From NCBI GenBank assembly GCA_943787485.1, contig CALSMP010000001.1, positions 1 through 64,000 on the forward strand: 64,000 nucleotides of DNA. Reading direction: 5' to 3'. The stretch's first letter is position 1. The number at the start of each line of letters is the position of its first letter. A program made the translations under genes and the position numbers. Of the stretch, positions 1-64,000 are shown in pieces. Below the pieces are notes generated by a model. It was given only the letters and a program-made list of their open reading frames with translations. It did not search any database and had not been told where the DNA came from. Origin of the DNA: an uncultured Luminiphilus sp. Lineage in GTDB: Bacteria; Pseudomonadota; Gammaproteobacteria; Pseudomonadales; Halieaceae.

Positions 1-142
1 GCGAATAGATTGCACAGCGATGAGAGAGGGCATTTTGCGCGATGATCAAGTCAGGAATTCCAACACCAGTAACCCCTGCGCGCAAACACTTCACTTGCAG
101 TTCAATGATGCTATTCCAATCGATACTCAATAATGACCAGCA
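1..142 (-). pseudogene. C-terminal remnant of a PIN-domain (VapC-like) toxin, runs off window
   Basis: Reading the minus strand directly after the antitoxin stop, in the same frame, gives a peptide with the typical PIN-domain C-terminal segment (GIPDLIIAQNALSHRC). In VapC-like ribonucleases this segment holds the last conserved acidic residue. No start codon and no N-terminal PIN half (first conserved Asp, central Glu) lie between the antitoxin and this segment. Most of the toxin's first half therefore appears deleted and the remnant abuts the antitoxin stop codon. The C-terminus lies beyond base 1. Seen: the motif and the missing half. Inferred: a decayed toxin. An assembly deletion could give the same picture. 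Confidence 0.6.
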
Positions 143-337
143 CTAATGTCGATCTCTAAGAGTATCGGGATCAATATCCAGATATACTTTTCCCTTGTAT
201 TTCTTTAAATTCGCGAGCGTAGATTTTTCAACCAGCTCTTGCAACGCCAAAATGATAACTTGGGTTTTTGTACCCGTATGCGAAACCGCCATAGCTTCGT
301 GAAGCAAATCTTCAGGTAAATCCAGTGTGGTCCTCAT
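143..337 (-). CDS. VapB-family type II antitoxin
   Basis: A 64-residue protein starting MRTTLDLPEDLL, the ribbon-helix-helix-like N-terminus of the VapB (DUF2191-type) antitoxin family. It is followed by an amphipathic helix and a C-terminal tail (KYKGKVYLDIDPDTLRDR) of the kind that occupies the toxin active site. A start five codons further upstream is open, but the family begins at the ATG at 335-337. Family members bind operator DNA and neutralise a PIN-domain RNase encoded just downstream. Here only a truncated toxin follows, so the pair is probably inactive as a toxin system. The antitoxin itself looks complete. Confidence 0.8.
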   Translation of the reverse strand: MRTTLDLPEDLLHEAMAVSHTGTKTQVIILALQELVEKSTLANLKKYKGKVYLDIDPDTLRDRH

Positions 338-946
338 AGCAATTTCCAGCAAACTATTAGTATAAATACACTAAATTCCCCTAGCGGCCCAACCGGGTTC
401 ATCGGTAAATGTCAGCGTCCGTTGCCCACTGCAAACCCCGACCGCTTTGGGGTGAACGCCGCTTCAGGGAGTGTCCGGAGAGGCATGAATGGCCACCTGC
501 TCAGTCACGCAGGCATTCGGCCCCTGCGGGCCCCACTCTGGGAACCACAGTCCGGAAAAGGGAGGCCCGGGGTCAACGCAGCCACCACCGAATGTGTGAA
601 TCATCTCAGGCATGAACTCGACGATTTTTTGACCGTGAGAGTGCATCAACAGATGAATTTCTGCGCCCGTGGGAACTGGTGAGGCATAGCGTTAAATCCG
701 AAGGGCATCATCAGCTATTGTACGCAGCACGACGATTTTTCCGTCTTGGTCTGGAAGCTTTTAGCATAAGATGTCCGAAGCGGCCGACTTATGGTTATTT
801 CCACAGTCCGCCATGAGCGAAGCGAAATGGTGGGCCCAGTAGGGAGAGGTGGGGTTTCGAGAAGCACAGCTTCGAGCCAGCGAACGCCCAAGCGCTCTGC
901 GCGAGGGCTGGAATAGTCCGACCGGTTCAACACGAACGCAGTGAAG
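338..946. other. Gene-poor region between antitoxin and tRNA
   Basis: About 600 bases with no recognisable gene. Several short open frames exist on both strands (for example 464-649 minus), but none shows a known motif or a convincing ribosome binding site. The one structured element is the duplicated tRNA 3' end at 818-843, listed separately. The region may be the scar of a lost mobile element next to the tRNA. Confidence 0.5.
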
Positions 947-962
947 TGGTGGGCCCAGTAGG
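818..962. repeat. Direct repeat of the tRNA 3' end (possible attachment-site scar)
   Basis: Bases 818-843 and 937-962 match at 23 of 26 positions, including an identical 16-base core (828-843 and 947-962). The second copy covers the CCA end and acceptor/T-arm end of the tRNA at 947-1023. Duplicating a tRNA 3' end is what site-specific integrases do on insertion. Here the copies are only 119 bases apart with no integrase between them, so an integrated element may have been lost by deletion, or the repeat may be a degenerate tandem tRNA. The match is seen directly; the origin is inferred. Confidence 0.55.
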
Positions 963-1023
963 ACTTGAACCTACGACCAATCGATTATGAGTCGACTGCT
1001 CTAACCAACTGAGCTATGGGCCC
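947..1023 (-). tRNA. tRNA with CAU anticodon, probably tRNA-Ile2
   Basis: The minus strand folds as a 77-base tRNA with acceptor stem GGGCCCA/TGGGCCC and an encoded CCA end at 947-949. The D arm (AGCTCAGTTGGTTAGAGC) and the T loop (GGTTCAAGTCC) are typical. The anticodon loop reads CTCATAA, giving CAU. The anticodon stem and variable region (GACTCATAATC, TTGGTCG) resemble the bacterial tRNA-Ile2 whose C34 is converted to lysidine to read AUA codons, more than elongator tRNA-Met with its usual GGCTACG acceptor. Identity as Ile2 rather than Met is inferred. The gene is flanked by a duplicated copy of its own 3' end. Confidence 0.9.
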
Positions 1024-1036
1024 GAAAAGGGCGCGT

Positions 1037-1064
1037 AGTCTACCAGAAGCCGAGATCGGATAAA
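1037..1064 (-). promoter_or_regulatory. Candidate sigma-70 promoter for the tRNA
   Basis: On the minus strand, 13 bases before the tRNA 5' end, a TAGACT hexamer (1037-1042) lies 16 bases from a weak TTTATC box (1059-1064). The -10 resembles promoters of stable RNA genes and is followed by GC-rich sequence. The -35 is poor, so this is a tentative call. Confidence 0.35.
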
Positions 1065-1279
1065 GCGCACATTGAGCAGGGTTTCTCGCACGCATTTTCG
1101 CTACACTCCAGCCCGCAATCCACCGTTGTTTATGCCCGACTATCGCCGGTTCTGCATTCGGGTGTATCGGCCGACGAGGCCTCAGCTATGACCGACCCAA
1201 CCCCCCCGCAGGACAGCTTTGATCGACGGCGGCACAGCCATACCGATAAGGCGCGCGGTGTTGTCGGAGCCGGATCGAG

Positions 1280-1900
1280 CTGACAGCCCTTGCCGCTAAT
1301 GCTGACAACCACCAAATCCCGCGCTGGCTTCTGGCAGAGTTGCGGTCGGATCATGCGGGGGAGGCCGGCGCGGTCATGATTTATCGGGGAATATTGGCGG
1401 CATCAAAAGACCCCGGCGTGCGGCGATTTGCCCGTCATCATTTGGAGACCGAACTCGAACATCTGACATTGATGGAGCAGCTGTTACCCCAATCATCGCG
1501 TACCGCGCTACTTGCCCTTGTGGCGGATGATGGGTTGGCTCACCGGTGCGCTCCCGGCACTCTTTGGGGCCAAATGCTGTCTACGCGACAATCGACGCGG
1601 TAGAGACCTTTGTAGATATCCATTACCAGCAACAAGTAGACCGCCTCGACCCCCAGGGCAAGTTCAGAAGCGTTGCGGGAGCTGCTGGTTCGCTGTCAGC
1701 AGGATGAGATCGCTCACCGCGATGAGGCGAGGCAGTTCGCACACAATAAGCGCGGCTTGCTGCTCGCCTGCTGGCAGTGGTTGGTGGGGGCCGGGTCTTC
1801 GACTGCGGTGAGGGTCGCTCGGCCTCTTTTAAGCTGTCCTTTCAAAGGCAAAACGTCAAAAATAGCAAATGCTGGCGCCAGCCAGCGGACGTATATCTGA
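1280..1900 (+). CDS. coq7: Demethoxyubiquinone hydroxylase COQ7-like, frameshifted
   Basis: Three successive frames together spell the di-iron hydroxylase COQ7, which hydroxylates the demethoxy precursor of ubiquinone. From about 1316 the frame reads [19 protein letters not shown], then ETELEH, with the ligand pattern E...ExxH. After a shift near 1505 comes [13 protein letters not shown], then from 1576 [20 protein letters not shown], then from about 1665 [19 protein letters not shown], the second ExxH ligand set. The end [12 protein letters not shown] matches the usual C-terminus, so the stop at 1900 adds about 25 extra residues. The N-terminus is not clear. All metal-ligand motifs are present, so I read this as an intact gene disturbed by at least three one-base errors rather than a decayed one. 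Confidence 0.7.
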
Positions 1901-2138
1901 TCGCGAATGGGCCTGCATATTTGTTGGGTGGCGCAGAGACTAATGTTAGGTTGCAAGCGCCCAAACATCTGGCCGCTGTTTAAACACGCAACTTTAGGGC
2001 AAACTATTGTACCTATTGACTACGCTGCGCCGTCCGGGGAGCACCAAGCCGTGCTGGCGAAAAACCCTATTATTCTGACCTACAGACGCCAGCACTGGCT
2101 AAGAAAAAAGCTATCAAACAAGAATTTGAGTCTTCCGC

Positions 2139-3115
2139 ATGAGTAAACCTTCCTTAGCTTCGCAATTTCGTAACAAAAACAGGCAAAAGCACTGACAAGT
2201 GGGAAAGTTATCTCCGAATCTACGAGAAAATGTTTTGTGAGTTCAGGGAGGATCCAATACATTTTCTTGAGATAGGCGTTCAGAACGGGGGTTCATTGGA
2301 GGTCTGGGCACAATATTTCGATCATGCTGAAAGCATTATCGGCTGCGATATTAATCCGAAGTGCGGCAATCTTTGCTATGAAGATGCACGAATATCGGTG
2401 GTGATTGCAGACCCAACCACTGAGTCCGGAGTTAAAAAGATCGCCAGTAAAAGCAGTTTTTTCGACATTGTCATCGACGATGGGTCTCATATTTCAAGTG
2501 ATATTATCAATGCTTTTTTTAATCTATTCCCGCTTGTAAGGCCCGGGGGCGTTTACATTGTTGAGGATTTTGCATTGCAGTTATTGGATAGAATTTGGAG
2601 GGGGACTAAATCATCCGGCGTCAGCAATCGCTTTTTCAAGTCAGTAGTAGACTACATAAACCGAAGTCACCTTGGAGTCCCATTAGAGCTACAGAAGCTA
2701 TTTGGTTCATTTACTGATACACCTGATTCATTGCTAACCACACTCGACGGGATTCAATGCATTCAGTTTTTTGACTCCGTTGTGTCATACACAAGGCTTC
2801 TCCCGCATTACTCGGACTAGGAAATAGGGTTGTTGCGGGCTCCGAAAGTTATGTTGCTGAGGAAGTGTCAAAAGAAAGTGGCTTGTCTTTGACAGTGCCA
2901 GACCAAACAGATAATCCGTACGTGCCGAAGGCCGAATTAGCAGTCCACGAGAATCTTCTACTAGAAAATCTGCCGCGGAATTGCATGAAAGTCGTAAGGT
3001 GATTGAGCGCCTCTCGCGGGCGTTAGAAGAGTCGCAAGAGACCAGGCTACTCACTGAAACAACCTTGCGAGCTGAACTGAAGGCTAGTCGGATTGCCAAC
3101 TTAGAACTTTACCGC
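2139..3115 (+). CDS. N-terminal part of a glycan-modifying protein: SAM methyltransferase plus coiled coil (frameshifted)
   Basis: From an ATG at 2139 (MSKPSLASQF), after a frameshift near 2180, the frame continues STDKWESYLRIYEK and then the long open stretch 2230-2820. That stretch holds a Rossmann methyltransferase: LEIGVQNGGSLEVW (SAM-binding loop I), IIGCDINP (acidic strand-2 end), DIVIDDGSHIS, and RPGGVYIVED. It resembles sugar O-methyltransferases of the mycinose/rhamnose type. The apparent stop at 2820 results from a missing base near 2787. The corrected frame reads VIHKASPALLGLGNRVVAG and goes on to a coiled coil (RKVIERLSRALEESQET) ending in LYRSLSWRITA, a junction typical of large bacterial glycosyltransferases. 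It is probably continuous with the glycosyltransferase part at 3116-5060. The exact acceptor is unknown. Confidence 0.7.
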
Positions 3116-5060
3116 TCTCTGAGTTGGCGCATAACCGCCCGGCTCGTTTGGTAGTAGATTATGTAGCTAAGATCAAGGTCTTGTTTCTTTTCTCATTAGA
3201 GGTTGTGGGCCTAATCCTCGGCAAGGAAAGCCTTCCTGCGCCAGTGTTAAAAACTTTCGGGAGGAAGGATTTTAGCGGCATTAGCAAGCAATTGTCAGCT
3301 GCCTGGAATCAGCACAGGGGGGGCCAAAACGAGTACGCCGCGTGGGTGAAGCTCTATGATTCGATTGACGAACAGGCCCGTTCGAGATGAGCGAAGAGCT
3401 TACTAGGTTAGGAGAGCTGCCCTTGATCTCTATCCTTATGCCCGTATACAACCCCTCACCGTCTGTACTTGAAAGTGCAATTCAGTCGGTGCGTGCTCAA
3501 ATCTACCCACACTGGGAGCTCTGTATTGCTGACGATGCGTCTACTAATCCCGAGGTACGCACGCTAATCGAAGCCCAAGCCGCAGAGGACAAGCGGATCT
3601 TATTTTAGGATTCGCGATCAGAATGGCCATATCTCAGCGGCATCAAACACCGCACTAAGCCTAGCCCAAGGTGACTTTATTGCGCTACTGGATCACGATG
3701 ACTTATTAGCCGAAAGCGCGCTCTACTGGTTGCCAAGGCCATTAATAAAACGCCTGACGCACAGTTAATTTTTCTGATGAGGATAAAGTTGACCAGGACG
3801 GTTTGCGAAGCGATCCATATTTTAAAAGCCAATACAATCCAGAGCTGATGTTGGCGCAAAATATGATTAGCCACCTTGGTGTTTACCGTCGCGAAGTGGT
3901 GGTTTCACTGGTGGTTTTCGTGAGGAATATAATGGGTCTCAAGATTACGATCTTGCCCTTCGCGTGCTGGAGAAATTCCTAGTAATCAGGTGGTTCATAT
4001 CCCCCGCATTCTTTATCACTGGCGGGCTGTGCCCGGAAGTGCCGCGCAGGGCCAAATGAAAAGCCTTATGCGGTGGAGGCTGCGCGACGGGCCGTCGCTT
4101 CGCATTTGAAGCGTCAAGCGATTGATGCAGTGGTCAGCGCATCTCCCGATGTTCCCCTATATAATCGCGTTCGGTATGCCCTGCCGGGCCCCCCTGTTCG
4201 CGTTAGCATTGTTATTCCCACACGCGATCAGGCTTGAGATTCTTCATCGCTGCATAACGTCCATTTTCTGGCAAGAGTAGTTGGCCTAATTACGAGATTA
4301 TAGTGGTGGACAATGGCAGTGAGGATCCGGCGACCTTTGAATTGCTGTCAGACTTACGCACAAAAGGTATTAAAGTGCTGACTGATGATTCCCCGATTAA
4401 TTTTCTTCTGCGCTCAATAATCAGGCCGTAGCAGCTACAACAGGCGATGTTCTGTGTTTTCTTAATAATGATATAGAAATTTTGACTGCAGATGGCTGGA
4501 GGAGCTACTAGGCTTTGCGCTGCGCCCCGATGTTGGCTGCGTTGGCGCGAAACTGTGGTATCCGAATGGAACCCTACAGCACGCTGGAGCTGTTCTGGGC
4601 GTGGGTGGTGTTGCTGGCCATGCCCACAAACGGTTGGATCGGGGTGAGGCGGGCTATTTCGCACGTACGGTATTGCATCAGGAAGTAAGCGCAGTGACTG
4701 GGGCATGCCTGATGGTGCGTAAGGAAACTTACCTGGCGGTGGGAGGCTTTGAGGAAAACCTCCCCGTCGCTTTCAACGACATAGACTTTTGTCTTAAGGT
4801 GAGGAAGCTGGGCCTACGCAATATCTATACACCTTACGCAGAATGCTTGCACCCATGAATCTCTGAGTCGTGGCGACGGAACCATAAGCACCTTAGAAAA
4901 ACGCGAGCGCTTTGATCACGCGATTACTTTTATGGTGGAGAAGTGGGGTCACTGCCTTTCATGTGACCCCGCTTATAAACCGAACTTGACGTTGGCTCAT
5001 GAGGATTTTTCTCTCGCATGGCCGCCACGCAGCCGGCAGGCTCGAACAACGCCGTCGTGA
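3116..5060 (+). CDS. C-terminal part of the same protein: tandem family 2 glycosyltransferase domains (frameshifted)
   Basis: After the SLSWRIT junction, 3124-3390 encodes a linker ending EYAAWVKLYDSID. Then comes a GT-A domain, PLISILMPVYNPSPSVLESA, with HWELCIADDAST, NGHISAASNTALSLA and LLDHDD (metal-binding). A second GT-A domain starts near 4198 (VRVSIVIPTRD) with YEIIVVDNGSEDP, LCFLNNDIEI, AGHAHKRLDRGEAGYF, VTGACLMVRKETY and AFNDIDFCLKVR. The C-terminus ends DFSLAWPPRSRQA at the TGA at 5058-5060. At least seven frame changes are needed, mostly in homopolymers (TTTT for TTT at about 3604; GG for GGG near 3731; CCC for CC at about 4853). Tandem GT2 proteins of this kind usually add two sugars to O-antigen or exopolysaccharide. 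The substrate is not inferable here. Confidence 0.75.
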
Positions 5061-6895
5061 TTGCCTTTACGGCTCCGGAAACGACCCAAAGTACCCCGAG
5101 CACGTACACCTCCACTATGCCAATCCCGGTTGAAAGCCCAGCGCCTCGCACAATTACGGTATAGGGCCCCGGAGCCAGATTAATCAATAGCGCTGCTTCT
5201 GAGTCGCGAGTTGGCGCCAATCCACTTTCGAGCAACAACGCGCTGGAGGGATCATCTTGCCAATCGTCATTGATCCCTATCGCTGTTTGACCACTGTAGA
5301 GGGTCAGATTGGGATCGGACACTGTCCCGGGAACACCGGCGTCTGCCAGGGATGGCCGCGCGCACGGACGACTACCGTGGCCCCACTGTCACCCGTGATG
5401 AAACCTGCGATCAAAACTTCAGCCCGGTACCAACTTGCCCGCGTGTGGAAATGGCGGCCAGTGGAGGGGTAGGTGCGCTAAAGGCGGCTAGCGCCAAAGC
5501 ATCGTCAACTTGAATTCTGGGTACGCCGCCAAGGTACGTTTGTATTGGAATGCCCGTTAATTTCAATCGCTCCTCGAGCTCGGATACCGTAGCAGTCGGG
5601 AATAAACTCCGCAGCACTGCAAAAGCGCCGGCCACATGGGGTGCTGCCATAGGACGTGCCGCTGAGGACAGAGAAGTTAGGCCCACAGTTACTGGCAGCC
5701 CCTGTGGCCATTGTTGAACAGATGTTGCTTCCTGGCGCCATTAAGTCCCACCCAAGGTGCAACGTTTGAAAAAGAAGATAATAGATCGGTCTTCGTGGAG
5801 CTTCCAACGGTCAAAACACTAGATATACAACTGGGAAAGCTTGTGAAGCCATCAGCGCCATTATTACCAGGACGAGACCACAGTCGCCGTTCCCAGCTTC
5901 TCGCAGCTGATCGATAATACTTTTGTAGGAAGACCTCGTCGCACACCAGCCGTTGTACAAGCCCACTACCCAGGCTCATGTTAACTGCAGCAATGTTTAA
6001 GGTATTCGCAGCGAAAAAACAAACTCCAAGCCTGCGATTATGTCGCTATCGTAGGCACCGACACACCTGTTTTGGCCCGCCACAGACTGAGCCCTCAACC
6101 GTTAAGTCCTCCAGACTGCTGAAAACTTGGACTGCAATGATCGATGCTTTCGGAGCAAACACCCTGAAGCTCAGGTACCGCAGCGCCCGTCGAGGCGACA
6201 ATACCTGCCACGTGGGTGCCGTGGGAGCAACTATCGCCTATCGTACCGACATCGCAGTTTGCGCCAGAACCGACCGCGGTAGACTCCGTTACCCCGCCAG
6301 GGCACAGTGAAGTCACGGTAACATCGGCACTCTGGCCGTTGGTAGAAAAGCAAGCTTCTGCGACAACTGTCTCGGAAAGGGCTGGATGCGAAGAGTCGAC
6401 GCCAGTGTCTAGCACGGCAACGGCTTGCATAGCTCCACCCAGAAATCTTGGCCAGCCAGTATTAGCGCCGATCAGCTCCGTACTTTGCTCAAGATTGACC
6501 CAACGAATCTCGTCTTCTTCGATCCCTGCAACTCGAGGATCTCTTGAAAGGGCGTCAAGAACATCTGGTGTCGCTTCAAGCGCTACGACGGGAGAAACCC
6601 GGAACGAACGATTTATTTGATCAGGGCGCAAGGAAGACGTAACGAAAAGGTTGTTAATGAGATCTTCACGGAGGTTGCTCAAAGCTTGCCGGCGCTCAGA
6701 AATTTGCTGCTGAGACATAAATGCTTCCATGCGGTCTGGCAAATTGAGCCTGACGAGGACGCGAACGGTGCCCGCTGAGCTTGCTTTATCGATCAAGCTT
6801 GCGAGCGTCACCTCATCAGCTGCTCCTAACGAGACGTGCGACACTGCTGAAAGCATAACTAGTAGTACGCTCAATTTTAATGATTGTAGATACAT
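4930..6895 (-). CDS. Secreted subtilisin-like (S8) serine protease, frameshifted
   Basis: An N-terminal signal peptide (LKLSVLLVMLSAVSHVSLGA) is followed by an inhibitor-I9-like propeptide. The catalytic triad can be read across frames: Asp in AVLDTGVDSSHP (about residue 165), His in SHGTHVAGI (about 228), then AGNNGADGF, and Ser in SGTS followed after a shift by MAAPHVAGA near 5650. The C-terminal region (SDPNLTLYSGQTA, GPYTVIVRGAGLSTG, VEVY) is a beta-sandwich tail common on such exported proteases. Frame changes near 6090, 5970, 5760, 5650 and 5330 split it, though every catalytic motif survives. The final 130 bases overlap the convergent glycosyltransferase gene, so the true stop is probably earlier, a few codons after VEVY near 5105. 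A GGA-type ribosome binding site precedes the ATG at 6893-6895. Confidence 0.75.
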
Positions 6896-7317
6896 AATCC
6901 ATTCCTTTGGACAAATTTGGCACTAAATTCCGTTGTTACTAAACCCCTTTTATATTGCGGCCTTAAGTAAGGGATTAACGGGTTCTCCAGCCGACCGACA
7001 AACATCCGAGCTCCAATACGACGCTGCCGCGATGGGTGCAGGTTAGCCAAAACACTATCTCACATGAAGTATAAAGTGTTTTTTTATTATCCACCAATAC
7101 CGAGCGTACTCTGAACATTACAGCTAAAAAAGTAAAACCGAGCTGGGTAAGAAAAGAGCCGAAAGATCAGTTCGGGCTCATCACCAGGGGCTCCATAATA
7201 CCGTAGACTGGTGCTCGGTCGGCTGGGTCATTCATGCACACGCCGCATGAACCAGCAGCAACAGGCGCTGGTTAACAGTCCGATGCTAGCGGTTTTCAGT
7301 CAGCCCTTGGAACAGCG
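6896..7317. other. Intergenic region upstream of the protease gene
   Basis: About 420 bases between the serA stop and the protease start, both on the minus strand. It holds the terminator-like hairpin at 7151-7179 and an AT-rich tract near 7070-7095 that could contain the protease promoter. I see no gene; the short frame at 7063 (MKYKVFF) has no support. Confidence 0.5.
7151..7179 (-). terminator. Candidate Rho-independent terminator downstream of serA
   Basis: On the minus strand, GAGCCCGAA pairs with TTCGGCTC (one bulged base, loop of about 7) and is followed at once by TTTTCTT. It lies about 140 bases after the serA stop codon, oriented to end serA transcription before the protease gene. 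Confidence 0.5.
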
Positions 7318-8525
7318 CTAGACGCACTGAGGGGGTTCGATGTGGCGCACATTAATTACCCCTTCGACGCTGCCTAATTTGGTTATCAATCTGTCGTCGG
7401 GCTCGCTTTCCAAGTCAATCAAGTTGTAGGCGATGTCGCCTCGGCTCTTATTGAGCAGATCGATCACGTTAATGTCGCTGTTGCCAATAAGGGTAAGAAT
7501 GTTACTCAACATCCCTGGGCTTGTTGCGGTTGGTAATTGCAATTCTCGCGCCGGTGGTTCTCTCGAGCTCAATGGCAGGGAAGTTGACGGAGTTGCGGAT
7601 ATTGCCATGCTCGAGGAATGCCTTGATCTGATCGGCGGCCATCATCCGCGCAGTTCTCCTCGGCTTCGGCAGTGCTGGCGCCAATATGGGGCATCAAGAT
7701 TGCGTCATTGCGCTGGCGCAACAGGGGGTGCGGGAAGTCCGTGACATAGCAGCGCAACTTTTTGGCGTCGAGCGCGGCGACGACGTCGTCAGTGTTGACA
7801 ATTTCCTCGCGCGCGAAGTTCAACAAACAGGCATCCGCCTTAAAGTAGTTCAGGCTTTCCGCATTGATGAGGCCACGCGTGCTGTCGAGCATCGGCACAT
7901 GAATGCTAATAAAATCTGCTCGACAGAATAGCGCCTGCATGTTTTCCATACGCTGCACATCACTGGGCAGTCGCCAAGCAGCGTCCACCGAAAGCGCGGG
8001 ATCGTAACCGACCACATCCATACCAAAGTTGAGTCCAAGACGGGCAATTAGGCTGCCGATTGCGCCAAGACCCAGCACGCCCAGCGTTTTTCCGCGCAGC
8101 TCGGCACCGGCAAAGCGTTTTTTCTCGGCTTCAAGGAGCGGTCCCATCGCTTCGGCGGATAGGCTCTCATCGAGACTACGCACAAAATCAATGCCGCCGA
8201 GGATATCTCTCGAAGCGAGCAGCATGCCGGCTGCAACAAGTTCTTTCACGGCGTTGGCGTTGGCGCCTGGTGTGTTAAACACCGGAATGCCGTGGTCGGT
8301 ACAGTAGTCGAGCGGAATGTTATTCACCCCTGCGCCGGCACGCGCAATGGCCGTGACAGAGTCGAGAATTTCGTCGGCCTGTAGCTTGTGGCTTCTGAGC
8401 AGCAGCGCATCGGGGTGTCCAATATCACTCCCTACCTCATAGCATTGGCGGTTAAACCGGTCGAGACCTTTCACGGAAATAGTGTTGTAGGTGCGTACTT
8501 TAAACACGAGTGTTTGATACTCCAA
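7318..8525 (-). CDS. serA: D-3-phosphoglycerate dehydrogenase, frameshifted
   Basis: The first committed step of serine synthesis: NAD-dependent oxidation of 3-phosphoglycerate. The main frame (7569-8525) shows the substrate domain with ARAGAGVNNIPLDYC, the NAD-binding GVLGLGAIGS, LLNFAREEIVN and the catalytic-His region MPHIGASTAEAEENCA. An extra base near 7640 moves the frame to MMAADQIKAFLEHGNIRNSV. Another near 7520 moves it to GMLSNILTLIGNSDINV, the C-terminal ACT domain that normally binds serine for feedback inhibition, ending NVRHIEPPQCV. Corrected length is about 395-400 residues, the usual size of the short SerA class. As this is a biosynthetic gene with all motifs present, the shifts are probably sequence errors. 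A terminator-like hairpin lies downstream. Confidence 0.85.
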
Positions 8526-8593
8526 TTAAAAGCGCCACGGCGCCGTTTCGCCAAGGCATATAAAAATTCTTTGGGTTAAGGGCCGAGCAGTGC

Positions 8594-9385
8594 TTACGCC
8601 GGATCCCAATTTTCTCCAAGCGAGGCGTTGACGACGCCACCATCCACGGTCAGCGTCTCACCGACCACATAGTCACCCGATCGCGCTGCCAGATAGATGG
8701 CCGCGGCTGCCATGTCCTCGTCGTAGCCGATTCGCTTGTTAGGAATCGCAGCACCAACCTCGTCACCAAAATCTCGTGCGGCCTTATTCATGTTCGAGGG
8801 AAATGCTCCCGGGGCAATGGCTGTCACGTTGACATTGTCCTTAATTAAGCGTGCGGACATGCGTCGGGTGAGCTGGATCACCGCGGCTTTGGATGCTTGG
8901 TAGCTGTAGGTTTCCCAGGGGTTGATTCGAAGTCCGTCGATAGAGGCGATATTGATGACCTTGCCAGGCTGTGCCGCACTTGCGGCTGCTTTGAGTGAAC
9001 CATGAAGGGCCTGGGTCAGAAAGAAAAGTGACTTGACGTTGAGATCCATGACCTTGTCCCAGCCCGCTTCAGGGAACGTCTCGAAATCCTCGCCCCAGGC
9101 CGCGCCCGCATTGTTTACCAGTATGTCGAGCTTGGATTCTTTCTCACTGTAGGCCACAGCGAGGCCTCGACAGCCTTCTACCGTCGAGACATCCGCCGGC
9201 AAAGAAACACAGTGGTCCCCAAGCTCGGCCGCAACCGCATCACACACCTCTGCCTTTCGTGACGAGATATAGACCTTAGCACCCTGGGCAATAAACCCTT
9301 TTGCAATCATCAGCCCAATGCCACGAGAGCCGCCCGTGATAAGCGCGGTTCGTCCGGCGAGAGAAAACAGACTGCTGGTGTCCAT
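8594..9385 (-). CDS. Short-chain dehydrogenase/reductase (RhlG/FabG-like)
   Basis: 263 residues, a complete classical SDR. It has the cofactor loop TGGSRGIG at residues 17-24, NNAG in the middle, the catalytic Ser in NIASIDG and the YSYQASK active-site motif near residue 160, and it ends in the usual VDGG region. The closest families I recognise are RhlG-type 3-oxoacyl reductases and gluconate-5-dehydrogenase-like enzymes; motifs alone do not settle the substrate. An Arg after the glycine-rich loop and SSRK at the end of strand 2 favour NADPH. It lies alone, about 70 bases upstream of serA on the same strand, and is divergent from the histidine kinase at 9692. Start ATG 9383-9385 has an AGGAAG-type ribosome binding site. 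Confidence 0.85.
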   Translation of the reverse strand: MDTSSLFSLAGRTALITGGSRGIGLMIAKGFIAQGAKVYISSRKAEVCDAVAAELGDHCVSLPADVSTVEGCRGLAVAYSEKESKLDILVNNAGAAWGEDFETFPEAGWDKVMDLNVKSLFFLTQALHGSLKAAASAAQPGKVINIASIDGLRINPWETYSYQASKAAVIQLTRRMSARLIKDNVNVTAIAPGAFPSNMNKAARDFGDEVGAAIPNKRIGYDEDMAAAAIYLAARSGDYVVGETLTVDGGVVNASLGENWDPA

Positions 9386-9691
9386 AGGAAGATCCTCGGG
9401 TTGCTCAAAGAAAGGGCGCTAACCATAACGTCAGGCGGCAGCTATGCCAAGTGCTTGGCAGGCCAATGGGCTGATTTCAGGTCTTCAGTTGTTGAACGGT
9501 GCGGGGTACAGTGAGCAAACGACATATGTTAATAACCTGCGGGACTACTGACTATGCGGAGAGCCCATGACGGGCCCGGCAGTTTTCGATCAGGTCACTG
9601 CAGGGCGGTCCGCCTGAGACTCGAAGATGGCAGGCCGGAGCTGTCCAGCGAAGCCGCTAGCAGTCCCAATGACAGGATATGAGGGGGGAGC
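9386..9691. other. Divergent intergenic region between SDR and histidine kinase genes
   Basis: 306 bases that should carry promoters for both directions. I cannot pick out a convincing -35/-10 pair. The only clear signal is the strong ribosome binding site GAGGGGGGAGC immediately before the kinase ATG at 9692. Confidence 0.4.
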
Positions 9692-10477
9692 ATGAGCGAG
9701 CAAGAACAACCCACGCAAGAAGAGCTTGCGGCGCGGCTCAGGGTCGTGTCCCGTCTTGCGGGCGTGGGTAAATTATCAGCCGGTGCGGCCCATGAGATTA
9801 ATCAGCCGCTCAATGTGATCAGGATGGCGGCCTACAACCTGCGTCGATCAATTGAGAAGGGCACCCTGGAGACCGAGACCGCTCTCGCCAAGTTGCAGCG
9901 CATTGATGAGCAGATCGATCGTGTCGCTCGATTGGTCGGAGGCATGAAGGCATTTTCACCCACGAGTAAGCAGGATCACTGCACCATCGATCCCTCTGAG
10001 GCAGTGGCCACTGCTCTCGAGTTACTGGCCAAGCGATTCGGCGCTGCTGAAGTCGCCCTGGAATACCACCCCGCCGATAAACCGGTGGCACTGCAGTCAC
10101 CGCCAACCGCCATTCAGGAAGTGGTTGCTCATGTGGTCGACAATACACTCGAGGCCTATGGCCCGGTGGCAGAGGTCGACCCGTTTGCTAGCAATAAGAC
10201 AGTCATCGAGCGAAAGCTCACCATTACCGAAGTCGTTAGCGATGGCCGCTTTACGTTATGTTTTGAAGACGGCGCCGGCGGCATGGAGACTGAATTCCTT
10301 GCCAAAGCGGCTGAGCCGTTTGTTACCGCCGATGAGACAGCCGGCCATGCCGGCCTTGGCCTGACGATTTGTCGGGACCTAATCACCAGCATGGATGGAG
10401 AGTTTCTCCTTGAACCTGTTGAGGGTGGTCTGCGGGTGACGGTCAGTCTGCCAGTAACTCAGGCCTCGGCCAGCTAA
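9692..10477 (+). CDS. Small soluble sensor-type histidine kinase lacking a sensor domain
   Basis: 261 residues with no signal peptide, membrane segment or PAS/GAF domain. After about 25 residues comes the dimerisation/phosphoacceptor helix with the H-box AAHEINQPL (His34). An HATPase domain follows: N-box HVVDNTLEAY (about 150), G1 region FEDGAGGM, F-box-like AEPFVT, and G2 GHAGLGLTICRDL. This HEINQPL type belongs to the NtrB-like kinase group. No response regulator is adjacent. It converges on the cytochrome/TonB operon with only 34 bases between stops. Its catalytic core strongly resembles that of the membrane kinase at 16739-19282 at the other end of the operon, suggesting related roles (inference). 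The missing sensor suggests it is driven by a partner protein. Confidence 0.85.
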   Translation: MSEQEQPTQEELAARLRVVSRLAGVGKLSAGAAHEINQPLNVIRMAAYNLRRSIEKGTLETETALAKLQRIDEQIDRVARLVGGMKAFSPTSKQDHCTIDPSEAVATALELLAKRFGAAEVALEYHPADKPVALQSPPTAIQEVVAHVVDNTLEAYGPVAEVDPFASNKTVIERKLTITEVVSDGRFTLCFEDGAGGMETEFLAKAAEPFVTADETAGHAGLGLTICRDLITSMDGEFLLEPVEGGLRVTVSLPVTQASAS

Positions 10478-10511
10478 ACCCGTTATCCAGCAGAGCGGAG
10501 ACCGTAACCTA

Positions 10512-11978
10512 TTACTTGGTTAATGCCAGCATATACTTGGCCACCTCGAGGCGCATGGCCTCCGAGATGTGATCCTGCGGTGGCATGGTGGGGAAATCCG
10601 GACGCTTTTTCTCGGGTGCTGCGATGTATTCGGCAATTGCCGTGGCGTCGCTACCGTATTGCGCTTTAATCGCCATCACCGGCGGACCAATCATCCGAAT
10701 ATTGTAGGTGTGACATCCCGCGCAAATACCCTGATAAACCAGCTTGGCGCCATCGGCATCCACGGTAATCACGCGCGGAGTAGCGGGCTCAGGCAGCATC
10801 TTGGTGCTGATGTCACGGGTCGTACCCGCGAGGGTCGGCTTATCACCCACGGCGTCGGCGGCAGTGACCGTTGGGCTATCACAATCGGTCCAGTCCCCCA
10901 GGCCAAAGGTTCGGTAGGCCCCCTTGCGGCTGACGCAACTACCGCGCTCGGCTTCTGCGGCGCCCTTGTAGGCCATGATGTCAGGGCCCGTCGTGGAGAG
11001 CTGGGTAAGCATGAGGACTTTCACGTCGGTTGCTGGATCATTGCCATTGTCGTACATCACGTTGTCGCGGATTTGTACGCGATCGGGATTGGGGTCCGAG
11101 TCAGGATCGCCGGCCACATCTGTTGCGAAGTCCTGACTGGTGACGATGATGCCAGCGGTGTTGTTGCCGCTGATGATGTTGTCTTCAATGATCACGTCAT
11201 CACCTGCCAGGACGATCATGCCTGTACCCGCGGGAATAGTAGAGACCAGCGACCCGGGAATGGCGAAGTTGGGGGTGTTGTTGTCGATCACGGTATTGCG
11301 ACGGATGATCGCATCGTAAGAGGTTTTGATCGGTAGTCCCGGGGTAATGAACACCAGAATGCCGCCGGTGTTGTTATGCGCGATATTACCCTCGACCAGG
11401 GCATGACGGCTGTTCTCGATTTCAATGCCGGCCACATTGTCGAATACGCGGTTATTACGCACATCGATGTGGTCACACATCCCCACGTATATAGCAGCGT
11501 CTTCAATACCGCTTAGCACGTTATTCTCGATCAGCCCATTCTCGCCAAACTCGGGGAAAATGCCGTAAACACCGGTATCAATAATCCAGTTATTACGGAT
11601 CGAAAAGTTATTTCCCGCCTGCCCCATAATGGCGTTGCCCTTGTAGTTCGTGATCTTGAACCACTCGACGGAAAACCCGTTACCCGAATACAAAATGGCA
11701 TCGTTGAGCTGCTTATCGCCTTCGAGATTCGGCCATTCACCTTCCTCGACCACGCCTTTGAGCGTGATGTCGTCTTTATCGACGTACACGGTCTCCCGAT
11801 AGGTCCCCGGATAGACCAATATGGTGTCACCGGCTGCAGCGGCTTTCACTGATGCCTGAATCGAATCCCCATCACGTACTTCATGAATAGCGGCGTGACT
11901 TAATGGTGCTAGAACCACCAAGCATCCCGTAAGCCAGAAAGGGAAAAGTGCGGATCGTAAAATCGTATTGGGCGTCAT
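10512..11978 (-). CDS. Secreted parallel beta-helix protein fused to a cytochrome c domain
   Basis: 488 residues. A signal peptide (LTGCLVVLAPLSHA) is followed by right-handed parallel beta-helix repeats of about 22 residues, rich in Asn ladders (IRNNWI, IENNVL, VRNNRVF, IEDNIISGNN). This architecture resembles the NosD/TIGR03805-type proteins that often sit beside exported cytochromes of unknown function. The C-terminal 90 residues are a monoheme cytochrome c: CAGCH at 419-423 and a likely axial Met in MPPQ at about 465. It is the last gene of the operon that starts at 16449. RBS AGAGG precedes ATG 11976-11978. Beta-helix faces often bind polysaccharide or metal-loaded surfaces; no pectate-lyase-like catalytic set was recognised, so the role is unknown. 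A heme on a beta-helix implies electron transfer in the periplasm or at the surface. Confidence 0.8.
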   Translation of the reverse strand: MTPNTILRSALFPFWLTGCLVVLAPLSHAAIHEVRDGDSIQASVKAAAAGDTILVYPGTYRETVYVDKDDITLKGVVEEGEWPNLEGDKQLNDAILYSGNGFSVEWFKITNYKGNAIMGQAGNNFSIRNNWIIDTGVYGIFPEFGENGLIENNVLSGIEDAAIYVGMCDHIDVRNNRVFDNVAGIEIENSRHALVEGNIAHNNTGGILVFITPGLPIKTSYDAIIRRNTVIDNNTPNFAIPGSLVSTIPAGTGMIVLAGDDVIIEDNIISGNNTAGIIVTSQDFATDVAGDPDSDPNPDRVQIRDNVMYDNGNDPATDVKVLMLTQLSTTGPDIMAYKGAAEAERGSCVSRKGAYRTFGLGDWTDCDSPTVTAADAVGDKPTLAGTTRDISTKMLPEPATPRVITVDADGAKLVYQGICAGCHTYNIRMIGPPVMAIKAQYGSDATAIAEYIAAPEKKRPDFPTMPPQDHISEAMRLEVAKYMLALTK

Positions 11979-12009
11979 GAGAATGCCTCTTTAATAGCAA
12001 CTGGTTTTA

Positions 12010-13248
12010 TTAATCGTCGTCGCGGGCTGTGGCCATCACAGCAAGCGCTGAACCGGTTTCGCTGATTGTTGAATCGGCGGCGCGACCGGGCGCCAAGCCT
12101 GAGGGTAGTGTAACCGGTATTTCAGGCATAAATGACTGATCGGTGAGGGCGCCTAAAAAGTCTACCACCCGATCCAGCTCCTGATCCGTCAGCTGTGGAT
12201 CCCAAATATGCCAATGGAGCTTTAGATCTTCGCCTTCGGGCACCGCGTGACCCCTACCGCCGGTGTAGAAAGCGACGGTTTCTCGCAGGGTGTCGAAATT
12301 GCCCGCGTGCATGTAGGGCTTAGTCAGTACCACATTGCGCAGGCTGGGAACCCGAAAACCTGCTCGCTGACTCGGATCGCCGCTCGTCGCGGCTGCGCCT
12401 GGATCGAGGGGGCGACCCATTTTTTCGGGTACACCAAGGACAGCAATCTGCTGGTTGGTAAACAGGGGTGGGGTGTGGCACTCAGCACAGCGCGCTACGA
12501 ACGAGCGAAAGACATTGAGCCCCTCGATTTCGGGCTCCGTTAACGCACTGTGCACCCCGTGGGCGTAAAGATCATAGCGACTGTTGAGTGAGATCAGGGA
12601 GCTTTCAAATGCAACCAGTGCTGTATAAATACGATCGAGGGTGATTTCACCCTCTCTGTGACCCTTACCTTCATCCCCGTCGTAGGCCTCGGCAAATAGT
12701 GCCGGGTAGTGATCGTTTTCTGAAAGTTTTTGGACGAGTGATTCTGGGCTTCCAGCCATCTCATCGTCTGCGTACAGGGGTCCAAGCATTTGTTCTTCGA
12801 GCGAGCGCTTGCTGCCGTCCCACAAGAGCTTTTCCAAAAACGCGACATTCCACAAAGAGGGGGCGGAGCGTTTGATCGGCTCGCCGGTGGCGCCAATGCT
12901 TTGGGCGAGTCCGTCGCTAAAGCCCAGCGCTGGGTCATGACAGCTCGAGCAGGCAATGTCGCTATTGCCCGACAGCAGTGGATCGAAAAACAGATAGCGG
13001 CCTAGGTCAATTTGCGCGGGGGTAAAGCCGTCACGTACTGCCGGTAGTCCGGTTCTGAGTCCGCCTACCCCGCGATCGTACAGCGAGCGGTAATTGAGGT
13101 ATTGGCTGTAGAGCCGGCATCGGCCCGACTCGTCCAGCCGCAGGGCAGGAGGGCAGTGTGTGGAAAGCTCAAAGTGCTCGTTCGCATCCGAGGCCCACAG
13201 TGGGCCTCCCAACAGAAGTAGTAGCAGTAAGGCGCCAAGCTGCAGCAT
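12010..13248 (-). CDS. Periplasmic diheme enzyme of the cytochrome c peroxidase/MauG superfamily
   Basis: 412 residues with signal peptide (LGALLLLLLLGGPLWAS). Two c-type heme sites: CSSCH at 100-104, followed by DPALGFSDG as in CcpA/MauG proteins, and CAECH at 254-258. Further family motifs are RSAPSLWN, WDGS..SLEEQ and the distal loop YMHAGNFDTLRE. Such enzymes either reduce hydrogen peroxide with cytochrome electrons or, like MauG and MbnH, use a bis-Fe(IV) state to oxidise a protein partner. Sequence alone does not decide which. It starts 2 bases after the stop of the upstream diheme cytochrome, so the two are translationally close, and it lies in the TonB-receptor operon. The natural electron donor would be the upstream cytochrome (inference). 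Confidence 0.85.
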   Translation of the reverse strand: MLQLGALLLLLLLGGPLWASDANEHFELSTHCPPALRLDESGRCRLYSQYLNYRSLYDRGVGGLRTGLPAVRDGFTPAQIDLGRYLFFDPLLSGNSDIACSSCHDPALGFSDGLAQSIGATGEPIKRSAPSLWNVAFLEKLLWDGSKRSLEEQMLGPLYADDEMAGSPESLVQKLSENDHYPALFAEAYDGDEGKGHREGEITLDRIYTALVAFESSLISLNSRYDLYAHGVHSALTEPEIEGLNVFRSFVARCAECHTPPLFTNQQIAVLGVPEKMGRPLDPGAAATSGDPSQRAGFRVPSLRNVVLTKPYMHAGNFDTLRETVAFYTGGRGHAVPEGEDLKLHWHIWDPQLTDQELDRVVDFLGALTDQSFMPEIPVTLPSGLAPGRAADSTISETGSALAVMATARDDD

Positions 13249-13250
13249 GG

Positions 13251-14006
13251 TCAGTCGTTGACGGGTAGCGTCGCTTGATAGCTGGCAATCGAGATCACCA
13301 CGTCTTCAGGGATGGCGGGGGCGAGTCGGTACATCTGTGCTCCCCATGGATCATCGGGGTGCGTACCGCGGCGCCCGCCACGGAAGTGCTCGTACTGGCT
13401 TACCAAGTACCAGTCGTTGATTCCGGCGAGGGCCGGTGCCGACAGCGCTTCATTGCCTAGCCCATCCGACCCGTGGCAAGCGGCGCATAAATTTAAGTGG
13501 TAATCCTTGCCCAGTTTAAGGTCTCCGCTGAGCGTGGCGGACACTGGTAGCGCTGGGAGTTCGTCGACATAATTTGCCAGTAAGGTAATGTCATCGTCAG
13601 AGAGTTTTGCGCTGGCTGCTGCCATGATTTGGCCATGGGTATCCTCGGGGTGGTTTCCCCGCAAGCCATCGCGAAAATAGGTTAGCTGCCGCTCGACATA
13701 CCAAGAGTCGAGGGTGGTCAGAGATGGCGCCCTCAGCTGGGGATTGCCCGAGCCGTTACCGTTGTGGCATTGACTGCATTGGTCGCTATACAGCGTCGCG
13801 CCTGGATGCCTGGGATTCACGGTGTCCACTGCCACCACCTGAGGTGAGATGCTTGTACCCGCATCAGCCGTGTTCGAGCTATCACCACCACAGCTCATAA
13901 GCACGCCGCTCAGTCCAAGCCCCAGCATCGCGACTATTAGTCGGGTGAGCGGAGTACGCCTTCCCGAGCGCTCCTTTACCGGGATTGGGGTCGCGGGATC
14001 ACGCAT
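13251..14006 (-). CDS. Diheme cytochrome c lipoprotein
   Basis: 251 residues from the ATG at 14004-14006, chosen because AAGGAT sits about 8 bases upstream. A longer frame to 14060 would overlap the upstream receptor gene. An N-terminal hydrophobic segment ends in the lipobox LMSCGG (Cys39), so it is probably a lipoprotein. It contains two cytochrome c domains with CSQCH (77-81) and CAACHGSDG (174-178). Each is followed by a similar WYxxxQxxxFRxGxRGxHPxD segment, showing internal duplication of the cytochrome c4/c553 type. It is second in the operon and probably feeds or drains electrons for the diheme enzyme encoded 2 bases downstream. Confidence 0.85.
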   Translation of the reverse strand: MRDPATPIPVKERSGRRTPLTRLIVAMLGLGLSGVLMSCGGDSSNTADAGTSISPQVVAVDTVNPRHPGATLYSDQCSQCHNGNGSGNPQLRAPSLTTLDSWYVERQLTYFRDGLRGNHPEDTHGQIMAAASAKLSDDDITLLANYVDELPALPVSATLSGDLKLGKDYHLNLCAACHGSDGLGNEALSAPALAGINDWYLVSQYEHFRGGRRGTHPDDPWGAQMYRLAPAIPEDVVISIASYQATLPVND

Positions 14007-14034
14007 GCTAAAAATCCTTTTTCGGTGTGTAATG

Positions 14035-16449
14035 TCAGAAGCGGTAAATGCCTTCAACACCCCATGTTAGCGGATCTTGGATGCGAAAAATGGGGGTGCC
14101 AAAAACAGCCACCGTTGTCTGGCTGATACCGCCGATGCGGTTGTCATCCAGTAAGTTCCGACCCCACAGGGCGACTTCCCAGGTTTCATCGGGATTGGTC
14201 CAGGACAAGCGGGCATTGAGTTGGGTGCTGTCGTCCAAATACCCCTCTATTCGCTCGTAATCTGGGTTGTAGTTGGCGTCACCACTATCCCGGGTGTTTT
14301 CGCCAAAGATATATTCAGCTCGCAGCAGCATTTGGCCGCCCGCAACCTGAGGTTGCCAATCCATGGTTAGGGTGTAGTTAGTTGCGGTGTTGCCTGACGA
14401 GTCAAACTGGGTTAGCTCACCGACCGCGTTATAAAACTCCGCTGACTCGGTTTCTTCTTCTCGATAGGTAGTCAGTGCGCTAAGCAACAAACTCTCTGTG
14501 ACCAACCAGTTAAGCGTCACCTCGACCCCTTGCACGCTGCTATCCACGTTGATAACGGTTGGGATCGCGTTGTCCTGTCCCGGTGGTTTGGTTTCCACCG
14601 AGCGCTGCCGCCCTTCCACTTCGAGGTCAAAGAAGGAGAGCTCGACTTGCAGTCGGTCGGTAAAGAAGTCGCCCTTGATCCCCAGTTCAAACTGCTCTGA
14701 CTCTTCCGGCTGCAGGGGCTCCTTGCTGGTTTTGATTGCCAAGGAGTCAAAGCCGCCGGCCTTGTAGCCGGTCGAGAAGGAGGCGTAGGTCAACAGCGTG
14801 TCTGTTAGGCGGTAGGTACCCACAAGACGTCCCGTCAATTTGCTCCAGCTGTCACTGGCTTCCAAGGGGGTCGTCTGCGCCGAGGCATACTCACCCCGAG
14901 CATCGGTGAAGATCTGACTGGTTACCCCGGGGCGAAGCGCGTCCAAAGAGGTGTTCGGAATCAACCAGCTAAAGTCTTTGTTGTCTTCGCTGTAGCGCAG
15001 ACCGGCGATCAGGCTCAGGCGATCCGAAAAGCTGTATTCAATGTCGCCATAGATGCCGTAGTTCTCGAATTCGCCCTCATTGATGATGGCTTCATTCCAG
15101 ACCTCGCCCGCGAGCGAAGGCCCGTAAAGCATGGGCTCACCGAGTGCGCCAGAAATCAGCTCATAATACAAATCACCTGAGGATGCGACCTCCTCTTCGG
15201 TGAGTGGGATACCCAACGCGCTCAGCGTCGCGGCGTACTCATCCGCATTCCAGATGTGATCAAGACTGAGACCGAAGGACGAATTGAGATCCTGGGTCAC
15301 GAGTCGAGCTATGGAGTCAGCGAGGGCATTGGCATCGGTACGCTGGAAGGTATTCTCAAGGCTGTATGTGGCACCCATTACAGCGTTGATACGATCGGTA
15401 TTAAGGTTAAATTGCAGCTCGGCGTAGAAGATATCCGAATCTTCGATGTTGTTGGTGTCGAAGTAGCGTGTGGGATCCGCGGTGCCGTCTTCATCCTGGC
15501 GATTGGTTGTTTCAAAGTCGCGATAGTTAACGATCGCGGTCATCGACCATTCGTTGCTCAGAGTCTGAAACCATTTCCCGGTAATGCCATACATGTCGCG
15601 GGTTTCTTCACCGTTGATCACGTCATTGGCGTAATAACCGCTGTAGGGATCCAGGTTGAGGGAATAAGGGCTGACGCCGATCGCCATACTTGGGGCCTGG
15701 TTAAAGTGATCGACATCGACTGCCAGTTGTAGTGCCGTGTCTTCCGACGGCTCCCAGCGCGCAGCGATACGGCCCGCCCAGTTGCTCTTCTCGCCGGCGT
15801 CAAACTTTGCTGACTCGACATTCTCGGAGATGCCGCTGCGTTGATTGGTCAAAAAATTGGCGCGAACCGCAAAGCTGTCGCTGACCGGCAAGTTGAACAT
15901 GCCCTCAACCCGTAACAAGTCATAATTGCCGGCTCGCAGACGCGCGAACCCTTCCGCTTCATTGCTCGGCGCATTGGGAATTAGACTTACAACACCCGCT
16001 GCGGCGTTGCGACCAAATAGGGTTCCTTGCGGCCCTCGTAACACCTCCACACGCTCCATGTCGGCAAACGCAACGGTCGTTGCTGCTCGGGGAAGATAGG
16101 CGCCGTCATAAAAAGTCGCTACCGAAGGGTCGCCGCCGGTTGAGATGTTGGGGCTGGATATGCCGCGAATCGAGTAGCCTTGCTGAGTGAAGGTCTCACC
16201 CCCTGCATCGAAGCCCACGATGTAAACATCAATATCCTGAAGGGTGAGTGCCCCGGTTTTTATAATGTCTCGCTGGGAAAAGGTCCCCATCGAAATAGGC
16301 ACGTCGATGGCCTGTTGCTGCCGCTTCTGCGCGGTTACGATAATTTCTTCCAGCAGCACGTCGGCGGTCTGGGCCGCTGCAGGTAAGGCGATCGCTGCGG
16401 TGATCCCGGCCGCGAGTAGTGTCGACTTAAAATGGGTGCTGGATTTCAT
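14035..16449 (-). CDS. TonB-dependent outer-membrane receptor
   Basis: About 804 residues from the ATG at 16447-16449, which has AGGGGA upstream and begins a signal peptide (LLAAGITAAIALPAAAQ). An upstream in-frame ATG at 16494 is possible but less likely. TonB-box-like EEIIVTAQKR is near residues 34-43. The plug domain shows VPISMGTFS, YSIRGI, VEVLRGPQGTLFGRNAAAG. A beta-barrel follows, with repeated strands such as FSTGYKAGGFD and a C-terminal Phe (GVEGIYRF). The style (QKRxQxxxDVPIS) matches the large receptor group abundant in sphingomonads and marine gammaproteobacteria, whose ligands range from carbohydrates to siderophores and aromatic compounds. It is first in an operon with three cytochrome-containing proteins. 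The ligand is unknown; a substrate that must be oxidised in the periplasm or a metal complex would fit. Confidence 0.9.
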   Translation of the reverse strand: MKSSTHFKSTLLAAGITAAIALPAAAQTADVLLEEIIVTAQKRQQQAIDVPISMGTFSQRDIIKTGALTLQDIDVYIVGFDAGGETFTQQGYSIRGISSPNISTGGDPSVATFYDGAYLPRAATTVAFADMERVEVLRGPQGTLFGRNAAAGVVSLIPNAPSNEAEGFARLRAGNYDLLRVEGMFNLPVSDSFAVRANFLTNQRSGISENVESAKFDAGEKSNWAGRIAARWEPSEDTALQLAVDVDHFNQAPSMAIGVSPYSLNLDPYSGYYANDVINGEETRDMYGITGKWFQTLSNEWSMTAIVNYRDFETTNRQDEDGTADPTRYFDTNNIEDSDIFYAELQFNLNTDRINAVMGATYSLENTFQRTDANALADSIARLVTQDLNSSFGLSLDHIWNADEYAATLSALGIPLTEEEVASSGDLYYELISGALGEPMLYGPSLAGEVWNEAIINEGEFENYGIYGDIEYSFSDRLSLIAGLRYSEDNKDFSWLIPNTSLDALRPGVTSQIFTDARGEYASAQTTPLEASDSWSKLTGRLVGTYRLTDTLLTYASFSTGYKAGGFDSLAIKTSKEPLQPEESEQFELGIKGDFFTDRLQVELSFFDLEVEGRQRSVETKPPGQDNAIPTVINVDSSVQGVEVTLNWLVTESLLLSALTTYREEETESAEFYNAVGELTQFDSSGNTATNYTLTMDWQPQVAGGQMLLRAEYIFGENTRDSGDANYNPDYERIEGYLDDSTQLNARLSWTNPDETWEVALWGRNLLDDNRIGGISQTTVAVFGTPIFRIQDPLTWGVEGIYRF

Positions 16450-16515
16450 GGCTGTCCCCTGATCGATGGCTGTCGTTGGTTTTGTTGTTGTCATTCTTGT
16501 TGTGATTGTTGTTAT
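16450..16515 (-). promoter_or_regulatory. CAA/ACA-rich leader of the TonB-receptor operon
   Basis: The minus strand just before the receptor start is dominated by AAC/CAA/ACA triplets (for example AATAACAACAATCACAACAA). Such unstructured ACA-rich leaders can enhance ribosome loading and are typical targets of base-pairing small RNAs of the GcvB kind. The composition is seen; any regulatory role is inferred. Confidence 0.3.
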
Positions 16516-16738
16516 TAATGAGACAAGTATGTGTGAACCTTTAAAAATCTCAACTGAAATTGGCGCTTAACAGTTACGTTTTCAGACGCTTACTCAGCGT
16601 GGCCATTTTGGCTTTTTCGAGTACAGTAGCGTCATTCGGGCTTTACCTTTTTAATAACTGGGACAGTTGCGTCAAAAACAGGTTGCCTCGTAGCCTTAAT
16701 AACCACATAGTTCTAGGGGTAATCACAGGGAGGTGGTT

Positions 16739-19282
16739 ATGGAAGGAGGCGCTGTGGAAACGCGTGGCAACAGTTTATTACGTACCAATTGGGGTCAGAC
16801 GTTTGGCATTGCGCTGGTCGGGGGCGCAGCGGCCTTTGCGCTTGAGTACGTTCGGGTCGATCCTACCTTTGGTGTAGGGGTTGCACTCTGGCTATTTTTT
16901 CCCCTTGTCGTCTTATCGCTGTGTGGTGGCTTCGCCGCCATGGGTTCGGCAGCGGTGGCCGTCACCTTACAATACTCGTTAAGCGATCACGCGCTCTCTG
17001 CATTTGATGCCGCCATTTATCTGTTTACGGTTACCGCGTGTTGCCTCGTTGTTTGGCGCACGCGACAAATGCGTATTGTCGATGGGGTATTACTGTCTTG
17101 GGCGGCGGTAATTCCGGCCAATGTCATTTATCACCAAGCACTGTTTCAGTATGGATTGAATGCGGGGATTTTGGAGCTTTCCTCGGATCTCATGTCTCAG
17201 CTGATTCCGGCGATGCTGGCGCAGTGGTTGGCTATGAGGCCGTTTCCATTGGCCCCGTTATTCCCACGTTTATCCTCTACTATGGCAACGAAACCGTATG
17301 GCCTAGCGGTCGTTATCCGGCTATTACAACTGCCTATCGTCTTGCTTTTACTCCTCGCTAGCATTGAATTCGTTGCCACCCAGTCGCTTTACCAAAGGGT
17401 AGAGCTTGAGCGCTCTCTGGCCCTCCAACGTGCTCATAGTGTGATGGTGGTGGCAAAGTCCGTCCTAGAGGGCACGTCTTTTTCCCAACAAGACGCGCTT
17501 GAGGAGCAGGTGGTAGAGGAGCTTTTGCGGGCAATGGCGGTATCGGCGTCTTTTGTAGAAACGGGTTTAACACAAAAGGTAGACGAGGCGGCACAGCCCG
17601 AGTCGGATGCCACAGACAGAGAAAAATTAAAGACCGTAGATCTTGGTCCCTTTAAGAGCGGGTTGCGCATCGACCTGCTGTTTGATGCTTATGAAACTCC
17701 GCCAGTGGCTCAGCCAGCCATTGTAATCACGCCCTCGACTCAACAGCGCGACAGAAGCCCTATCGATTGGGTTTATCAGCGTGAGTGGATGGTTGAGGAG
17801 CCTTTCACCCCGGATTTTCGTTCAGGCACCGTTAGGATTAGTGGTCAGGTAGCGAACCCCGTGGCGGTCAACTATTGGGCCATGATGTGGGGCCTGCTGG
17901 CGACCTTTGTTCTTCTTGGAGGCTTACTAGGTATTTACCAAAGGTGGGTTCGTCGGGCTGGCGAATCAGTGCGCCAAAGTCTCCGTCAATTTGCCGCGTG
18001 GCAGCCGGGCGATAACATTGTGCTCTCGCTGCCGTTTGAGCGCGGACTAATTGATGACGTCGACTCGGTGCGAGATAACCTGCAAGGTCTTATCGATAAA
18101 TTCAATTCGAATTACCATGAGCTGAATGCTTCTAATGCCCGGCGTGAGCAGTTGTTGAATCAACTGAAAACCATCTACTCGGCCATAAATGAACCGATTA
18201 TCGTTGTCAGTCAGGGATTTCAGCTGAACGAGTCGTTAAGTAACCAGGCAGGTATTGATTGGGGGCGACGGCTTCAATCAGATTTAGCCCAGGTGAAGCG
18301 AGCGCTTTTCGCTGAAAAGCCGCAGAGCGCTGAAATCCGCCCTATGAGTAAGTTTGCAAGCATTCTGTTGGCGGAACTCCAGGAAGGGGTTTCACGAGAT
18401 AAATCGGCGATTCGCTTGTGCAGCGAGACAGGCGAACAAACTGATTTCTATGTGTCTGTCGGTGCAATAAGCAAGAAGGAGAGTGACGGTTCGGCGGTCG
18501 AAAATTCTGGCGTAGAAGGCGATATTGTCATTCTGCTGAGTGATGTTTCTGAAAATATTGCTGCGCGAAAAGCGCTTGAGCACCAGTCTAAAATTACAGC
18601 GCTTGAGGATCTAGCGACAGGTATCGCTCATGAATTGAACCAACCCTTAAATATTATTCGGCTAGGGCTGGCAAATATTGAGCAGCGGGCAGCACGAAAA
18701 ACTCTCGATGGCTCTGCGCTTGCTCACAAAATTGAGCGGCTCAATGAGCAAGTAACGAGAATGGGTGTGTTAATTAAGGCGATGGGCGTCTACTCAGCCT
18801 TTGAAAACGCGAATCCGAAAGCGATCGATCCCTGCGTCATCTTGGCAGATGTGCTTGCCACGATGAACCATGATCTCGTTACGCACCACATAACCGTCGA
18901 GACTGTATGCGATGCCGGCAGCCATTGTGTTGTGGCCAACGACAAATACCTGGGGAGACTGTTCGCTGAGGTGCTCGGTAATGCCTCGGACGCTCTGAAA
19001 GCCGTAGATGTTGAAGTCCGAAAACTGTTTGTTCGCCAGTATACCGATAAGCACTACTGGATTGTGGAGATCGAGGACAGTGGTGAAGGTTTTATGGAGG
19101 AGGACGAGAATCGATTATTCGAGCCCTTTTATACGACTAGACAGGATGCGGAACATGCTGGTTTGGGCCTTACTACTGCGCGGCATATTGTGAGCGACCT
19201 GGGTGGGACAATTACAGTTGAGCGACGTGCTCATCGAACTTTAGCAACGATAAGACTGCCCCTCGAATTAGCTAGCGCCTAG
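16739..19282 (+). CDS. Membrane-bound sensor histidine kinase
   Basis: About 847 residues from the ATG at 16739 (GGGAGG upstream; a GTG at 16733 is also open). The N-terminal 200 residues are hydrophobic with about six membrane segments, MASE1-like in layout. A further membrane helix (LLQLPIVLLLLLASIEF) starts near 205. An extracytoplasmic stretch of about 150 residues and another helix (LLATFVLLGGLLGIY) near 385 follow, then a linker, a poorly conserved PAS-like segment, the H-box IAHELNQPL (His near 631) and an HATPase domain (LGNASDALK, EDSGEGF, FEPFYTTR, HAGLGLTTARHI). No receiver domain and no response regulator lie nearby. It is divergent from the TonB-receptor operon (about 290 bases between starts) and its catalytic core resembles that of the small kinase at 9692-10477. 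Confidence 0.85.
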   Translation: MEGGAVETRGNSLLRTNWGQTFGIALVGGAAAFALEYVRVDPTFGVGVALWLFFPLVVLSLCGGFAAMGSAAVAVTLQYSLSDHALSAFDAAIYLFTVTACCLVVWRTRQMRIVDGVLLSWAAVIPANVIYHQALFQYGLNAGILELSSDLMSQLIPAMLAQWLAMRPFPLAPLFPRLSSTMATKPYGLAVVIRLLQLPIVLLLLLASIEFVATQSLYQRVELERSLALQRAHSVMVVAKSVLEGTSFSQQDALEEQVVEELLRAMAVSASFVETGLTQKVDEAAQPESDATDREKLKTVDLGPFKSGLRIDLLFDAYETPPVAQPAIVITPSTQQRDRSPIDWVYQREWMVEEPFTPDFRSGTVRISGQVANPVAVNYWAMMWGLLATFVLLGGLLGIYQRWVRRAGESVRQSLRQFAAWQPGDNIVLSLPFERGLIDDVDSVRDNLQGLIDKFNSNYHELNASNARREQLLNQLKTIYSAINEPIIVVSQGFQLNESLSNQAGIDWGRRLQSDLAQVKRALFAEKPQSAEIRPMSKFASILLAELQEGVSRDKSAIRLCSETGEQTDFYVSVGAISKKESDGSAVENSGVEGDIVILLSDVSENIAARKALEHQSKITALEDLATGIAHELNQPLNIIRLGLANIEQRAARKTLDGSALAHKIERLNEQVTRMGVLIKAMGVYSAFENANPKAIDPCVILADVLATMNHDLVTHHITVETVCDAGSHCVVANDKYLGRLFAEVLGNASDALKAVDVEVRKLFVRQYTDKHYWIVEIEDSGEGFMEEDENRLFEPFYTTRQDAEHAGLGLTTARHIVSDLGGTITVERRAHRTLATIRLPLELASA

Positions 19283-19305
19283 CCGGATTAATTGGTCGGG
19301 CCGCT

Positions 19306-20295
19306 TCAGGCCGAGCGGTGTTTCTGCTCCCACGCCCAGGCGGTTGCCACAATCATCTCGATCTCGGAATGACGCGGTTGCCAACCGAGTTCCTCTCGAG
19401 CACGGGAGGCATCCGCGACAAGTCTCGCCGGGTCGCCCTCTCGGCGTTGACCCAGACGGTAAGGTATTGATTGGCCGACGATATCCTCGCAGGCGGCAAA
19501 GACTTCCTTTACCGAAAAACCAACGCCGTTACCCAAATTGAAGGCATCGAATTGAGGGCCTTCAAGGCGCTGTTGTTCCAGGGCGTTCATGGCGCGAAGG
19601 TGCGCATCCGCTAAATCTTGCACATGTATGTAATCTCTTACGCAGGTGCCATCAGGGGTCGGATAATCGTCACCAAAAATAGTCAGGGGTTGACCGGCGC
19701 CTGATGCTGCTTTTAACGCAGTTGGGATAAGGTGGGTCTCGGGATCGTGAACTTCCCCAAGGGACGCATCTTCGGCGGCTCCCGCGGCATTGAAGTAGCG
19801 TAAAGAGACTGCTGCCATTGGCGAAGCCTCGCAGGTCGCTTTTAGCATATTCTCTACCGTTAGTTTGGTTTGGCCATAGACATTGATCGGTACCTTTGGG
19901 TGATTTTCTGTAATCCGATCGGTGAGCGGGTTGCCATAAATAGCCGCAGTAGATGAAAACACCACGCGATGCCAGCCGTTCTCCAGCGCGACCTCGAGAA
20001 GATTGGCTGTTCCTGTCACGTTATTTTGATAATAGGTAACCGGCGTCTTCGCCGATTCGCCGACCAGCGACTTGGCGGCAAAGTGAAAGATGCCGTCGAT
20101 CTCGAGGCCACGCAGTGCATCCCGCAGCGCTGAGGGGTTCCGCAGGTCTACGTCGAGGACCACTTGTCCCTGAGTTGCCCAGCGGTGTCCGGTGGAAAAG
20201 TTGTCGAGAATCGTCGCGGTGTGGCCATGCTGCAGAAGCGCGCGCACCGTATGCGACCCCACGTAACCCGCACCTCCGGTTACCAGATAATGCAC
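19306..20295 (-). CDS. galE: UDP-glucose 4-epimerase
   Basis: 329 residues, the usual GalE length. Interconverts UDP-glucose and UDP-galactose for surface glycan synthesis. NAD-binding LVTGGAGYVGSHT is at the N-terminus, followed by LDNFSTG, FHFAAKSLVGES, SSTAAIYG (catalytic Ser/Thr), NVYGQTK (the YxxxK pair) and the substrate-binding RYFNAAGA. The C-terminal region GxxREGDPARLVAD is typical. It lies just downstream of rpoD on the same strand with a 98-base gap and converges on the kinase gene at its 3' end. It could supply the glycosyltransferases elsewhere in this window. Confidence 0.92.
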   Translation of the reverse strand: MHYLVTGGAGYVGSHTVRALLQHGHTATILDNFSTGHRWATQGQVVLDVDLRNPSALRDALRGLEIDGIFHFAAKSLVGESAKTPVTYYQNNVTGTANLLEVALENGWHRVVFSSTAAIYGNPLTDRITENHPKVPINVYGQTKLTVENMLKATCEASPMAAVSLRYFNAAGAAEDASLGEVHDPETHLIPTALKAASGAGQPLTIFGDDYPTPDGTCVRDYIHVQDLADAHLRAMNALEQQRLEGPQFDAFNLGNGVGFSVKEVFAACEDIVGQSIPYRLGQRREGDPARLVADASRAREELGWQPRHSEIEMIVATAWAWEQKHRSA

Positions 20296-20392
20296 GCTTG
20301 AGTTGCCTTATGAGATCGGTGGCGATGCGCGCAGGCGTCGCCAGTAGTGCAGCACATCATACCCGGCGCATCGTGCAAACCCAGGCCAACTC

Positions 20393-22219
20393 TTACTCGT
20401 CGAGGAAGCTGCGGAGGTAATCGGAGCGAGTAGGGTGGCGCAGCTTGCGCAAGGCCTTGGCTTCGATCTGGCGGATACGCTCGCGGGTCACATCAAACTG
20501 CTTGCCGACTTCCTCGAGGGTGTGATCAGTGTTCATGTCGATACCAAAGCGCATTCGCAACACCTTGGCTTCGCGGGCGGTTAAGCCGCCCAAGACTTCG
20601 CGCGTGGCCTCGGTGAGGCCCTCTTCAGTGGCCGATTCGACCGGAGAGGCAATGGTGAGGTCTTCGATAAAGTCGCCCAGATGCGAGTCTTCGTCGTCGC
20701 CGATGGGCGTCTCCATCGAGATGGGCTCTTTGGCGATCTTAAGCACCTTGCGCACTTTATCTTCGGGCATCTCCATACGCTCGCCGAGCTCTTCGGGCGT
20801 CGGTTCGCGCCCCATCTCTTGCAGCATCTGACGCGAAATACGGTTTAGCTTGTTGATCGTTTCAATCATGTGCACCGGAATACGGATGGTGCGCGCCTGA
20901 TCCGCAATCGATCGCGTGATGGCCTGCCGGATCCACCACGTGGCATAGGTCGAGAACTTGTAACCGCGGCGATACTCGAACTTGTCGACCGCCTTCATCA
21001 GGCCGATATTGCCTTCCTGAATCAAATCGAGGAACTGCAGGCCCCGGTTGGTGTACTTCTTGGCGATCGAAATCACGAGGCGCAGGTTGGCCTCTACCAT
21101 CTCTTTCTTGGCGCGTCGGGCACGGGCTTCGCCCATGCTCATGCGACGATTGATTTCCTTGATTTCGGCAATACCGAGGCCCGTGGCCTCTTCGACATTC
21201 GCGATCTGCCGCTGCAGGCGCTGCAGCTCTTCTTTGTGCTGATTGATCTTGGCGCCGACGTCCTTCTTGCGTGCAACGCGGCTGACCCAGCGGCTGTCAC
21301 TCTCGGAGCCCTGGAAGCTCTTAATGAATTCCTTGCGGTCCATGCGGCAGTCGCGCACCACAATGCGCATGATCTCGCGTTCCGGCTCACGCACGGCTGA
21401 CAGCGCAATGCGAGGTTCATCAATCAGCGGGTCAAAAACCCGCGGCGTGAGCTTAAAAAACTTGAATAGCTCGCCGAGCTTGTTCATCTCGGTGAGCGCA
21501 TCCTTGTGATCCCGGCCTTTAGAAGCGATGGCTTTTTCTGTCTTTGTGCACTGGCGCTTCAGCGCCGCGAAACGCTTCTTGGCCTCGACGGGGTCGGGGC
21601 CGACAGGGCCTTCTTCTTCCTCTTCAGCGGCGTCGCCTTTTCGTTCGGCTGCTTTTTGCTCGGCGGCTGCGGCCATTTCGGCGGCCGAGGGCACATGTTC
21701 GGCGGGATCGAGGTAACCGATCATGACATCGGTCAGTTTGCGTTCTTCTTTGGCGACCAGGTCGTATTCATTGCAGAGCTGGCGCACCACAGCCGGGTAG
21801 TGAGCCAACGCGGCCATCAGCTCGCGAATGCCTTCTTCAATGCGCTTGGCAATGATGATCTCGCCTTCGCGCGTTAAAAGCTCCACCGTGCCCATCTCGC
21901 GCATATACATGCGCACCGGGTCGGTGGTGCGTCCGGCTTCCTGTTCCACGGCGGCTAGTGCAGCAGCGGCCTCGGCCGCGGCGATTTCGTCTGCCGAGCG
22001 GTCACCCTCAGACATCAGCAGCTCATCAGCATCCGGCGCCTGCTCAAACACCTGAATGCCCATGTCGTTGATCATCTGGATGATGTCTTCGACCTGATCG
22101 GGATCAGAGATGTCCTGAGGGAGGTGATCGTTGACTTCAGCGTAGGTCAGGTATCCCTGCTCTTTTCCCTTTGCAATCAGGGCTTTAAGTCGGGATTGCT
22201 GATGCACTTTGTCCTGCAT
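20393..22219 (-). CDS. rpoD: RNA polymerase primary sigma factor
   Basis: 608 residues from the ATG at 22217-22219 ([20 protein letters not shown], the normal RpoD N-terminus). The open frame extends 26 codons further but without family similarity. It has an acidic region 1.1, region 1.2 ([21 protein letters not shown]), a long non-conserved region, region 2 ([20 protein letters not shown] and [20 protein letters not shown], which bind core and melt the -10 element), region 3, and region 4 with the helix-turn-helix ([20 protein letters not shown]) that reads the -35 box. It is the last gene of the macromolecular-synthesis operon after rpsU, yqeY and dnaG. A 264-base gap before it may hold an internal promoter. 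Confidence 0.97.
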
Positions 22220-22483
22220 GCTTAACCCTGCGTGTTTATTAGAGTGAAATAAGTTCGAGATTGTACCGTGGACCGTGAAATTGGACCATCGATGCACCTG
22301 AATTATTGTAATTTTCCTAAGATTTTAACCGGTTTGAGCAAAAAAACCGACTGAATCGTCGTGATTGGTCTCTTTCGCCTTCCAGAGTCGCCGCTTGCGG
22401 GCGCTTTGGCCCGCCGACGGGGCGAGGTAGCGAGGTGGGGCTTAAAGCTCCGGGGGCTAGCCATCAGCCATTTTGGGTGGGGG

Positions 22484-24406
22484 TCAGGCTTTACCCGTGA
22501 GTGCCCTGATCCTCCGGGTGGTGTCCAAGAGCTCCTGTTTTTCGTCGGCCGTCATCGACTCGTAGTTTTTTGCCTTTAGTTCAGCGTTCCGAGCGCGCAG
22601 TATTGAAAGCGCCTCTTCGTGAGTCACCCGAGTCAGCAAAGCCTCGAACAATTCGGCCTGCCCGGCATTGTCCTCTAAGGGTTCACGTCCTGCCAGCTCG
22701 GTCAGCAAGTTGCCTTGCGGCGTGCCATACCAAAACCCCAGCAGGGCAGCAGTGCTGATATCGGGCTGGGCTTGAACCCGTGTAATAAAGTCACTCAGGA
22801 GCGCGAGATCGTGCCGGTCGGCTTCCGGGAGTGTGTTCGCCTCAACGCGCTCAGCGAGTTTAGGATTGAGAACTAATAAACCCAGGAGGCGGTGTACCGG
22901 GTTGCGGCTCGACGGTATCAGGGTCTCGTCGGCGTGCTGAAGCGTGTTGTCGGAGTCGCCGGCAGCCTTCGTCAGCCATGCTGGAGGGCCGTCCTCGTCT
23001 CGATCACTCGGAGGCTCTTCGCCCCGAGGGTATTGCGAGGATTCGGCTGTCGGCCGCTCCCGCGAGGTGTCCTCACGGTGAGCGGCGATAGACGCTATGA
23101 CCTCCGGCGGCGGCGTTTGTAGGCGCTTAAGGCTATCGATATCGATCCCGGTGCGCTCGGCCAACGCCTGATACATCAGGGCTTTAAAAACGCCTTCGGG
23201 AAGCTGCGAGAGAAAGGGCGCGGCCATCTTCGCGAAGCGCGCCTTGCCATCGAGGGTGCCGGTGTCGATGCCCTCGGCGAGTCGTGTAAATAAAAACGTC
23301 TCCAATGGGGTCGCTGTATCAAACAGGTGCTCAAGATGTTCACGGCCTTTGTCGCGCACAACGGTATCGGGGTCCTCGCCCTCGGCCAAAAACAGAAAGC
23401 GGGCTTGGCGGCCATCTTCCATCGCCGGGAGGGTCGCCTCCAACGCGCGAAACGCCGCTTTGCGACCGGCCTCGTCCCCGTCAAAGCAGAACACGACTTC
23501 TGGGACGTGGCGGAACAAGCGTTCCAGATGCGCCTCGCTGGTCGCCGTGCCGAGGGTGGCGACCGCGTAGGTGATGCCAAATTGGGCGAGCGCAATCACA
23601 TCCATGTAGCCTTCGACTACAACAATACGCTCGAGGCTGCGCTCGGACTTTCGGGCCTGATAAAGGCCGTACAGTTCGCGCGATTTCTGAAAAACCGGTG
23701 TTTCAGGGGAGTTGAGGTATTTCGGTTTATCATCCCCGAGCACGCGACCGCCAAAGGCAATGACTCGGCCACGAGCATCTAGGATGGGAAACATGATGCG
23801 GTCACGGAACCGGTCGTAGACACGGTTCTTATCGTTTTTTACCAGCATGCCGCCGGTCATGAGCAGTCGCTGGGGGGTCTCTTGGTTGCCGAGCGTTGTC
23901 AGGAGATTGTCCCAGCCGGGGGGCGCAAAGCCGACACGAAATTGTCGGGCGATCTCGCCGCTAAGGCCTCGGCTCTTAAGGTAGGCCACGGCTCGCGAGG
24001 CTTGCTCATGATGACGCAAGCCATGTTCATAAAAACGAGCGGCTTGTTCTAGCTGCTCGAGCAGTGGGCGGTTGCTGTCTTGCGCCGGCTTTTCGCCGGG
24101 CCTGGCCTCTTCCCGGGGCACCTCCAGCCCGCAGGTCTGTGCCAGCGACTCGATTGCCTCGGGGAATTCCATGCGCTCGTAATCCATGACGAAGCCAATG
24201 GCGTTACCCCCGGCACCGCAGCCGAAGCAGTAGAAAAATTGTTTTTCAGGGTTGACGGAAAACGAGGGGGTTTTTTCGTCGTGAAAGGGGCAGCACGCGG
24301 AGAAGTTCTTGCCGGACTTTCGGAGTTTGACTCGCCGGTCTATCACCTCAACGATGTCGACCCGGTCGAGAAGGTCGTCGATAAATTTTTCGGGGATGCG
24401 GGCCAC
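22484..24406 (-). CDS. dnaG: DNA primase
   Basis: 640 residues, a complete DnaG that lays RNA primers for replication. The zinc finger is near the N-terminus (Cys39, His42, Cys60, Cys63: CPFHDEKTPSF, YCFGCGAGG). The catalytic core follows with VGFAPPGW, IMFPILDARGRVIAFGGR, and the TOPRIM motifs VVVEGYMDVI and FCFDGDEAGRKAA (acidic metal ligands). A C-terminal helical DnaB-binding domain comes after a low-complexity linker. It sits 16 bases downstream of yqeY on the same strand. No frameshift is seen. Confidence 0.96.
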   Translation of the reverse strand: MARIPEKFIDDLLDRVDIVEVIDRRVKLRKSGKNFSACCPFHDEKTPSFSVNPEKQFFYCFGCGAGGNAIGFVMDYERMEFPEAIESLAQTCGLEVPREEARPGEKPAQDSNRPLLEQLEQAARFYEHGLRHHEQASRAVAYLKSRGLSGEIARQFRVGFAPPGWDNLLTTLGNQETPQRLLMTGGMLVKNDKNRVYDRFRDRIMFPILDARGRVIAFGGRVLGDDKPKYLNSPETPVFQKSRELYGLYQARKSERSLERIVVVEGYMDVIALAQFGITYAVATLGTATSEAHLERLFRHVPEVVFCFDGDEAGRKAAFRALEATLPAMEDGRQARFLFLAEGEDPDTVVRDKGREHLEHLFDTATPLETFLFTRLAEGIDTGTLDGKARFAKMAAPFLSQLPEGVFKALMYQALAERTGIDIDSLKRLQTPPPEVIASIAAHREDTSRERPTAESSQYPRGEEPPSDRDEDGPPAWLTKAAGDSDNTLQHADETLIPSSRNPVHRLLGLLVLNPKLAERVEANTLPEADRHDLALLSDFITRVQAQPDISTAALLGFWYGTPQGNLLTELAGREPLEDNAGQAELFEALLTRVTHEEALSILRARNAELKAKNYESMTADEKQELLDTTRRIRALTGKA

Positions 24407-24421
24407 GGCGCGACGAGGTCG

Positions 24422-24871
24422 CTAGCCGTTCAGCTTGGCTTTGACGAGCTTGGAGACTTCACCCATGTCGGCCCGACCCTGTAGCTTGGGTTTGATGGCA
24501 CCCATCAGGGGGCCCATCGCGGCCATGCCAGTGGCATCAATGCCCGCCAGTGCTTCATCGATCAAGGTTTCAATGTCGGCTGCGGACAGCTGCTCGGGCA
24601 GGAACTCTTGAATGACCGCGATCTCCGAATCTTCTTGGGCGGCGAGCTCTTCCCGGCCAGCGTCACGGTATTGGGAGGCGGAGTCTCGGCGCTGCTTAAC
24701 CATCTTGTCGAGGATCGACAGCGCGCGCGCGTCGTCGATGTCGATGCGTTCATCGACTTCGACGCGTTTGAATTCGGCTTGAATGAGACGAATGGTGGCC
24801 AGTCGGGCTTTATCCCGGGCCTTCATGGCGGCCTTCATCTCCGCCTTGACGGTGGTGACGAGGTCGCTCAC
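24422..24871 (-). CDS. yqeY: GatB/YqeY domain protein
   Basis: 149 residues, all helical. It matches the YqeY family related to the C-terminal tRNA-binding domain of the GatB amidotransferase subunit: KAAMKARDKARLATIRLI, SILDKMVKQRRDSASQYRDA, EFLPEQLS and a final MGxVSKLVKAKLNG. The molecular function of free-standing YqeY is not established. Its place between rpsU and dnaG is conserved in pseudomonads and many other gammaproteobacteria. Confidence 0.93.
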   Translation of the reverse strand: MSDLVTTVKAEMKAAMKARDKARLATIRLIQAEFKRVEVDERIDIDDARALSILDKMVKQRRDSASQYRDAGREELAAQEDSEIAVIQEFLPEQLSAADIETLIDEALAGIDATGMAAMGPLMGAIKPKLQGRADMGEVSKLVKAKLNG

Positions 24872-24889
24872 GTGAGGTGTCTCCGGATC

Positions 24890-25105
24890 TTAGTAGAGGC
24901 GCTGACGCTTGCGATTCTCGCGTGACACCTTCTTGGCGTGACGCTTAACGGCGGCGGCGGCGGCGCGCTTGCGGATTGTCGTGGGCTTTTCGTAGTGCTC
25001 ACGCTTGCGCACCTCGGCCAAGAGGCCAGCCTTTTCGCAGGAGCGCTTGAACCGACGCAATGCAACGTCGAAGGGCTCGTTTTCTTTTACCTTAACTGAA
25101 GGCAT
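24890..25105 (-). CDS. rpsU: 30S ribosomal protein S21
   Basis: 71 residues, the normal length. It is highly basic, with [20 protein letters not shown] at the N-terminus, the KREHYEKPT motif and an Arg/Lys-rich tail. S21 helps the 30S subunit engage the Shine-Dalgarno/anti-Shine-Dalgarno helix. First gene of the rpsU-yqeY-dnaG-rpoD operon, with AGGAAG upstream of its ATG and a good sigma-70 promoter at 25200-25228. Confidence 0.97.
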
Positions 25106-25199
25106 TCAACTCACTTCCTGTTGGTTCTGTCGGCATGCGTGCCGAGCCGTTGTTCTTGTCCGAGCCAAAAAAACCGGCCCGATACGTCAAAGGGCGCGC

Positions 25200-25228
25200 A
25201 GTATAGGCGCGCTGGGGGGATTTTGCAA
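25200..25228 (-). promoter_or_regulatory. Sigma-70 promoter of the rpsU operon
   Basis: On the minus strand TTGCAA (25223-25228) and TATACT (25200-25205) are separated by exactly 17 bases, about 95 bases before the rpsU start. It is oriented to drive rpsU-yqeY-dnaG-rpoD. A small inverted repeat (25130-25145) lies in the resulting leader. Confidence 0.7.
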
Positions 25229-25281
25229 AGCCAATCAACGTGTTAGTTTTCCCTCCCTTTCGGCGAATTTGGGTAGTAAAC

Positions 25282-26316
25282 GTGCGGGTATTGGGCATTG
25301 AAACCAGCTGTGACGAGACCGGGATCGCGCTTTACGATACCGAGCGGGGATTGCTTGCCGACGCCCTCTACAGCCAGGTGCCCGTGCATGCCGAGTACGG
25401 TGGCGTGGTGCCCGAACTGGCCTCCCGGGACCATATTCGGAAGACCCTGCCCTTGGTGGAGCAGGTCCTCAGTGAGGCGGGAATACCCAAAAGTGACCTC
25501 GATGCCATTGCGTACACCGCCGGGCCCGGCCTCGTTGGCGCCTTGATGGTGGGGGCCACCTTGGCGCGCTCCATGGCGTTTGGGCTCGGGATTCCAAGCC
25601 TTGGCGTTCACCATATGGAAGGCCACCTGTTGGCACCGCTGTTGGCTGAGGATCCCCCGGAGTACCCGTTTATTGCGCTTTTGGTGAGCGGCGGCCACAG
25701 CCAATTGGTGCGGGTCGACGGGTTGGGGCGCTACGCCTTGTTGGGCGAATCGCTGGATGATGCCGCTGGTGAGGCCTTCGACAAGACTGCAAAGCTGCTG
25801 GGGCTACCCTATCCGGGCGGGCCGCAGGTGGCAGCGCTTGCCGAGAAGGGTGATCCGGCCCGGTTTACCTTCCCACGACCCATGGTTAAACATCCCGGGC
25901 TCGACATGAGTTTTAGCGGGCTTAAGACCCACACGCTGACCACCGTGAAAGCTTGCCGAGAAGAGAGCGGACTGACCGATCAGGATCGGGCAGATATTGC
26001 CTGGGCTTTCCAGCAAGCGGTGGTGGATACCCTGGTGATCAAGTGCCGCCGGGCTCTGGTGCAAGAGGGTCTGAAAACCCTGGTGATGGCGGGCGGAGTA
26101 AGTGCTAACTCTCTTTTAAGACATGATTTAGAAAGGAAGCTTCAGCCAGACGGGGTATCGGTGCATTACCCATCCCTGCGACTCTGTACCGATAATGGTG
26201 CCATGATTGCCTATGCCGGCGCCTTGCGGCTGGCGGCGGGTCAGCGAGATCCCCAAGATGCTGAAGTGCGCGCCCGCTGGCCCATGACCGAGCTTTCACC
26301 CCCGGAGGCGGCGTAG
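25282..26316 (+). CDS. tsaD: tRNA N6-adenosine threonylcarbamoyltransferase
   Basis: 344 residues from the GTG at 25282 ([13 protein letters not shown], the invariant family start). The 14 codons upstream are open but not family-like. Transfers threonylcarbamoyl to A37 of ANN-reading tRNAs with TsaB/TsaE. Metal-binding HHMEGH, the nucleotide-binding [31 protein letters not shown] and VMAGGVSAN are all present. It is divergent from rpsU, the arrangement found in E. coli and Pseudomonas, and its stop shares a base with the folB start (overlapping TAG/GTG), so the two are translationally coupled. Confidence 0.96.
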
Positions 26317-26684
26317 TGGATACGGTATTCATTCGGGGGCTACGGGCCCAAGCGGTGATTGGCTGTTATGACCACGAGCGCACGATTCGCCAGCCGCTGA
26401 TTATCGATCTTGAATTGGCGACCGATGTGGCTAGCGGTGCCGCGACCGATCAGCTTGAGCATGCTTTGGATTACGCGGCGATATCCCAGCGCGTGATTGC
26501 CGAGGTCGAGGCGTCGAGCTATCAGCTGATCGAAAGTCTTGCCGAGCACCTCGCGGGCCTCATTAGAACCGACTTCGCTGTGCCCTGGTTGCGGGTGGCG
26601 GTGACAAAGCCCACAGCGGTAGCCGAGGCCGACGCTGTCGGAGTGGTCATCGAGCGAGGATCGCGATCCCAAGCTGCCGTTTAA
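26316..26684 (+). CDS. folB: Dihydroneopterin aldolase
   Basis: 122 residues starting at a GTG that overlaps the tsaD stop. Converts dihydroneopterin to 6-hydroxymethyl-dihydropterin in folate synthesis and can also epimerise. Family features: FIRGLRAQAVIGCYDHER, QPLIIDLEL, LDYAAISQRV, SYQLIESLAEHLA and the catalytic Lys in VTKPTA. In pseudomonads plsY and folate genes lie between or next to these genes; here folB follows tsaD directly. It is convergent with cca. Confidence 0.93.
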   Translation: MDTVFIRGLRAQAVIGCYDHERTIRQPLIIDLELATDVASGAATDQLEHALDYAAISQRVIAEVEASSYQLIESLAEHLAGLIRTDFAVPWLRVAVTKPTAVAEADAVGVVIERGSRSQAAV

Positions 26685-26732
26685 TGCTCGAGCCGTTGTT
26701 AAAAGTATTGTCGAGAAGTACTGCTGGAAAGG

Positions 26733-26748
26733 GGCGGTGAGGACCGCC
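26733..26748. terminator. Inverted repeat between convergent folB and cca
   Basis: GGCGGT and ACCGCC form a 6-bp stem with a 4-base GAGG loop in the 73-base gap between convergent genes. No T-run follows on either strand, so it is only a weak candidate for a shared terminator. Confidence 0.3.
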
Positions 26749-26757
26749 GAGAGGAAT

Positions 26758-27881
26758 TCACCTCCCCAGTACAGCGCCGATCGCACTGATTTGCCCGACC
26801 CTGATGGCGTCACCTAACCCGGGGCCCGTGAGGCCCGTATCGGCATAGTCGCTGGCCTTGACCGACTGTGCAGCAATGCAGGCAGAACGCAGTTGTTGGC
26901 AGCTCGAGTGAACGTTGGCCGTTGTCCCTTCCAGCGCCGCAAGCGCTTCAAGAAAGTCCTGAAACAAGGCATCCCGGCGCAGGGCATCGAGACCGCGCAA
27001 TAACTCAAGACAACCGGTGGGGTCCGCGAGCGCGGCCTTGGTGCGGGGCCGCCAGGTGCAGACCCTGTCAGCGAGGTCACGATAGTGATTGGGGGCTTTT
27101 ATACGGGTGGAGCAGTCGATAGCACGCTCAGGGGGTAATTCCGACAGCAATGATCGCCCAGCGGCATGGGCGAGGAGTGGGTGTGCTGCGCGGCGACTGT
27201 GCTGAAGCCGATCGATGCCCGAGGTCACTGACGAGCTCGGGTAGCCACAGCTGGCCAGTGCGCCGCAGTCCCTGCAGCACCTCGAAATAAGTCTGCCGGA
27301 TCCCGCTCACCCAATGCCCGCTCGGTCTCGACCCACACCCGCTCCGCTAGAGCAGATGCCCGAGCTCTCCGGACGCGGTGAGAGGGTGCGCATTAAGCTC
27401 GTGGGTTTCCGCTGCGATCGGTAAAAGCCGAGGTGTCGCGTAGCGCGCCGCGAACCGGGCGACCCGCAGCACCCGTAAGAGGGATCTTCCACAAAGTGTT
27501 CGGGGACACGTGCCGCAGGGCCTTGGCTGGCGAGGTCGGCCTGGCCCCCATAGGGGTCGATGATCGCGCCCTCGCGCCTCCTGCGGCCATCGCGTTGATC
27601 GTGAGGTCCCGCCGCGCCAGATCCTCCTCCAGCGTGACCGAGGGATCCGCGTGCACCGCAAACCCGTGATAGCCATGACCGCTCTTACGCTCGGTGCGCG
27701 CCAGCGCGTATTCCTCCTTGGTCTCGGGGTGCAAAAACACCGGGAAATCCTTGCCCACTTGGGTATAACCCTCGGCGAGCAAGGCCTCGGGTGTGCTCCC
27801 CACGACGACCCAATCGGTCTCCGAAAAAGGAAAGCCCAGTAGGGTATCGCGCACGGCGCCGCCAACTCGATAAACCGTCAT
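26758..27881 (-). CDS. cca: CCA-adding tRNA nucleotidyltransferase, frameshifted
   Basis: The start at 27879-27881 overlaps the apaH stop (ATGA). The N-terminal nucleotidyltransferase domain is intact: [27 protein letters not shown] (DxD-type metal site), [13 protein letters not shown] and [10 protein letters not shown]. Then multiple frame changes between about 27590 and 27300 break it. Corrected pieces read [67 protein letters not shown], and the tail [15 protein letters not shown] to VLGR at 26758. Corrected length is about 370 residues. The HD-phosphohydrolase signature of long gammaproteobacterial Cca could not be read in this disturbed stretch. The enzyme is essential or near-essential in bacteria lacking encoded CCA ends, so the breaks are probably sequence errors. 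Confidence 0.75.
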
Positions 27882-28723
27882 CGCGCCTTGGCCACCTTGC
27901 GCTTCTTCGCAGCATTTTTTGCGTGATAGCGCTCGCCGGTCTTGCGGTTTATGAGGGTAAGGACGCCGCCCCACACGCAACCCGTATCGAGACCGATAAA
28001 TTGGGGGTCGTCGGTTTCGCCCCCAAGGGAGGCCCAGTGGCCAAAAAAGACCTGCTCTTCCGGGGCGAGTTTGTTGGCATGTTTAAACCAGGCTGCGATG
28101 GGTTGGCCATTCAGCTTTTTCTTTTCCGGTGTCGATCCTTTGCTCTTGAAATCGAGCCCACCCGTGGGGGTGCAGTAGCGCATACGGGTGAGGTAATTGG
28201 TAATCACGCGAAGGCGTGCCAGCCCTTGCAAATGGGGCGACCATATCCAAGGTTCGTTGCCGTACATGGCCCCAAGAAAGTGGTCGCACTGCGGCCCTTG
28301 CAACGCCGCTTCCACCTCGGTGGCATAGCTAGCCGCCTCAAGCGCAGACCAACAAGGCGGTATGCCCGCATGGGTCATGATGTCGTTTCCATCGCGGTGC
28401 ACCAAGGGCCGATGTCGAAGCCAGTCCACAAGTTCATCGGCGTCGGGCGCCTCGAGAATATCGTTGATATTATCTGATCGACTCAGCCGGCCTTTGCCGC
28501 GATGGGCGGCGATTAAATGTAGATCGTGATTGCCCAGTACCGCAACGACGCTGTCTCGGTGCTGATAAAACCAGCGTAGCGTCGACAGATTGTCTGAGCC
28601 TCGGTTGACCAAATCGCCTACAGACCACAAACAGTCTTTGCCGGGGTCAAAGGCGACTTTTTTTAGTAGGCGTTTGAAGGCGGGAAAGCAGCCTTGGATA
28701 TCGCCAATTACATATGTCGTCAT
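27878..28723 (-). CDS. apaH: Symmetrical bis(5'-nucleosyl)-tetraphosphatase
   Basis: 281 residues. Hydrolyses Ap4A to two ADP and can decap Np4-capped RNA. Metallophosphoesterase motifs: VIGDIQGCF at the N-terminus, [24 protein letters not shown] and [10 protein letters not shown]. There is a short Lys/Arg-rich tail. It is followed by cca through an ATGA overlap. In most gammaproteobacteria apaG lies between rsmA and apaH; here it does not, and 295 bases without a gene separate apaH from rsmA. Confidence 0.93.
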
Positions 28724-28984
28724 GGGCGCTCAATGCTTATGGTGCGGGCCTTACATTTGTTTCGCCATTCTCCACACAACGCGGGGCAGTGCAACGCCGT
28801 TCGTTCTGGTGCTTTTGTAATCCAATGCAGCCTCGTGCCACCCTAGCCTGGTTTGCTGCGATCAGCGGGCGCCACTTGCAACGAGAACCGATGCGCGCAC
28901 TTTGTTTGACTGCCAGAGGGTTGACCTGTGCCCGCGATCAGTGTGGTGCGGGGTGGCTGCGCGGGTCGGAGTGTTCTTTCAAGA

Positions 28985-29026
28985 CAACCTAGGTGTGGGG
29001 AGCCTATCGGTTAGCAACCTAGGTGT
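28985..29026. repeat. 12-base direct repeat at the rsmA 3' end
   Basis: CAACCTAGGTGT occurs at 28985-28996 and 29015-29026. The second copy covers the rsmA stop codon and last codons. Both contain the palindrome CCTAGG. It lies in the 295-base gene-free gap (28724-29018) where apaG would be expected, and may mark a deletion junction (inference). I see nothing else in that gap. Confidence 0.5.
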
Positions 29027-29831
29027 CAGAAAGCTGGACGTCAGTAAGAAGTGCCGAAAGAGCGACAAACTGATTGATGCCCAGCGTCTCAGCACGGGCA
29101 TGAGGGTCGATGTCTACCGACCGAAGCTGGACGTCATCAAAGACGCCTTTAAAGTTGTTGCGCAGGGTTTTTCGACGCTGAGAAAAGGCGAGTTGGACGA
29201 CCTTACCGAGCTGGGTCTTGTCACAGCTGGGGTAAAGCGGCGCCTCGCGGGGCACTAAACGCACAATCGCCGACTGCACTTTCGGGGGGGGCGTGAACGC
29301 CTCCGGGGGTACGCTAAACAGGTGCGTCACATCACAGTCGTATTGCGCCATGATGCCTAGCCGGCCCCAGTCCTTGCTGCCCGGGGAGGCGGCCAATCGA
29401 TCCACCACTTCCTTCTGCAGCATAAAGTGCATATCGGCAATCAGCGGCGCCTGATCGAGCAAGCTAAAGAGCAGCGGTGTCGAAATATTGTAGGGGAGGT
29501 TGCCCACTACTCGGAGTTTCTTGTCCCCCGATACCAACGAGGTAAAATCGAATTTTAGGGCGTCTGCGCTGTGCAGTTTGAAGTCCGGATAGATACTAAA
29601 GCTGGCGAGCAGCTGCGTGGTCAGATCTCGGTCGAGCTCAATGGCGTCCAACCGGCAGCCGCTGACGACTAAGGCGCCGGTGAGGGCGCCCTGGCCGGGG
29701 CCAATCTCGACAACGTGGTCAGTGGCCGCTGGACTGACGGCGCGCGCGATGGCCTGAATGACAGCATCGTCTTGAAGGAAGTTCTGACCGAAGCGCTTTC
29801 GCGGTGTGTGGCCGGATTTTTGGGTCGCCAT
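29019..29831 (-). CDS. rsmA: 16S rRNA (adenine-1518/1519) dimethyltransferase
   Basis: 270 residues from the ATG at 29829-29831 (MATQKSGHTPRKRFGQNFLQ). The open frame runs 39 codons further upstream without family similarity. Dimethylates two adjacent adenines in helix 45 of 16S rRNA late in 30S assembly. SAM-binding motif VEIGPGQGALTGAL, acidic motif AIELDRDL, HSADALKFDF, the catalytic VVGNLPYNISTPL and MLQKEVVDRL are present. It is divergent from the ABC transporter genes at 30008, and separated from pdxA, its usual operon partner, by about 4.4 kb. Confidence 0.95.
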   Translation of the reverse strand: MATQKSGHTPRKRFGQNFLQDDAVIQAIARAVSPAATDHVVEIGPGQGALTGALVVSGCRLDAIELDRDLTTQLLASFSIYPDFKLHSADALKFDFTSLVSGDKKLRVVGNLPYNISTPLLFSLLDQAPLIADMHFMLQKEVVDRLAASPGSKDWGRLGIMAQYDCDVTHLFSVPPEAFTPPPKVQSAIVRLVPREAPLYPSCDKTQLGKVVQLAFSQRRKTLRNNFKGVFDDVQLRSVDIDPHARAETLGINQFVALSALLTDVQLSDT

Positions 29832-30007
29832 GCAAATCGATGTCGCGCGTGTGAGCCAAGGGTCTGTTAGCATCGCATGATTAGGCGCAGGGCGCCGGGA
29901 TTTTTTAAGCGAGCGTTGCGGCCGGTGACGGTGACGCGGGCAGTGCAAGTGTAACAGTGGTGTCTGCTCGCCATCTTGGAGAATAAAGCGTACGTGAGTG
30001 TTACCCC

Positions 30008-30784
30008 ATGACCGCAGGCCAGTATTTCAGTCTGATCGACACGATGGCACGTCTATCGCTCAAAGCAGAGGCGCAGCGTTATTACCTGGGTTATCTGTGG
30101 TGGGTGTTGGAGCCGTTGCTCTGGGTGGGCGTGTTCTACGTGGTGTTTTTCCAGCTCTTGGGAACGCGCACGCCGGATTTTTTGATGTTTCTTGCTGTTG
30201 GCAAGCTCATGTTTATCTGGTTTTCTAAAACCGTGAATTACGCGGGTAATAGCCTGACGACAAATGCGGGCCTTATTGGCCGAATGGACCTTCCCAAAAG
30301 CCTGTTTCCACTGACGGTCGTGCTGGAGTGTTCTTATCGTCAAGTCGCGGTGTTCCTATTGCTGTTTGTCCTGATTGTTACTGATGGCTTCTCGCCCAGT
30401 ATGCTCTGGTTTTGGTTATTTCCGCTGCTGATCGTTCAGCTTCTACTGATCGTTTTTTGCAGCTGCGTCGCCGCTGTTTTGGTGGCATTTCAACGGGATT
30501 TTGGCTTGCTGATCAACTTGGGCATGGTGTTCTTGATGTTTGTGTCCGGGGTTTTTTGGGATATTCGTGATATCGCCAATATGGCGGCAGCCGATGCCTT
30601 GTTAACCTGGAATCCTATTGCTTTTTTGTTGCATAGCTATCGGCAAGTGCTGCTTTGGGGCGAGGTTCCCGATGGCTGGCATTTGCTCAACCTCGGCCTG
30701 TTCTCGCTTGTGGCTATGTTGGTGACCTTGCGTTTGATGCAACGCTATGGCGCCCACGTTGCGCGACGCGTGGTGTCTGCATGA
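30008..30784 (+). CDS. ABC-2 type polysaccharide export permease (Wzm/KpsM-like)
   Basis: 258 residues with about six membrane helices (YLWWVLEPLLWVGVFYVVFF, VFLLLFVLIVTDGF, WFWLFPLLIVQLLLIVF and others). The N-terminal RLSLKAEAQRYYLGYLWW and the central loop MDLPKSLFPLTVVLE are typical of O-antigen or capsule exporters. It moves lipid-linked or phospholipid-terminated glycans across the inner membrane with the ATPase encoded next. Overlaps that gene by ATGA. Gene context (between rsmA and pdxA) is unusual. The name wzm would be by family only. Confidence 0.88.
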   Translation: MTAGQYFSLIDTMARLSLKAEAQRYYLGYLWWVLEPLLWVGVFYVVFFQLLGTRTPDFLMFLAVGKLMFIWFSKTVNYAGNSLTTNAGLIGRMDLPKSLFPLTVVLECSYRQVAVFLLLFVLIVTDGFSPSMLWFWLFPLLIVQLLLIVFCSCVAAVLVAFQRDFGLLINLGMVFLMFVSGVFWDIRDIANMAAADALLTWNPIAFLLHSYRQVLLWGEVPDGWHLLNLGLFSLVAMLVTLRLMQRYGAHVARRVVSA

Positions 30785-31464
30785 GCGCAGTTATTCGTTT
30801 AGAAGGTGTCACGATGTCTTTCGGATTGAGTGGCGCAAACAGCGGTGAGCACCAGGTGTTGAATAATCTAGATTTAGAGATTCGACAGGGTGAGCGAATC
30901 GGATTGGTGGGTCGAAATGGAGCCGGGAAGTCGACCCTGTTGCGTGTTATAGGTGGAATCTTTCCCCCAGCGACTGGGAAGGTGTGGCGTCATCCGGATA
31001 AAACCGTAGCACTGTTATCTCTGGGCCTAGGTTTTAAAGGGGATTTATCCGGGCGGGACAATGCCCTACTGGCAGCCATGCTGCAGGGTATGTCGCGGCG
31101 AGAAGCCCGGAAGCGCTTGGAGGCCATTGGTGAGTTTACCGAGCTCGGCGATTTTTACGATCAGCCGGTCAAAACCTACTCTTCGGGTATGCGATCAAGA
31201 CTCGGATTTGCCACCGGCTTGCTTCTCGATACCGATATTTTATTACTCGACGAGATCTTGGCGGTGGGAGACCACCTATTTCGCCAAAAGGCACGGCTGG
31301 CACTGAAGGAACTTCTGTCGCCGGATAAGACCGTGATTCTGGTTCACCACATTGAGCAGGCGATTAAAGAAACCTGTCATCGAGCCCTCTGGTTGGAGAG
31401 TGGCAAAATTCGGCAAGATGGTGCTGTGCCAGACGTCTTGGCGGTCTATGCGGCAGAGACTTAG
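30781..31464 (+). CDS. Polysaccharide export ABC transporter ATP-binding protein (Wzt/KpsT-like)
   Basis: 227 residues from the ATG at 30781, coupled to the permease gene by ATGA overlap. Walker A GRNGAGKST, signature YSSGMRSRLGFA, Walker B ILLLDEILAVGD and H-loop VHH are present. It has KpsT/TagH-type length and ends right after the ATPase domain, without the C-terminal carbohydrate-binding domain of O-antigen-recognising Wzt proteins. The exported glycan is therefore probably not selected by a terminal modification (inference from family knowledge). Confidence 0.9.
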   Translation: MSAVIRLEGVTMSFGLSGANSGEHQVLNNLDLEIRQGERIGLVGRNGAGKSTLLRVIGGIFPPATGKVWRHPDKTVALLSLGLGFKGDLSGRDNALLAAMLQGMSRREARKRLEAIGEFTELGDFYDQPVKTYSSGMRSRLGFATGLLLDTDILLLDEILAVGDHLFRQKARLALKELLSPDKTVILVHHIEQAIKETCHRALWLESGKIRQDGAVPDVLAVYAAET

Positions 31465-31479
31465 CTGAATCTATGCCCG

Positions 31480-31920
31480 CTAGATGAGGCACTTGTCCAG
31501 CGAGCCGCCTTTTTCGACGTAGGCTTTGAATACCAGAGGCATCCTTCCTCGGCCGGTCCACCGATGAATGTCTCCTTTGACTTTTAGTTGATACTTCGGT
31601 GCAATTTTCGTGCCTTTCTTGGGGCCGGTTTTTTTTGCGCTGGGCTTTCTCTTGCTCGCCCCCATTTTGTTTTTAAGACGCTTGCCTTGCAGATCCGACG
31701 GTGTCAGACCCGCTTCCTCCAGTAAGGCGCTCACCTTTTCGACCACTGCTTTTTGGCGGATCTGAACTTTGTCGCGCTCCCGTTGCTTGCTGACCTCCAG
31801 TGCGCTTTTAAGGTGGTCGATGGCCTTTTCTAGCTCCTCTAGGGGAAGCTGTTTACTCAGCTTGGTTGCGATTCTTTTGGACCGTGCGATGGCTGCAAGC
31901 GGGTTGGCGCCAAGACTCAT
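31480..31920 (-). CDS. H-NS-family nucleoid-associated protein
   Basis: 146 residues from the ATG at 31918-31920, with GGAGA upstream. An N-terminal helical oligomerisation region (LEELEKAIDHLKSALEVSKQ, coiled coil) is followed by a Lys-rich linker (KRKPSAKKTGPKKGT). The C-terminal DNA-binding domain contains HRWTGRGRMP, corresponding to the TWTGRGR AT-hook-like loop of H-NS. Such proteins silence AT-rich, often acquired, DNA. It sits beside glycan genes inserted into a conserved operon, as expected for a locally encoded silencer (inference). It converges on the ABC transporter genes with 15 bases between stops. Confidence 0.8.
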   Translation of the reverse strand: MSLGANPLAAIARSKRIATKLSKQLPLEELEKAIDHLKSALEVSKQRERDKVQIRQKAVVEKVSALLEEAGLTPSDLQGKRLKNKMGASKRKPSAKKTGPKKGTKIAPKYQLKVKGDIHRWTGRGRMPLVFKAYVEKGGSLDKCLI

Positions 31921-32286
31921 TTTTTTATCTCTCCTTAAACAAAAGTTGATTACCCTGAACCGTGACAAAATGTACGGACATTTTCAAGCGCCGGGCCCGA
32001 CCAAGGCATGACTAGTGGGACCTGCTTTTGACTGGTTGCGGTCGCCCAGATGCTAGGGGGTTGTGCAGCTGATGTTACTGACACCCTGCTAACCCTTTGC
32101 TTTATATGATGTATTTTTTAACTTAGCCATGGAGTGCAGCGACTTATTTTCGTGCATCTCAGCTGGATGTAATAATTAATGGACATACCAATATAATAAA
32201 ATATTTTTACAGAAGGTGGTCGCTGGTTGAGATGTTCAGGGGTCGTGGAAGCCTGTCCCAAGGAGTAGCAGTGGCGGAATAAGTCC
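31921..32286. other. AT-rich intergenic region upstream of the H-NS-like gene
   Basis: No gene. Bases about 32098-32215 are strikingly AT-rich compared with the surroundings, with tracts such as TATATGATGTATTTTTTAA and AATATAATAAAATATTTTTA. This is the kind of DNA H-NS proteins bind and may serve autoregulation of the adjacent gene. No clear -35/-10 pair was chosen. Confidence 0.45.
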
Positions 32287-34098
32287 TCATTCTGAGGCGG
32301 CGCTCCAAATGTCGGGCCAGGCGTCCAAAGCCTCGGCGAAGGTCGAGATACCCTCTTTTAAGTGTTCCAATACCTTGTTCTCGTCATTCACGGGGAAGGC
32401 GAGCACCGCGCTGAGACTCGATTCAGCTGTCAAGGCGCGCATGACTTCTTGCGTGCCGCGTTCAAGGTAGCGAGCCCAGTTCTGTGACTCCAGGCTCCCG
32501 GCCCGATTGAGCTGGCGTTGGTAGGCCTCCAACTGTGCGGCATGCCAGTGGGCGAGCCACAGCTGACCCTGGTACGTGATTTCTTGAGCACTCTGTGTTG
32601 CAAAACGCTCAAGTGACTCTGAGAGTTGTTTTAGTCGGTGCTCGGGTTCCAGCCTCTCAAACAGATTAATTTGCTCTCCTAGCCAGCGGGTCAGCAAGCC
32701 TACGCCGCCCTCGGCGGGGATGGGAGTTTTCAATCCGCGGGTCCCGCGTTGTTCTATCGGGTGATGGGGAACGGCCCATTCATGATTGAGCACCAGTGAC
32801 TCTGGGTGGATGGCGGTCACCATACAGGCAAACAGGCTGTCCTCGCCTCGGAAAGCGGGAAGGAACGGTGGCAGTAGCTGGCTGGCGTCGTATCCTGATA
32901 TCTGGGACATCACGCCGTGTTTTGTGAAAGTGGGCGCGGTATAGCCCAGCCATACTGCTCTGGCCTCTACGGTTTGGGTAACACCGCCTTCAACGGTAAG
33001 TAAACGGTCGATCGATTCGGTGTCCAGTTCTACAATCCAGTGACCACCTCCAGTGCCTGGATCCCCCCAGGTGCTGCACTGTGTCTGGATAATCCGGGAC
33101 CGAGGACTCAGGGACCTTACAAAGGCGCCGTTAGCGCCCCTGAGAGATTCCTGGCTTATGTCACCGTGAATCAGCGAACCGAGTGCCTGAGGCAGCGTCG
33201 ACCCCAGTTGTCGTGACATGAGGGCGATCGGGCTGTCGCGCAGTAGCCGCTTGTGCTCGGCCATGGCGGCACTAGAGGAATAAAATACCGCTTTGCGGCC
33301 AGTAATGCTGCCAAACTGCACTTTCTCAGAGGGGAGCGGGTTGCGCACGGCTTCGCACAGCACGTCATCATCGAAAATAATGACCCGTTTGCCGACTCCT
33401 AGCAGCAGCGCGAGGGTGCGCGCAAGCCCATATGTTGGGAGGTCGCCCCAGTGCGACCGGTCCAGCAGAAATCGGATGCTCGCTTCGTGCTCAGGCAGGC
33501 TGTTGATTAGCCGAGCGATCAAAGCGCTGCGCTCATCGAGGCCGAAATAGTTGGCTTGGAAATTACCGGCATGGTTGTGGGCGTCGACAATGGCCCGGTT
33601 GCAACCAGCATTTTCCGGATCCCTTGAGTCATCTATTATCGTCAAACTTTCGGGGATCTGGGTGCCTGAGCTTGATGCCATGCTGGCAAGAAGCCGCTCT
33701 AGCGCCTCGGGGCGGTCACAGGTGATGATGAAGACTTTAACCGGGGGTAGTGCTGCCGTGTCGTCACCATGGGTTAATCGCTCCAGTAACTCATCTGCCG
33801 AGCGAAACAGCCCCGCATCTCGAACCTGTTGGAGCACCGGGACAACAGGGTCCACTTGGCCGCCTAGTTGGGGCAGCGTGGCCACCAGATGTTCTGCATG
33901 ACCCCGCAGTGTCCGGAAAGCCTCGCAATAGGTGAGGCTAATGCCGACCTCCCGACGGACTAGTAGTCGCTTGCCGGTATGGGGGTCAAATAGCAGAGTG
34001 AGTTCGTCAGTGGTTGGTATTAGCTCTACGCCGGTGAAGCTCCAGAGTGTATCGGTGTTGTTATTTGATACTGCAGCTGGATTATTCGATTCGTTCAT
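32287..34098 (-). CDS. Family 2-like glycosyltransferase with an N-terminal PqqD-like region
   Basis: 603 residues from the ATG at 34096-34098; a GTG at 34188 extends it by 30 residues, and neither has a strong ribosome binding site. Residues about 15-110 (TLLFDPHTGKRLLV, TYCEAFRTLRGHAEHL, VLQQVRDAGLFRSADEL) have the layout of a PqqD/RRE-like winged fold, a suggestion only. From about 120 a GT-A core follows: VKVFIITCDRPEALERLLAS, LTIIDDSRDPENAGCN, the acidic metal motif IIFDDDVL, and later AFRGEDSLFACMV and LNHEWAVPH. The C-terminal 180 residues are helical. It is downstream of pdxA on the same strand. The substrate is unknown. Confidence 0.6.
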   Translation of the reverse strand: MNESNNPAAVSNNNTDTLWSFTGVELIPTTDELTLLFDPHTGKRLLVRREVGISLTYCEAFRTLRGHAEHLVATLPQLGGQVDPVVPVLQQVRDAGLFRSADELLERLTHGDDTAALPPVKVFIITCDRPEALERLLASMASSSGTQIPESLTIIDDSRDPENAGCNRAIVDAHNHAGNFQANYFGLDERSALIARLINSLPEHEASIRFLLDRSHWGDLPTYGLARTLALLLGVGKRVIIFDDDVLCEAVRNPLPSEKVQFGSITGRKAVFYSSSAAMAEHKRLLRDSPIALMSRQLGSTLPQALGSLIHGDISQESLRGANGAFVRSLSPRSRIIQTQCSTWGDPGTGGGHWIVELDTESIDRLLTVEGGVTQTVEARAVWLGYTAPTFTKHGVMSQISGYDASQLLPPFLPAFRGEDSLFACMVTAIHPESLVLNHEWAVPHHPIEQRGTRGLKTPIPAEGGVGLLTRWLGEQINLFERLEPEHRLKQLSESLERFATQSAQEITYQGQLWLAHWHAAQLEAYQRQLNRAGSLESQNWARYLERGTQEVMRALTAESSLSAVLAFPVNDENKVLEHLKEGISTFAEALDAWPDIWSAASE

Positions 34099-34283
34099 TG
34101 TTGCTGTTGCTCTCGTGATTCGCGCTACTTGTTGGTTCTGTCGAGATATTTCAATGTCTGTTCCGACGATCGGCCCTCGGCTAGTCACCGGTGAGTAAGA
34201 CTCTTGTTAGTGCTATGGACTCGGGAGCGAATGCTACCAGTTTGTGCAGGTGCTTGCGCTGTATACCTGATGGCGTGTGGTGG

Positions 34284-35300
34284 TTATGGCATCGAGCCTA
34301 AGCGGTTGTGGGCCATCGAAAGGGCAAGTTTCATGGCCGACGTGATGCTGCCCCCATCCGCTTGCCCAGTGCCCGCTAGGGTCAAGGCGGTGCCATGATC
34401 GACCGATGTGCGAATAATGGGCAGTCCGAGGGTGACATTAACCGCTTCCCCAAACCCAGTTGCCTTCAACACAGGCAACCCCTGATCGTGATACATCGCC
34501 AGATAGGCGTCGGTTTGTTCACGCATGAGACTATTGTAGGCAGTGTCGGCTGATAATGGCCCAGTCAGCATCAACCCCTCGAGGCGAAGCTTTTCAACTA
34601 CCGGAGCGATGATCTCGATTTCCTCGCGACCTAGATGGCCTCCCTCGCCCGCATGAGGATTTAGACCCAGCACCGTGATTCGCGGTTCAGGAATTCCGAG
34701 GAGAGCTTTGCAATCGTGATGAAGAATACGCAGCGTTTCCTCAAGCCCGGCCGGAGTGATCGCTCGTGAGACATCTGTGAGTGGCAGGTGAGTGGTGGCC
34801 AACGCGACCCGCAGAGTGTCCGTGGCCAACAGCATAACAACCCGGTCGCAGTCGAAATGCTCGGCCAAAAACTCAGTGTGCCCGAAGAAAGGAACCCCCG
34901 CGTCGTTGATCACAGATTTTTGCACGGGCCCCGTAACTAAAGCCTGCGCGTCGTCGTAACGGCACAGCTCGGCTGCCAAGGTTAGCGTTGCCAACACATA
35001 AGGGGCGTTGAGGGCATTGAGTTGCCCTGCAACGACTGGAGCGGGGGCTTTGACATGCGTGATACGTAGTGACCCGGGTTGATGTTGCACGGGGGCATCT
35101 CCCGTGGTGTAGGGGTGCAATATGAGTGGCAGGCCCAGCTGTCTGGCTCGATTGAGAAGTAGGCTCTCGTCGGCGACACACAGTAATTCCGCATCCCATT
35201 CCAGTTGTGCCGCCATGATCACTACATCAGGTCCAATGCCCCCGGGTTCGCCGGGGGTCAGAACCAGTCGCGGTATCTTGCTGGTGGTGGGATTAGCCAT
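34284..35300 (-). CDS. pdxA: 4-hydroxythreonine-4-phosphate dehydrogenase
   Basis: 338 residues. NAD-dependent oxidation and decarboxylation step of pyridoxal phosphate synthesis. N-terminal LVLTPGEPGGIGPDVV, TGPVQKSVINDAG, metal-ligand His in FFGHTEFLAEH, NPHAGEGGHLGREE and the third His in YHDQGLPVLK, then VDHGTAL near the end. It lies 63 bases downstream of surA on the same strand, as in the classical lptD-surA-pdxA-rsmA operon, but rsmA does not follow. Confidence 0.95.
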   Translation of the reverse strand: MANPTTSKIPRLVLTPGEPGGIGPDVVIMAAQLEWDAELLCVADESLLLNRARQLGLPLILHPYTTGDAPVQHQPGSLRITHVKAPAPVVAGQLNALNAPYVLATLTLAAELCRYDDAQALVTGPVQKSVINDAGVPFFGHTEFLAEHFDCDRVVMLLATDTLRVALATTHLPLTDVSRAITPAGLEETLRILHHDCKALLGIPEPRITVLGLNPHAGEGGHLGREEIEIIAPVVEKLRLEGLMLTGPLSADTAYNSLMREQTDAYLAMYHDQGLPVLKATGFGEAVNVTLGLPIIRTSVDHGTALTLAGTGQADGGSITSAMKLALSMAHNRLGSMP

Positions 35301-35363
35301 GCAGAATCAACGGGAAGAGCTGGGGAGAAAAGGGCTTGTCGGGATCAATGAGCGCGCTGGGCG

Positions 35364-36734
35364 TTATTTGATATCGACAAACGCCTCCTCACGAATCTTA
35401 CGGAGCCACGCGTCGAGCTCTTCTTCGTACTTTTGATCGTGAAGATAGCCCATCACTTGCCGGCGTCGAATATCGTCGGCAATATCCTGCTCGCGTCGAC
35501 CGGTGACCTCAAGGATGTGCCAACCAAACTGCGAGCGCACGGGCTCGGTAATCTCGTTGAGCTCGGCAGCGGCCATCGCGGATTCAAACTCAGGCACCAT
35601 TTGGCCCGGGTTGGTCCAGCCGAGTTCCCCGCCTTCCTGCGCTGAGCCGATATCGTCCGAGTACTCCTTGGCAAGATCGCCGAAAGCCTCGCCGGCATTG
35701 ATGCGTTCTTTCAACGAGACGGCCAGATCTCTTGCCTGCTCCTCGTTCAAGACTTCGGTAGGTTTGACTAGGATATGCCGCACCTCGGTTTGTTCCACGA
35801 GACGCTCGCGCCCGCGGGCATCGGCCAAGTACACCAAATGGAAGCCTGCGCCACTTTTAACTTTGGCGGTATCGCCAATTTTGAGGCTGGGGATGACGCC
35901 GGCAAACATGCTGGGAATGTCATTGATTTTTTTGTAGCCCAGGTCACCCCCGGTAAAGGCATAGGGCTCCATCACTGAAACGGCCTCCTGAAAAGGGGCG
36001 CCCGCGAGAATGGATGCCAATACGCCGTCGACAAAGTCCTCCTTGCGCTGCACTTCAGTAGAGGAATCGTTTTTGGAGACCTCAATCAATGCCTGCACAA
36101 CGCGGAACTCGGGCTGGGTCATGGCCTCGCCTTCTTCGGTGGCCATGAAATTATCGACTTCCTGATCGGAGATCTGAATATTGCGGCTGACGTTACCCTG
36201 CTGGACTCGCTGGATCATCATTTCCCGGCGGATCTCTTCGCGCATGGCGAAGTAGCTTTGACCTTGCTGCTCGACCGCCATGCGGAATTGATCAAGGGTC
36301 ATGCCTGAGCCACCGGCCATGCGCCCCATTGCCTCGTCGAGCTGTGCATCGGGGATCCGCACGCCGTAGCGATTGGCCAGTTGAAGCTGGATGCTCTCCA
36401 AAATAAGGCGGTCGAGGGTTTCACGATAGAGCACGTCATCGGGTGGCAGCTCGATATTACGTTGCTCAAGATTGCGCTGAATTAGCCCGAGCCGCTCCTG
36501 CAACTCGCTGGCAAGAATAATGTCGTCGTCGACAATCGCCGCCACTTTGTCTAGGGTTTGGACCTGTGCTGGGACCGCCATGCTCACGAGCAAAAAAGCA
36601 ACACCCAATACGCCACTCCATAGGCGGTTTGTTATTGCGCATGGCAGCGAGCCGCGGTGTTGAAACAAATAACCCTTGCTTGGCACCGCTGTTTTAGTGG
36701 TGCCCGGCTTAATGACGCCAGTAGCGTTGTGCAT
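35364..36734 (-). CDS. surA: Periplasmic chaperone/peptidyl-prolyl isomerase SurA
   Basis: About 456 residues if started at the ATG at 36732-36734 (MHNATGVIKPG). The frame is open to 36848, where it would overlap lptD by 17 bases, so the exact start is uncertain. A signal segment (LWSGVLGVAFLLVSMAVPAQ) precedes the chaperone domain (VAAIVDDDIILASELQERL). Two parvulin-like domains follow. The first is degenerate (GGDLGYKKI); the second is complete (VRHILVKPTEVLN, GGELGWTNPGQMVPEFE, FGWHILEV). It assists outer-membrane protein folding, notably LptD, whose gene lies immediately upstream. Confidence 0.93.
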   Translation of the reverse strand: MHNATGVIKPGTTKTAVPSKGYLFQHRGSLPCAITNRLWSGVLGVAFLLVSMAVPAQVQTLDKVAAIVDDDIILASELQERLGLIQRNLEQRNIELPPDDVLYRETLDRLILESIQLQLANRYGVRIPDAQLDEAMGRMAGGSGMTLDQFRMAVEQQGQSYFAMREEIRREMMIQRVQQGNVSRNIQISDQEVDNFMATEEGEAMTQPEFRVVQALIEVSKNDSSTEVQRKEDFVDGVLASILAGAPFQEAVSVMEPYAFTGGDLGYKKINDIPSMFAGVIPSLKIGDTAKVKSGAGFHLVYLADARGRERLVEQTEVRHILVKPTEVLNEEQARDLAVSLKERINAGEAFGDLAKEYSDDIGSAQEGGELGWTNPGQMVPEFESAMAAAELNEITEPVRSQFGWHILEVTGRREQDIADDIRRRQVMGYLHDQKYEEELDAWLRKIREEAFVDIK

Positions 36735-36831
36735 GAAATTTTCACCCAAAGCTCGGTGGTTGCCCGCAGCTCGGTCATGAAAAGCCCCATCCTTAACTGC
36801 TCTCGTACTGCTTGTCTTTTTGCATACGCTG

Positions 36832-39327
36832 TCAATAGTAGCGATCATTGAATCCTCGAATCATATCTGTCAGCAGGTTCTCCACCCGTCGGCCGAAGCC
36901 ACCCATACCCTTAAGGGAGAACTGAAATTGGACCGCATTTTCGCGTTCCAGGTTCGGGTCTGAGAAATCGGGAGCAAAGCCCCCGGCCGTATCGATGTAG
37001 CGCATGTATAGAAGCCGCGCCTGCCAGCAACAGCCATCGTATTCTAATCCCACCATATCTTCTACGGCCTCGTTGGCTTCTAGAGAATACTCGAGGGCGC
37101 CGAAAATCCGCCAGTTGTCGTTAATCGGGTAGTAGGCCGAGACGTTGGCCTGTTCGGTAACCGGGCGGTTTAACAGCGAGGGCGGTGGCTCGCGCAGGGT
37201 GTAGCCAATATTGAAGACGCGGCCATCGCCGGGCCTGTGATTAAGCTGGATGCTGGCGGCATCGAAGCGGTTTTCGTTGGTGTCATAGAGGATGCTGGAG
37301 CGGAAAGTCCAGACCTCGTTGGGTAGCCAGTTAAATTCAACGGCGGTGGCGGACGTGCTCTCCGTGAGTGCAGGGTCGATGGGGCCCAGCCGCACTTCAC
37401 GATCGCGGAAATAGAAGAGTTGCCCGATGCTGGCGCTGAGTCGCTCGCGCCCGTCGCTGTCGCTAAAGAAGCGCGTTGTCAGGCCGATGGCCAACTGATT
37501 GGCGTCATCGAGCCGGTCGTGACCCGAGAAGCGCGTATCCCGAAACAACTGGTTATAGCTAAAGGTGAGCTCGGCGGTATCGAAATCCGGCTGCCCCGAT
37601 TGCTCGTCGTACTCGCTGTAGAGATAGAACACTCGCGGCTCGAGGGTTTGGGTCATACCCTTGCCACCGAGTGAGGCGCGCCGCTCAAAAATAAGTCCGC
37701 CATCGATGCTGAAGACGCCGGACCCCGCGTCGGGCTTGGCGTCGGGTAAGGCCAGGGCCTTATCGAGGTCATAGCTCACAGCGCGATACTTCGCGGTAGG
37801 CCGCAGGAATCCCCAAGACCAGGTCATGGGGTAGCTCACCCCCGCCTCAGCATAAAGCCGCTCGCCGGTGACCCGTTTAGCATCGGTATCGAAGTTCGAA
37901 TACTGAATAAGGCCAACGGGTTGGAAGCCGCGCCAGGTCGCACTACTTCGGTATTGGGCGGTAACTTGCGGCAGTTTTTTGTAATTGTTGCGGATGTCAT
38001 CAGCCAGGCTTTGAAATTGCTGCGCCTGTACAGAGACCAGCCAATCCGATCCTAGGTAGTCGATTTGTCCCAGCTGCATGAGGGCGGTTTGGCGTTGCGA
38101 GCTCAGCGTGCTGTTATCGAGATCGCGCACATAGTCGAGGTCACTCACCCGGTTGTAATTGATGGTTGAGCGCCAGTTAGGTCCGAACTGCCCCCGCTGC
38201 TGTACCCCTACCAGCCAGCGCTCACCGTCGGTGGGGTCAATCTCTTCGCGATATTTGTCATCGGTACCAATGAACTGGCCATTGACTTCCCACATACCGA
38301 TCAGCGGATTCAGCCACCGGCCTTGGCCCTGATGTAACAGGCCGCGCTCGCCAATGAAACGCGGCGCATAGGTGGCGTCGTAGTTGGGCGCGAGGTTGAA
38401 ATAAATGGGCTGGGTGTAGTCGAGCCCGCCGCGGGTATCCGAGCCAATCGAGGGGAATAGCAGACCAGTTTTGCGCTGGTCGTTAATGGGGAAGGTGATC
38501 CAGGGCAGATAAAAAACCGGTATGCCGCCCACTTCGAGGGTGGCGTGTTTGACCTCGGCCATGCCATCTGCGGGATTGATGGTGATGTCATCGCCCTTGA
38601 TAAACCACTGGGGATCATCGGGGGCGCAAAAGGTCATGGCGCCCTCATCGATATCGATCTGTCCGGTGCTCTGCCGTTCGAGTGTATTAGCGGTCCCGCT
38701 CATCTGGGTTTGGTGCAGGACAAAGCGGGCGTTGGTGATCGTGGCTTCGCGGGTGCCCGAATCGTATTCAAAGCTATCACCGAGCAGGGCCACTCCAGGC
38801 TCTCGATAGCCAATGTTGCCCTCGGCGGTGGTTATCTGCTGGTTGCGATCGACCTGAACCGAATCGGCTCTGAGCGAGCGGTTGCCCTGTCGTACCGAGA
38901 CATCACCCTGAAAACTGAGCTTGAGTTTATCGCTGCTGGATTCGTCGGCGCTGACCTGCACGTCGGTGCTACCGGGTTCCGTGGGGATCTGATCGGCGAG
39001 TGGATCAACAAATGCGCCTTCACACTGACGGCAGCGCAAATCCTGCTGGCTAGGGGGCACGAGCGGAAGGGGTCGCCAGTCGAGCTCCGCCGTGACGATG
39101 AGCTGCTGAATCGATCCGTCGGGCTTGCCAGTTCCTTCTGACGTTGATCGAGTTTGCTCGCCACCTGTTGCCGCCGATTCGGTTTCCGCGGTTTCTTTGG
39201 CTGCTACAGGCCGATCGAGTGAAATTTGTGTCGTGCTAGATTGCGCTCGAACGTCCAAGGCAGCCAGATTTTGAGCAATCAACAGAGGTAGCGCCAGCGT
39301 GACCGCCATGGAAAGAGTTGAGCGCAT
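36832..39327 (-). CDS. lptD: LPS-assembly outer-membrane protein LptD
   Basis: 831 residues from the ATG at 39325-39327 (MRSTLSMAVTLALPLLIAQN signal); an upstream in-frame start at 39405 is less likely. A periplasmic beta-jellyroll with OstA-like repeats (SFQGDVSVRQGNRSLRADSV, TTAEGNIGYREPGVALLG) precedes a large beta-barrel (LPWITFPINDQRKTGLLFPS). Paired cysteines are present at the N-terminal side (LRCRQCEG) and the barrel end (DGCCWQAR), the pattern that forms the inter-domain disulfides needed for function. Inserts LPS in the outer leaflet with LptE. First gene of lptD-surA-pdxA. Confidence 0.95.
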   Translation of the reverse strand: MRSTLSMAVTLALPLLIAQNLAALDVRAQSSTTQISLDRPVAAKETAETESAATGGEQTRSTSEGTGKPDGSIQQLIVTAELDWRPLPLVPPSQQDLRCRQCEGAFVDPLADQIPTEPGSTDVQVSADESSSDKLKLSFQGDVSVRQGNRSLRADSVQVDRNQQITTAEGNIGYREPGVALLGDSFEYDSGTREATITNARFVLHQTQMSGTANTLERQSTGQIDIDEGAMTFCAPDDPQWFIKGDDITINPADGMAEVKHATLEVGGIPVFYLPWITFPINDQRKTGLLFPSIGSDTRGGLDYTQPIYFNLAPNYDATYAPRFIGERGLLHQGQGRWLNPLIGMWEVNGQFIGTDDKYREEIDPTDGERWLVGVQQRGQFGPNWRSTINYNRVSDLDYVRDLDNSTLSSQRQTALMQLGQIDYLGSDWLVSVQAQQFQSLADDIRNNYKKLPQVTAQYRSSATWRGFQPVGLIQYSNFDTDAKRVTGERLYAEAGVSYPMTWSWGFLRPTAKYRAVSYDLDKALALPDAKPDAGSGVFSIDGGLIFERRASLGGKGMTQTLEPRVFYLYSEYDEQSGQPDFDTAELTFSYNQLFRDTRFSGHDRLDDANQLAIGLTTRFFSDSDGRERLSASIGQLFYFRDREVRLGPIDPALTESTSATAVEFNWLPNEVWTFRSSILYDTNENRFDAASIQLNHRPGDGRVFNIGYTLREPPPSLLNRPVTEQANVSAYYPINDNWRIFGALEYSLEANEAVEDMVGLEYDGCCWQARLLYMRYIDTAGGFAPDFSDPNLERENAVQFQFSLKGMGGFGRRVENLLTDMIRGFNDRYY

Positions 39328-39577
39328 TGGGTTGTTGTCTGAAACCAAGGACACCGCTCCGGGGTTCACGGTCACGTAAGGCGAGGGCGGAGTATACCTG
39401 AGCAATAAACCAGAAGCCCGAGCAGGCCTTGGCGACCGTCCTATTTGCCGCGGCAGTAGTAATTGGGAGCGAAGGTCTCTAAATTTAGGGCACAGGGAGT
39501 TTTTATGGCTCCTGAAACGCGCAACTAGCCGCCTTACTGATGGTTGGCGGCCCTAGTTAATGAGTAAAGGTGATGCT

Positions 39578-42283
39578 ATGCCGCGAAGCTCCTCCATGCC
39601 AACTTCTGATCAGTGGCTAAGATCGGCCCTTGTTTTCAAGGGATTTGTACCGAGGACGCTACAAACTGGCTTAGCGACTCTCGCGCTCGTCTGTGTTACT
39701 ACCTTTGGTGCGCCTCTTACCAGTGCTAATTCGAGTGCCAAAGCGAGGGCTACGGAGAACAGTGCCTATGCTGACATAGTCGCTGCTAGCGAGCACCAGC
39801 CCGGGTTTATGTCGCTGTATTGGCATGAGAGTCAGGGCAAGCTTTACGCCCAGGTCACTGACTTTGACCAGCCGCTGATTTATTACCCCAGCCTGTCCCA
39901 GGGCCTGGGCTCGAATGATCTGGGTCTCGATCGCGGTCGGCTGGGGGAAACCCAGTTGGTGCAGTTTGAGCGCGTGGGACCCCGGGTTTTGTTGGTAGCA
40001 CTCAACACCCGCTACCGGGCGACGACTGACAACAGCGCAGAGAAACGCGCCGTAAACGAAGCCTTTGCTCGTTCCGTACTGTGGGGATTCGATATCGTCG
40101 CCGAGCAAGCCGCCGTTACAGATGGGGATGCCACCAGCGGCGGAAGCCAAGAGGGAGGGACAACGGTTCTTATCGACCTGACAGCCTTCGCCCAGCGGGA
40201 TGCGCTCGGACTCGCGGCGCTGTTAGAGGGTCGGGGAGAAGGATCCTACGCCATCGATAGTCAGCGCTCTGTCGTTAACCGCTCCCGCTCGAAGGCATTT
40301 CCCGATAACACCGAAGTCGATGCCCTGGTGACCTTTGTCGGCCGCCCCAAGGGAGAAATTCTGGAGACGGTAGCCCCCGATGCGGGTGCGGTGACCTTGC
40401 ACTTACATCACTCGTTTGTGCGCTTACCCGATGACGGCTACACGCCGTTGCCCTATGACCCGCGCGCCGGGTTTATCGATGGCGGTGAGAGCAGTTTGTT
40501 TTACGACTATGGCGCGCCCCTGGGCGAGCCGGTGAAGCGCGGCTACGCCTGGCGTCATCGGCTTGAGAAAAAGCACCCCGAGCGCGAGCGCAGTGAGGCG
40601 GTTGAGCCGATTGTTTATTACGTCGACGCTGGGGTGCCCGAGCCAATTCGCAGCGCGCTCATCGAAGGCGCGTCGTGGTGGAATCAGGCCTTTGAGGCGG
40701 CGGGCTATATTGATGGCTTTCAGGTCAAGGTATTGCCCGAGGGCGCCGACCCCATGGATGTGCGTTACAACGTCATTCAGTGGGTGCATCGCTCCACAAG
40801 GGGCTGGTCCTATGGCATGAGTGTGCGCGACCCGCGTACCCAGGAAATTATTAAAGGCCACGTCAGTTTAGGTTCGCTGCGGGTGCGGCAGGATTATTTG
40901 TTGGCCGAAGGGTTATTGGCGCCCTATAAAGAAGGGATCGACGAAGAGGACGCTGCGCGGCAGCTGGAAGCATTCTCTCTGGCCCGCATTCGCCAGCTCT
41001 CAGCCCACGAGGTTGGGCACACGCTGGGCCTCGAACATAATTTTGCGGCGAGCGCGGATGAGCGGGCCTCGGTGATGGATTATCCGCATCCGTACGTCAC
41101 GTTAACGGAGACAAACGAGATCGATACCTCCGAGGCTTACGCGGTGGGTATTGGCGCGTGGGACAAGCATGCGATCAGCTGGGGCTATGCGGATTTTCCT
41201 AGCGGGACAGAGGAGGCGGCGCGCCAAGCGCTGATGGATGACCTGCTGGCATCTGGACTTTCTTTCGTGGCCGATCAGCATGCGCGGGGCGATAGCTTTG
41301 CACGGGGTGCGGGTCCCTGTCACAGCCGCGGTAGCCTGTGGGATAACGGCGCCGACCCGGTGGCCGAGCTCAATCGACTGATGGCGCTGCGCAAGGTGGT
41401 GCTCGGAAACTTCTCGGCGGCGGTGATTCAATCGGGCCGCTCACTGGCGAGCATTGAAGACGCGCTGGTGCCAGCTTATTTAATGCACCGCTATCAGTTA
41501 CAGGCCGCGGGAACAGTATTGGGGGGGCGGGACTTTACCTATGCGCTAAAAGGTGACGGTCAAACCCCCACCGCCAAGATCGACGGCGATCGGCAGCGCG
41601 CGGCGCTCGATGCCCTGATCGCCACGCTCTCGCCTGAGGTTCTGGCCCTATCTCCCGAGTTGGTGGCCCTGATACCGCCCCGGCCGCCCGGATCGGGCTC
41701 GTCGCGGGAGCTGTTTCCCCGCGAAACCGGCTATTTGTTTGACCCCATTGCGGCGGCGTCCACCGCCGTGGATTTAACGTTAAAGGTATTGCTCGACCCG
41801 ACGCGCGCAGCGCGGCTTAATCGGCAGGTGATGTTGGATGCCGGCGCGCCTGATTTTGCAGCAGTGCTATTAGCTCTCGAAAAGGCTACCGGTTTGGATA
41901 TGGTGTCACCGCCAAAAATCCCAGAAAAGGTGGCTGATTCCGTAGCGCAAAGAACAGGCGCCAAAAATCGCAGCGGGGATACAGTGAGTGTTCAAAAAGC
42001 CTTGTTGATGCAGCGTATCCAAGCGGCTGCTGTAGAACATCTCCTGTTATTGCAAGCTAATCAAGCTGCGGCTATCGACGTCAGGACGCAAGCTTGGAGT
42101 TTGCTCACGGCCATTGGTAAAAGGGCAGTAGCGCAATTAGAGGAAATAATAGATCGGCCAGACGAGCAGTTGTGGGAAGCACACTACCAATGGCTTGGAA
42201 AGAGGATTCTGATGTCGGCCACTAACCCAACATCGGATATCCCAATGGGAGTTTTAAATCCGCCACCGGGATCTCCGATCTAG
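39578..42283 (+). CDS. Secreted zinc-dependent metalloprotease (DUF5117/DUF4953 type)
   Basis: About 901 residues from the ATG at 39578, preceded by AAAGGTGATGCT; an ATG at 39560 is also in frame. Signal peptide region LATLALVCVTTFGAPLTSA. N-terminal beta-rich domain with GFMSLYWHESQGKLYAQV and ETVAPDAGAVTLHLHHSFVR. The metzincin zinc site HEVGHTLGLEHN is near residue 477 with a downstream Met (SVMDYPHPY) as Met-turn. The family is common in marine gammaproteobacteria and Bacteroidetes; substrates are unknown. It is divergent from lptD across a 250-base gap, and the sulfotransferase gene follows 17 bases after its stop. Confidence 0.88.
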   Translation: MPRSSSMPTSDQWLRSALVFKGFVPRTLQTGLATLALVCVTTFGAPLTSANSSAKARATENSAYADIVAASEHQPGFMSLYWHESQGKLYAQVTDFDQPLIYYPSLSQGLGSNDLGLDRGRLGETQLVQFERVGPRVLLVALNTRYRATTDNSAEKRAVNEAFARSVLWGFDIVAEQAAVTDGDATSGGSQEGGTTVLIDLTAFAQRDALGLAALLEGRGEGSYAIDSQRSVVNRSRSKAFPDNTEVDALVTFVGRPKGEILETVAPDAGAVTLHLHHSFVRLPDDGYTPLPYDPRAGFIDGGESSLFYDYGAPLGEPVKRGYAWRHRLEKKHPERERSEAVEPIVYYVDAGVPEPIRSALIEGASWWNQAFEAAGYIDGFQVKVLPEGADPMDVRYNVIQWVHRSTRGWSYGMSVRDPRTQEIIKGHVSLGSLRVRQDYLLAEGLLAPYKEGIDEEDAARQLEAFSLARIRQLSAHEVGHTLGLEHNFAASADERASVMDYPHPYVTLTETNEIDTSEAYAVGIGAWDKHAISWGYADFPSGTEEAARQALMDDLLASGLSFVADQHARGDSFARGAGPCHSRGSLWDNGADPVAELNRLMALRKVVLGNFSAAVIQSGRSLASIEDALVPAYLMHRYQLQAAGTVLGGRDFTYALKGDGQTPTAKIDGDRQRAALDALIATLSPEVLALSPELVALIPPRPPGSGSSRELFPRETGYLFDPIAAASTAVDLTLKVLLDPTRAARLNRQVMLDAGAPDFAAVLLALEKATGLDMVSPPKIPEKVADSVAQRTGAKNRSGDTVSVQKALLMQRIQAAAVEHLLLLQANQAAAIDVRTQAWSLLTAIGKRAVAQLEEIIDRPDEQLWEAHYQWLGKRILMSATNPTSDIPMGVLNPPPGSPI

Positions 42284-42300
42284 TTAGACGGAAATAATAA

Positions 42301-43242
42301 ATGAAACTCATATTACACATAGGTGATATCAAGACCGGCACGAGTGCAATACAGCAGCATTTTCATGCCCACAAAGACGCCTATTGGAAATTTGGGTTGC
42401 GGTATATCCATGATGAGAAAAGAACTGATTTCAGGTCTTTATCCTCCGCCATAAACACGGAGGATCGGACTGTCCTAGGGGTCGGTCTTTCGTCTTTCTC
42501 CAAACTTGGTCCGATTAGACGCGTGGAGTTCGTCCGCAGTGTGTTAACAGAGGCGTTGCGGCACCACTGGCACTGGGATACCGGGCTCATTTCAAGCGAA
42601 CACTTGTTTTACTCCTTACGAACGCTCAACCACATTCGCCAGCTAAAACAGCTTCTTTCCGATTTTTTCTCTGAATTTCAGATTGTCGTATACCTCAGAC
42701 ACCCTGTAGATTCCTTCCGTTCTAGCTATAGCACCCACCTAAAGTCTGGTGGTACGTTATCCGCCCCTTTATTCCTAAACAAAAATTTTTTGCCTCGAGC
42801 TAACCATGCTCAACGCCTAGACTATTGGGCGCAGATGTTTGGCAAGCAAAATGTTAGTCTTCGAGTTTACGCCAATGAGGCCTTCATTGGCGGAAGTTTG
42901 GAGGCGGACTTTTTTGCAGCTTGTGGGTTGGCAATTCCGCTGGTGGAACCGTTCATGGTAAAAAACAAAACCTTAGGAGCAGAGGCGGCTGCCAAACTCA
43001 GATTGCTGAATTTTTTTATTCCAGAGCGCCTGCGTCGCACCGAGTGGTTTTGTCTGCGATGGGATGCCCTTGTAGCTGAATGGAGCGAGCTCGAAGGCCC
43101 GTCTATAAAGGTACGTGAATCGCTGCAATTGAGAATCGAGTCGGAGTACAACACTCTTAACAAAGGGATACTTAGGAGTTGGGGAGATGGTGATGATAAC
43201 CTTGCCCTTTTGTTTGCAAAAGACAAAACCATCGCAGGCTGA
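42301..43242 (+). CDS. Sulfotransferase-like protein
   Basis: 313 residues. N-terminal LILHIGDIKTGTSAIQQHF is the 5'-phosphosulfate-binding loop of PAPS-dependent sulfotransferases (a P-loop-like GxxKTGT). FQIVVYLRHPVDSFRSSYS supplies the 3'-phosphate-binding Arg/Ser. The rest is divergent. It most probably sulfates a sugar in the surface glycan made by the neighbouring glycosyltransferases. The next gene starts 9 bases downstream, so the pair is co-transcribed. It could act on another small acceptor; family placement is firm, the substrate is not. Confidence 0.8.
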   Translation: MKLILHIGDIKTGTSAIQQHFHAHKDAYWKFGLRYIHDEKRTDFRSLSSAINTEDRTVLGVGLSSFSKLGPIRRVEFVRSVLTEALRHHWHWDTGLISSEHLFYSLRTLNHIRQLKQLLSDFFSEFQIVVYLRHPVDSFRSSYSTHLKSGGTLSAPLFLNKNFLPRANHAQRLDYWAQMFGKQNVSLRVYANEAFIGGSLEADFFAACGLAIPLVEPFMVKNKTLGAEAAAKLRLLNFFIPERLRRTEWFCLRWDALVAEWSELEGPSIKVRESLQLRIESEYNTLNKGILRSWGDGDDNLALLFAKDKTIAG

Positions 43243-43251
43243 ATTTTTCCC

Positions 43252-44601
43252 GTGAGTTATAGACCCTTCGCATCTGCAATCATCAACTGGCTTTATCGGC
43301 AGTGCGTAAATTATCCGCCTCTACGTCGGGCCGCTTTCTTTTTTGCGCGTTTTATACCTCGGCTCCTAACCGTGGCGTTGGCCGCGGAAGTGAGGGATCG
43401 AACTCGCTATTACGCGGAGCTCAACCCCACTGACGCACATCCTAGAATTTATTTCGATGTCACTCACCTAGTTAATTCGAACTTGAAAACCGGTATACAG
43501 CGGGTCGTGCTGTCTCTCTACCAAGCAGTAAAGAGGGAATTCGGCGCCTCCTACGAAGTGTGCCAGGTTTATCTTTGTTATTTGAAGGAAAAAGAGGCAT
43601 GGCATTTTTGTCACTACGACCCTGTTCTAAAGAATGTTTCTTCTGAAGTTGTTGTTCCTGGCCCTGACGATATCTTTCTCGGCGTCGATCTCAATGCGCT
43701 CATCATAAAACCCGTCAATTCGGGTCTCTTCAAGGATTGGAAGCGGCGAGGAGTGAGGGTGGGTTTTTTTGTTCATGATATTTTGCCCATAGAGCACCCC
43801 GAATGGTGGCCAGTTGGCGCCGATAAAAATCATGAGCTGTGGCTCAGGGCGGTTTTAAATGTCTCCACACATGTGATTTGCGTTTCAGAAACAACACTTC
43901 GGTCGGTTCAGAAATTTTGTGCCGATCGCCAGATATCCAATAACGACATCGTCTTAAAATCGGTTCGCCTCGGATCAGACCTGGAGACGCTGCCATCATT
44001 TCAGGAAGGTCTATCGTTACAGCCGGAGCACCGACACATCTTAAATAGCACAAAAACTTTCACCATGGTTGGCACCATTGAGCCGCGGAAAGCGCATGAG
44101 GGTGTGTTGGATGCCTTTGAGCTGCTCTGGGATCAAGGTACAGAAGCGGCTTTAGTTTTTGTTGGCAAGCATGGCTGGCAGCGGGAACAACTCATCCAAC
44201 GGATAGAAAATCACCCCCTATATGGCTCTAGGCTACTTTGGTTACGTAATTTGTCAGACGAGGCGCTTGGTGAGGTTTACAGCGCGAGTAATTATGTTGT
44301 CCAGGCTAGTTTTGCTGAAGGTTTTGGCCTGCCTATAGTTGAAGCGATGCAAGCGGGTAAGAGGGTGATCGCCCGTGATATCCCAATTTTTAGGGAGATC
44401 TTGGGAAGCGCTGGCATCTTTTTCGCGCCTCACGCAAGTGCCAGCGAACTTGCAGAGGTGTTTCAAAGAGCCATAGAAAATCTCAGTGTTTCCGGCAGCA
44501 CGTCCGAGCATGCCGGTGTAGTCCAAACATGGTCGACGACGGCGATCCAAGTCGCGGAAATTATTGGCATCACTCAACTGGGCGCTCCCAATGCCAACTA
44601 A
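43252..44601 (+). CDS. Family 4 (GT-B) glycosyltransferase
   Basis: 449 residues from a GTG start. IYFDVTHLVNSNLKTGIQRV at the N-terminal domain and the C-terminal nucleotide-sugar domain TMVGTIEPRKAHEGVLDAFE, then QASFAEGFGLPIVEAMQAGK with the EGFGLP catalytic-loop motif, identify a GT4 retaining transferase of the mannosyl/rhamnosyl type. It follows the sulfotransferase gene by 9 bases. A 249-base gap without a recognisable gene separates it from the next glycosyltransferase. Confidence 0.87.
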   Translation: MSYRPFASAIINWLYRQCVNYPPLRRAAFFFARFIPRLLTVALAAEVRDRTRYYAELNPTDAHPRIYFDVTHLVNSNLKTGIQRVVLSLYQAVKREFGASYEVCQVYLCYLKEKEAWHFCHYDPVLKNVSSEVVVPGPDDIFLGVDLNALIIKPVNSGLFKDWKRRGVRVGFFVHDILPIEHPEWWPVGADKNHELWLRAVLNVSTHVICVSETTLRSVQKFCADRQISNNDIVLKSVRLGSDLETLPSFQEGLSLQPEHRHILNSTKTFTMVGTIEPRKAHEGVLDAFELLWDQGTEAALVFVGKHGWQREQLIQRIENHPLYGSRLLWLRNLSDEALGEVYSASNYVVQASFAEGFGLPIVEAMQAGKRVIARDIPIFREILGSAGIFFAPHASASELAEVFQRAIENLSVSGSTSEHAGVVQTWSTTAIQVAEIIGITQLGAPNAN

Positions 44602-44850
44602 GAGGGCGAAATCATGTTTCTATGGGTATATAAATAAGCCTATAAAAATTGATGGCTAATCACATCGATAAAGGGATTTGAAGTGATTGCATGTGCCTAT
44701 GACATGGGTTTAAAAATTTAAAAGCCAGTCAGTCAACGCGCGTGAGGACATTACAAAAGAAGCCTTTACATCAGTTGGGGTGAGTTGCTAGTGTCTCGCA
44801 CCCTGAAAAGCCCATGGGCAGCAGCGCAAGTCAATCAGCGTGTTCGATAA

Positions 44851-45528
44851 ATGCCATACGATACAACGTACATCGTTATTCCAGCGCACGAAGAAGAGCG
44901 ATCAGTTGGCGCTGTGGTTGCCGGCTTGTATGAACTGCCTCATGTGCGTGTCATAGTGGTAGATGATGCGAGTCGCGACAACACAGCGGTTGAAGCTAGG
45001 CGTGCCGGTGCAGAAGTAATTAGCCTTTGCACCCGATTAGGCGCTTGGCGGGCGACGCAAGCAGGTATGCGTCGAGCTCTATTTTTAGGGGCCAAAAGAG
45101 TGGCGACAGTTGATGCCGATGGGCAGCACACACCTAAAAGCGTTGGCATTTTGCTTGAAGAGGCCGCGAAAGGAAAAAGCGATGTAGTGATCGGTGCGGA
45201 TCTGGCGAGAGGATCTGCATTCCGCATGTTGGCATGGCGTTTGCACCGCAAATTTTCAGGTCTAGCACTCCGGGATCTAACGTCGGGTCTAAGAGCCTAT
45301 AACGCCAAAGCGTTGCGCTTGCTTGCTGGCCGCTCCGCAACTTCTTATCTATATCAAGACGTTGGTATTTTATTGCTACTCCAACGGGATGGTTTGTCGA
45401 TAGTGGAGATCCCGGTCAAAATGGAGCGGCGCGATGATGGGCATTCAAGGATCTTTGGTACGTGGGCTAGCGTACTACGTTACATGGTTTACACGATGAT
45501 CATTGGCATCACAAAGCGGAATCATTAA
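44851..45528 (+). CDS. Family 2 glycosyltransferase, polyprenyl-phosphate sugar synthase type
   Basis: 225 residues. TYIVIPAHEEERSVGAVVAG, VIVVDDASRDNT, AGAEVISL, VATVDADGQHTP (DxD metal site), LTSGLRAYN and IPVKMERRDDGHSR are hallmarks of dolichol-phosphate-mannose-synthase-like enzymes. These load a single sugar on undecaprenyl phosphate for use by periplasmic transferases. The neighbouring DUF2304 gene is the usual companion of this subgroup. The large membrane protein at 47081-49693 could be a consumer of the lipid-linked sugar (inference). Confidence 0.87.
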   Translation: MPYDTTYIVIPAHEEERSVGAVVAGLYELPHVRVIVVDDASRDNTAVEARRAGAEVISLCTRLGAWRATQAGMRRALFLGAKRVATVDADGQHTPKSVGILLEEAAKGKSDVVIGADLARGSAFRMLAWRLHRKFSGLALRDLTSGLRAYNAKALRLLAGRSATSYLYQDVGILLLLQRDGLSIVEIPVKMERRDDGHSRIFGTWASVLRYMVYTMIIGITKRNH

Positions 45529-45581
45529 TGGCTATTTATTCATCAACCGGCATCCGTCCGATATAGACAGGAATACATGAA

Positions 45582-45932
45582 ATGATTTGGTTCACAGCGA
45601 TGACCGGAATAGTGGCTGGGTCTGCGATACTATATTTAATACGCAGGGATCATTTGGCAGTTCATCACGGGGCTTGGTGGATTACAGCTGGGTTTAGCAT
45701 GTTGGGGTTAGGATTGTTCCCTCCATTGGTGAACGGTTTTGCCAAGTTGATAGGCGTGACTTATGCACCGATTGTTGCGGTATTAATTGCTTTTGTGGCG
45801 CTGTTGATAAAAACGCTTCTTTCGGATATCGATGCGTCAAAAGGAGAGGTAGAGCGGCACCGCTTAGTTCAAAGAATTGCCTTACTGGAGGCTAGAATTC
45901 AAGATTTGGAATCACAGCAAACGGAAAGATGA
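45582..45932 (+). CDS. DUF2304 membrane protein
   Basis: 116 residues with three hydrophobic helices (WFTAMTGIVAGSAILYLI, GAWWITAGFSMLGLGLF, YAPIVAVLIAFVALLIKTLL) and a charged C-terminal coiled coil (VQRIALLEARIQDLESQQ). This matches the DUF2304 family, regularly encoded next to GT2 polyprenyl-phosphate glycosyltransferases and thought to assist them. It follows such a gene here by 53 bases. It is convergent with the GT4 gene at 45965. Confidence 0.8.
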   Translation: MIWFTAMTGIVAGSAILYLIRRDHLAVHHGAWWITAGFSMLGLGLFPPLVNGFAKLIGVTYAPIVAVLIAFVALLIKTLLSDIDASKGEVERHRLVQRIALLEARIQDLESQQTER

Positions 45933-45964
45933 TCTGAATCATTGTTTCAGTAAAAGGCAAAGAA

Positions 45965-47047
45965 TTAACTTAACATCGACCGGTTGAGTGCTTTCAATGC
46001 ATCGGCAAGGCTATCAGCGTTTCCGGGAAGAAAAACACGGCTGAGGGGGTGAGACCGCCTAGCGTTCCACGGCAGACCACTTCCATCAAGGTCGCTCACG
46101 ACACTTGGCTTTGAGAACGCTGCCGCTTCATTTACTGTAAGGCCAAAAGCTTCGGTCCTTTCAATCGAAGGTAAGCAGAGTGCATCAGCCCAAGCATAGT
46201 GGGACCAAAGCTCGTCGTCACTGCATTCTCCGAAGAAAGTAACCCTATGGCTTAGATCAAGCTCTTTAACTAGCATTTCGAGACTTGCCCGCTCTGTTCC
46301 GTCTCCAACGATTCTCAATTGCGCATCCGGTAAACGAAATGCTGCTCGGATCGCCGTGCCAAAATCTTTGTAGTAAGTGAGCCGTCCAACGCAGAGTATC
46401 CGCAATCCTTCTCCAATATCTTTTTTGGGTTGTGCCGACGTGCGGAGCGCAATAGGGATCCTTTCTGAATCGATCTCTAGAGCTTCAACATGGCATTTAT
46501 GCTTGAACGGCATTAGAGGAATGCTCGAGTCAAGATAATCTTGTGATGTGGCGATAATTCGATGTGCCCTAGTAAGTAAAAGTAGTTCGAAAGGTCTATA
46601 AAAATAGTAGAAGAGGCGTAGACCAACACTATACTTCGACGGGATTACATCGGAGTGCCACACGATTTCCCATTTGCGACTCCATGCTGCAGGCGTAATA
46701 AACAGCCAAAACGCGGATAAATTTGGGGCGTGAATTCGTATGATATCTGGCTGCAGAAGCTTTATTTCTTTTTGCAGAGATATCGCAAAAAAAGGTGCAA
46801 TTGGGGCAAATATCAAGGTGAACCAGCGAGCGGCGTATCGAACCCTATAGCCAGACTTCATTGTAACGACAGAATCGAACAGACTTTGTTTAGTGCTGTG
46901 CACCACAACGCTTGTCCTGAGACCTTTCGAACGAATCTCCATCTCAACTTGATCGCGGAGTATCGTTTCCATGCCGCCTCTGTGTGGCGGAAAATATTTC
47001 CCAATATGCAGAACGCCCCCTTTGGGCCCGCTATTTGGATGCTTCAA
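45965..47047 (-). CDS. Family 4 glycosyltransferase
   Basis: 360 residues, GT-B fold. N-terminal VLHIGKYFPPHRGGMETILR, then IIRIHAPN and IVWHSDVIPSK. The C-terminal half has LRILCVGRLTYYKDFGTAIR, LRIVGDGTERASLE and RTEAFGLTVNEAAAFSKPSV (the ExFGL-type catalytic loop). Located 33 bases downstream of the large membrane protein gene on the same strand, so the two form a unit. Confidence 0.87.
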   Translation of the reverse strand: MKHPNSGPKGGVLHIGKYFPPHRGGMETILRDQVEMEIRSKGLRTSVVVHSTKQSLFDSVVTMKSGYRVRYAARWFTLIFAPIAPFFAISLQKEIKLLQPDIIRIHAPNLSAFWLFITPAAWSRKWEIVWHSDVIPSKYSVGLRLFYYFYRPFELLLLTRAHRIIATSQDYLDSSIPLMPFKHKCHVEALEIDSERIPIALRTSAQPKKDIGEGLRILCVGRLTYYKDFGTAIRAAFRLPDAQLRIVGDGTERASLEMLVKELDLSHRVTFFGECSDDELWSHYAWADALCLPSIERTEAFGLTVNEAAAFSKPSVVSDLDGSGLPWNARRSHPLSRVFLPGNADSLADALKALNRSMLS

Positions 47048-47080
47048 TTTCCCGCTTAGTATGATTGTAAGCGCCTCCTA

Positions 47081-49693
47081 TCAAGACGGATGCACAATAT
47101 AATAATCGTCTCCCTCGGTTAACTGCCGAGAAGAGCCCCTTAATCTTCTTACAACGTCTCTGCCTACTGCTTCTAATTCCTGTGGATTCTGCCCATAAAT
47201 AATTACAGTCCCCTGCCAATCCCTAGGAAGTCTTCTGGTGTCACTTCGCAAAAAACTGATGCGCTGAGGAAGCATTAAGAACGCAAGTCGTTGAATCTCG
47301 TAGTTGTAGCCATCCCCAGCTGCAATGATTAAAGTTGCCGAACGTTGATCTAGCTCAGACTTTATGCCGGCTACAGTTTTTTTCAAATGAAATCCTTCGC
47401 TTCTAAGTTGGCCGTCCGAGATGGTGTTTCCAATTCGCGTCTGTAAATGTCGAGCGTGAGAATGTATCCAAAGAAGGTCTGTGGATATCCAGACGAATAC
47501 AAGAGCCAAATAGCAAGTAGCTCGGTACCGGGAGCGACTGGCAAGACCAATTAGCGCCAGAATAATGACGCTTAGGCTGGCAATATGTTGCCAAGGTAGA
47601 ATATTTTCGGTGGGTTCTTGCGTGCCGTTAATTGTTCGCTGGCTTACTTCCAGAGGGTTAACCCACGGTTGGATGATGCCCGCGAACTCCGACCAACCAA
47701 GAGTATTTGAAAAACCAATTTCGCCGATAGCGATCGAACTGAAGTGATGACTTGGAACAACTACACCCCACTCCACAACGTCTTTGGGAGACCAATCAGG
47801 TGAGGAATTTAAGTCAAATAAATTCAGACCCTCATGCGACATTGAGCGCCGATTCATGCTATCTGGTGACCGGCGGTCAAACCAATAAAATATGGCCTCG
47901 CTGGACGCATTCCCGGCCACTTGGATGCTCACGAATCGTGTGTCTTCAGGAGGAGCTTCTAAGCTCCTGAGGACACCCACGGATTGATTTGACTCCGAAA
48001 ATCGCCACATTCCATTTGGTAGAAGATTGCCGCGACCGACAATACGTTGTAATTGATTTGGCTCATGTTTTATCGCAGTCGAGAAAGTAGGGACAAAATT
48101 GGGGGACAGCAGAAGAGCGACACCACTCACCGTCATCGCCGCTAGGCATAACCCCGCGGAGATTAAATAGCGCGGCCTTCCCAGTAGCTCATTCGCAACG
48201 ACATCGGTACTTTGCGCTGTATTAATACTTGATCGATTCTGCCTTATAGCAGTAAGGGCATGATGGGCAGCGGTCATGACCGTCAGTATGGCCACAGGAA
48301 GGAAGTGAATTATCAGACGAGAGGTCGCGGTCTGTATCTCGGCAAACTTACTGTACCCTGAAACCCCAAAAATCACCCCTTGAGAAACAACAATCAATCC
48401 GCCCATGATCAGGTGTGGCGCAGTGATTTGTTTTATACGTTTGCAGCCTAGATAAATTATCGCCAGACAATAAAGTGGTATGAGGGCAGCAAAACTTTTC
48501 TGCAGAAGCAGTGTTTCGAAATAGGTGTTTAAAGGGTTGTAGAGACGAACATTGTAGTCGCCCAAAGGCCCCGCATATATTTTTTCTGAAGACACGCCCA
48601 ATTGGCCGAGAGGGCCCAAATTGATAGCAGTCGAGCCTGAGAGAGAGATGTAAGATGCTATGAGGAGAGCGCTTATCAGGCAAAACCACGCAAGAGTCCG
48701 CTTCTCCATCAATTTTATGGCGATAAAAACCACGCCGATTATCAACCACAAAGACCCTTCTAATTTTACTTGGGTGCCCGCTAGTAAAAGAGCGCAGCCT
48801 AGCCAAAGAATAGGCTCAGTGATGGGCTTTCTAGATGGGCTTTCCCTGCTATTAGCGGCCCAAACCACTAGTGATGCCAGCCCTATACCCGAATACAGCA
48901 TCATCCAGATGTCGGCATAGCCCGCTAGTGCGATATGCATGTCGAGCAAAGGAAGGGACGCCAGCATAAACGTCCCAACGAATGCCAACGTCGTCGTCAT
49001 ACCTGCTGCCACCAGTAGGCCCCAGGTAGCGAGTAACGCGGCGAGCCCGGCAGCGGCCCAAGGGAGACTAGCCGCACTTGCCTGCCAAGTGCCAGTCAGG
49101 GAAGACACCCATGCGGCCACAACTGAAACGAAGTCAGGATAACCGCTCGCATGCAAGGGGACGCTGTTCGTCACCTGTGATGAGAGCCATTCGATGGTAC
49201 CGATGACAGGCGTTAAGTGATCGTCCAACACCCACGCTTTGCTCTTATACATCCAGGTGGTGAATGCGTCCCAAGGAAAGACGTCATGGATGGAATGGCT
49301 CACAAGGGCTAAGCAATAATGCCCGGCGATTATCAATCCAAGAGAAGCAGTCCAGAAGCGTTCCGTCCCGGTTACTGGCCAAATTATTTTGGCGACGTGT
49401 TCTTTCGCCTGGCTAATACGCTGACGATGCAGGATCGTTAGCAGGACAGCTGCTATCGCAAGGGCGCATAAAACGAGCCAGGACGATAGCTGAAAGGAAG
49501 GAACAATCACGTTCACTGGAGGCAGCGCTATGGCTACTAGGGCTAGGCATAAGGAAAATCCAGCGCCAATGATTAAGGGGAGCGGAAGAGATGCTCGCGC
49601 GCCTGCAAGAACATGGCGAAGGCCAAATGTCCCGCAGGCAGCTGTTGCGGCAATGGCAATCACTGCAAAAAACATAGAAAGATATTGGGTCAT
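47081..49693 (-). CDS. Large polytopic membrane protein, glycosyltransferase-C-like or polymerase-like, function unknown
   Basis: 870 residues. The first 510 or so contain about twelve hydrophobic helices, starting MFFAVIAIAATAACGTFGL, with a loop FPWDAFTTWMYKSKAWVLDD that recalls the first periplasmic loop of GT-C enzymes (acidic residue after WD). A beta-rich soluble domain of about 150 residues follows (GVLRSLEAPPEDTRFVSIQV, FYWFDRR), then further helices and a C-terminal domain (ATLIIAAGDGYNYEIQRLAF). I recognise no exact family. In this context it could transfer a lipid-linked sugar to the glycan or act as a polymerase. Confidence 0.6.
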   Translation of the reverse strand: MTQYLSMFFAVIAIAATAACGTFGLRHVLAGARASLPLPLIIGAGFSLCLALVAIALPPVNVIVPSFQLSSWLVLCALAIAAVLLTILHRQRISQAKEHVAKIIWPVTGTERFWTASLGLIIAGHYCLALVSHSIHDVFPWDAFTTWMYKSKAWVLDDHLTPVIGTIEWLSSQVTNSVPLHASGYPDFVSVVAAWVSSLTGTWQASAASLPWAAAGLAALLATWGLLVAAGMTTTLAFVGTFMLASLPLLDMHIALAGYADIWMMLYSGIGLASLVVWAANSRESPSRKPITEPILWLGCALLLAGTQVKLEGSLWLIIGVVFIAIKLMEKRTLAWFCLISALLIASYISLSGSTAINLGPLGQLGVSSEKIYAGPLGDYNVRLYNPLNTYFETLLLQKSFAALIPLYCLAIIYLGCKRIKQITAPHLIMGGLIVVSQGVIFGVSGYSKFAEIQTATSRLIIHFLPVAILTVMTAAHHALTAIRQNRSSINTAQSTDVVANELLGRPRYLISAGLCLAAMTVSGVALLLSPNFVPTFSTAIKHEPNQLQRIVGRGNLLPNGMWRFSESNQSVGVLRSLEAPPEDTRFVSIQVAGNASSEAIFYWFDRRSPDSMNRRSMSHEGLNLFDLNSSPDWSPKDVVEWGVVVPSHHFSSIAIGEIGFSNTLGWSEFAGIIQPWVNPLEVSQRTINGTQEPTENILPWQHIASLSVIILALIGLASRSRYRATCYLALVFVWISTDLLWIHSHARHLQTRIGNTISDGQLRSEGFHLKKTVAGIKSELDQRSATLIIAAGDGYNYEIQRLAFLMLPQRISFLRSDTRRLPRDWQGTVIIYGQNPQELEAVGRDVVRRLRGSSRQLTEGDDYYIVHPS

Positions 49694-49890
49694 CTTGAGG
49701 TCTAGTATACCGACGATGTGAGAGTGATGATTGGTTTGGGCTCACAGAGCCCCTAAATACGCTTTCTTCTCAGTTCCTTGCCGCGGTGGACCACTGTAAA
49801 AAGGCTATCAAAACAAGGTTAAACATTGTCCCTCATACGGGCTAATCAACGCGTGATTTATAAGGTTTCCCGATATCTGCTTATAAGGAT

Positions 49891-51189
49891 TTACCCATCG
49901 ATTAAGCAGGCAATGGCACGCTCGGCATTTTGCGCTGAAAAGTGCGTGTTAAGCCAGTTTGCTCGATCTGCAAATGCCGCGGCTGAAGTGGGATATTTGC
50001 TTCACGCACGTTCTCGGCCACAGCCTTGGCGAAGGATACGGGGTCATCTGAAACCGCCATCACTTTTTGATAGTCGGGGATACCCTCCGCGCCAACATGG
50101 GTCGTTACCAACGGCACCCCGTACTGTATCGCCTCGAGGACTTTCCCTTTCACGCCGGCGCCAAAACGCAGGGGTACGACGGCACAGTGACTGGTGCTGT
50201 AAAGGTCTAGCAGGGCCTCATCCGATACGTAGCCGTGGACAGTGATGTTGTGCGAAGCCAGCTCTTGTACCGCCTTGTTGGGGTTGGATCCTGCGATATG
50301 CAGGTGAACCGACCCTACTGTTTTTTCAATAAGCGGCAGCACTTCCGAGACAAACCAGCAGGCGGCGTCGATATTGGGCGGATGATTAAACCCTGCAACA
50401 AAGAGTAGCTGCGGAATCTCGTCCAACCGCCTGTCGAGAGCCTTATCCTCGAGAATATAAAGGGGAATCGATCGAATATCCCTTGTGGGCAGGATCTCAG
50501 CGAGAGTCTGTACCTCAACCTCGGAAAAGTAGACCGTGTGATCTACAGCGTCGATCACACTCAGCTCCCGTTTCCGCCACTCCTCCACCTGCTTGAGTAA
50601 AGAGCTATCTCCCGAGAGATCATATTCCCGCTGGGTTCGCAAAAAATGCAGATCGTGCCCGACAAAGGTGATAGCCGGACACTGGGCTTGTTTTTTTTAG
50701 ATGCGGCAAAAACTGTTCCGCAATATGGGGGCGATGCAGGAAAATATGATCAATATAGGGGAGATTTTCCGTGAGCCAGCGATCCAGATGCCGGGCGAGT
50801 GGCTCCCCCACCAACACCTCGACGCCCATTTGCTGCAATTCGCTGGTATACGGCTCATGAGGGAAAAAGTTGGCTCCCATAAACTGAACACGCATGCCTG
50901 AATTAACCATCATCTCTACGTACATCCAGGTGGATCTCGATCCGGCATCTTTGTCGTAGTGGGGCACGTAGTGATCGATAATCAGTATTCGCTTTTGGTC
51001 TCGGCTACGATCTCGAGCGAGGTTTACATGCTCGCCATTGGCGAAATGGCCGGCTTCCAATGTATCGGACCACTTTTCTAGGAATTTTTGCTGATTAACA
51101 AGCTGATACCGTTTTTGTCCGCCCGCAGTATCGGTGCCATGGGACAGCCCTTCATAATGTATGACCTGCGACGCGGGTTGGTAGAGCAC
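49891..51189 (-). CDS. C-terminal part of the giant glycan protein: GT4 domain (frameshifted)
   Basis: Joined pieces give LYQPASQVIHYEGLSHGTD, KRILIIDHYVPHYDKDAGSR, RPHIAEQFLPHLKK, then after an A-run shift near 50695 FVGHDLHFLRTQREYDLSGD, DHTVYFSEVEVQTLAE, LLFVAGFNHPPNIDAACWFV, VHGYVSDEALLDLYST and FGAGVKGKVLEAIQYGVPLV. This is a GT-B/GT4 domain of the type often fused behind GT2 domains. A last shift near 49985 restores ADRANWLNTHFSAQNAERAI, with the true stop at 49891-49893; without it the frame ends at 49902. No start codon or ribosome binding site separates it from the GT2 part upstream, so it is read as the same gene. Confidence 0.7.
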
Positions 51190-52169
51190 TTTAACCCCGC
51201 TTGGCGAGCTTGAAAACAGAGGTCGGTGTCTTCGTAGTAGGCGGGGACGAAGACTTCGTCAAAGCCCCCCAAATCTGACCACAGCGATTGGCGAATCATT
51301 AGTGCGGCGCCTGAAACGTAGTCGGTTTCGCGCACATAATTGTATTGTGGTGCCCTTGGATCGTCAGCGCGACCGAAGTTCCAGCCTGATGCATCCTGCC
51401 AAACGATGCCGCCTGCTTCTTGCAACTTACCGTTGGGGAAAAGGAGCTTGGGACCAACAACGCCTACCGATGCTCTGTCGAATAATTCAACGAGTGGTTC
51501 AAGCCAGTTGCTGGTCACCGCCGTGTCGTTATTCAGGAAAAGAAGATACTTCCCCGAGGCATGTTCCGCGGCGAGATTGCAGTTCTTAAGAAATCCTTGG
51601 TTCTCTACTTGCCGTACGACCCGTATGCCTGTCACATACTCGCCAATGTTGCGGGTCTGGTCGGTCGAACAGTCGTCGGCAACAATAACTTCAAAGGGTA
51701 TGCGGGTGTGCTGGAGCACAGACCAGAGACATCGGTGGGTGACTACCCATTCGTTATATACGGGTATCAGGATACTGACGAGCGGGTTGTCGTAGATTGG
51801 AAACGCCAGCACCTCGTCGCTGGCAGGCAGGTCTGAGGGCTCTAGCCAATCATCTGGTTTGTCATGAGGTTTCTCAAAACGCGCGTTGACCCAGACTTCT
51901 AAATCCTGTGCCGAAGAGTGTCGAATATGAGAGAGAACTTTTCTAAGTCGCGGCAGGCTCATACTTCGCAATGAGCTCACAGGGTGTTGTAGGGTGTATC
52001 GCACCATGCTGAGTAATTGGGATCTCTTGGTTGGACGTGGCTTTGGTAGGGCTATGTTGTGATCTTTGTAAAAGGTATAGGCGCTCGCTACCGCTTGGTC
52101 ATAGGCGGTGACTTGACCTCGCCGCAGTGTCAAAAAGCGAAAGCCGCGTCTCCCCCAGCCGATGGACAT
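51078..52169 (-). CDS. Middle part of the giant glycan protein: GT2 domain (frameshifted ends)
   Basis: A GT-A family 2 domain: DNPLVSILIPVYNEWVVTHR, FEVIVADDCSTDQTR, LKNCNLAAEHASGKYLLFLN with NNDTAV metal motif, VGPKLLFPNGKLQEAGGIV, DYVSGAALMIRQSLW and VPAYYEDTDLCFQARQAGLK. The upstream 130 residues (MSIGWGRRGFRFLT onward) are a linker. The frame joins the coiled coil upstream through a T-run shift near 52165 (corrected YELSFFRPMSIGW), and the GT4 part downstream through a shift near 51190. This GT2-GT4 order is known from large O-antigen/exopolysaccharide enzymes. Confidence 0.75.
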   Translation of the reverse strand: MSIGWGRRGFRFLTLRRGQVTAYDQAVASAYTFYKDHNIALPKPRPTKRSQLLSMVRYTLQHPVSSLRSMSLPRLRKVLSHIRHSSAQDLEVWVNARFEKPHDKPDDWLEPSDLPASDEVLAFPIYDNPLVSILIPVYNEWVVTHRCLWSVLQHTRIPFEVIVADDCSTDQTRNIGEYVTGIRVVRQVENQGFLKNCNLAAEHASGKYLLFLNNDTAVTSNWLEPLVELFDRASVGVVGPKLLFPNGKLQEAGGIVWQDASGWNFGRADDPRAPQYNYVRETDYVSGAALMIRQSLWSDLGGFDEVFVPAYYEDTDLCFQARQAGLKCSTNPRRRSYIMKGCPMAPILRADKNGISLLISKNS

Positions 52170-53453
52170 CGGCCTAAAAAAGAGAGCTCATAACTCAGTA
52201 AGTTGCCATGGTGGGCAACCGCTGAGGAGAACAGCCAGTCTGCCCTTTCATTAAGCTGATTGACTTGCAGCTCCTTTTCCGCGGCGAAAGCGCTGAGAGT
52301 GGCGACTTGGTCCTTGAGCGCAGCAGCTTCCGAGAGCAACACCTCGATGTGAGCTTCTCTTTCGCGCTTTTGTGCCTGTGTGTCGGCGAGTTCAAATTTC
52401 GCGTCGGCGTGTAGCTGTTTGGTCTCTTCGATGTCGGCGGTGAGGCGGGCTAGCTTTGTTTCCAAAACGACAATCGCTTGGTTACGCTCGTCTCGTTGTC
52501 GGCTGATGTCCTCTAGCTCAAATTTTTTGCTGAGCCGACGTCAGCTCCAACGCAGATAGCTGCCTCGCCATGGTATCCAGTTCTCTGTGCCGTTCAGCTA
52601 ACTGGTAAGCGACGAGAGCGCGGGAAGAATCTGCATCAATGCTGCGGAATTTGCTCCACGCCGAGGCGGGCAATCCGCTCTCCCCGCAGCTCGGCGCTGA
52701 AGCAGTGACGCTGCGTCGATCAACCCCTGTCGGCAATGACCTTTCAGCGCCGACAAGGTCCGCCCAAGTGTGGATGTGGTGCCGCAGAGATGTGTCCAGA
52801 AACTGCTCGAGAAAAGTTGGTACCTGTGCCGGATCTGGGGGCACCTTTAACCAAGAGGCAAGCTCATCGATAGCGGCTTCTGGACTGGAAATGAATCGCC
52901 CGTAGTCGATGACTACATCGTCATGCGCTGTTTGTTTGAGAAGCTCCGACCAATATATCTGTGTGAGTGCCAACGCCTCTGCTTTGGGTAGTTGATTACG
53001 CTGTTCTATGGACGCAGCGATATCCAGTGGGTTGCGATACACAAGACACAGTTTCAGAGATACATTTAACTCTTTTGCTACGGCTCGCCAAAAAGGCAGT
53101 GTTAAGCAAACCCGAGGGTCTTTGATCGCAAGTTTGGGCGCGCTTTCCAGCTTGTTCTTGATGATAGCGACTGCGTCATTTAAACGCGGGGGCGACCATA
53201 GAAGTCCGTCTCGCTCAACAAACACCGGGGCATCCCAAGTGGACCCATTCTCAAGCAGTAATTGGTCATTGAGATCAACGACATCCAGATCCTCAAAAAA
53301 ACCGGTTGGATTGTCCTCACCAGGCTCCATGAGTGATTCGCCGAGGGAGTAGCCGAATAGCTCAAGACAGCGAGTGACCACGCTGGTGCCGCTGCGATGC
53401 ATACCACAAACCAAGAGGAGTTCTCCTGCGGAATCGCTTCTCGTTACGGTCAC
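52130..53453 (-). CDS. N-terminal part of the giant glycan protein: sulfotransferase domain plus coiled coil (frameshifted)
   Basis: Starts with a GTG at 53451-53453. A sulfotransferase-family domain: ELLLVCGMHRSGTSVVTRCL (5'-phosphosulfate loop), GFFEDLDVVDLND, KLAIKDPRVCLTLPFWRAV and CLVYRNPLDIAASIEQRNQ (3'-phosphate loop). After residue 290 comes a long coiled coil (LAERHRELDTMARQLSALEL). A six-A run near 52525 creates the stop at 52518; with one A fewer it reads QQKFELEDISRQRDERN and continues the heptads to 52190 (ETKLARLTADIEETKQLHAD). The stop then lies only past another homopolymer, so sulfotransferase, coiled coil, GT2 and GT4 form one reading frame of about 1,185 residues (49891-53453). 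Confidence 0.7.
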
Positions 53454-53747
53454 GGGTGGTACTCATGCTGTGGGTGAATGCGCATATAACCCAGGGTCAC
53501 GTTGGAGGGGCTCCCATAGTAGCAAAATGTCCTCGGTGGGGAGCCGCTGCATGAAGGGTAATCATTGTCTGAGCCTTTACTGCAGTACTGTTAATGAAGT
53601 GCTGTTCCTGAGCGGCTGTTCGATTAGCGATCATGGTGCCTTTTTGCCGCGACCTATCCCGCATTTAAACAAAGTGCGCCCACCTCCCAAAGTGTTTATT
53701 CTTTCTTTAGTTGTGCCGCGAGTAGACGCATAAATGACTGTCTGGCT

Positions 53748-54887
53748 GTGAAAGTAGTAGGTGACAATTTGACATCGGCTCCCCCTGGCTCAGTTGCTAA
53801 CCTCACCCAATGGGTGAGTCAGCGGCTAGTGCCCGAGCACGCAGCTACCGGTGAGCGGGCTACCGGTCGGCAGGCCATGGGTCCGCAGGAAAGTGCCTCC
53901 GAGGTTGATGACATCCGCCTGATCGCCGGGGGATGCGAGCCCACGCAAGTATTACCGGGTCAGGCTGAATGGCGCACAAACGACCAACACGGTCATCGCC
54001 GTTGAATCCCCCCGACGGAGAAAAATGAGGAGTTTCTTCGAATCAGGGAGCTACTGTCTGCTGGCGGTGTGCGCGTGCCCGCACTCATAGCCGCTGATAT
54101 CGAGCAGGGCTATCTGCTACTCGAGGACTTGGGCGATGAGACGCTTCTCCCCCACCTGAGTGATACCAACGTAAGCCAGTGGTATGCGCGGGGGTTGGCG
54201 TTGTTGGCGAATCTAGCGCGGATCAATCCTGCCCCCGCGTCCCTAGAGGCTTATGGTGCACCCAAGCTGATCCAGGAAATGCGGCTGTTTACCGACTGGT
54301 TTATTCCCAGACTGCTGACCCTGCCCATGACTAATGAGCTAGAGGCGGCTTTTTCGGGGCTGGCAGAGTTGTTGATCGCAAATGCTCGGGCTCAGCCTCA
54401 GGTGCTTGTGCACCGCGATTTTCACAGCAGAAACTTGATGGTGATCCCCAGTGATGCGCTAGCCGTCATTGACTTTCAGGACGCGGTCATCGGGCCGGTC
54501 ACCTATGATCCGGTATCCTTATTAAAGGATTGCTACATCCGATGGCCCAGGTCGGTGCAATTGGCCTGGCTCGCGAGTTACCAGAGTGAGCTGGAGGCTA
54601 GCGGTGTCATTGCGCCTGTGCCAGAGGCCACCTTCATCAAATGGTTTGATCTGATGGGCCTGCAGCGCCACATCAAAGTGCTGGGTATCTTTTCTAGACT
54701 GGCCTTTCGTGATGGCAAACCCGATTACCTGCAGGATTTACCGCGGGTGATAGCTTATGTGACCGAAGTGCTCGATCTCTATGCCGAGACCGAGCCGGCC
54801 CTCGCCGCCTTTAAAACGCTCTTCGATACGCAAATTTTGCCTGTTTGTGCAAAAGCCCCCTGGTTCCGAGGGGAGGCTCCTGAATGA
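53748..54887 (+). CDS. amgK: N-acetylmuramate/N-acetylglucosamine kinase, frameshifted
   Basis: Phosphorylates MurNAc/GlcNAc at C1 in the cell-wall recycling route to UDP-MurNAc. The GTG at 53748 is the likely start (LTQWVSQRLVPEH), but the N-terminus is less conserved. An extra G near 53930 and a missing C near 54012 break the frame. Corrected, it reads GDASPRKYYRVRLNGAQTT, VIAVESPPTEKNEEFLR, and then the long frame from 54069: GYLLLEDLGDETLL, VLVHRDFHSRNLMV (kinase HxDxxxxN catalytic loop), AVIDFQDAVIGPVTYD (metal-binding DxD). The stop overlaps the murU ATG (ATGA). In pseudomonads amgK-murU lies next to lptD; here 14 kb of glycan genes and a protease lie between. Confidence 0.85.
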
Positions 54888-55567
54888 AAGCCATGATTCT
54901 TGCCGCAGGGCGCGGGAAACGGATGCTGCCCCTGACGGCAAACTGCCCCAAACCGCTACTTCAGGTTGGGGGACGGCCCTTGTTGGAGCACCACCTGCTC
55001 AATTTAAAAGCGGCAGGATTCACCGAGCTGGTGGTCAACGCGGCCCATTTGGCCGAGCAGATCGAGGCGTTTTGCGGGGATGGTAGTCGCTGGGGGCTGT
55101 CTATTGCGGTCTCGAGAGAGCCTGAGCCTCTCGAGACCGCGGGGGGCATTATTCAGGCGCTGCCGTTGTTGGAGGACGCCCCCTTTTTGGTTGTAAATGC
55201 CGATATCTGGTGCCCCTTTCCCTTCGAAATGCTCCGAACGTCGCCAATTCCTGCTGATGGGGCGCATTTGGTTCTCACCGACAACCCCGAGCATCACCCC
55301 CAGGGGGATTTCTCATTATTATCAACCTATAAACTTGAAGCTTGGAATAAAGAGTGTGCGCTTACTTACACTGGGATAGGTGTTTACTCTCCGGCTCTTT
55401 TTACCGGGCTATCAGCGGGCTCACGACCCTTGAAACCCCTCCTTGATCGTGCGATCGAGGCGGGTTTGGTGACCGGGCGCCATTGGACAGGAGAGTGGGA
55501 GGACGTTGGCACCCCCGAGCGGCTCGATGCACTGAATAATCGTTTGCTTACTCCTTTCAGGAGTTAG
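54884..55567 (+). CDS. murU: N-acetylmuramate alpha-1-phosphate uridylyltransferase
   Basis: 227 residues. Forms UDP-MurNAc from MurNAc-1-phosphate, completing the recycling shortcut that bypasses fosfomycin-sensitive MurA. Nucleotidyltransferase signature LAAGRGKRMLPLTANCPKPL, then LLEHHLLNLKAAGF, ETAGGI, LVVNADIW (metal Asp) and a closing GEWEDVGTPERLDAL. It is coupled to amgK by ATGA overlap. A perfect 13-bp inverted repeat lies inside the gene at 55106-55140. Confidence 0.94.
   Translation: MKAMILAAGRGKRMLPLTANCPKPLLQVGGRPLLEHHLLNLKAAGFTELVVNAAHLAEQIEAFCGDGSRWGLSIAVSREPEPLETAGGIIQALPLLEDAPFLVVNADIWCPFPFEMLRTSPIPADGAHLVLTDNPEHHPQGDFSLLSTYKLEAWNKECALTYTGIGVYSPALFTGLSAGSRPLKPLLDRAIEAGLVTGRHWTGEWEDVGTPERLDALNNRLLTPFRS
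55106..55140. repeat. Perfect 13-bp inverted repeat inside murU
   Basis: GCGGTCTCGAGAG (55106-55118) is exactly complementary to CTCTCGAGACCGC (55128-55140), with a 9-base loop. It encodes the conserved SREPEPLETA stretch, so it may be coincidental, but the stem is strong in RNA. No T-run follows. Confidence 0.6.
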
Positions 55568-55755
55568 CACAGGGGTTCAAGGCCAGCCGGCGGGTGCATC
55601 TTGGCGCGACGTGCATGTAACGAGCTTCTTTTGGCGCCACCTGCCTAAAAAATGCCGCCGGAGGCCCAGAAAAAAGACTTGCTTCGGGCATAGGCTGGTA
55701 GTTTCATTGCAACTAATGAACGAATAAGCTGGAATATCCTTGGTCACAGGCGGTC

Positions 55756-58700
55756 ATGCAAAAGACAATGCTATCAGTGAACGTTGAGCGGGGGCGGTCA
55801 GCAGGGCATCCACACCAGCTCATCCGGGGGCCGTTGTTTACGCTCCGCAGCGACCTGCGGACAGGTGTGCTACTTATCGCTGCATTGCTGATTGCTTTGG
55901 GTTGGTCTGGCCTCTCCTCAGCCCAGACCCATGGCAACGCTTTTTCCTCGTTAGTAAATACCGTCCAAGGCGCGAGAACCGGAACTGGCGGAGATAAAAC
56001 GGGAGGCGGGACTACTCCAACAGATGCGACGGATTATTTTATCCAGTACGTGGATCCAGTCGTGCAGAGTAACTGCGTTGCTTGTCACCGTCCTGGTCTG
56101 GTGGCCGAGCAACAGGGCGCTCGCTTGCTTTTTGGGAATGACGCGACCGCTAATGAACAGGCTGTCTATGAGTTCGTATCCCGCGACGGCGTTGGTGCCG
56201 ATTGGTTGCTTAATAAAATTGCTGGCGATCTGAATCACGGCGGCGGCGCCGTCTTAAGCCGAGGCGGCGACGACTACAATAAGTTTGCCGAGTATCTGAC
56301 ACTGGCCACAGGCGCTAATACGGGTGGTGGCGACGTCGGCATTGCCAATCTATGGGCTGGCACCCAGCTTGAACCGCGGGAGACAACGCTGCGTCGAGCG
56401 GGCATTCTCCTGTCCGGGACACTCCCATCTGCTGAGATGATTAATCGTGCGAAGGTCTCAGATGAAGCCCTCCGGGCCGAGGTGCTCAGGCTGATGGTGG
56501 GAGATGGGTTTCATGACTTTTTAATTAATGGTGCCAATGATCAGCTGCTTACTGATGGTCTGAACAATGGCATCGACTTTCAATTTGGATTTTGGGATCG
56601 CTTTCCCGGATTTTCCGCCTACGCTTCCGAGTTACCGGAAGAGCGTCCGGAAGAATTTAACGATTACCACGACAAGCCTTTCTTAGCCCAGAACGAGGCC
56701 GAGTGGGACTTTCGCTGGGCGGTTGTTAGAGAGCCTCTAGAGTTAATCGCAGATATTATTGAAAGTGGGCAATCGTATAAAAAAATATTGACAGCGGATT
56801 ACACCATGGTGAATCCCATGAGCGCCTTCGCGTATCGAGCAGATGTGGATTTTGGCATCGAGTTTCCGGACGCACAGGGGTTCTATGACCGGTCTAAACT
56901 AAACGTTTTCAAGCGAGCGAGAAACCTCGGTCATATCCCCTACGATGATGAGTTCAATTTTGACTGGGAAACACGCACGCATCTCAGCTTCAGTGATTAT
57001 CAGGAATGGCCACACGCGGGTGTCTTGAGTACGCCCGCGTGGCTCGGTCGATACCCTTCAACCGATACTAATCGAAATCGAGCGCGTGCCAGATGGACTT
57101 ACTATCACTTTCTAGGAGTTGATATTGAGAAATCGGCCCCCAGAACAACCGACCCGGATGCACTGGCTGATACAGACAACCCTACCTTGAAAAACCCAGC
57201 CTGTACCGTATGTCATGAACGGATGGATCCTGTGGCGGGCACTTATCAGAGTTTCGGTGACCAAGGAAGTTACCTCGACCAACATGGCGGTAAAGATTCG
57301 TTGCCAGAGTCCTATAAATATCCCGAGTGGCATGGTGGCGAGCCTGGATCAACTGGGTATCAGGAGGGCGATACGTGGTATCGAGATATGCGCGCTCCGG
57401 GGTTTGAGGGGACGAAGGCTTCAGGCACTCAGGACAGCCTGCAATGGTTGGGCCAGCAAATTGTTAATGACCCGCGGTTTTCGGCGCAAGCTGTACGCTT
57501 CTGGTGGCCGGCAATTTTTGGTGAGCGGGCAGCAACGCCACCAGAAAACCCCGATTTACCTGACTATGATGCCAGGCTGATGGCCTTCAACGCGCAAGAG
57601 GCGCTTGTGGGCGAGCTGGCTGAAAAATTTGAAGCTAGTGCATTCAGAGCGAAGCAGTTATTTGCCGATATGATACTTTCGCCTTGGTTCAGGACCAGTG
57701 CGGTCGATGATTCAACTTTGACCGCCGTTCAAAGAGTTGCTTTAGAGAGCGTGGGTAGCGGCCGCCTCTTAACCCCCGAGGAGATTGATCGAAAAAACCG
57801 TGCTGTGTTCGGACGTACCTGGGGTCAACAGGCAATGGGTAATGCGCATGATTACGAGCCGAGCAGTAACTTTAATCGAGGCTGGGGAGGCTACTCCACG
57901 TTCTATGGTGGAATTGATGGCGCCACGGTCACGACGCGAAATAGAAATATGACAGCCTTAATGTCTAACGTGGTAGAAAAAATGGCGTTGGATTTGTCGT
58001 GTCAGGTTGTACTGGAAGAGTTTTCTTACCCGCCTGAGGAGAGGCACCTCTTCAAGTGGGTTGAAAAAACCACCCATCCGTTACAGCTGGCTAACGCGCA
58101 GTTTGATCTTGAAAAAGACCCCGCTGTGAATCAGGAGACGCCTGAATTCTATGAACGGGAACTTGCCTTTACTTCGGGTGATGGTGAGTTGGTTGTAAGA
58201 ATCAGTGATGTGTCCCCTAACGGGTGTATAAGAGATGATGAGAGGAGTACCGATGATCGTTGGGAAGGGTGGTGCTCTCATATTGGCTTGGAGCGCATCG
58301 ACTTAGTGAAAGAAGGTAGGGTTGTTAAGTCGCTGCAGGGTGCGGAGATTGAAAACTTTGCAGGCTTTGCCAATCAACAATGGTATGACGAGGAAACCGG
58401 TGACAGCGGAGACCGAGGGTGGACCAACACCGTTGATGGCAGGACATTCTGGGCCGCGCACACAAACGCGTGGTTTTCATTGGAATTTGATGTCCCCCCG
58501 GGTAGCTATGAGGTTCAGCTCACGCTGGTGAGTTGGTTCAACGAGGGGCATCCCGAATCGGCAGTCTCTACCGATATTGCTGTGTCGAGCCTAAAGTTTG
58601 ATCCTGAATCAGAAGGCGCCTTGCAGGTCTCTCAGCAGCTGCAGGAGCTGTATCGTCGCGGGACGACGAGGGCGATAAGCCCCGATACCCAAGCCAGCAC

Positions 58701-58920
58701 TCTTGACGCGATGATTGATCTTGCACAGGAGTCGTCGAGCAGCAATTCGTGGTTCCAAGGCCATTGTGACATCTGGGCTATATGGAATAACAATGATTAT
58801 CAAGAGAATGATTGGCATGAACTGATGAATAGGGTAAATCAGGACCCCTCTGGCATGATGGTCGCATGGACCATGACGATAAATGCGTTATTGACCAGTT
58901 ATCTGTACCTACACGATTGA
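55756..58920 (+). CDS. Secreted diheme DUF1592/DUF1588-type protein
   Basis: 1,054 residues. Hydrophobic export segment TGVLLIAALLIALGWSGLSSA is at 36-56. A cytochrome c motif CVACH (107-111) follows in the usual DPVVQSNCVACHRPG context. A segment LSGTLPSAEMINRAKVSDEA resembles the DUF1592/DUF1587 helices seen in planctomycete cytochrome-like proteins. A second motif CTVCHERMDPVAGTYQSFG near 483-487 is the DUF1588 signature. Further parts resemble DUF1585-like Trp/Tyr-rich segments and a C-terminal beta region (FSLEFDVPPGSYEVQLTLVS). The function of the family is not established. It pairs with the DUF1501 gene starting 14 bases downstream. It has its own 188-base upstream gap after murU; no clear promoter was chosen. 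Confidence 0.75.
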   Translation: MQKTMLSVNVERGRSAGHPHQLIRGPLFTLRSDLRTGVLLIAALLIALGWSGLSSAQTHGNAFSSLVNTVQGARTGTGGDKTGGGTTPTDATDYFIQYVDPVVQSNCVACHRPGLVAEQQGARLLFGNDATANEQAVYEFVSRDGVGADWLLNKIAGDLNHGGGAVLSRGGDDYNKFAEYLTLATGANTGGGDVGIANLWAGTQLEPRETTLRRAGILLSGTLPSAEMINRAKVSDEALRAEVLRLMVGDGFHDFLINGANDQLLTDGLNNGIDFQFGFWDRFPGFSAYASELPEERPEEFNDYHDKPFLAQNEAEWDFRWAVVREPLELIADIIESGQSYKKILTADYTMVNPMSAFAYRADVDFGIEFPDAQGFYDRSKLNVFKRARNLGHIPYDDEFNFDWETRTHLSFSDYQEWPHAGVLSTPAWLGRYPSTDTNRNRARARWTYYHFLGVDIEKSAPRTTDPDALADTDNPTLKNPACTVCHERMDPVAGTYQSFGDQGSYLDQHGGKDSLPESYKYPEWHGGEPGSTGYQEGDTWYRDMRAPGFEGTKASGTQDSLQWLGQQIVNDPRFSAQAVRFWWPAIFGERAATPPENPDLPDYDARLMAFNAQEALVGELAEKFEASAFRAKQLFADMILSPWFRTSAVDDSTLTAVQRVALESVGSGRLLTPEEIDRKNRAVFGRTWGQQAMGNAHDYEPSSNFNRGWGGYSTFYGGIDGATVTTRNRNMTALMSNVVEKMALDLSCQVVLEEFSYPPEERHLFKWVEKTTHPLQLANAQFDLEKDPAVNQETPEFYERELAFTSGDGELVVRISDVSPNGCIRDDERSTDDRWEGWCSHIGLERIDLVKEGRVVKSLQGAEIENFAGFANQQWYDEETGDSGDRGWTNTVDGRTFWAAHTNAWFSLEFDVPPGSYEVQLTLVSWFNEGHPESAVSTDIAVSSLKFDPESEGALQVSQQLQELYRRGTTRAISPDTQASTLDAMIDLAQESSSSNSWFQGHCDIWAIWNNNDYQENDWHELMNRVNQDPSGMMVAWTMTINALLTSYLYLHD

Positions 58921-58933
58921 TGGAAATCTATAG

Positions 58934-60277
58934 ATGAATTGGAGCCATTCATACAACTTATCCCGACGGAGGATGCTCAAGGGAATGGCTTTAGGAACCT
59001 CCGCACTCACTACTGCCTCGAGCCTCAAGGTTTGGGGCAATAGCGTCGATCCTTACGCTGGACGACTTCTCGTGACTCTTCAGCTTGATGGTGGCGCTGA
59101 CGTTACTCAATTTTGTGACCCAAAAGTGAACACGCCTGGCGAGCCAAAAATTAATCATTGGGCAGACACCTTGGATCCCGGTTCCGTAGGCAACATCCGA
59201 TACGCGCCCGTAGCTGATAATGCTAATTTATTCAGGCGCTATGGTTCGGAGATGGTTGTCATAAATGGCGTTGATGCCCAAACAAATTCTCATGAAACAG
59301 GGAAGCTTTATAATTGGACGGGGAGCAATGCCGAGGGATTGCCCTCAATAACTGCCCTGCACGCAGCCGCTGTGTCTCCCGATCAACCTTTAGCCTATGC
59401 GGTTTATGGTGGCGCTTCCCGAACAGCCGGCCTCATTACGTACAATCGGTTCGATGATGTCTCAAGACTCCGTGAGTTGTCGGAACCTAATCGCTCACCA
59501 TGGGATCCCGGAAATTATCTTCGGCCCGAGTCTGAGCTTATGCTGGCTAGGCGCATCACCAGTCAAACTATTGCAGCGTTACTGGATCAACCTGGTCTAA
59601 CGCCTAGGCAGCGACGAAACCTGGTCAATCAAAAAATAGCGCGAGAGGGTCAAGAAGGACTGGCCAGATTGTCTGATTCGCTTCCTTCGCAGGAAGAAAT
59701 GCAAGAAGCAGAGGAATTTCAGGTTGGTGATTTTAATTTTTGGTCTAATTTGAAGCAGCAAATGCAGGGCGCCCTACTGGTGATGAAGTCGGGTTTGGGG
59801 TCCTCTGCTGATCTGGCGCTAGGCGGCTTTGACTCCCATGATCAACACGATCCTATTCACGAAGCGCTTTACTATCACCTTGCCGAGGCGTTGTATTTCT
59901 TCTGGAATTACGCTGAGGAACTCGGTCTTGCTGATCGGATCGTGCTCGTGATCGGTTCCGACTTCGGACGCACTAATTTTTATAATGACGGTAATGGCAA
60001 AGATCATTGGAACATTGGATCCTACATGGTCATGGAGCAGGGTGCCTCTTGGGGCAACCGCGTGGTTGGGGTGACCGATGAGCTTCATTTTGCTCAGCCA
60101 ATCAACCCTGTTTCTTTGCAGCCTGCCAGCGGTGGTGTGATTTTGACGCCGGCACATGTGCACAAGGCGGTTAGGCGTTATATGGGTATTGATGAGTTTG
60201 CTCAGTCGGTTGGCATGGGGTTGGCCGGTGTGGAGGATATTCCGCTGTTCGATCCCAGTAAAATGACGCTTATCTGA
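58934..60277 (+). CDS. Tat-exported DUF1501 family protein
   Basis: 447 residues with a twin-arginine signal SRRRMLKGMALGTSALTTA. The DUF1501 (sulfatase-fold-related) pattern is clear: LVTLQLDGGADVTQFCDP near the N-terminus, INGVDAQTNSHETG, DLALGGFDSHDQHD, and VLVIGSDFGRTNF with GNGKDHW near the C-terminus. These metal-binding Asp/His positions match alkaline-phosphatase-superfamily folds. DUF1501 genes are usually paired with DUF1592/DUF1588-type cytochrome proteins, as here. The pair may be a periplasmic or surface complex; the substrate is unknown. Confidence 0.85.
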   Translation: MNWSHSYNLSRRRMLKGMALGTSALTTASSLKVWGNSVDPYAGRLLVTLQLDGGADVTQFCDPKVNTPGEPKINHWADTLDPGSVGNIRYAPVADNANLFRRYGSEMVVINGVDAQTNSHETGKLYNWTGSNAEGLPSITALHAAAVSPDQPLAYAVYGGASRTAGLITYNRFDDVSRLRELSEPNRSPWDPGNYLRPESELMLARRITSQTIAALLDQPGLTPRQRRNLVNQKIAREGQEGLARLSDSLPSQEEMQEAEEFQVGDFNFWSNLKQQMQGALLVMKSGLGSSADLALGGFDSHDQHDPIHEALYYHLAEALYFFWNYAEELGLADRIVLVIGSDFGRTNFYNDGNGKDHWNIGSYMVMEQGASWGNRVVGVTDELHFAQPINPVSLQPASGGVILTPAHVHKAVRRYMGIDEFAQSVGMGLAGVEDIPLFDPSKMTLI

Positions 60278-60353
60278 GCTGTAAGGTCGCCTCCTAACAA
60301 AGTTACGCAGTAAAATAGGACTCTTGCCGAGTGCCTAAGAGACTTATGGAAGC

Positions 60354-61028
60354 ATGCCTGATTACCAAATAGCGCCGTCGATCTTATCCGCTGATTTTGC
60401 TCGTTTAGGTCAGGAGGTCGAGTCGGTCCTCTCGGCGGGTGCCGACATTGTTCACTTTGATGTGATGGATAACCACTACGTGCCTAACCTGACCATTGGG
60501 CCGATGGTGTGTAAGGCGCTGCGGGATTACGGTATTGAGGCGCCGATTGACGTGCACCTGATGGTGCAACCGGTAGATGCGCTGATTGGACAGTTTGCTG
60601 ACGCTGGCGCAACGTACATCACCTTTCATCCTGATGCTTCCACCCATGTGGATCGCTCTTTGCAACTTGTGCGCGATGCGGGTTGCCGATCGGGGTTGGT
60701 GTTCAATCCGGCAACCTCACTCGATGCGTTGAAGTACGTCATGGACAAGGTGGATATGATTCTGCTGATGTCAGTGAACCCCGGCTTTGGTGGACAAAAG
60801 TTTATTCCTGCGACCCTCGATAAGCTGCGTGAGGCCAGAGCACTCATTGACGAGAGCGGATTCGATATTCGCCTGGAAGTCGATGGAGGTGTTGGGCCGG
60901 CGAACATCGCCGAGATTGCGGCGGCGGGGGCTGATACTTTTGTGGCGGGATCTGCCATTTTTAATCAGCCGGACTACAAAGCGGTCATTGATCAAATGAG
61001 GCAGGCGCTCGCGACCATAGCCCCATGA
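60354..61028 (+). CDS. rpe: Ribulose-phosphate 3-epimerase
   Basis: 224 residues, standard length. Interconverts ribulose-5-phosphate and xylulose-5-phosphate. [33 protein letters not shown] (metal His/Asp), [25 protein letters not shown] and [13 protein letters not shown] are all present. Its stop overlaps the trpE start (ATGA). In pseudomonads a phosphoglycolate phosphatase (gph) lies between these two genes; it is absent here. Confidence 0.96.
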
Positions 61029-62506
61029 TGGATCAAGATGAGTTTTATCGGCTTGTCGCCGATGGTTATAACCGCATTCCCATTGCCCGAACTGTGTTGG
61101 CCGACCTTGAAACGCCACTCTCCGCCTACCGTAAGTTAGCCGCTGGGCCTTATTCCTTTCTCTTTGAGTCGGTGCAGGGTGGCGAGAAATGGGGTCGCTA
61201 CTCCATTATTGGATTGCCGGCAACGCACTGCTATTCGATTTCAGGTAACACGGTTTCGCTGCTTCGTTGTGGCGACGTTCAAGACGTGTTTGAGGTCGCT
61301 GATCCTCTCGTCTACGTCGAAGAGCTTCATGACGACTTCTGCGTAGCGCCTGTAGCCGGCCTGCCGGTATTCCATGGGGGTTTGGTGGGTTATTTCGGGT
61401 ATGACGCGGTGCGCTATGTCGAGCCCAAACTGAGTGGCTCTACCCCTGGTAAGTCTCTCGACACTCCCGACATATTGCTTATGCTGTCGGAGGAGGTACT
61501 TGTTTTCGATAATCTGGCGGGTACCTTAACGCTGATCATTACAGTAGACGCGGAGGAGCCCAAGGCCTACGAGGGGGCCATCGTTCGGCTTGATACTCTG
61601 GAGGCAACGCTGCCTCTCCCAAGCCCGCCGCTGGAGCCGATTAGCTTGCAGGCCAATGATGTCTGTGCCATTGAAGCCCGCGCGCAGTACGCGACTAGCC
61701 AAGCAGAATTTGAAGAGTGGGTTTCCCGGATCAAGGAATACATTCTGGCCGGCGACGTCATGCAGGTGGTGCCGTCCCAACGAATGTCAATTGATTTTAC
61801 TGCCCAGCCAATTTCGCTGTACCGGGCGCTGCGGAATTTGAATCCGTCACCTTATATGTATTTTCTCGACATGGATGATTTTCAAATTGTGGGCTCATCC
61901 CCCGAGATTTTAGTAAGAGCGGAGCAAGGTCGTGTGACCGTTCGACCCATTGCCGGCACTCGTAGGCGGGGCAGAACCGCAGAGGAAGACGAGGCAATGG
62001 CTGCCGAGCTTCTCAACGACCCCAAAGAGATTGCCGAGCATTTGATGCTCATCGATCTGGGGCGCAATGATGTCGGGCGGGTCGCTGAACCGGGGTCGGT
62101 AAAGCTCACCGAGAATATGGTGATCGAGCGGTACTCCCACGTCATGCACATTGTCTCTAACGTCACGGGAACGGCGAGATCGGGCTTATCAGCCATAGAT
62201 GCATTACGTGCGACGCTGCCGGCGGGTACGCTGAGCGGCGCTCCCAAGGTCAGGGCGATGGAAGTTATCGACAGCGTCGAACCAGTTAAGCGCGGAATAT
62301 ACGGTGGTGCGGTGGGTTATCTCTCTTGGGCAGGTGATATGGATACCGCTATTGCCATCCGCACAGCGGTTGTTAAAGACGGGTATGTTCACGTTCAGGC
62401 CGGTGCCGGGGTGGTTGCGGATTCCATCCCTCGTTTAGAATGGGAAGAGACAATGAATAAGGCCCGCGCCATGTTGCGTGCTATTGCTATGGTTGAATCA
62501 ACATGA
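61025..62506 (+). CDS. trpE: Anthranilate synthase component I
   Basis: 493 residues. Chorismate to anthranilate with glutamine-derived ammonia supplied by Trp[20 protein letters not shown] at the N-terminus includes the Ser of the tryptophan feedback site. The catalytic half has [75 protein letters not shown] and [11 protein letters not shown]. No frameshift is seen. No trpG follows within the window; the next gene, a TPR/glycosyltransferase gene, overlaps the trpE stop by ATGA. Confidence 0.96.
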
Positions 62507-64000
62507 CGCAAACAACTCAACAGCCAAGAACAGTAGAAGAGCTCGTCGCCGATATGGAAACCGCCTTCCGGGTTGGGGAGCTGGGCGCTACCGCGTTGGC
62601 TATCTGGGAACTGACCCATCGGTTTCCTGAGCAGGCTTCAGTTGCGCGAATCTATAGCAAGAAGTTGCTCAGAGATCCGGAGTTATCCTCGCTGTCTCTC
62701 GAACAGTTTAGCGCGAATTGCAAGCAGGAAAGAAAGACCGGCGAGCCCGACACATTAGCCCAGCTGGCGGCCATGGGACTCCTTCGTTTTCCAAAAGATC
62801 GGTATCTGTCGCTTAACCTTATCGAGGCATCGGAGAAGTTGCTGCGTCCGGAATGGGGCGAGGCAGCCCTCGAGGCACTCGGTGAGCCCGCCGCCGATGA
62901 TATTGTGTTGCTGAATGCCCATGCGGCGCTGGCGCAGTCGAGAGGGGATCATCAGAGAGCTGTCGATATCCTGAAAAAATTGCTTGACCTTGAGCCTGAC
63001 AATGAAGATCTCAAGAAAAACCTGAGTGGCGCCCTCGCTGGAACGCAGGAATTCGAGCAGGCCATCGCTATTTTGGAAAAGCTGCTGGAGACTTCTGATA
63101 CCGGCAGGGAGATTGTAAACAGGCTGACCAGGCTATACCGCATGGCGGGATCTGATGTCAGCAAGTCGCTCATGGATTTAGATATGAGTTTTTTTGCAGG
63201 TTGTGAGACCTTTGAACAGACGCGAACCCACATCGACATCAATATTTTTTTGCAGGACTTTGAGCAAGGTCGCAGCAGGCATACAAGCGCTCCGATCGAG
63301 CTGGTGTGCCAATCCCGTGACCAGTCTTTGAGCCTGGCTGAGGCTCGAGTTGAACCTCGGGCAAAGGTTCGATGAAGGGCTCGACCATTACGCCACTACG
63401 GTTTGAGGCCTTTCCCTCGGCTCGCCTACATAGCAGCCCACAGCGACCCGGTACGCCGGGTGAGGTTCTCAGCCGATGAGACACTGCTGGTTTGGGCCGA
63501 GCAGGGTCTGGGTGATGAAATTCTCTTTCAGCTACTTTTTGGAAGTATTGGCTACGCGGGTAAAAAATGTAACCGTGGCGATGGATCCAAGGCTGCTCGA
63601 GTTTTTTGCGCCAAAATACCCTGACTGGACCTTCATGAGTCGTTTCGATTTAGCTGAATCACTTCCCGATACTGATTATGCATGTCCTGCGGGCGACCTC
63701 TTCGTTCTTTTCTTTGAAGAGCTGGTAGAGAAGCAATATAAATTCGCTCAGCCATTGATTTCTTGTTCTGCGCAAAGGTTAGACGAAATTCAGCGGTTAT
63801 TACCAACCACTGAAAAACCGCGCGTCGGTATTTCGTGGCGCGGTGGGCAGGGCATTCACGGCAAAATTCGCTCATTGGATCTCCCCTCGTTTATGCATGG
63901 GCTGAGGGACGATCAGGAAGTTGAGATCACCTCATTTCAATATGATGAGGGCCATGAAGAAGCCGTGATTGCGCATGGCGATCGCCGTATCGCGCTGAGC
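62503..64000 (+). CDS. TPR protein with C-terminal glycosyltransferase-like domain, frameshifted, runs off window
   Basis: The first open part (to 63375) is helical TPR-type repeats: [20 protein letters not shown]-like units, then [20 protein letters not shown] and [14 protein letters not shown]. After a shift near 63370 the pieces read [21 protein letters not shown], and [18 protein letters not shown] (about 63487). Then [20 protein letters not shown] and [15 protein letters not shown], the pattern of the heptosyltransferase-like C-terminal domain that follows TPRs in many O-linked or flagellin/glycan-related proteins. At least three shifts occur between 63360 and 63640. The gene starts at an ATG overlapping the trpE stop and continues past base 64000. 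The acceptor is unknown. Confidence 0.7.

Follow-up and report, generated by a model that had tools for sequence, protein, structure and literature searches.

A conserved MauG/MbnH-like diheme enzyme and beta-helix cytochrome c pair at a Luminiphilus locus

Genes at the locus

The stretch of DNA analysed here (64,000 nucleotides, hereafter the window) contains six genes of interest, all of which were confirmed from the ORF coordinates to lie where the first-pass annotation had placed them (Table 1). The spacing of 2 bases that it gave for DHC and MAUG was likewise recovered, and MAUG and BHC are separated by 31 bases. The listed GTG start of DHC overlaps the end of TBDR; judging from the sequence, DHC probably starts at the ATG at 14006, 18 codons inward, with which the overlap would be gone. 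Family profile scans identified HisKA and HATPase_c domains in both K1 and K2 (the HisKA score of K2, 24.5, being just under the Pfam cut-off of 26.9), Plug and barrel domains in TBDR, and PF03150 with two CXXCH motifs in MAUG. Among RNA families, one tRNA reached the gathering score within the window.

Table 1 Genes of the locus and their relation to the conserved core
Gene	Position	Strand	Description	Relation to core
K1	9692-10477	+	Soluble histidine kinase, no recognised sensor domain; at SDR-rpoD locus	Outside core
BHC	10512-11978	-	Exported right-handed beta-helix with C-terminal His/Met cytochrome c domain	Core gene
MAUG	12010-13248	-	MauG/MbnH-like diheme enzyme, Tyr328 at 6-coordinate heme position	Core gene
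DHC	13251-14060	-	Diheme cytochrome c, lipobox-like	Frequent third gene
TBDR	14035-16494	-	TonB-dependent receptor	Neighbour in part of genus; outside conserved core
K2	16733-19282	+	Membrane histidine kinase	Outside core

Conservation of the core and its neighbours

Comparison with relatives supports the heme proteins as a real, tightly conserved unit. In loci picked by BHC only, all 95 with at least 600 nt of upstream sequence have MAUG directly upstream, on the strand of BHC, while the other four of the 99 BHC loci, each with less than 400 nt upstream, were left out of the count. The MAUG and BHC profile matches are separated by a median of 117 nt and at most 327 nt (97 loci). The same arrangement was found in all six additional genomes of the phylum, where a seventh match, the window's own locus, was not counted. 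Among 140 Halieaceae genomes, whose mutual relatedness means that these counts are not independent, 92 carry both genes, 46 neither, one MAUG alone (G006) and one BHC alone (G129), and in both exceptions the locus is cut by a contig end. Of the 85 loci that extend 2300 nt or more upstream, 74 have DHC with the core. The pairing holds in Gammaproteobacteria, Kordiimonas, Flavobacteriales and, with a TPR gene between MAUG and BHC, Ruegeria, and its surroundings are unrelated (rpoD, bamB-der, DAHP synthase and others). Tree distances of MAUG and BHC correlate at 0.84 across 32 loci, a value that includes no species control. A plasmid search with BHC gave three records, from Ruegeria (MAUG type), Novosphingobium (a classic TIGR03805/TIGR03806 pair) and Hymenobacter, and one with the Ruegeria MAUG returned itself as the sole match at E <= 1e-90. 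No paper on the MAUG-BHC pair was recognised in a literature search whose coverage left out most subscription journals, and a word search of PMC10100682 found MauG, peroxidase and beta-helix all absent from its text.

The receptor and the kinases behave differently. They had been grouped with the heme trio into one uptake-and-sensing system, with the expectation that the genes stay together; across 37 core-bearing genomes of the genus this fails for the receptor and kinases. Of these genomes, 10 have K1 next to the core, 7 the receptor, 4 K2 and 3 all six genes (some contigs being too short to tell), with full adjacency in the window and two relatives (G105 and G078; loci L048 and L049). One genome (G103) retains K1 between the same SDR and rpoD genes with the heme genes absent, and in three relatives with a kinase at the position of K2 the identity to K2 is 27-32%. 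Closely similar H-boxes, proposed as a feature of the kinase pair, turned out to be a wider signature, since four further kinases encoded in this genome also carry HE[IL]NQPL. Close kinship of the two kinases was rejected as well, K2 ranking only fourth among the other kinases of the genome for K1, at 29% identity.

The best receptor relatives are on other contigs or more than 800 kb from the core in genera g10, g11, g16, g19, g22 and g27, and six genomes from genus g23 have a receptor relative (41-44%) a few kb away from the core, on the opposite strand. Of 65 flanked loci, 17 have a TBDR match no more than 7 kb from BHC, compared with about 10 receptors expected from a rough estimate of 50 per 4.2 Mb, although 12 of the 17 belong to three groups of close relatives (7 g23, 3 Steroidobacteraceae, 2 Colwelliaceae). 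Because the g23 receptors are close by and the number of receptors exceeds this rough chance estimate, a loose link between core and receptor may exist. The six-gene system is nonetheless not supported, since receptor and kinases fail the neighbourhood comparison; as a conserved set it is largely refuted, while a local regulon could remain. Comparing relatives thus separates, in a seemingly single system, a core that is conserved from neighbours that are local, and we tentatively regard an autonomous periplasmic heme module of MAUG and BHC, usually with DHC, as the core of the finding, with the receptor and kinases as neighbours in one lineage.

Features of the heme proteins

Tyr328 of MAUG is invariant in all 34 aligned copies and is also present in the Ruegeria copy. 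It aligns with Tyr294 of MauG, at the axial ligand position of the 6-coordinate heme, and with the Tyr of the MauG-like, MbnH-type structure 6e1c, and it takes the place of Met in the bacterial peroxidases 1zzh and 3hq8. By this alignment the heme ligand in MAUG would be a Tyr, as in MauG and MbnH, rather than the peroxidase Met, and the Met or His that marks the electron-transfer heme of bacterial cytochrome c peroxidases is replaced by Tyr328. Gln153 is nearly invariant among the 34 copies, Pro157 and Glu163 are kept, and an N-terminal C32-C44 pair and an HWH motif are invariant. The highest-scoring family model is that of MbnH (TIGR04039), at 215 bits (195-220 in three relatives scanned) and below its cut-off of 362.85, and the MauG model TIGR03791 gives 158 bits (192 for the Ruegeria copy), also below its cut-off (443.85). 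The structure model of MAUG is of low confidence (pLDDT 65). An earlier likening of the locus to MbnH/MauG systems is apt, as MAUG has the Tyr at the ligand position in common with them.

The beta-helix of BHC belongs to TIGR03805 (209 bits, cut-off 141.5), with one divergent copy (L121) under the cut-off at 120 bits, and a single C-terminal CXXCH lies inside a weakly matched cytochrome c domain. C419, C422, H423 and M465 are invariant in 37 aligned copies. A structure search with the predicted AF2 model (pLDDT 85) gave the A-module of the alginate epimerase AlgE4 as the closest fold. On this model, 23 of 42 residues of sheet 3 are invariant (mean conservation 0.90), compared with 2 of 31 (0.68) and 13 of 40 (0.80) in the other sheets, and this predicted conserved face of the beta-helix looks like a substrate site. 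No Trp is invariant in the 37 copies, which makes TTQ and kynurenine, the two known products of MauG/MbnH enzymes, unlikely in BHC itself; Tyr60, Tyr65, Tyr138 and Tyr164 are kept even in the remotest aligned copies. DHC has two cytochrome c domains, each heme with an invariant Met (M146, M243), and a lipobox-like LMSC placed by eye in the window, with lipobox-like sequences also in many Halieaceae.

Possible roles and known relatives

As MAUG and BHC are neighbours wherever the sequence of a locus extends far enough, BHC is likely the substrate or redox partner of MAUG; to our knowledge, a partner has been identified for few MauG-type enzymes. The gene pairing, the domains and heme motifs, the Tyr ligand by alignment and the conserved face on the predicted model are the basis for our preferred reading, which we put at just short of an even chance: the proteins would form a module for periplasmic oxidation, with MAUG oxidising, and perhaps maturing, BHC. 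Direct action of MAUG on BHC is rather likely, a lasting modification of BHC is possible but somewhat doubtful, and to the same degree we hesitate over oxidation of a substrate by BHC. The 5-coordinate heme of MAUG would take peroxide (or O2 and electrons) and reach a high-valent state, spread over the Tyr-ligated heme too, which would then oxidise BHC. MAUG could act as a maturase that puts a lasting modification into BHC, in the manner of MauG with methylamine dehydrogenase and of MbnH with MbnP, or the two proteins could exchange electrons. The BHC heme may hand electrons to DHC, from which they would reach the respiratory chain, and the substrate of the module would be a small organic periplasmic compound (an alcohol, an amine or a sugar-like molecule). 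If BHC is indeed modified, a protein-derived cofactor would be added and the beta-helix fold put to a new use. It would be a long shot that MAUG places a tyrosine-derived, rather than tryptophan-derived, cofactor or cross-link into the beta-helix, so that a glycan-enzyme fold would have become a heme-wired periplasmic dehydrogenase of a new class. Such a Tyr product of a MauG-type enzyme would be new and, if true, would give, next to MADH and MbnP/MopE, a further kind of MauG-type maturase with its partner. Experiments are made possible by the related set of the laboratory strain Ruegeria pomeroyi DSS-3, in which the MAUG gene is SPO_RS20600 and the BHC gene SPO_RS20610.

Alternatively, though this is unlikely, MAUG could be a peroxide-respiring or detoxifying peroxidase that reduces H2O2 with electrons from the BHC heme and DHC, the beta-helix serving as scaffold or docking arm. 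Bacterial cytochrome c peroxidases top the sequence and fold matches of MAUG, its pocket residues are kept, and three more cytochrome c domains are available as donors. BthA of Burkholderia, a CCP_MauG enzyme outside a mau operon with a Tyr-His 6-coordinate heme, still works as a peroxidase and turns over H2O2 despite the same Tyr ligand; the cited passages mention no beta-helix partner, and list as features of BthA a Ser between the hemes and C-terminal cysteines (PMC6405878). However, peroxidases have Met or His where the MAUG Tyr is invariant (PMC7567364), and a dedicated beta-helix partner with a conserved face is not needed by a peroxidase.

A metal-handling pair, in which BHC oxidised by MAUG would bind copper or another metal, is distinctly improbable. 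Its models are MbnH/MbnP (TIGR04039/TIGR04052), SACCP/MopE and CorB/CorA, which likewise combine a diheme enzyme with an adjoining partner and include the best family model for MAUG, and such pairs can be located close to TonB receptors (PMC3621798). BHC also scores 49 bits with the Pfam model of NosD, labelled 'periplasmic copper-binding', although any such beta-helix may give a weak NosD score. Against this, MAUG stays under the MbnH cut-off and its neighbours are BHC and DHC rather than MbnP, for which TIGR04052 found no match in the window's own genome (the built-in controls were silent as well), and BHC offers no invariant Trp for kynurenine. The C32-C44 pair and HWH motif of MAUG may be a further distinction. 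MauG and pre-methylamine dehydrogenase of Paracoccus share with this locus the CCP_MauG fold, two CXXCH, the Tyr at the 6-coordinate heme and a partner protein, but the MauG score of MAUG is low and its neighbour is a beta-helix cytochrome lacking an invariant Trp.

Very improbable, too, is that MAUG is secreted and works as an oxygenase on an external substrate, in the way that RoxA attacks rubber, while BHC binds a polymer, for instance an alginate-like glycan. The BHC fold is nearest to mannuronan epimerases and alginate lyases and shares the right-handed beta-helix of the AlgE4 A-module and PL6 lyases, but at 12-17% identity and with an extra heme domain. In place of the epimerase catalytic motif, which we take to be YG(F/I)DPH, BHC reads YGIFPEF at a similar spot placed by eye, so that the epimerase acid and histidine appear to be missing. 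In addition, none of 30 scanned neighbour proteins is a polysaccharide-degrading enzyme. Import of a ligand via the receptor and its sensing by both kinases, coupled to periplasmic heme oxidation, is hardly to be expected: full adjacency in three genomes and the rough excess of nearby receptors (largely from close relatives) favour it, whereas most genomes have the core without receptor or kinases, K1 persists where the core is missing, receptor relatives lie elsewhere in six other genera and the kinases are not close kin.

A further known arrangement close to that of BHC is the TIGR03805/TIGR03806 pair of a beta-helix protein and an SO2930-type diheme cytochrome, from which the MAUG-BHC pair differs in that the partner is MAUG and the beta-helix protein bears its own heme. 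Two classic TIGR03805 members scored 372 and 439 bits, versus 209 for BHC. In 10 loci compared, TIGR03806 was beside or fused in 4 (scanned), a similar two-CXXCH ORF or fusion was present in 4 and none in 2 (L139, L140). TIGR03806 matched none of BHC, MAUG and DHC at E <= 0.01, nor anything in the window's own genome, where its built-in controls were again silent.

Other neighbours vary between lineages. A haloalkane dehalogenase and a YghU-type glutathione protein (scanned in L015) were rejected as partners; their clusters occur in seven Halieaceae loci (L011-L016, L041), and a haloalkane dehalogenase match also lies near L075, with none in the rest of these loci. BamB, Der, HisS, acyl-CoA dehydrogenase, CoA-transferase and isocitrate lyase in g23, and DAHP synthase, a sugar-dehydrogenase-like protein, an MFS transporter and others in other genera, were set aside as genome context with no shared theme. 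Of 65 flanked loci (43 of them with full flanks), 7 have an aldehyde dehydrogenase and 10 an AraC regulator within 7 kb, a minority in each case, and in some lineages these neighbours point to small-molecule oxidation. The Ruegeria set has an adjoining QhpR-like AraC regulator (196 bits, cut-off 250).

Conservation of the MAUG-BHC pair

The MauG/MbnH-like diheme enzyme (MAUG) and the beta-helix protein with a C-terminal cytochrome c (BHC) are securely a conserved pair, referred to here as the core. A single scan of public species genomes with BHC alone as query gave 42 loci; by these BHC relatives the window's genome falls within Luminiphilus or beside it, in the family Halieaceae. A BHC profile was then searched against 140 Halieaceae, 369 class and 398 phylum genomes. 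The 80 stretches retrieved around BHC matches, a portion of all matches, comprise the Halieaceae loci L044-L118 (75), a further three Halieaceae loci with more divergent copies (L119-L121), and L122 and L123, which come from the class genomes. Together with 19 non-Halieaceae loci from the scan they make up the tally of 99; the remaining 23 of the 42 were kept out because they are Halieaceae and many lie on the same contigs as retrieved stretches.

Positions of the genes and loci discussed
Feature	Location	Positions	Strand
SerA-type dehydrogenase-like ORF	window	7569-8525	-
K1, kinase	window	9692-10477	+
BHC	window	10512-11978	-
MAUG	window	12010-13248	-
DHC, diheme cytochrome	window	13251-14060	-
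TBDR, TonB receptor	window	14035-16494	-
K2, kinase	window	16733-19282	+
Two large adjacent ORFs	window	55756-60277	+
K1 as two ORFs	L006	9813-10708	
Post-core proteins	L015	11476-13624	
TIGR03805-TIGR03806 fusion	L134	7101-9644	
Two-CXXCH ORF	L135	4873-7242	
SDR-K1-rpoD	L144 (G103:C44)	1-3800	

MAUG lies on the same strand and within 1.7 kb upstream of BHC in all 95 loci having at least 600 nt of upstream sequence, the other four having less than 400 nt, and the gap between the two profile matches is at most 327 nt (97 loci). The arrangement recurs in 6/6 additional phylum genomes. In the converse search with MAUG as query (E <= 1e-90), the enzyme was found in 93 of the 140 Halieaceae genomes; cytochrome-bearing BHC was likewise found in 93 (92 at E < 1e-120 and a contig-end fragment in G086), while a BHC tally at E <= 1e-40 reaches 105, the extras being weaker matches of about 800 aa or 420 aa. 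Both genes are present in 92 of these genomes and neither in 46; G006 has MAUG only and G129 BHC only, both truncated by a contig end. Beyond Halieaceae the pair is rare: counting the own genome each time, BHC at E < 1e-100 is in 4 of the 369 class genomes, and at E <= 1e-80 in 7 of the 398 from the phylum. L119-L121 and L123 carry a more divergent type of the pair (BHC 41-46%, MAUG 48-53%).

DHC, a frequent third gene, occurs in 74 of the 85 loci whose sequence upstream of BHC reaches 2300 nt or more, and lies downstream of BHC in L120. The 11 loci lacking it belong to Halieaceae (7), Flavobacteriales (2), Arenicella (1) and Kordiimonas.

Receptor and kinases beside the core

All six ORFs of the first-pass annotation are present with the coordinates and domains it gave them. 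Its proposal that receptor, heme trio and both kinases form one uptake and sensing system finds no support as regards a conserved system, as K1, TBDR and K2 are mostly not beside the core. Of 57 genomes searched in the genus, 37 carry the core; the six genes occur together in 3 of these 37, and the core is adjoined by K1 in 10, TBDR in 7 and K2 in 4, some cases being hidden by short contigs. An eleventh K1 lies between the same SDR and rpoD, with heme genes absent there (L144), in G103, a genome of the same genus without MAUG and BHC of the window type; this genome instead has a classic TIGR03805/TIGR03806 pair elsewhere (L137). In the relative L006, whose contig is that of L046, K1 falls into two ORFs and the kinase appears broken, with the heme core present. 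Nor are K1 and K2 a closely related pair, as a kinase other than K2 is the closest to K1 in its own genome, where the H-box shared by the two recurs in four additional kinases.

TBDR relatives are remote from the core in genera g10, g11, g16, g19, g22 and g27. Six g23 genomes have a relative (41-44%) only a few kb away from the core; the closest relative within G115 (53%), however, is on a separate contig. A TBDR match falls within 7 kb in 17 of 65 flanked loci, where a density of 50 receptors per 4.2 Mb would predict about 10. Since 12 of these 17 loci come from three groups of close relatives, the excess is weak evidence of a link between core and receptor.

Possible function of the core

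MAUG is a member of PF03150 that scores below cut-off against both the MbnH family model (215 bits, cut-off 363) and the MauG model (158 bits, cut-off 444). Gln153, Pro157 and Glu163, positioned by alignment, are presumably its peroxide pocket residues, after work on MauG and peroxidases. Tyr328 is invariant in 34/34 aligned copies; its alignment counterparts are Tyr294 in MauG and another Tyr in 6e1c, whose structure title names a MauG-like protein linked to copper homeostasis, while peroxidases have Met at this position. This Tyr distinguishes MauGs from peroxidases, according to PMC7567364. BthA, as described in PMC6405878, is also Tyr-ligated and forms bis-Fe(IV) yet still turns over H2O2, and the Tyr ligand alone therefore cannot settle the function of MAUG.

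By its model scores BHC is a distinct branch of TIGR03805: the window copy reaches 209 bits, three distant copies 163-189 and the most divergent one scanned 120, and two classic members 372 and 439. Its CXXCH and Met465 are kept in 37/37 aligned copies. The predicted model (pLDDT 85) resembles alginate epimerases, and conservation is focused on one sheet (23/42 residues invariant) and its turns (19/31), another turn set being also well conserved (20/44). Sheet and turns together show the pattern expected of a putative binding or active site. Invariant Trp is absent from the 37 aligned copies of BHC and from the aligned DHC copies; several Tyr of BHC are invariant, and Tyr60, 65, 138 and 164 persist in five divergent copies.

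MAUG probably acts on BHC. It could modify BHC or exchange electrons with it; alternatively, electrons may be drawn merely for peroxide reduction. The neighbours weakly hint at periplasmic oxidation of small organic substrates, with an aldehyde dehydrogenase within 7 kb in 7 and an AraC regulator in 10 of the 65 flanked loci. On the Ruegeria pomeroyi DSS-3 megaplasmid the order is AraC, DHC, MAUG, a TPR protein and BHC, and the top model for the AraC regulator is QhpR (196 bits, below the cut-off of 250), the regulator of the quinohemoprotein amine dehydrogenase operon. Matches to the TPR protein lie nearby in L120, L121 and L123. In L015 the scanned post-core proteins are a haloalkane dehalogenase and a YghU-like glutathione protein; the same clusters occur in L011-L014, L016 and L041, all of one Halieaceae clade.

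Classic relatives and other observations

Among ten weaker BHC relatives retrieved, an adjacent or fused TIGR03806 was confirmed in 4/4 scanned; four more have a two-CXXCH neighbour or fusion and two have none. In the Halieaceae loci L134 and L135 a single ORF, some 800 aa long, holds two CXXCH; the scanned one, in L134, is a TIGR03805-TIGR03806 fusion. The classic pair on a Novosphingobium plasmid likewise has an AraC regulator, aldehyde dehydrogenases and TonB receptors around it, another weak hint at oxidation of small organic substrates in the periplasm.

Elsewhere in the window, the dehydrogenase-like ORF encodes 318 aa, fewer than its positional counterparts in L004 and L005 (394-395 aa). 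Its tblastn matches end at residue 293, and it looks broken or mis-assembled. The first of the two large adjacent ORFs contains CXXCH motifs, and by eye we take the two to resemble DUF1592 and DUF1501-type proteins.
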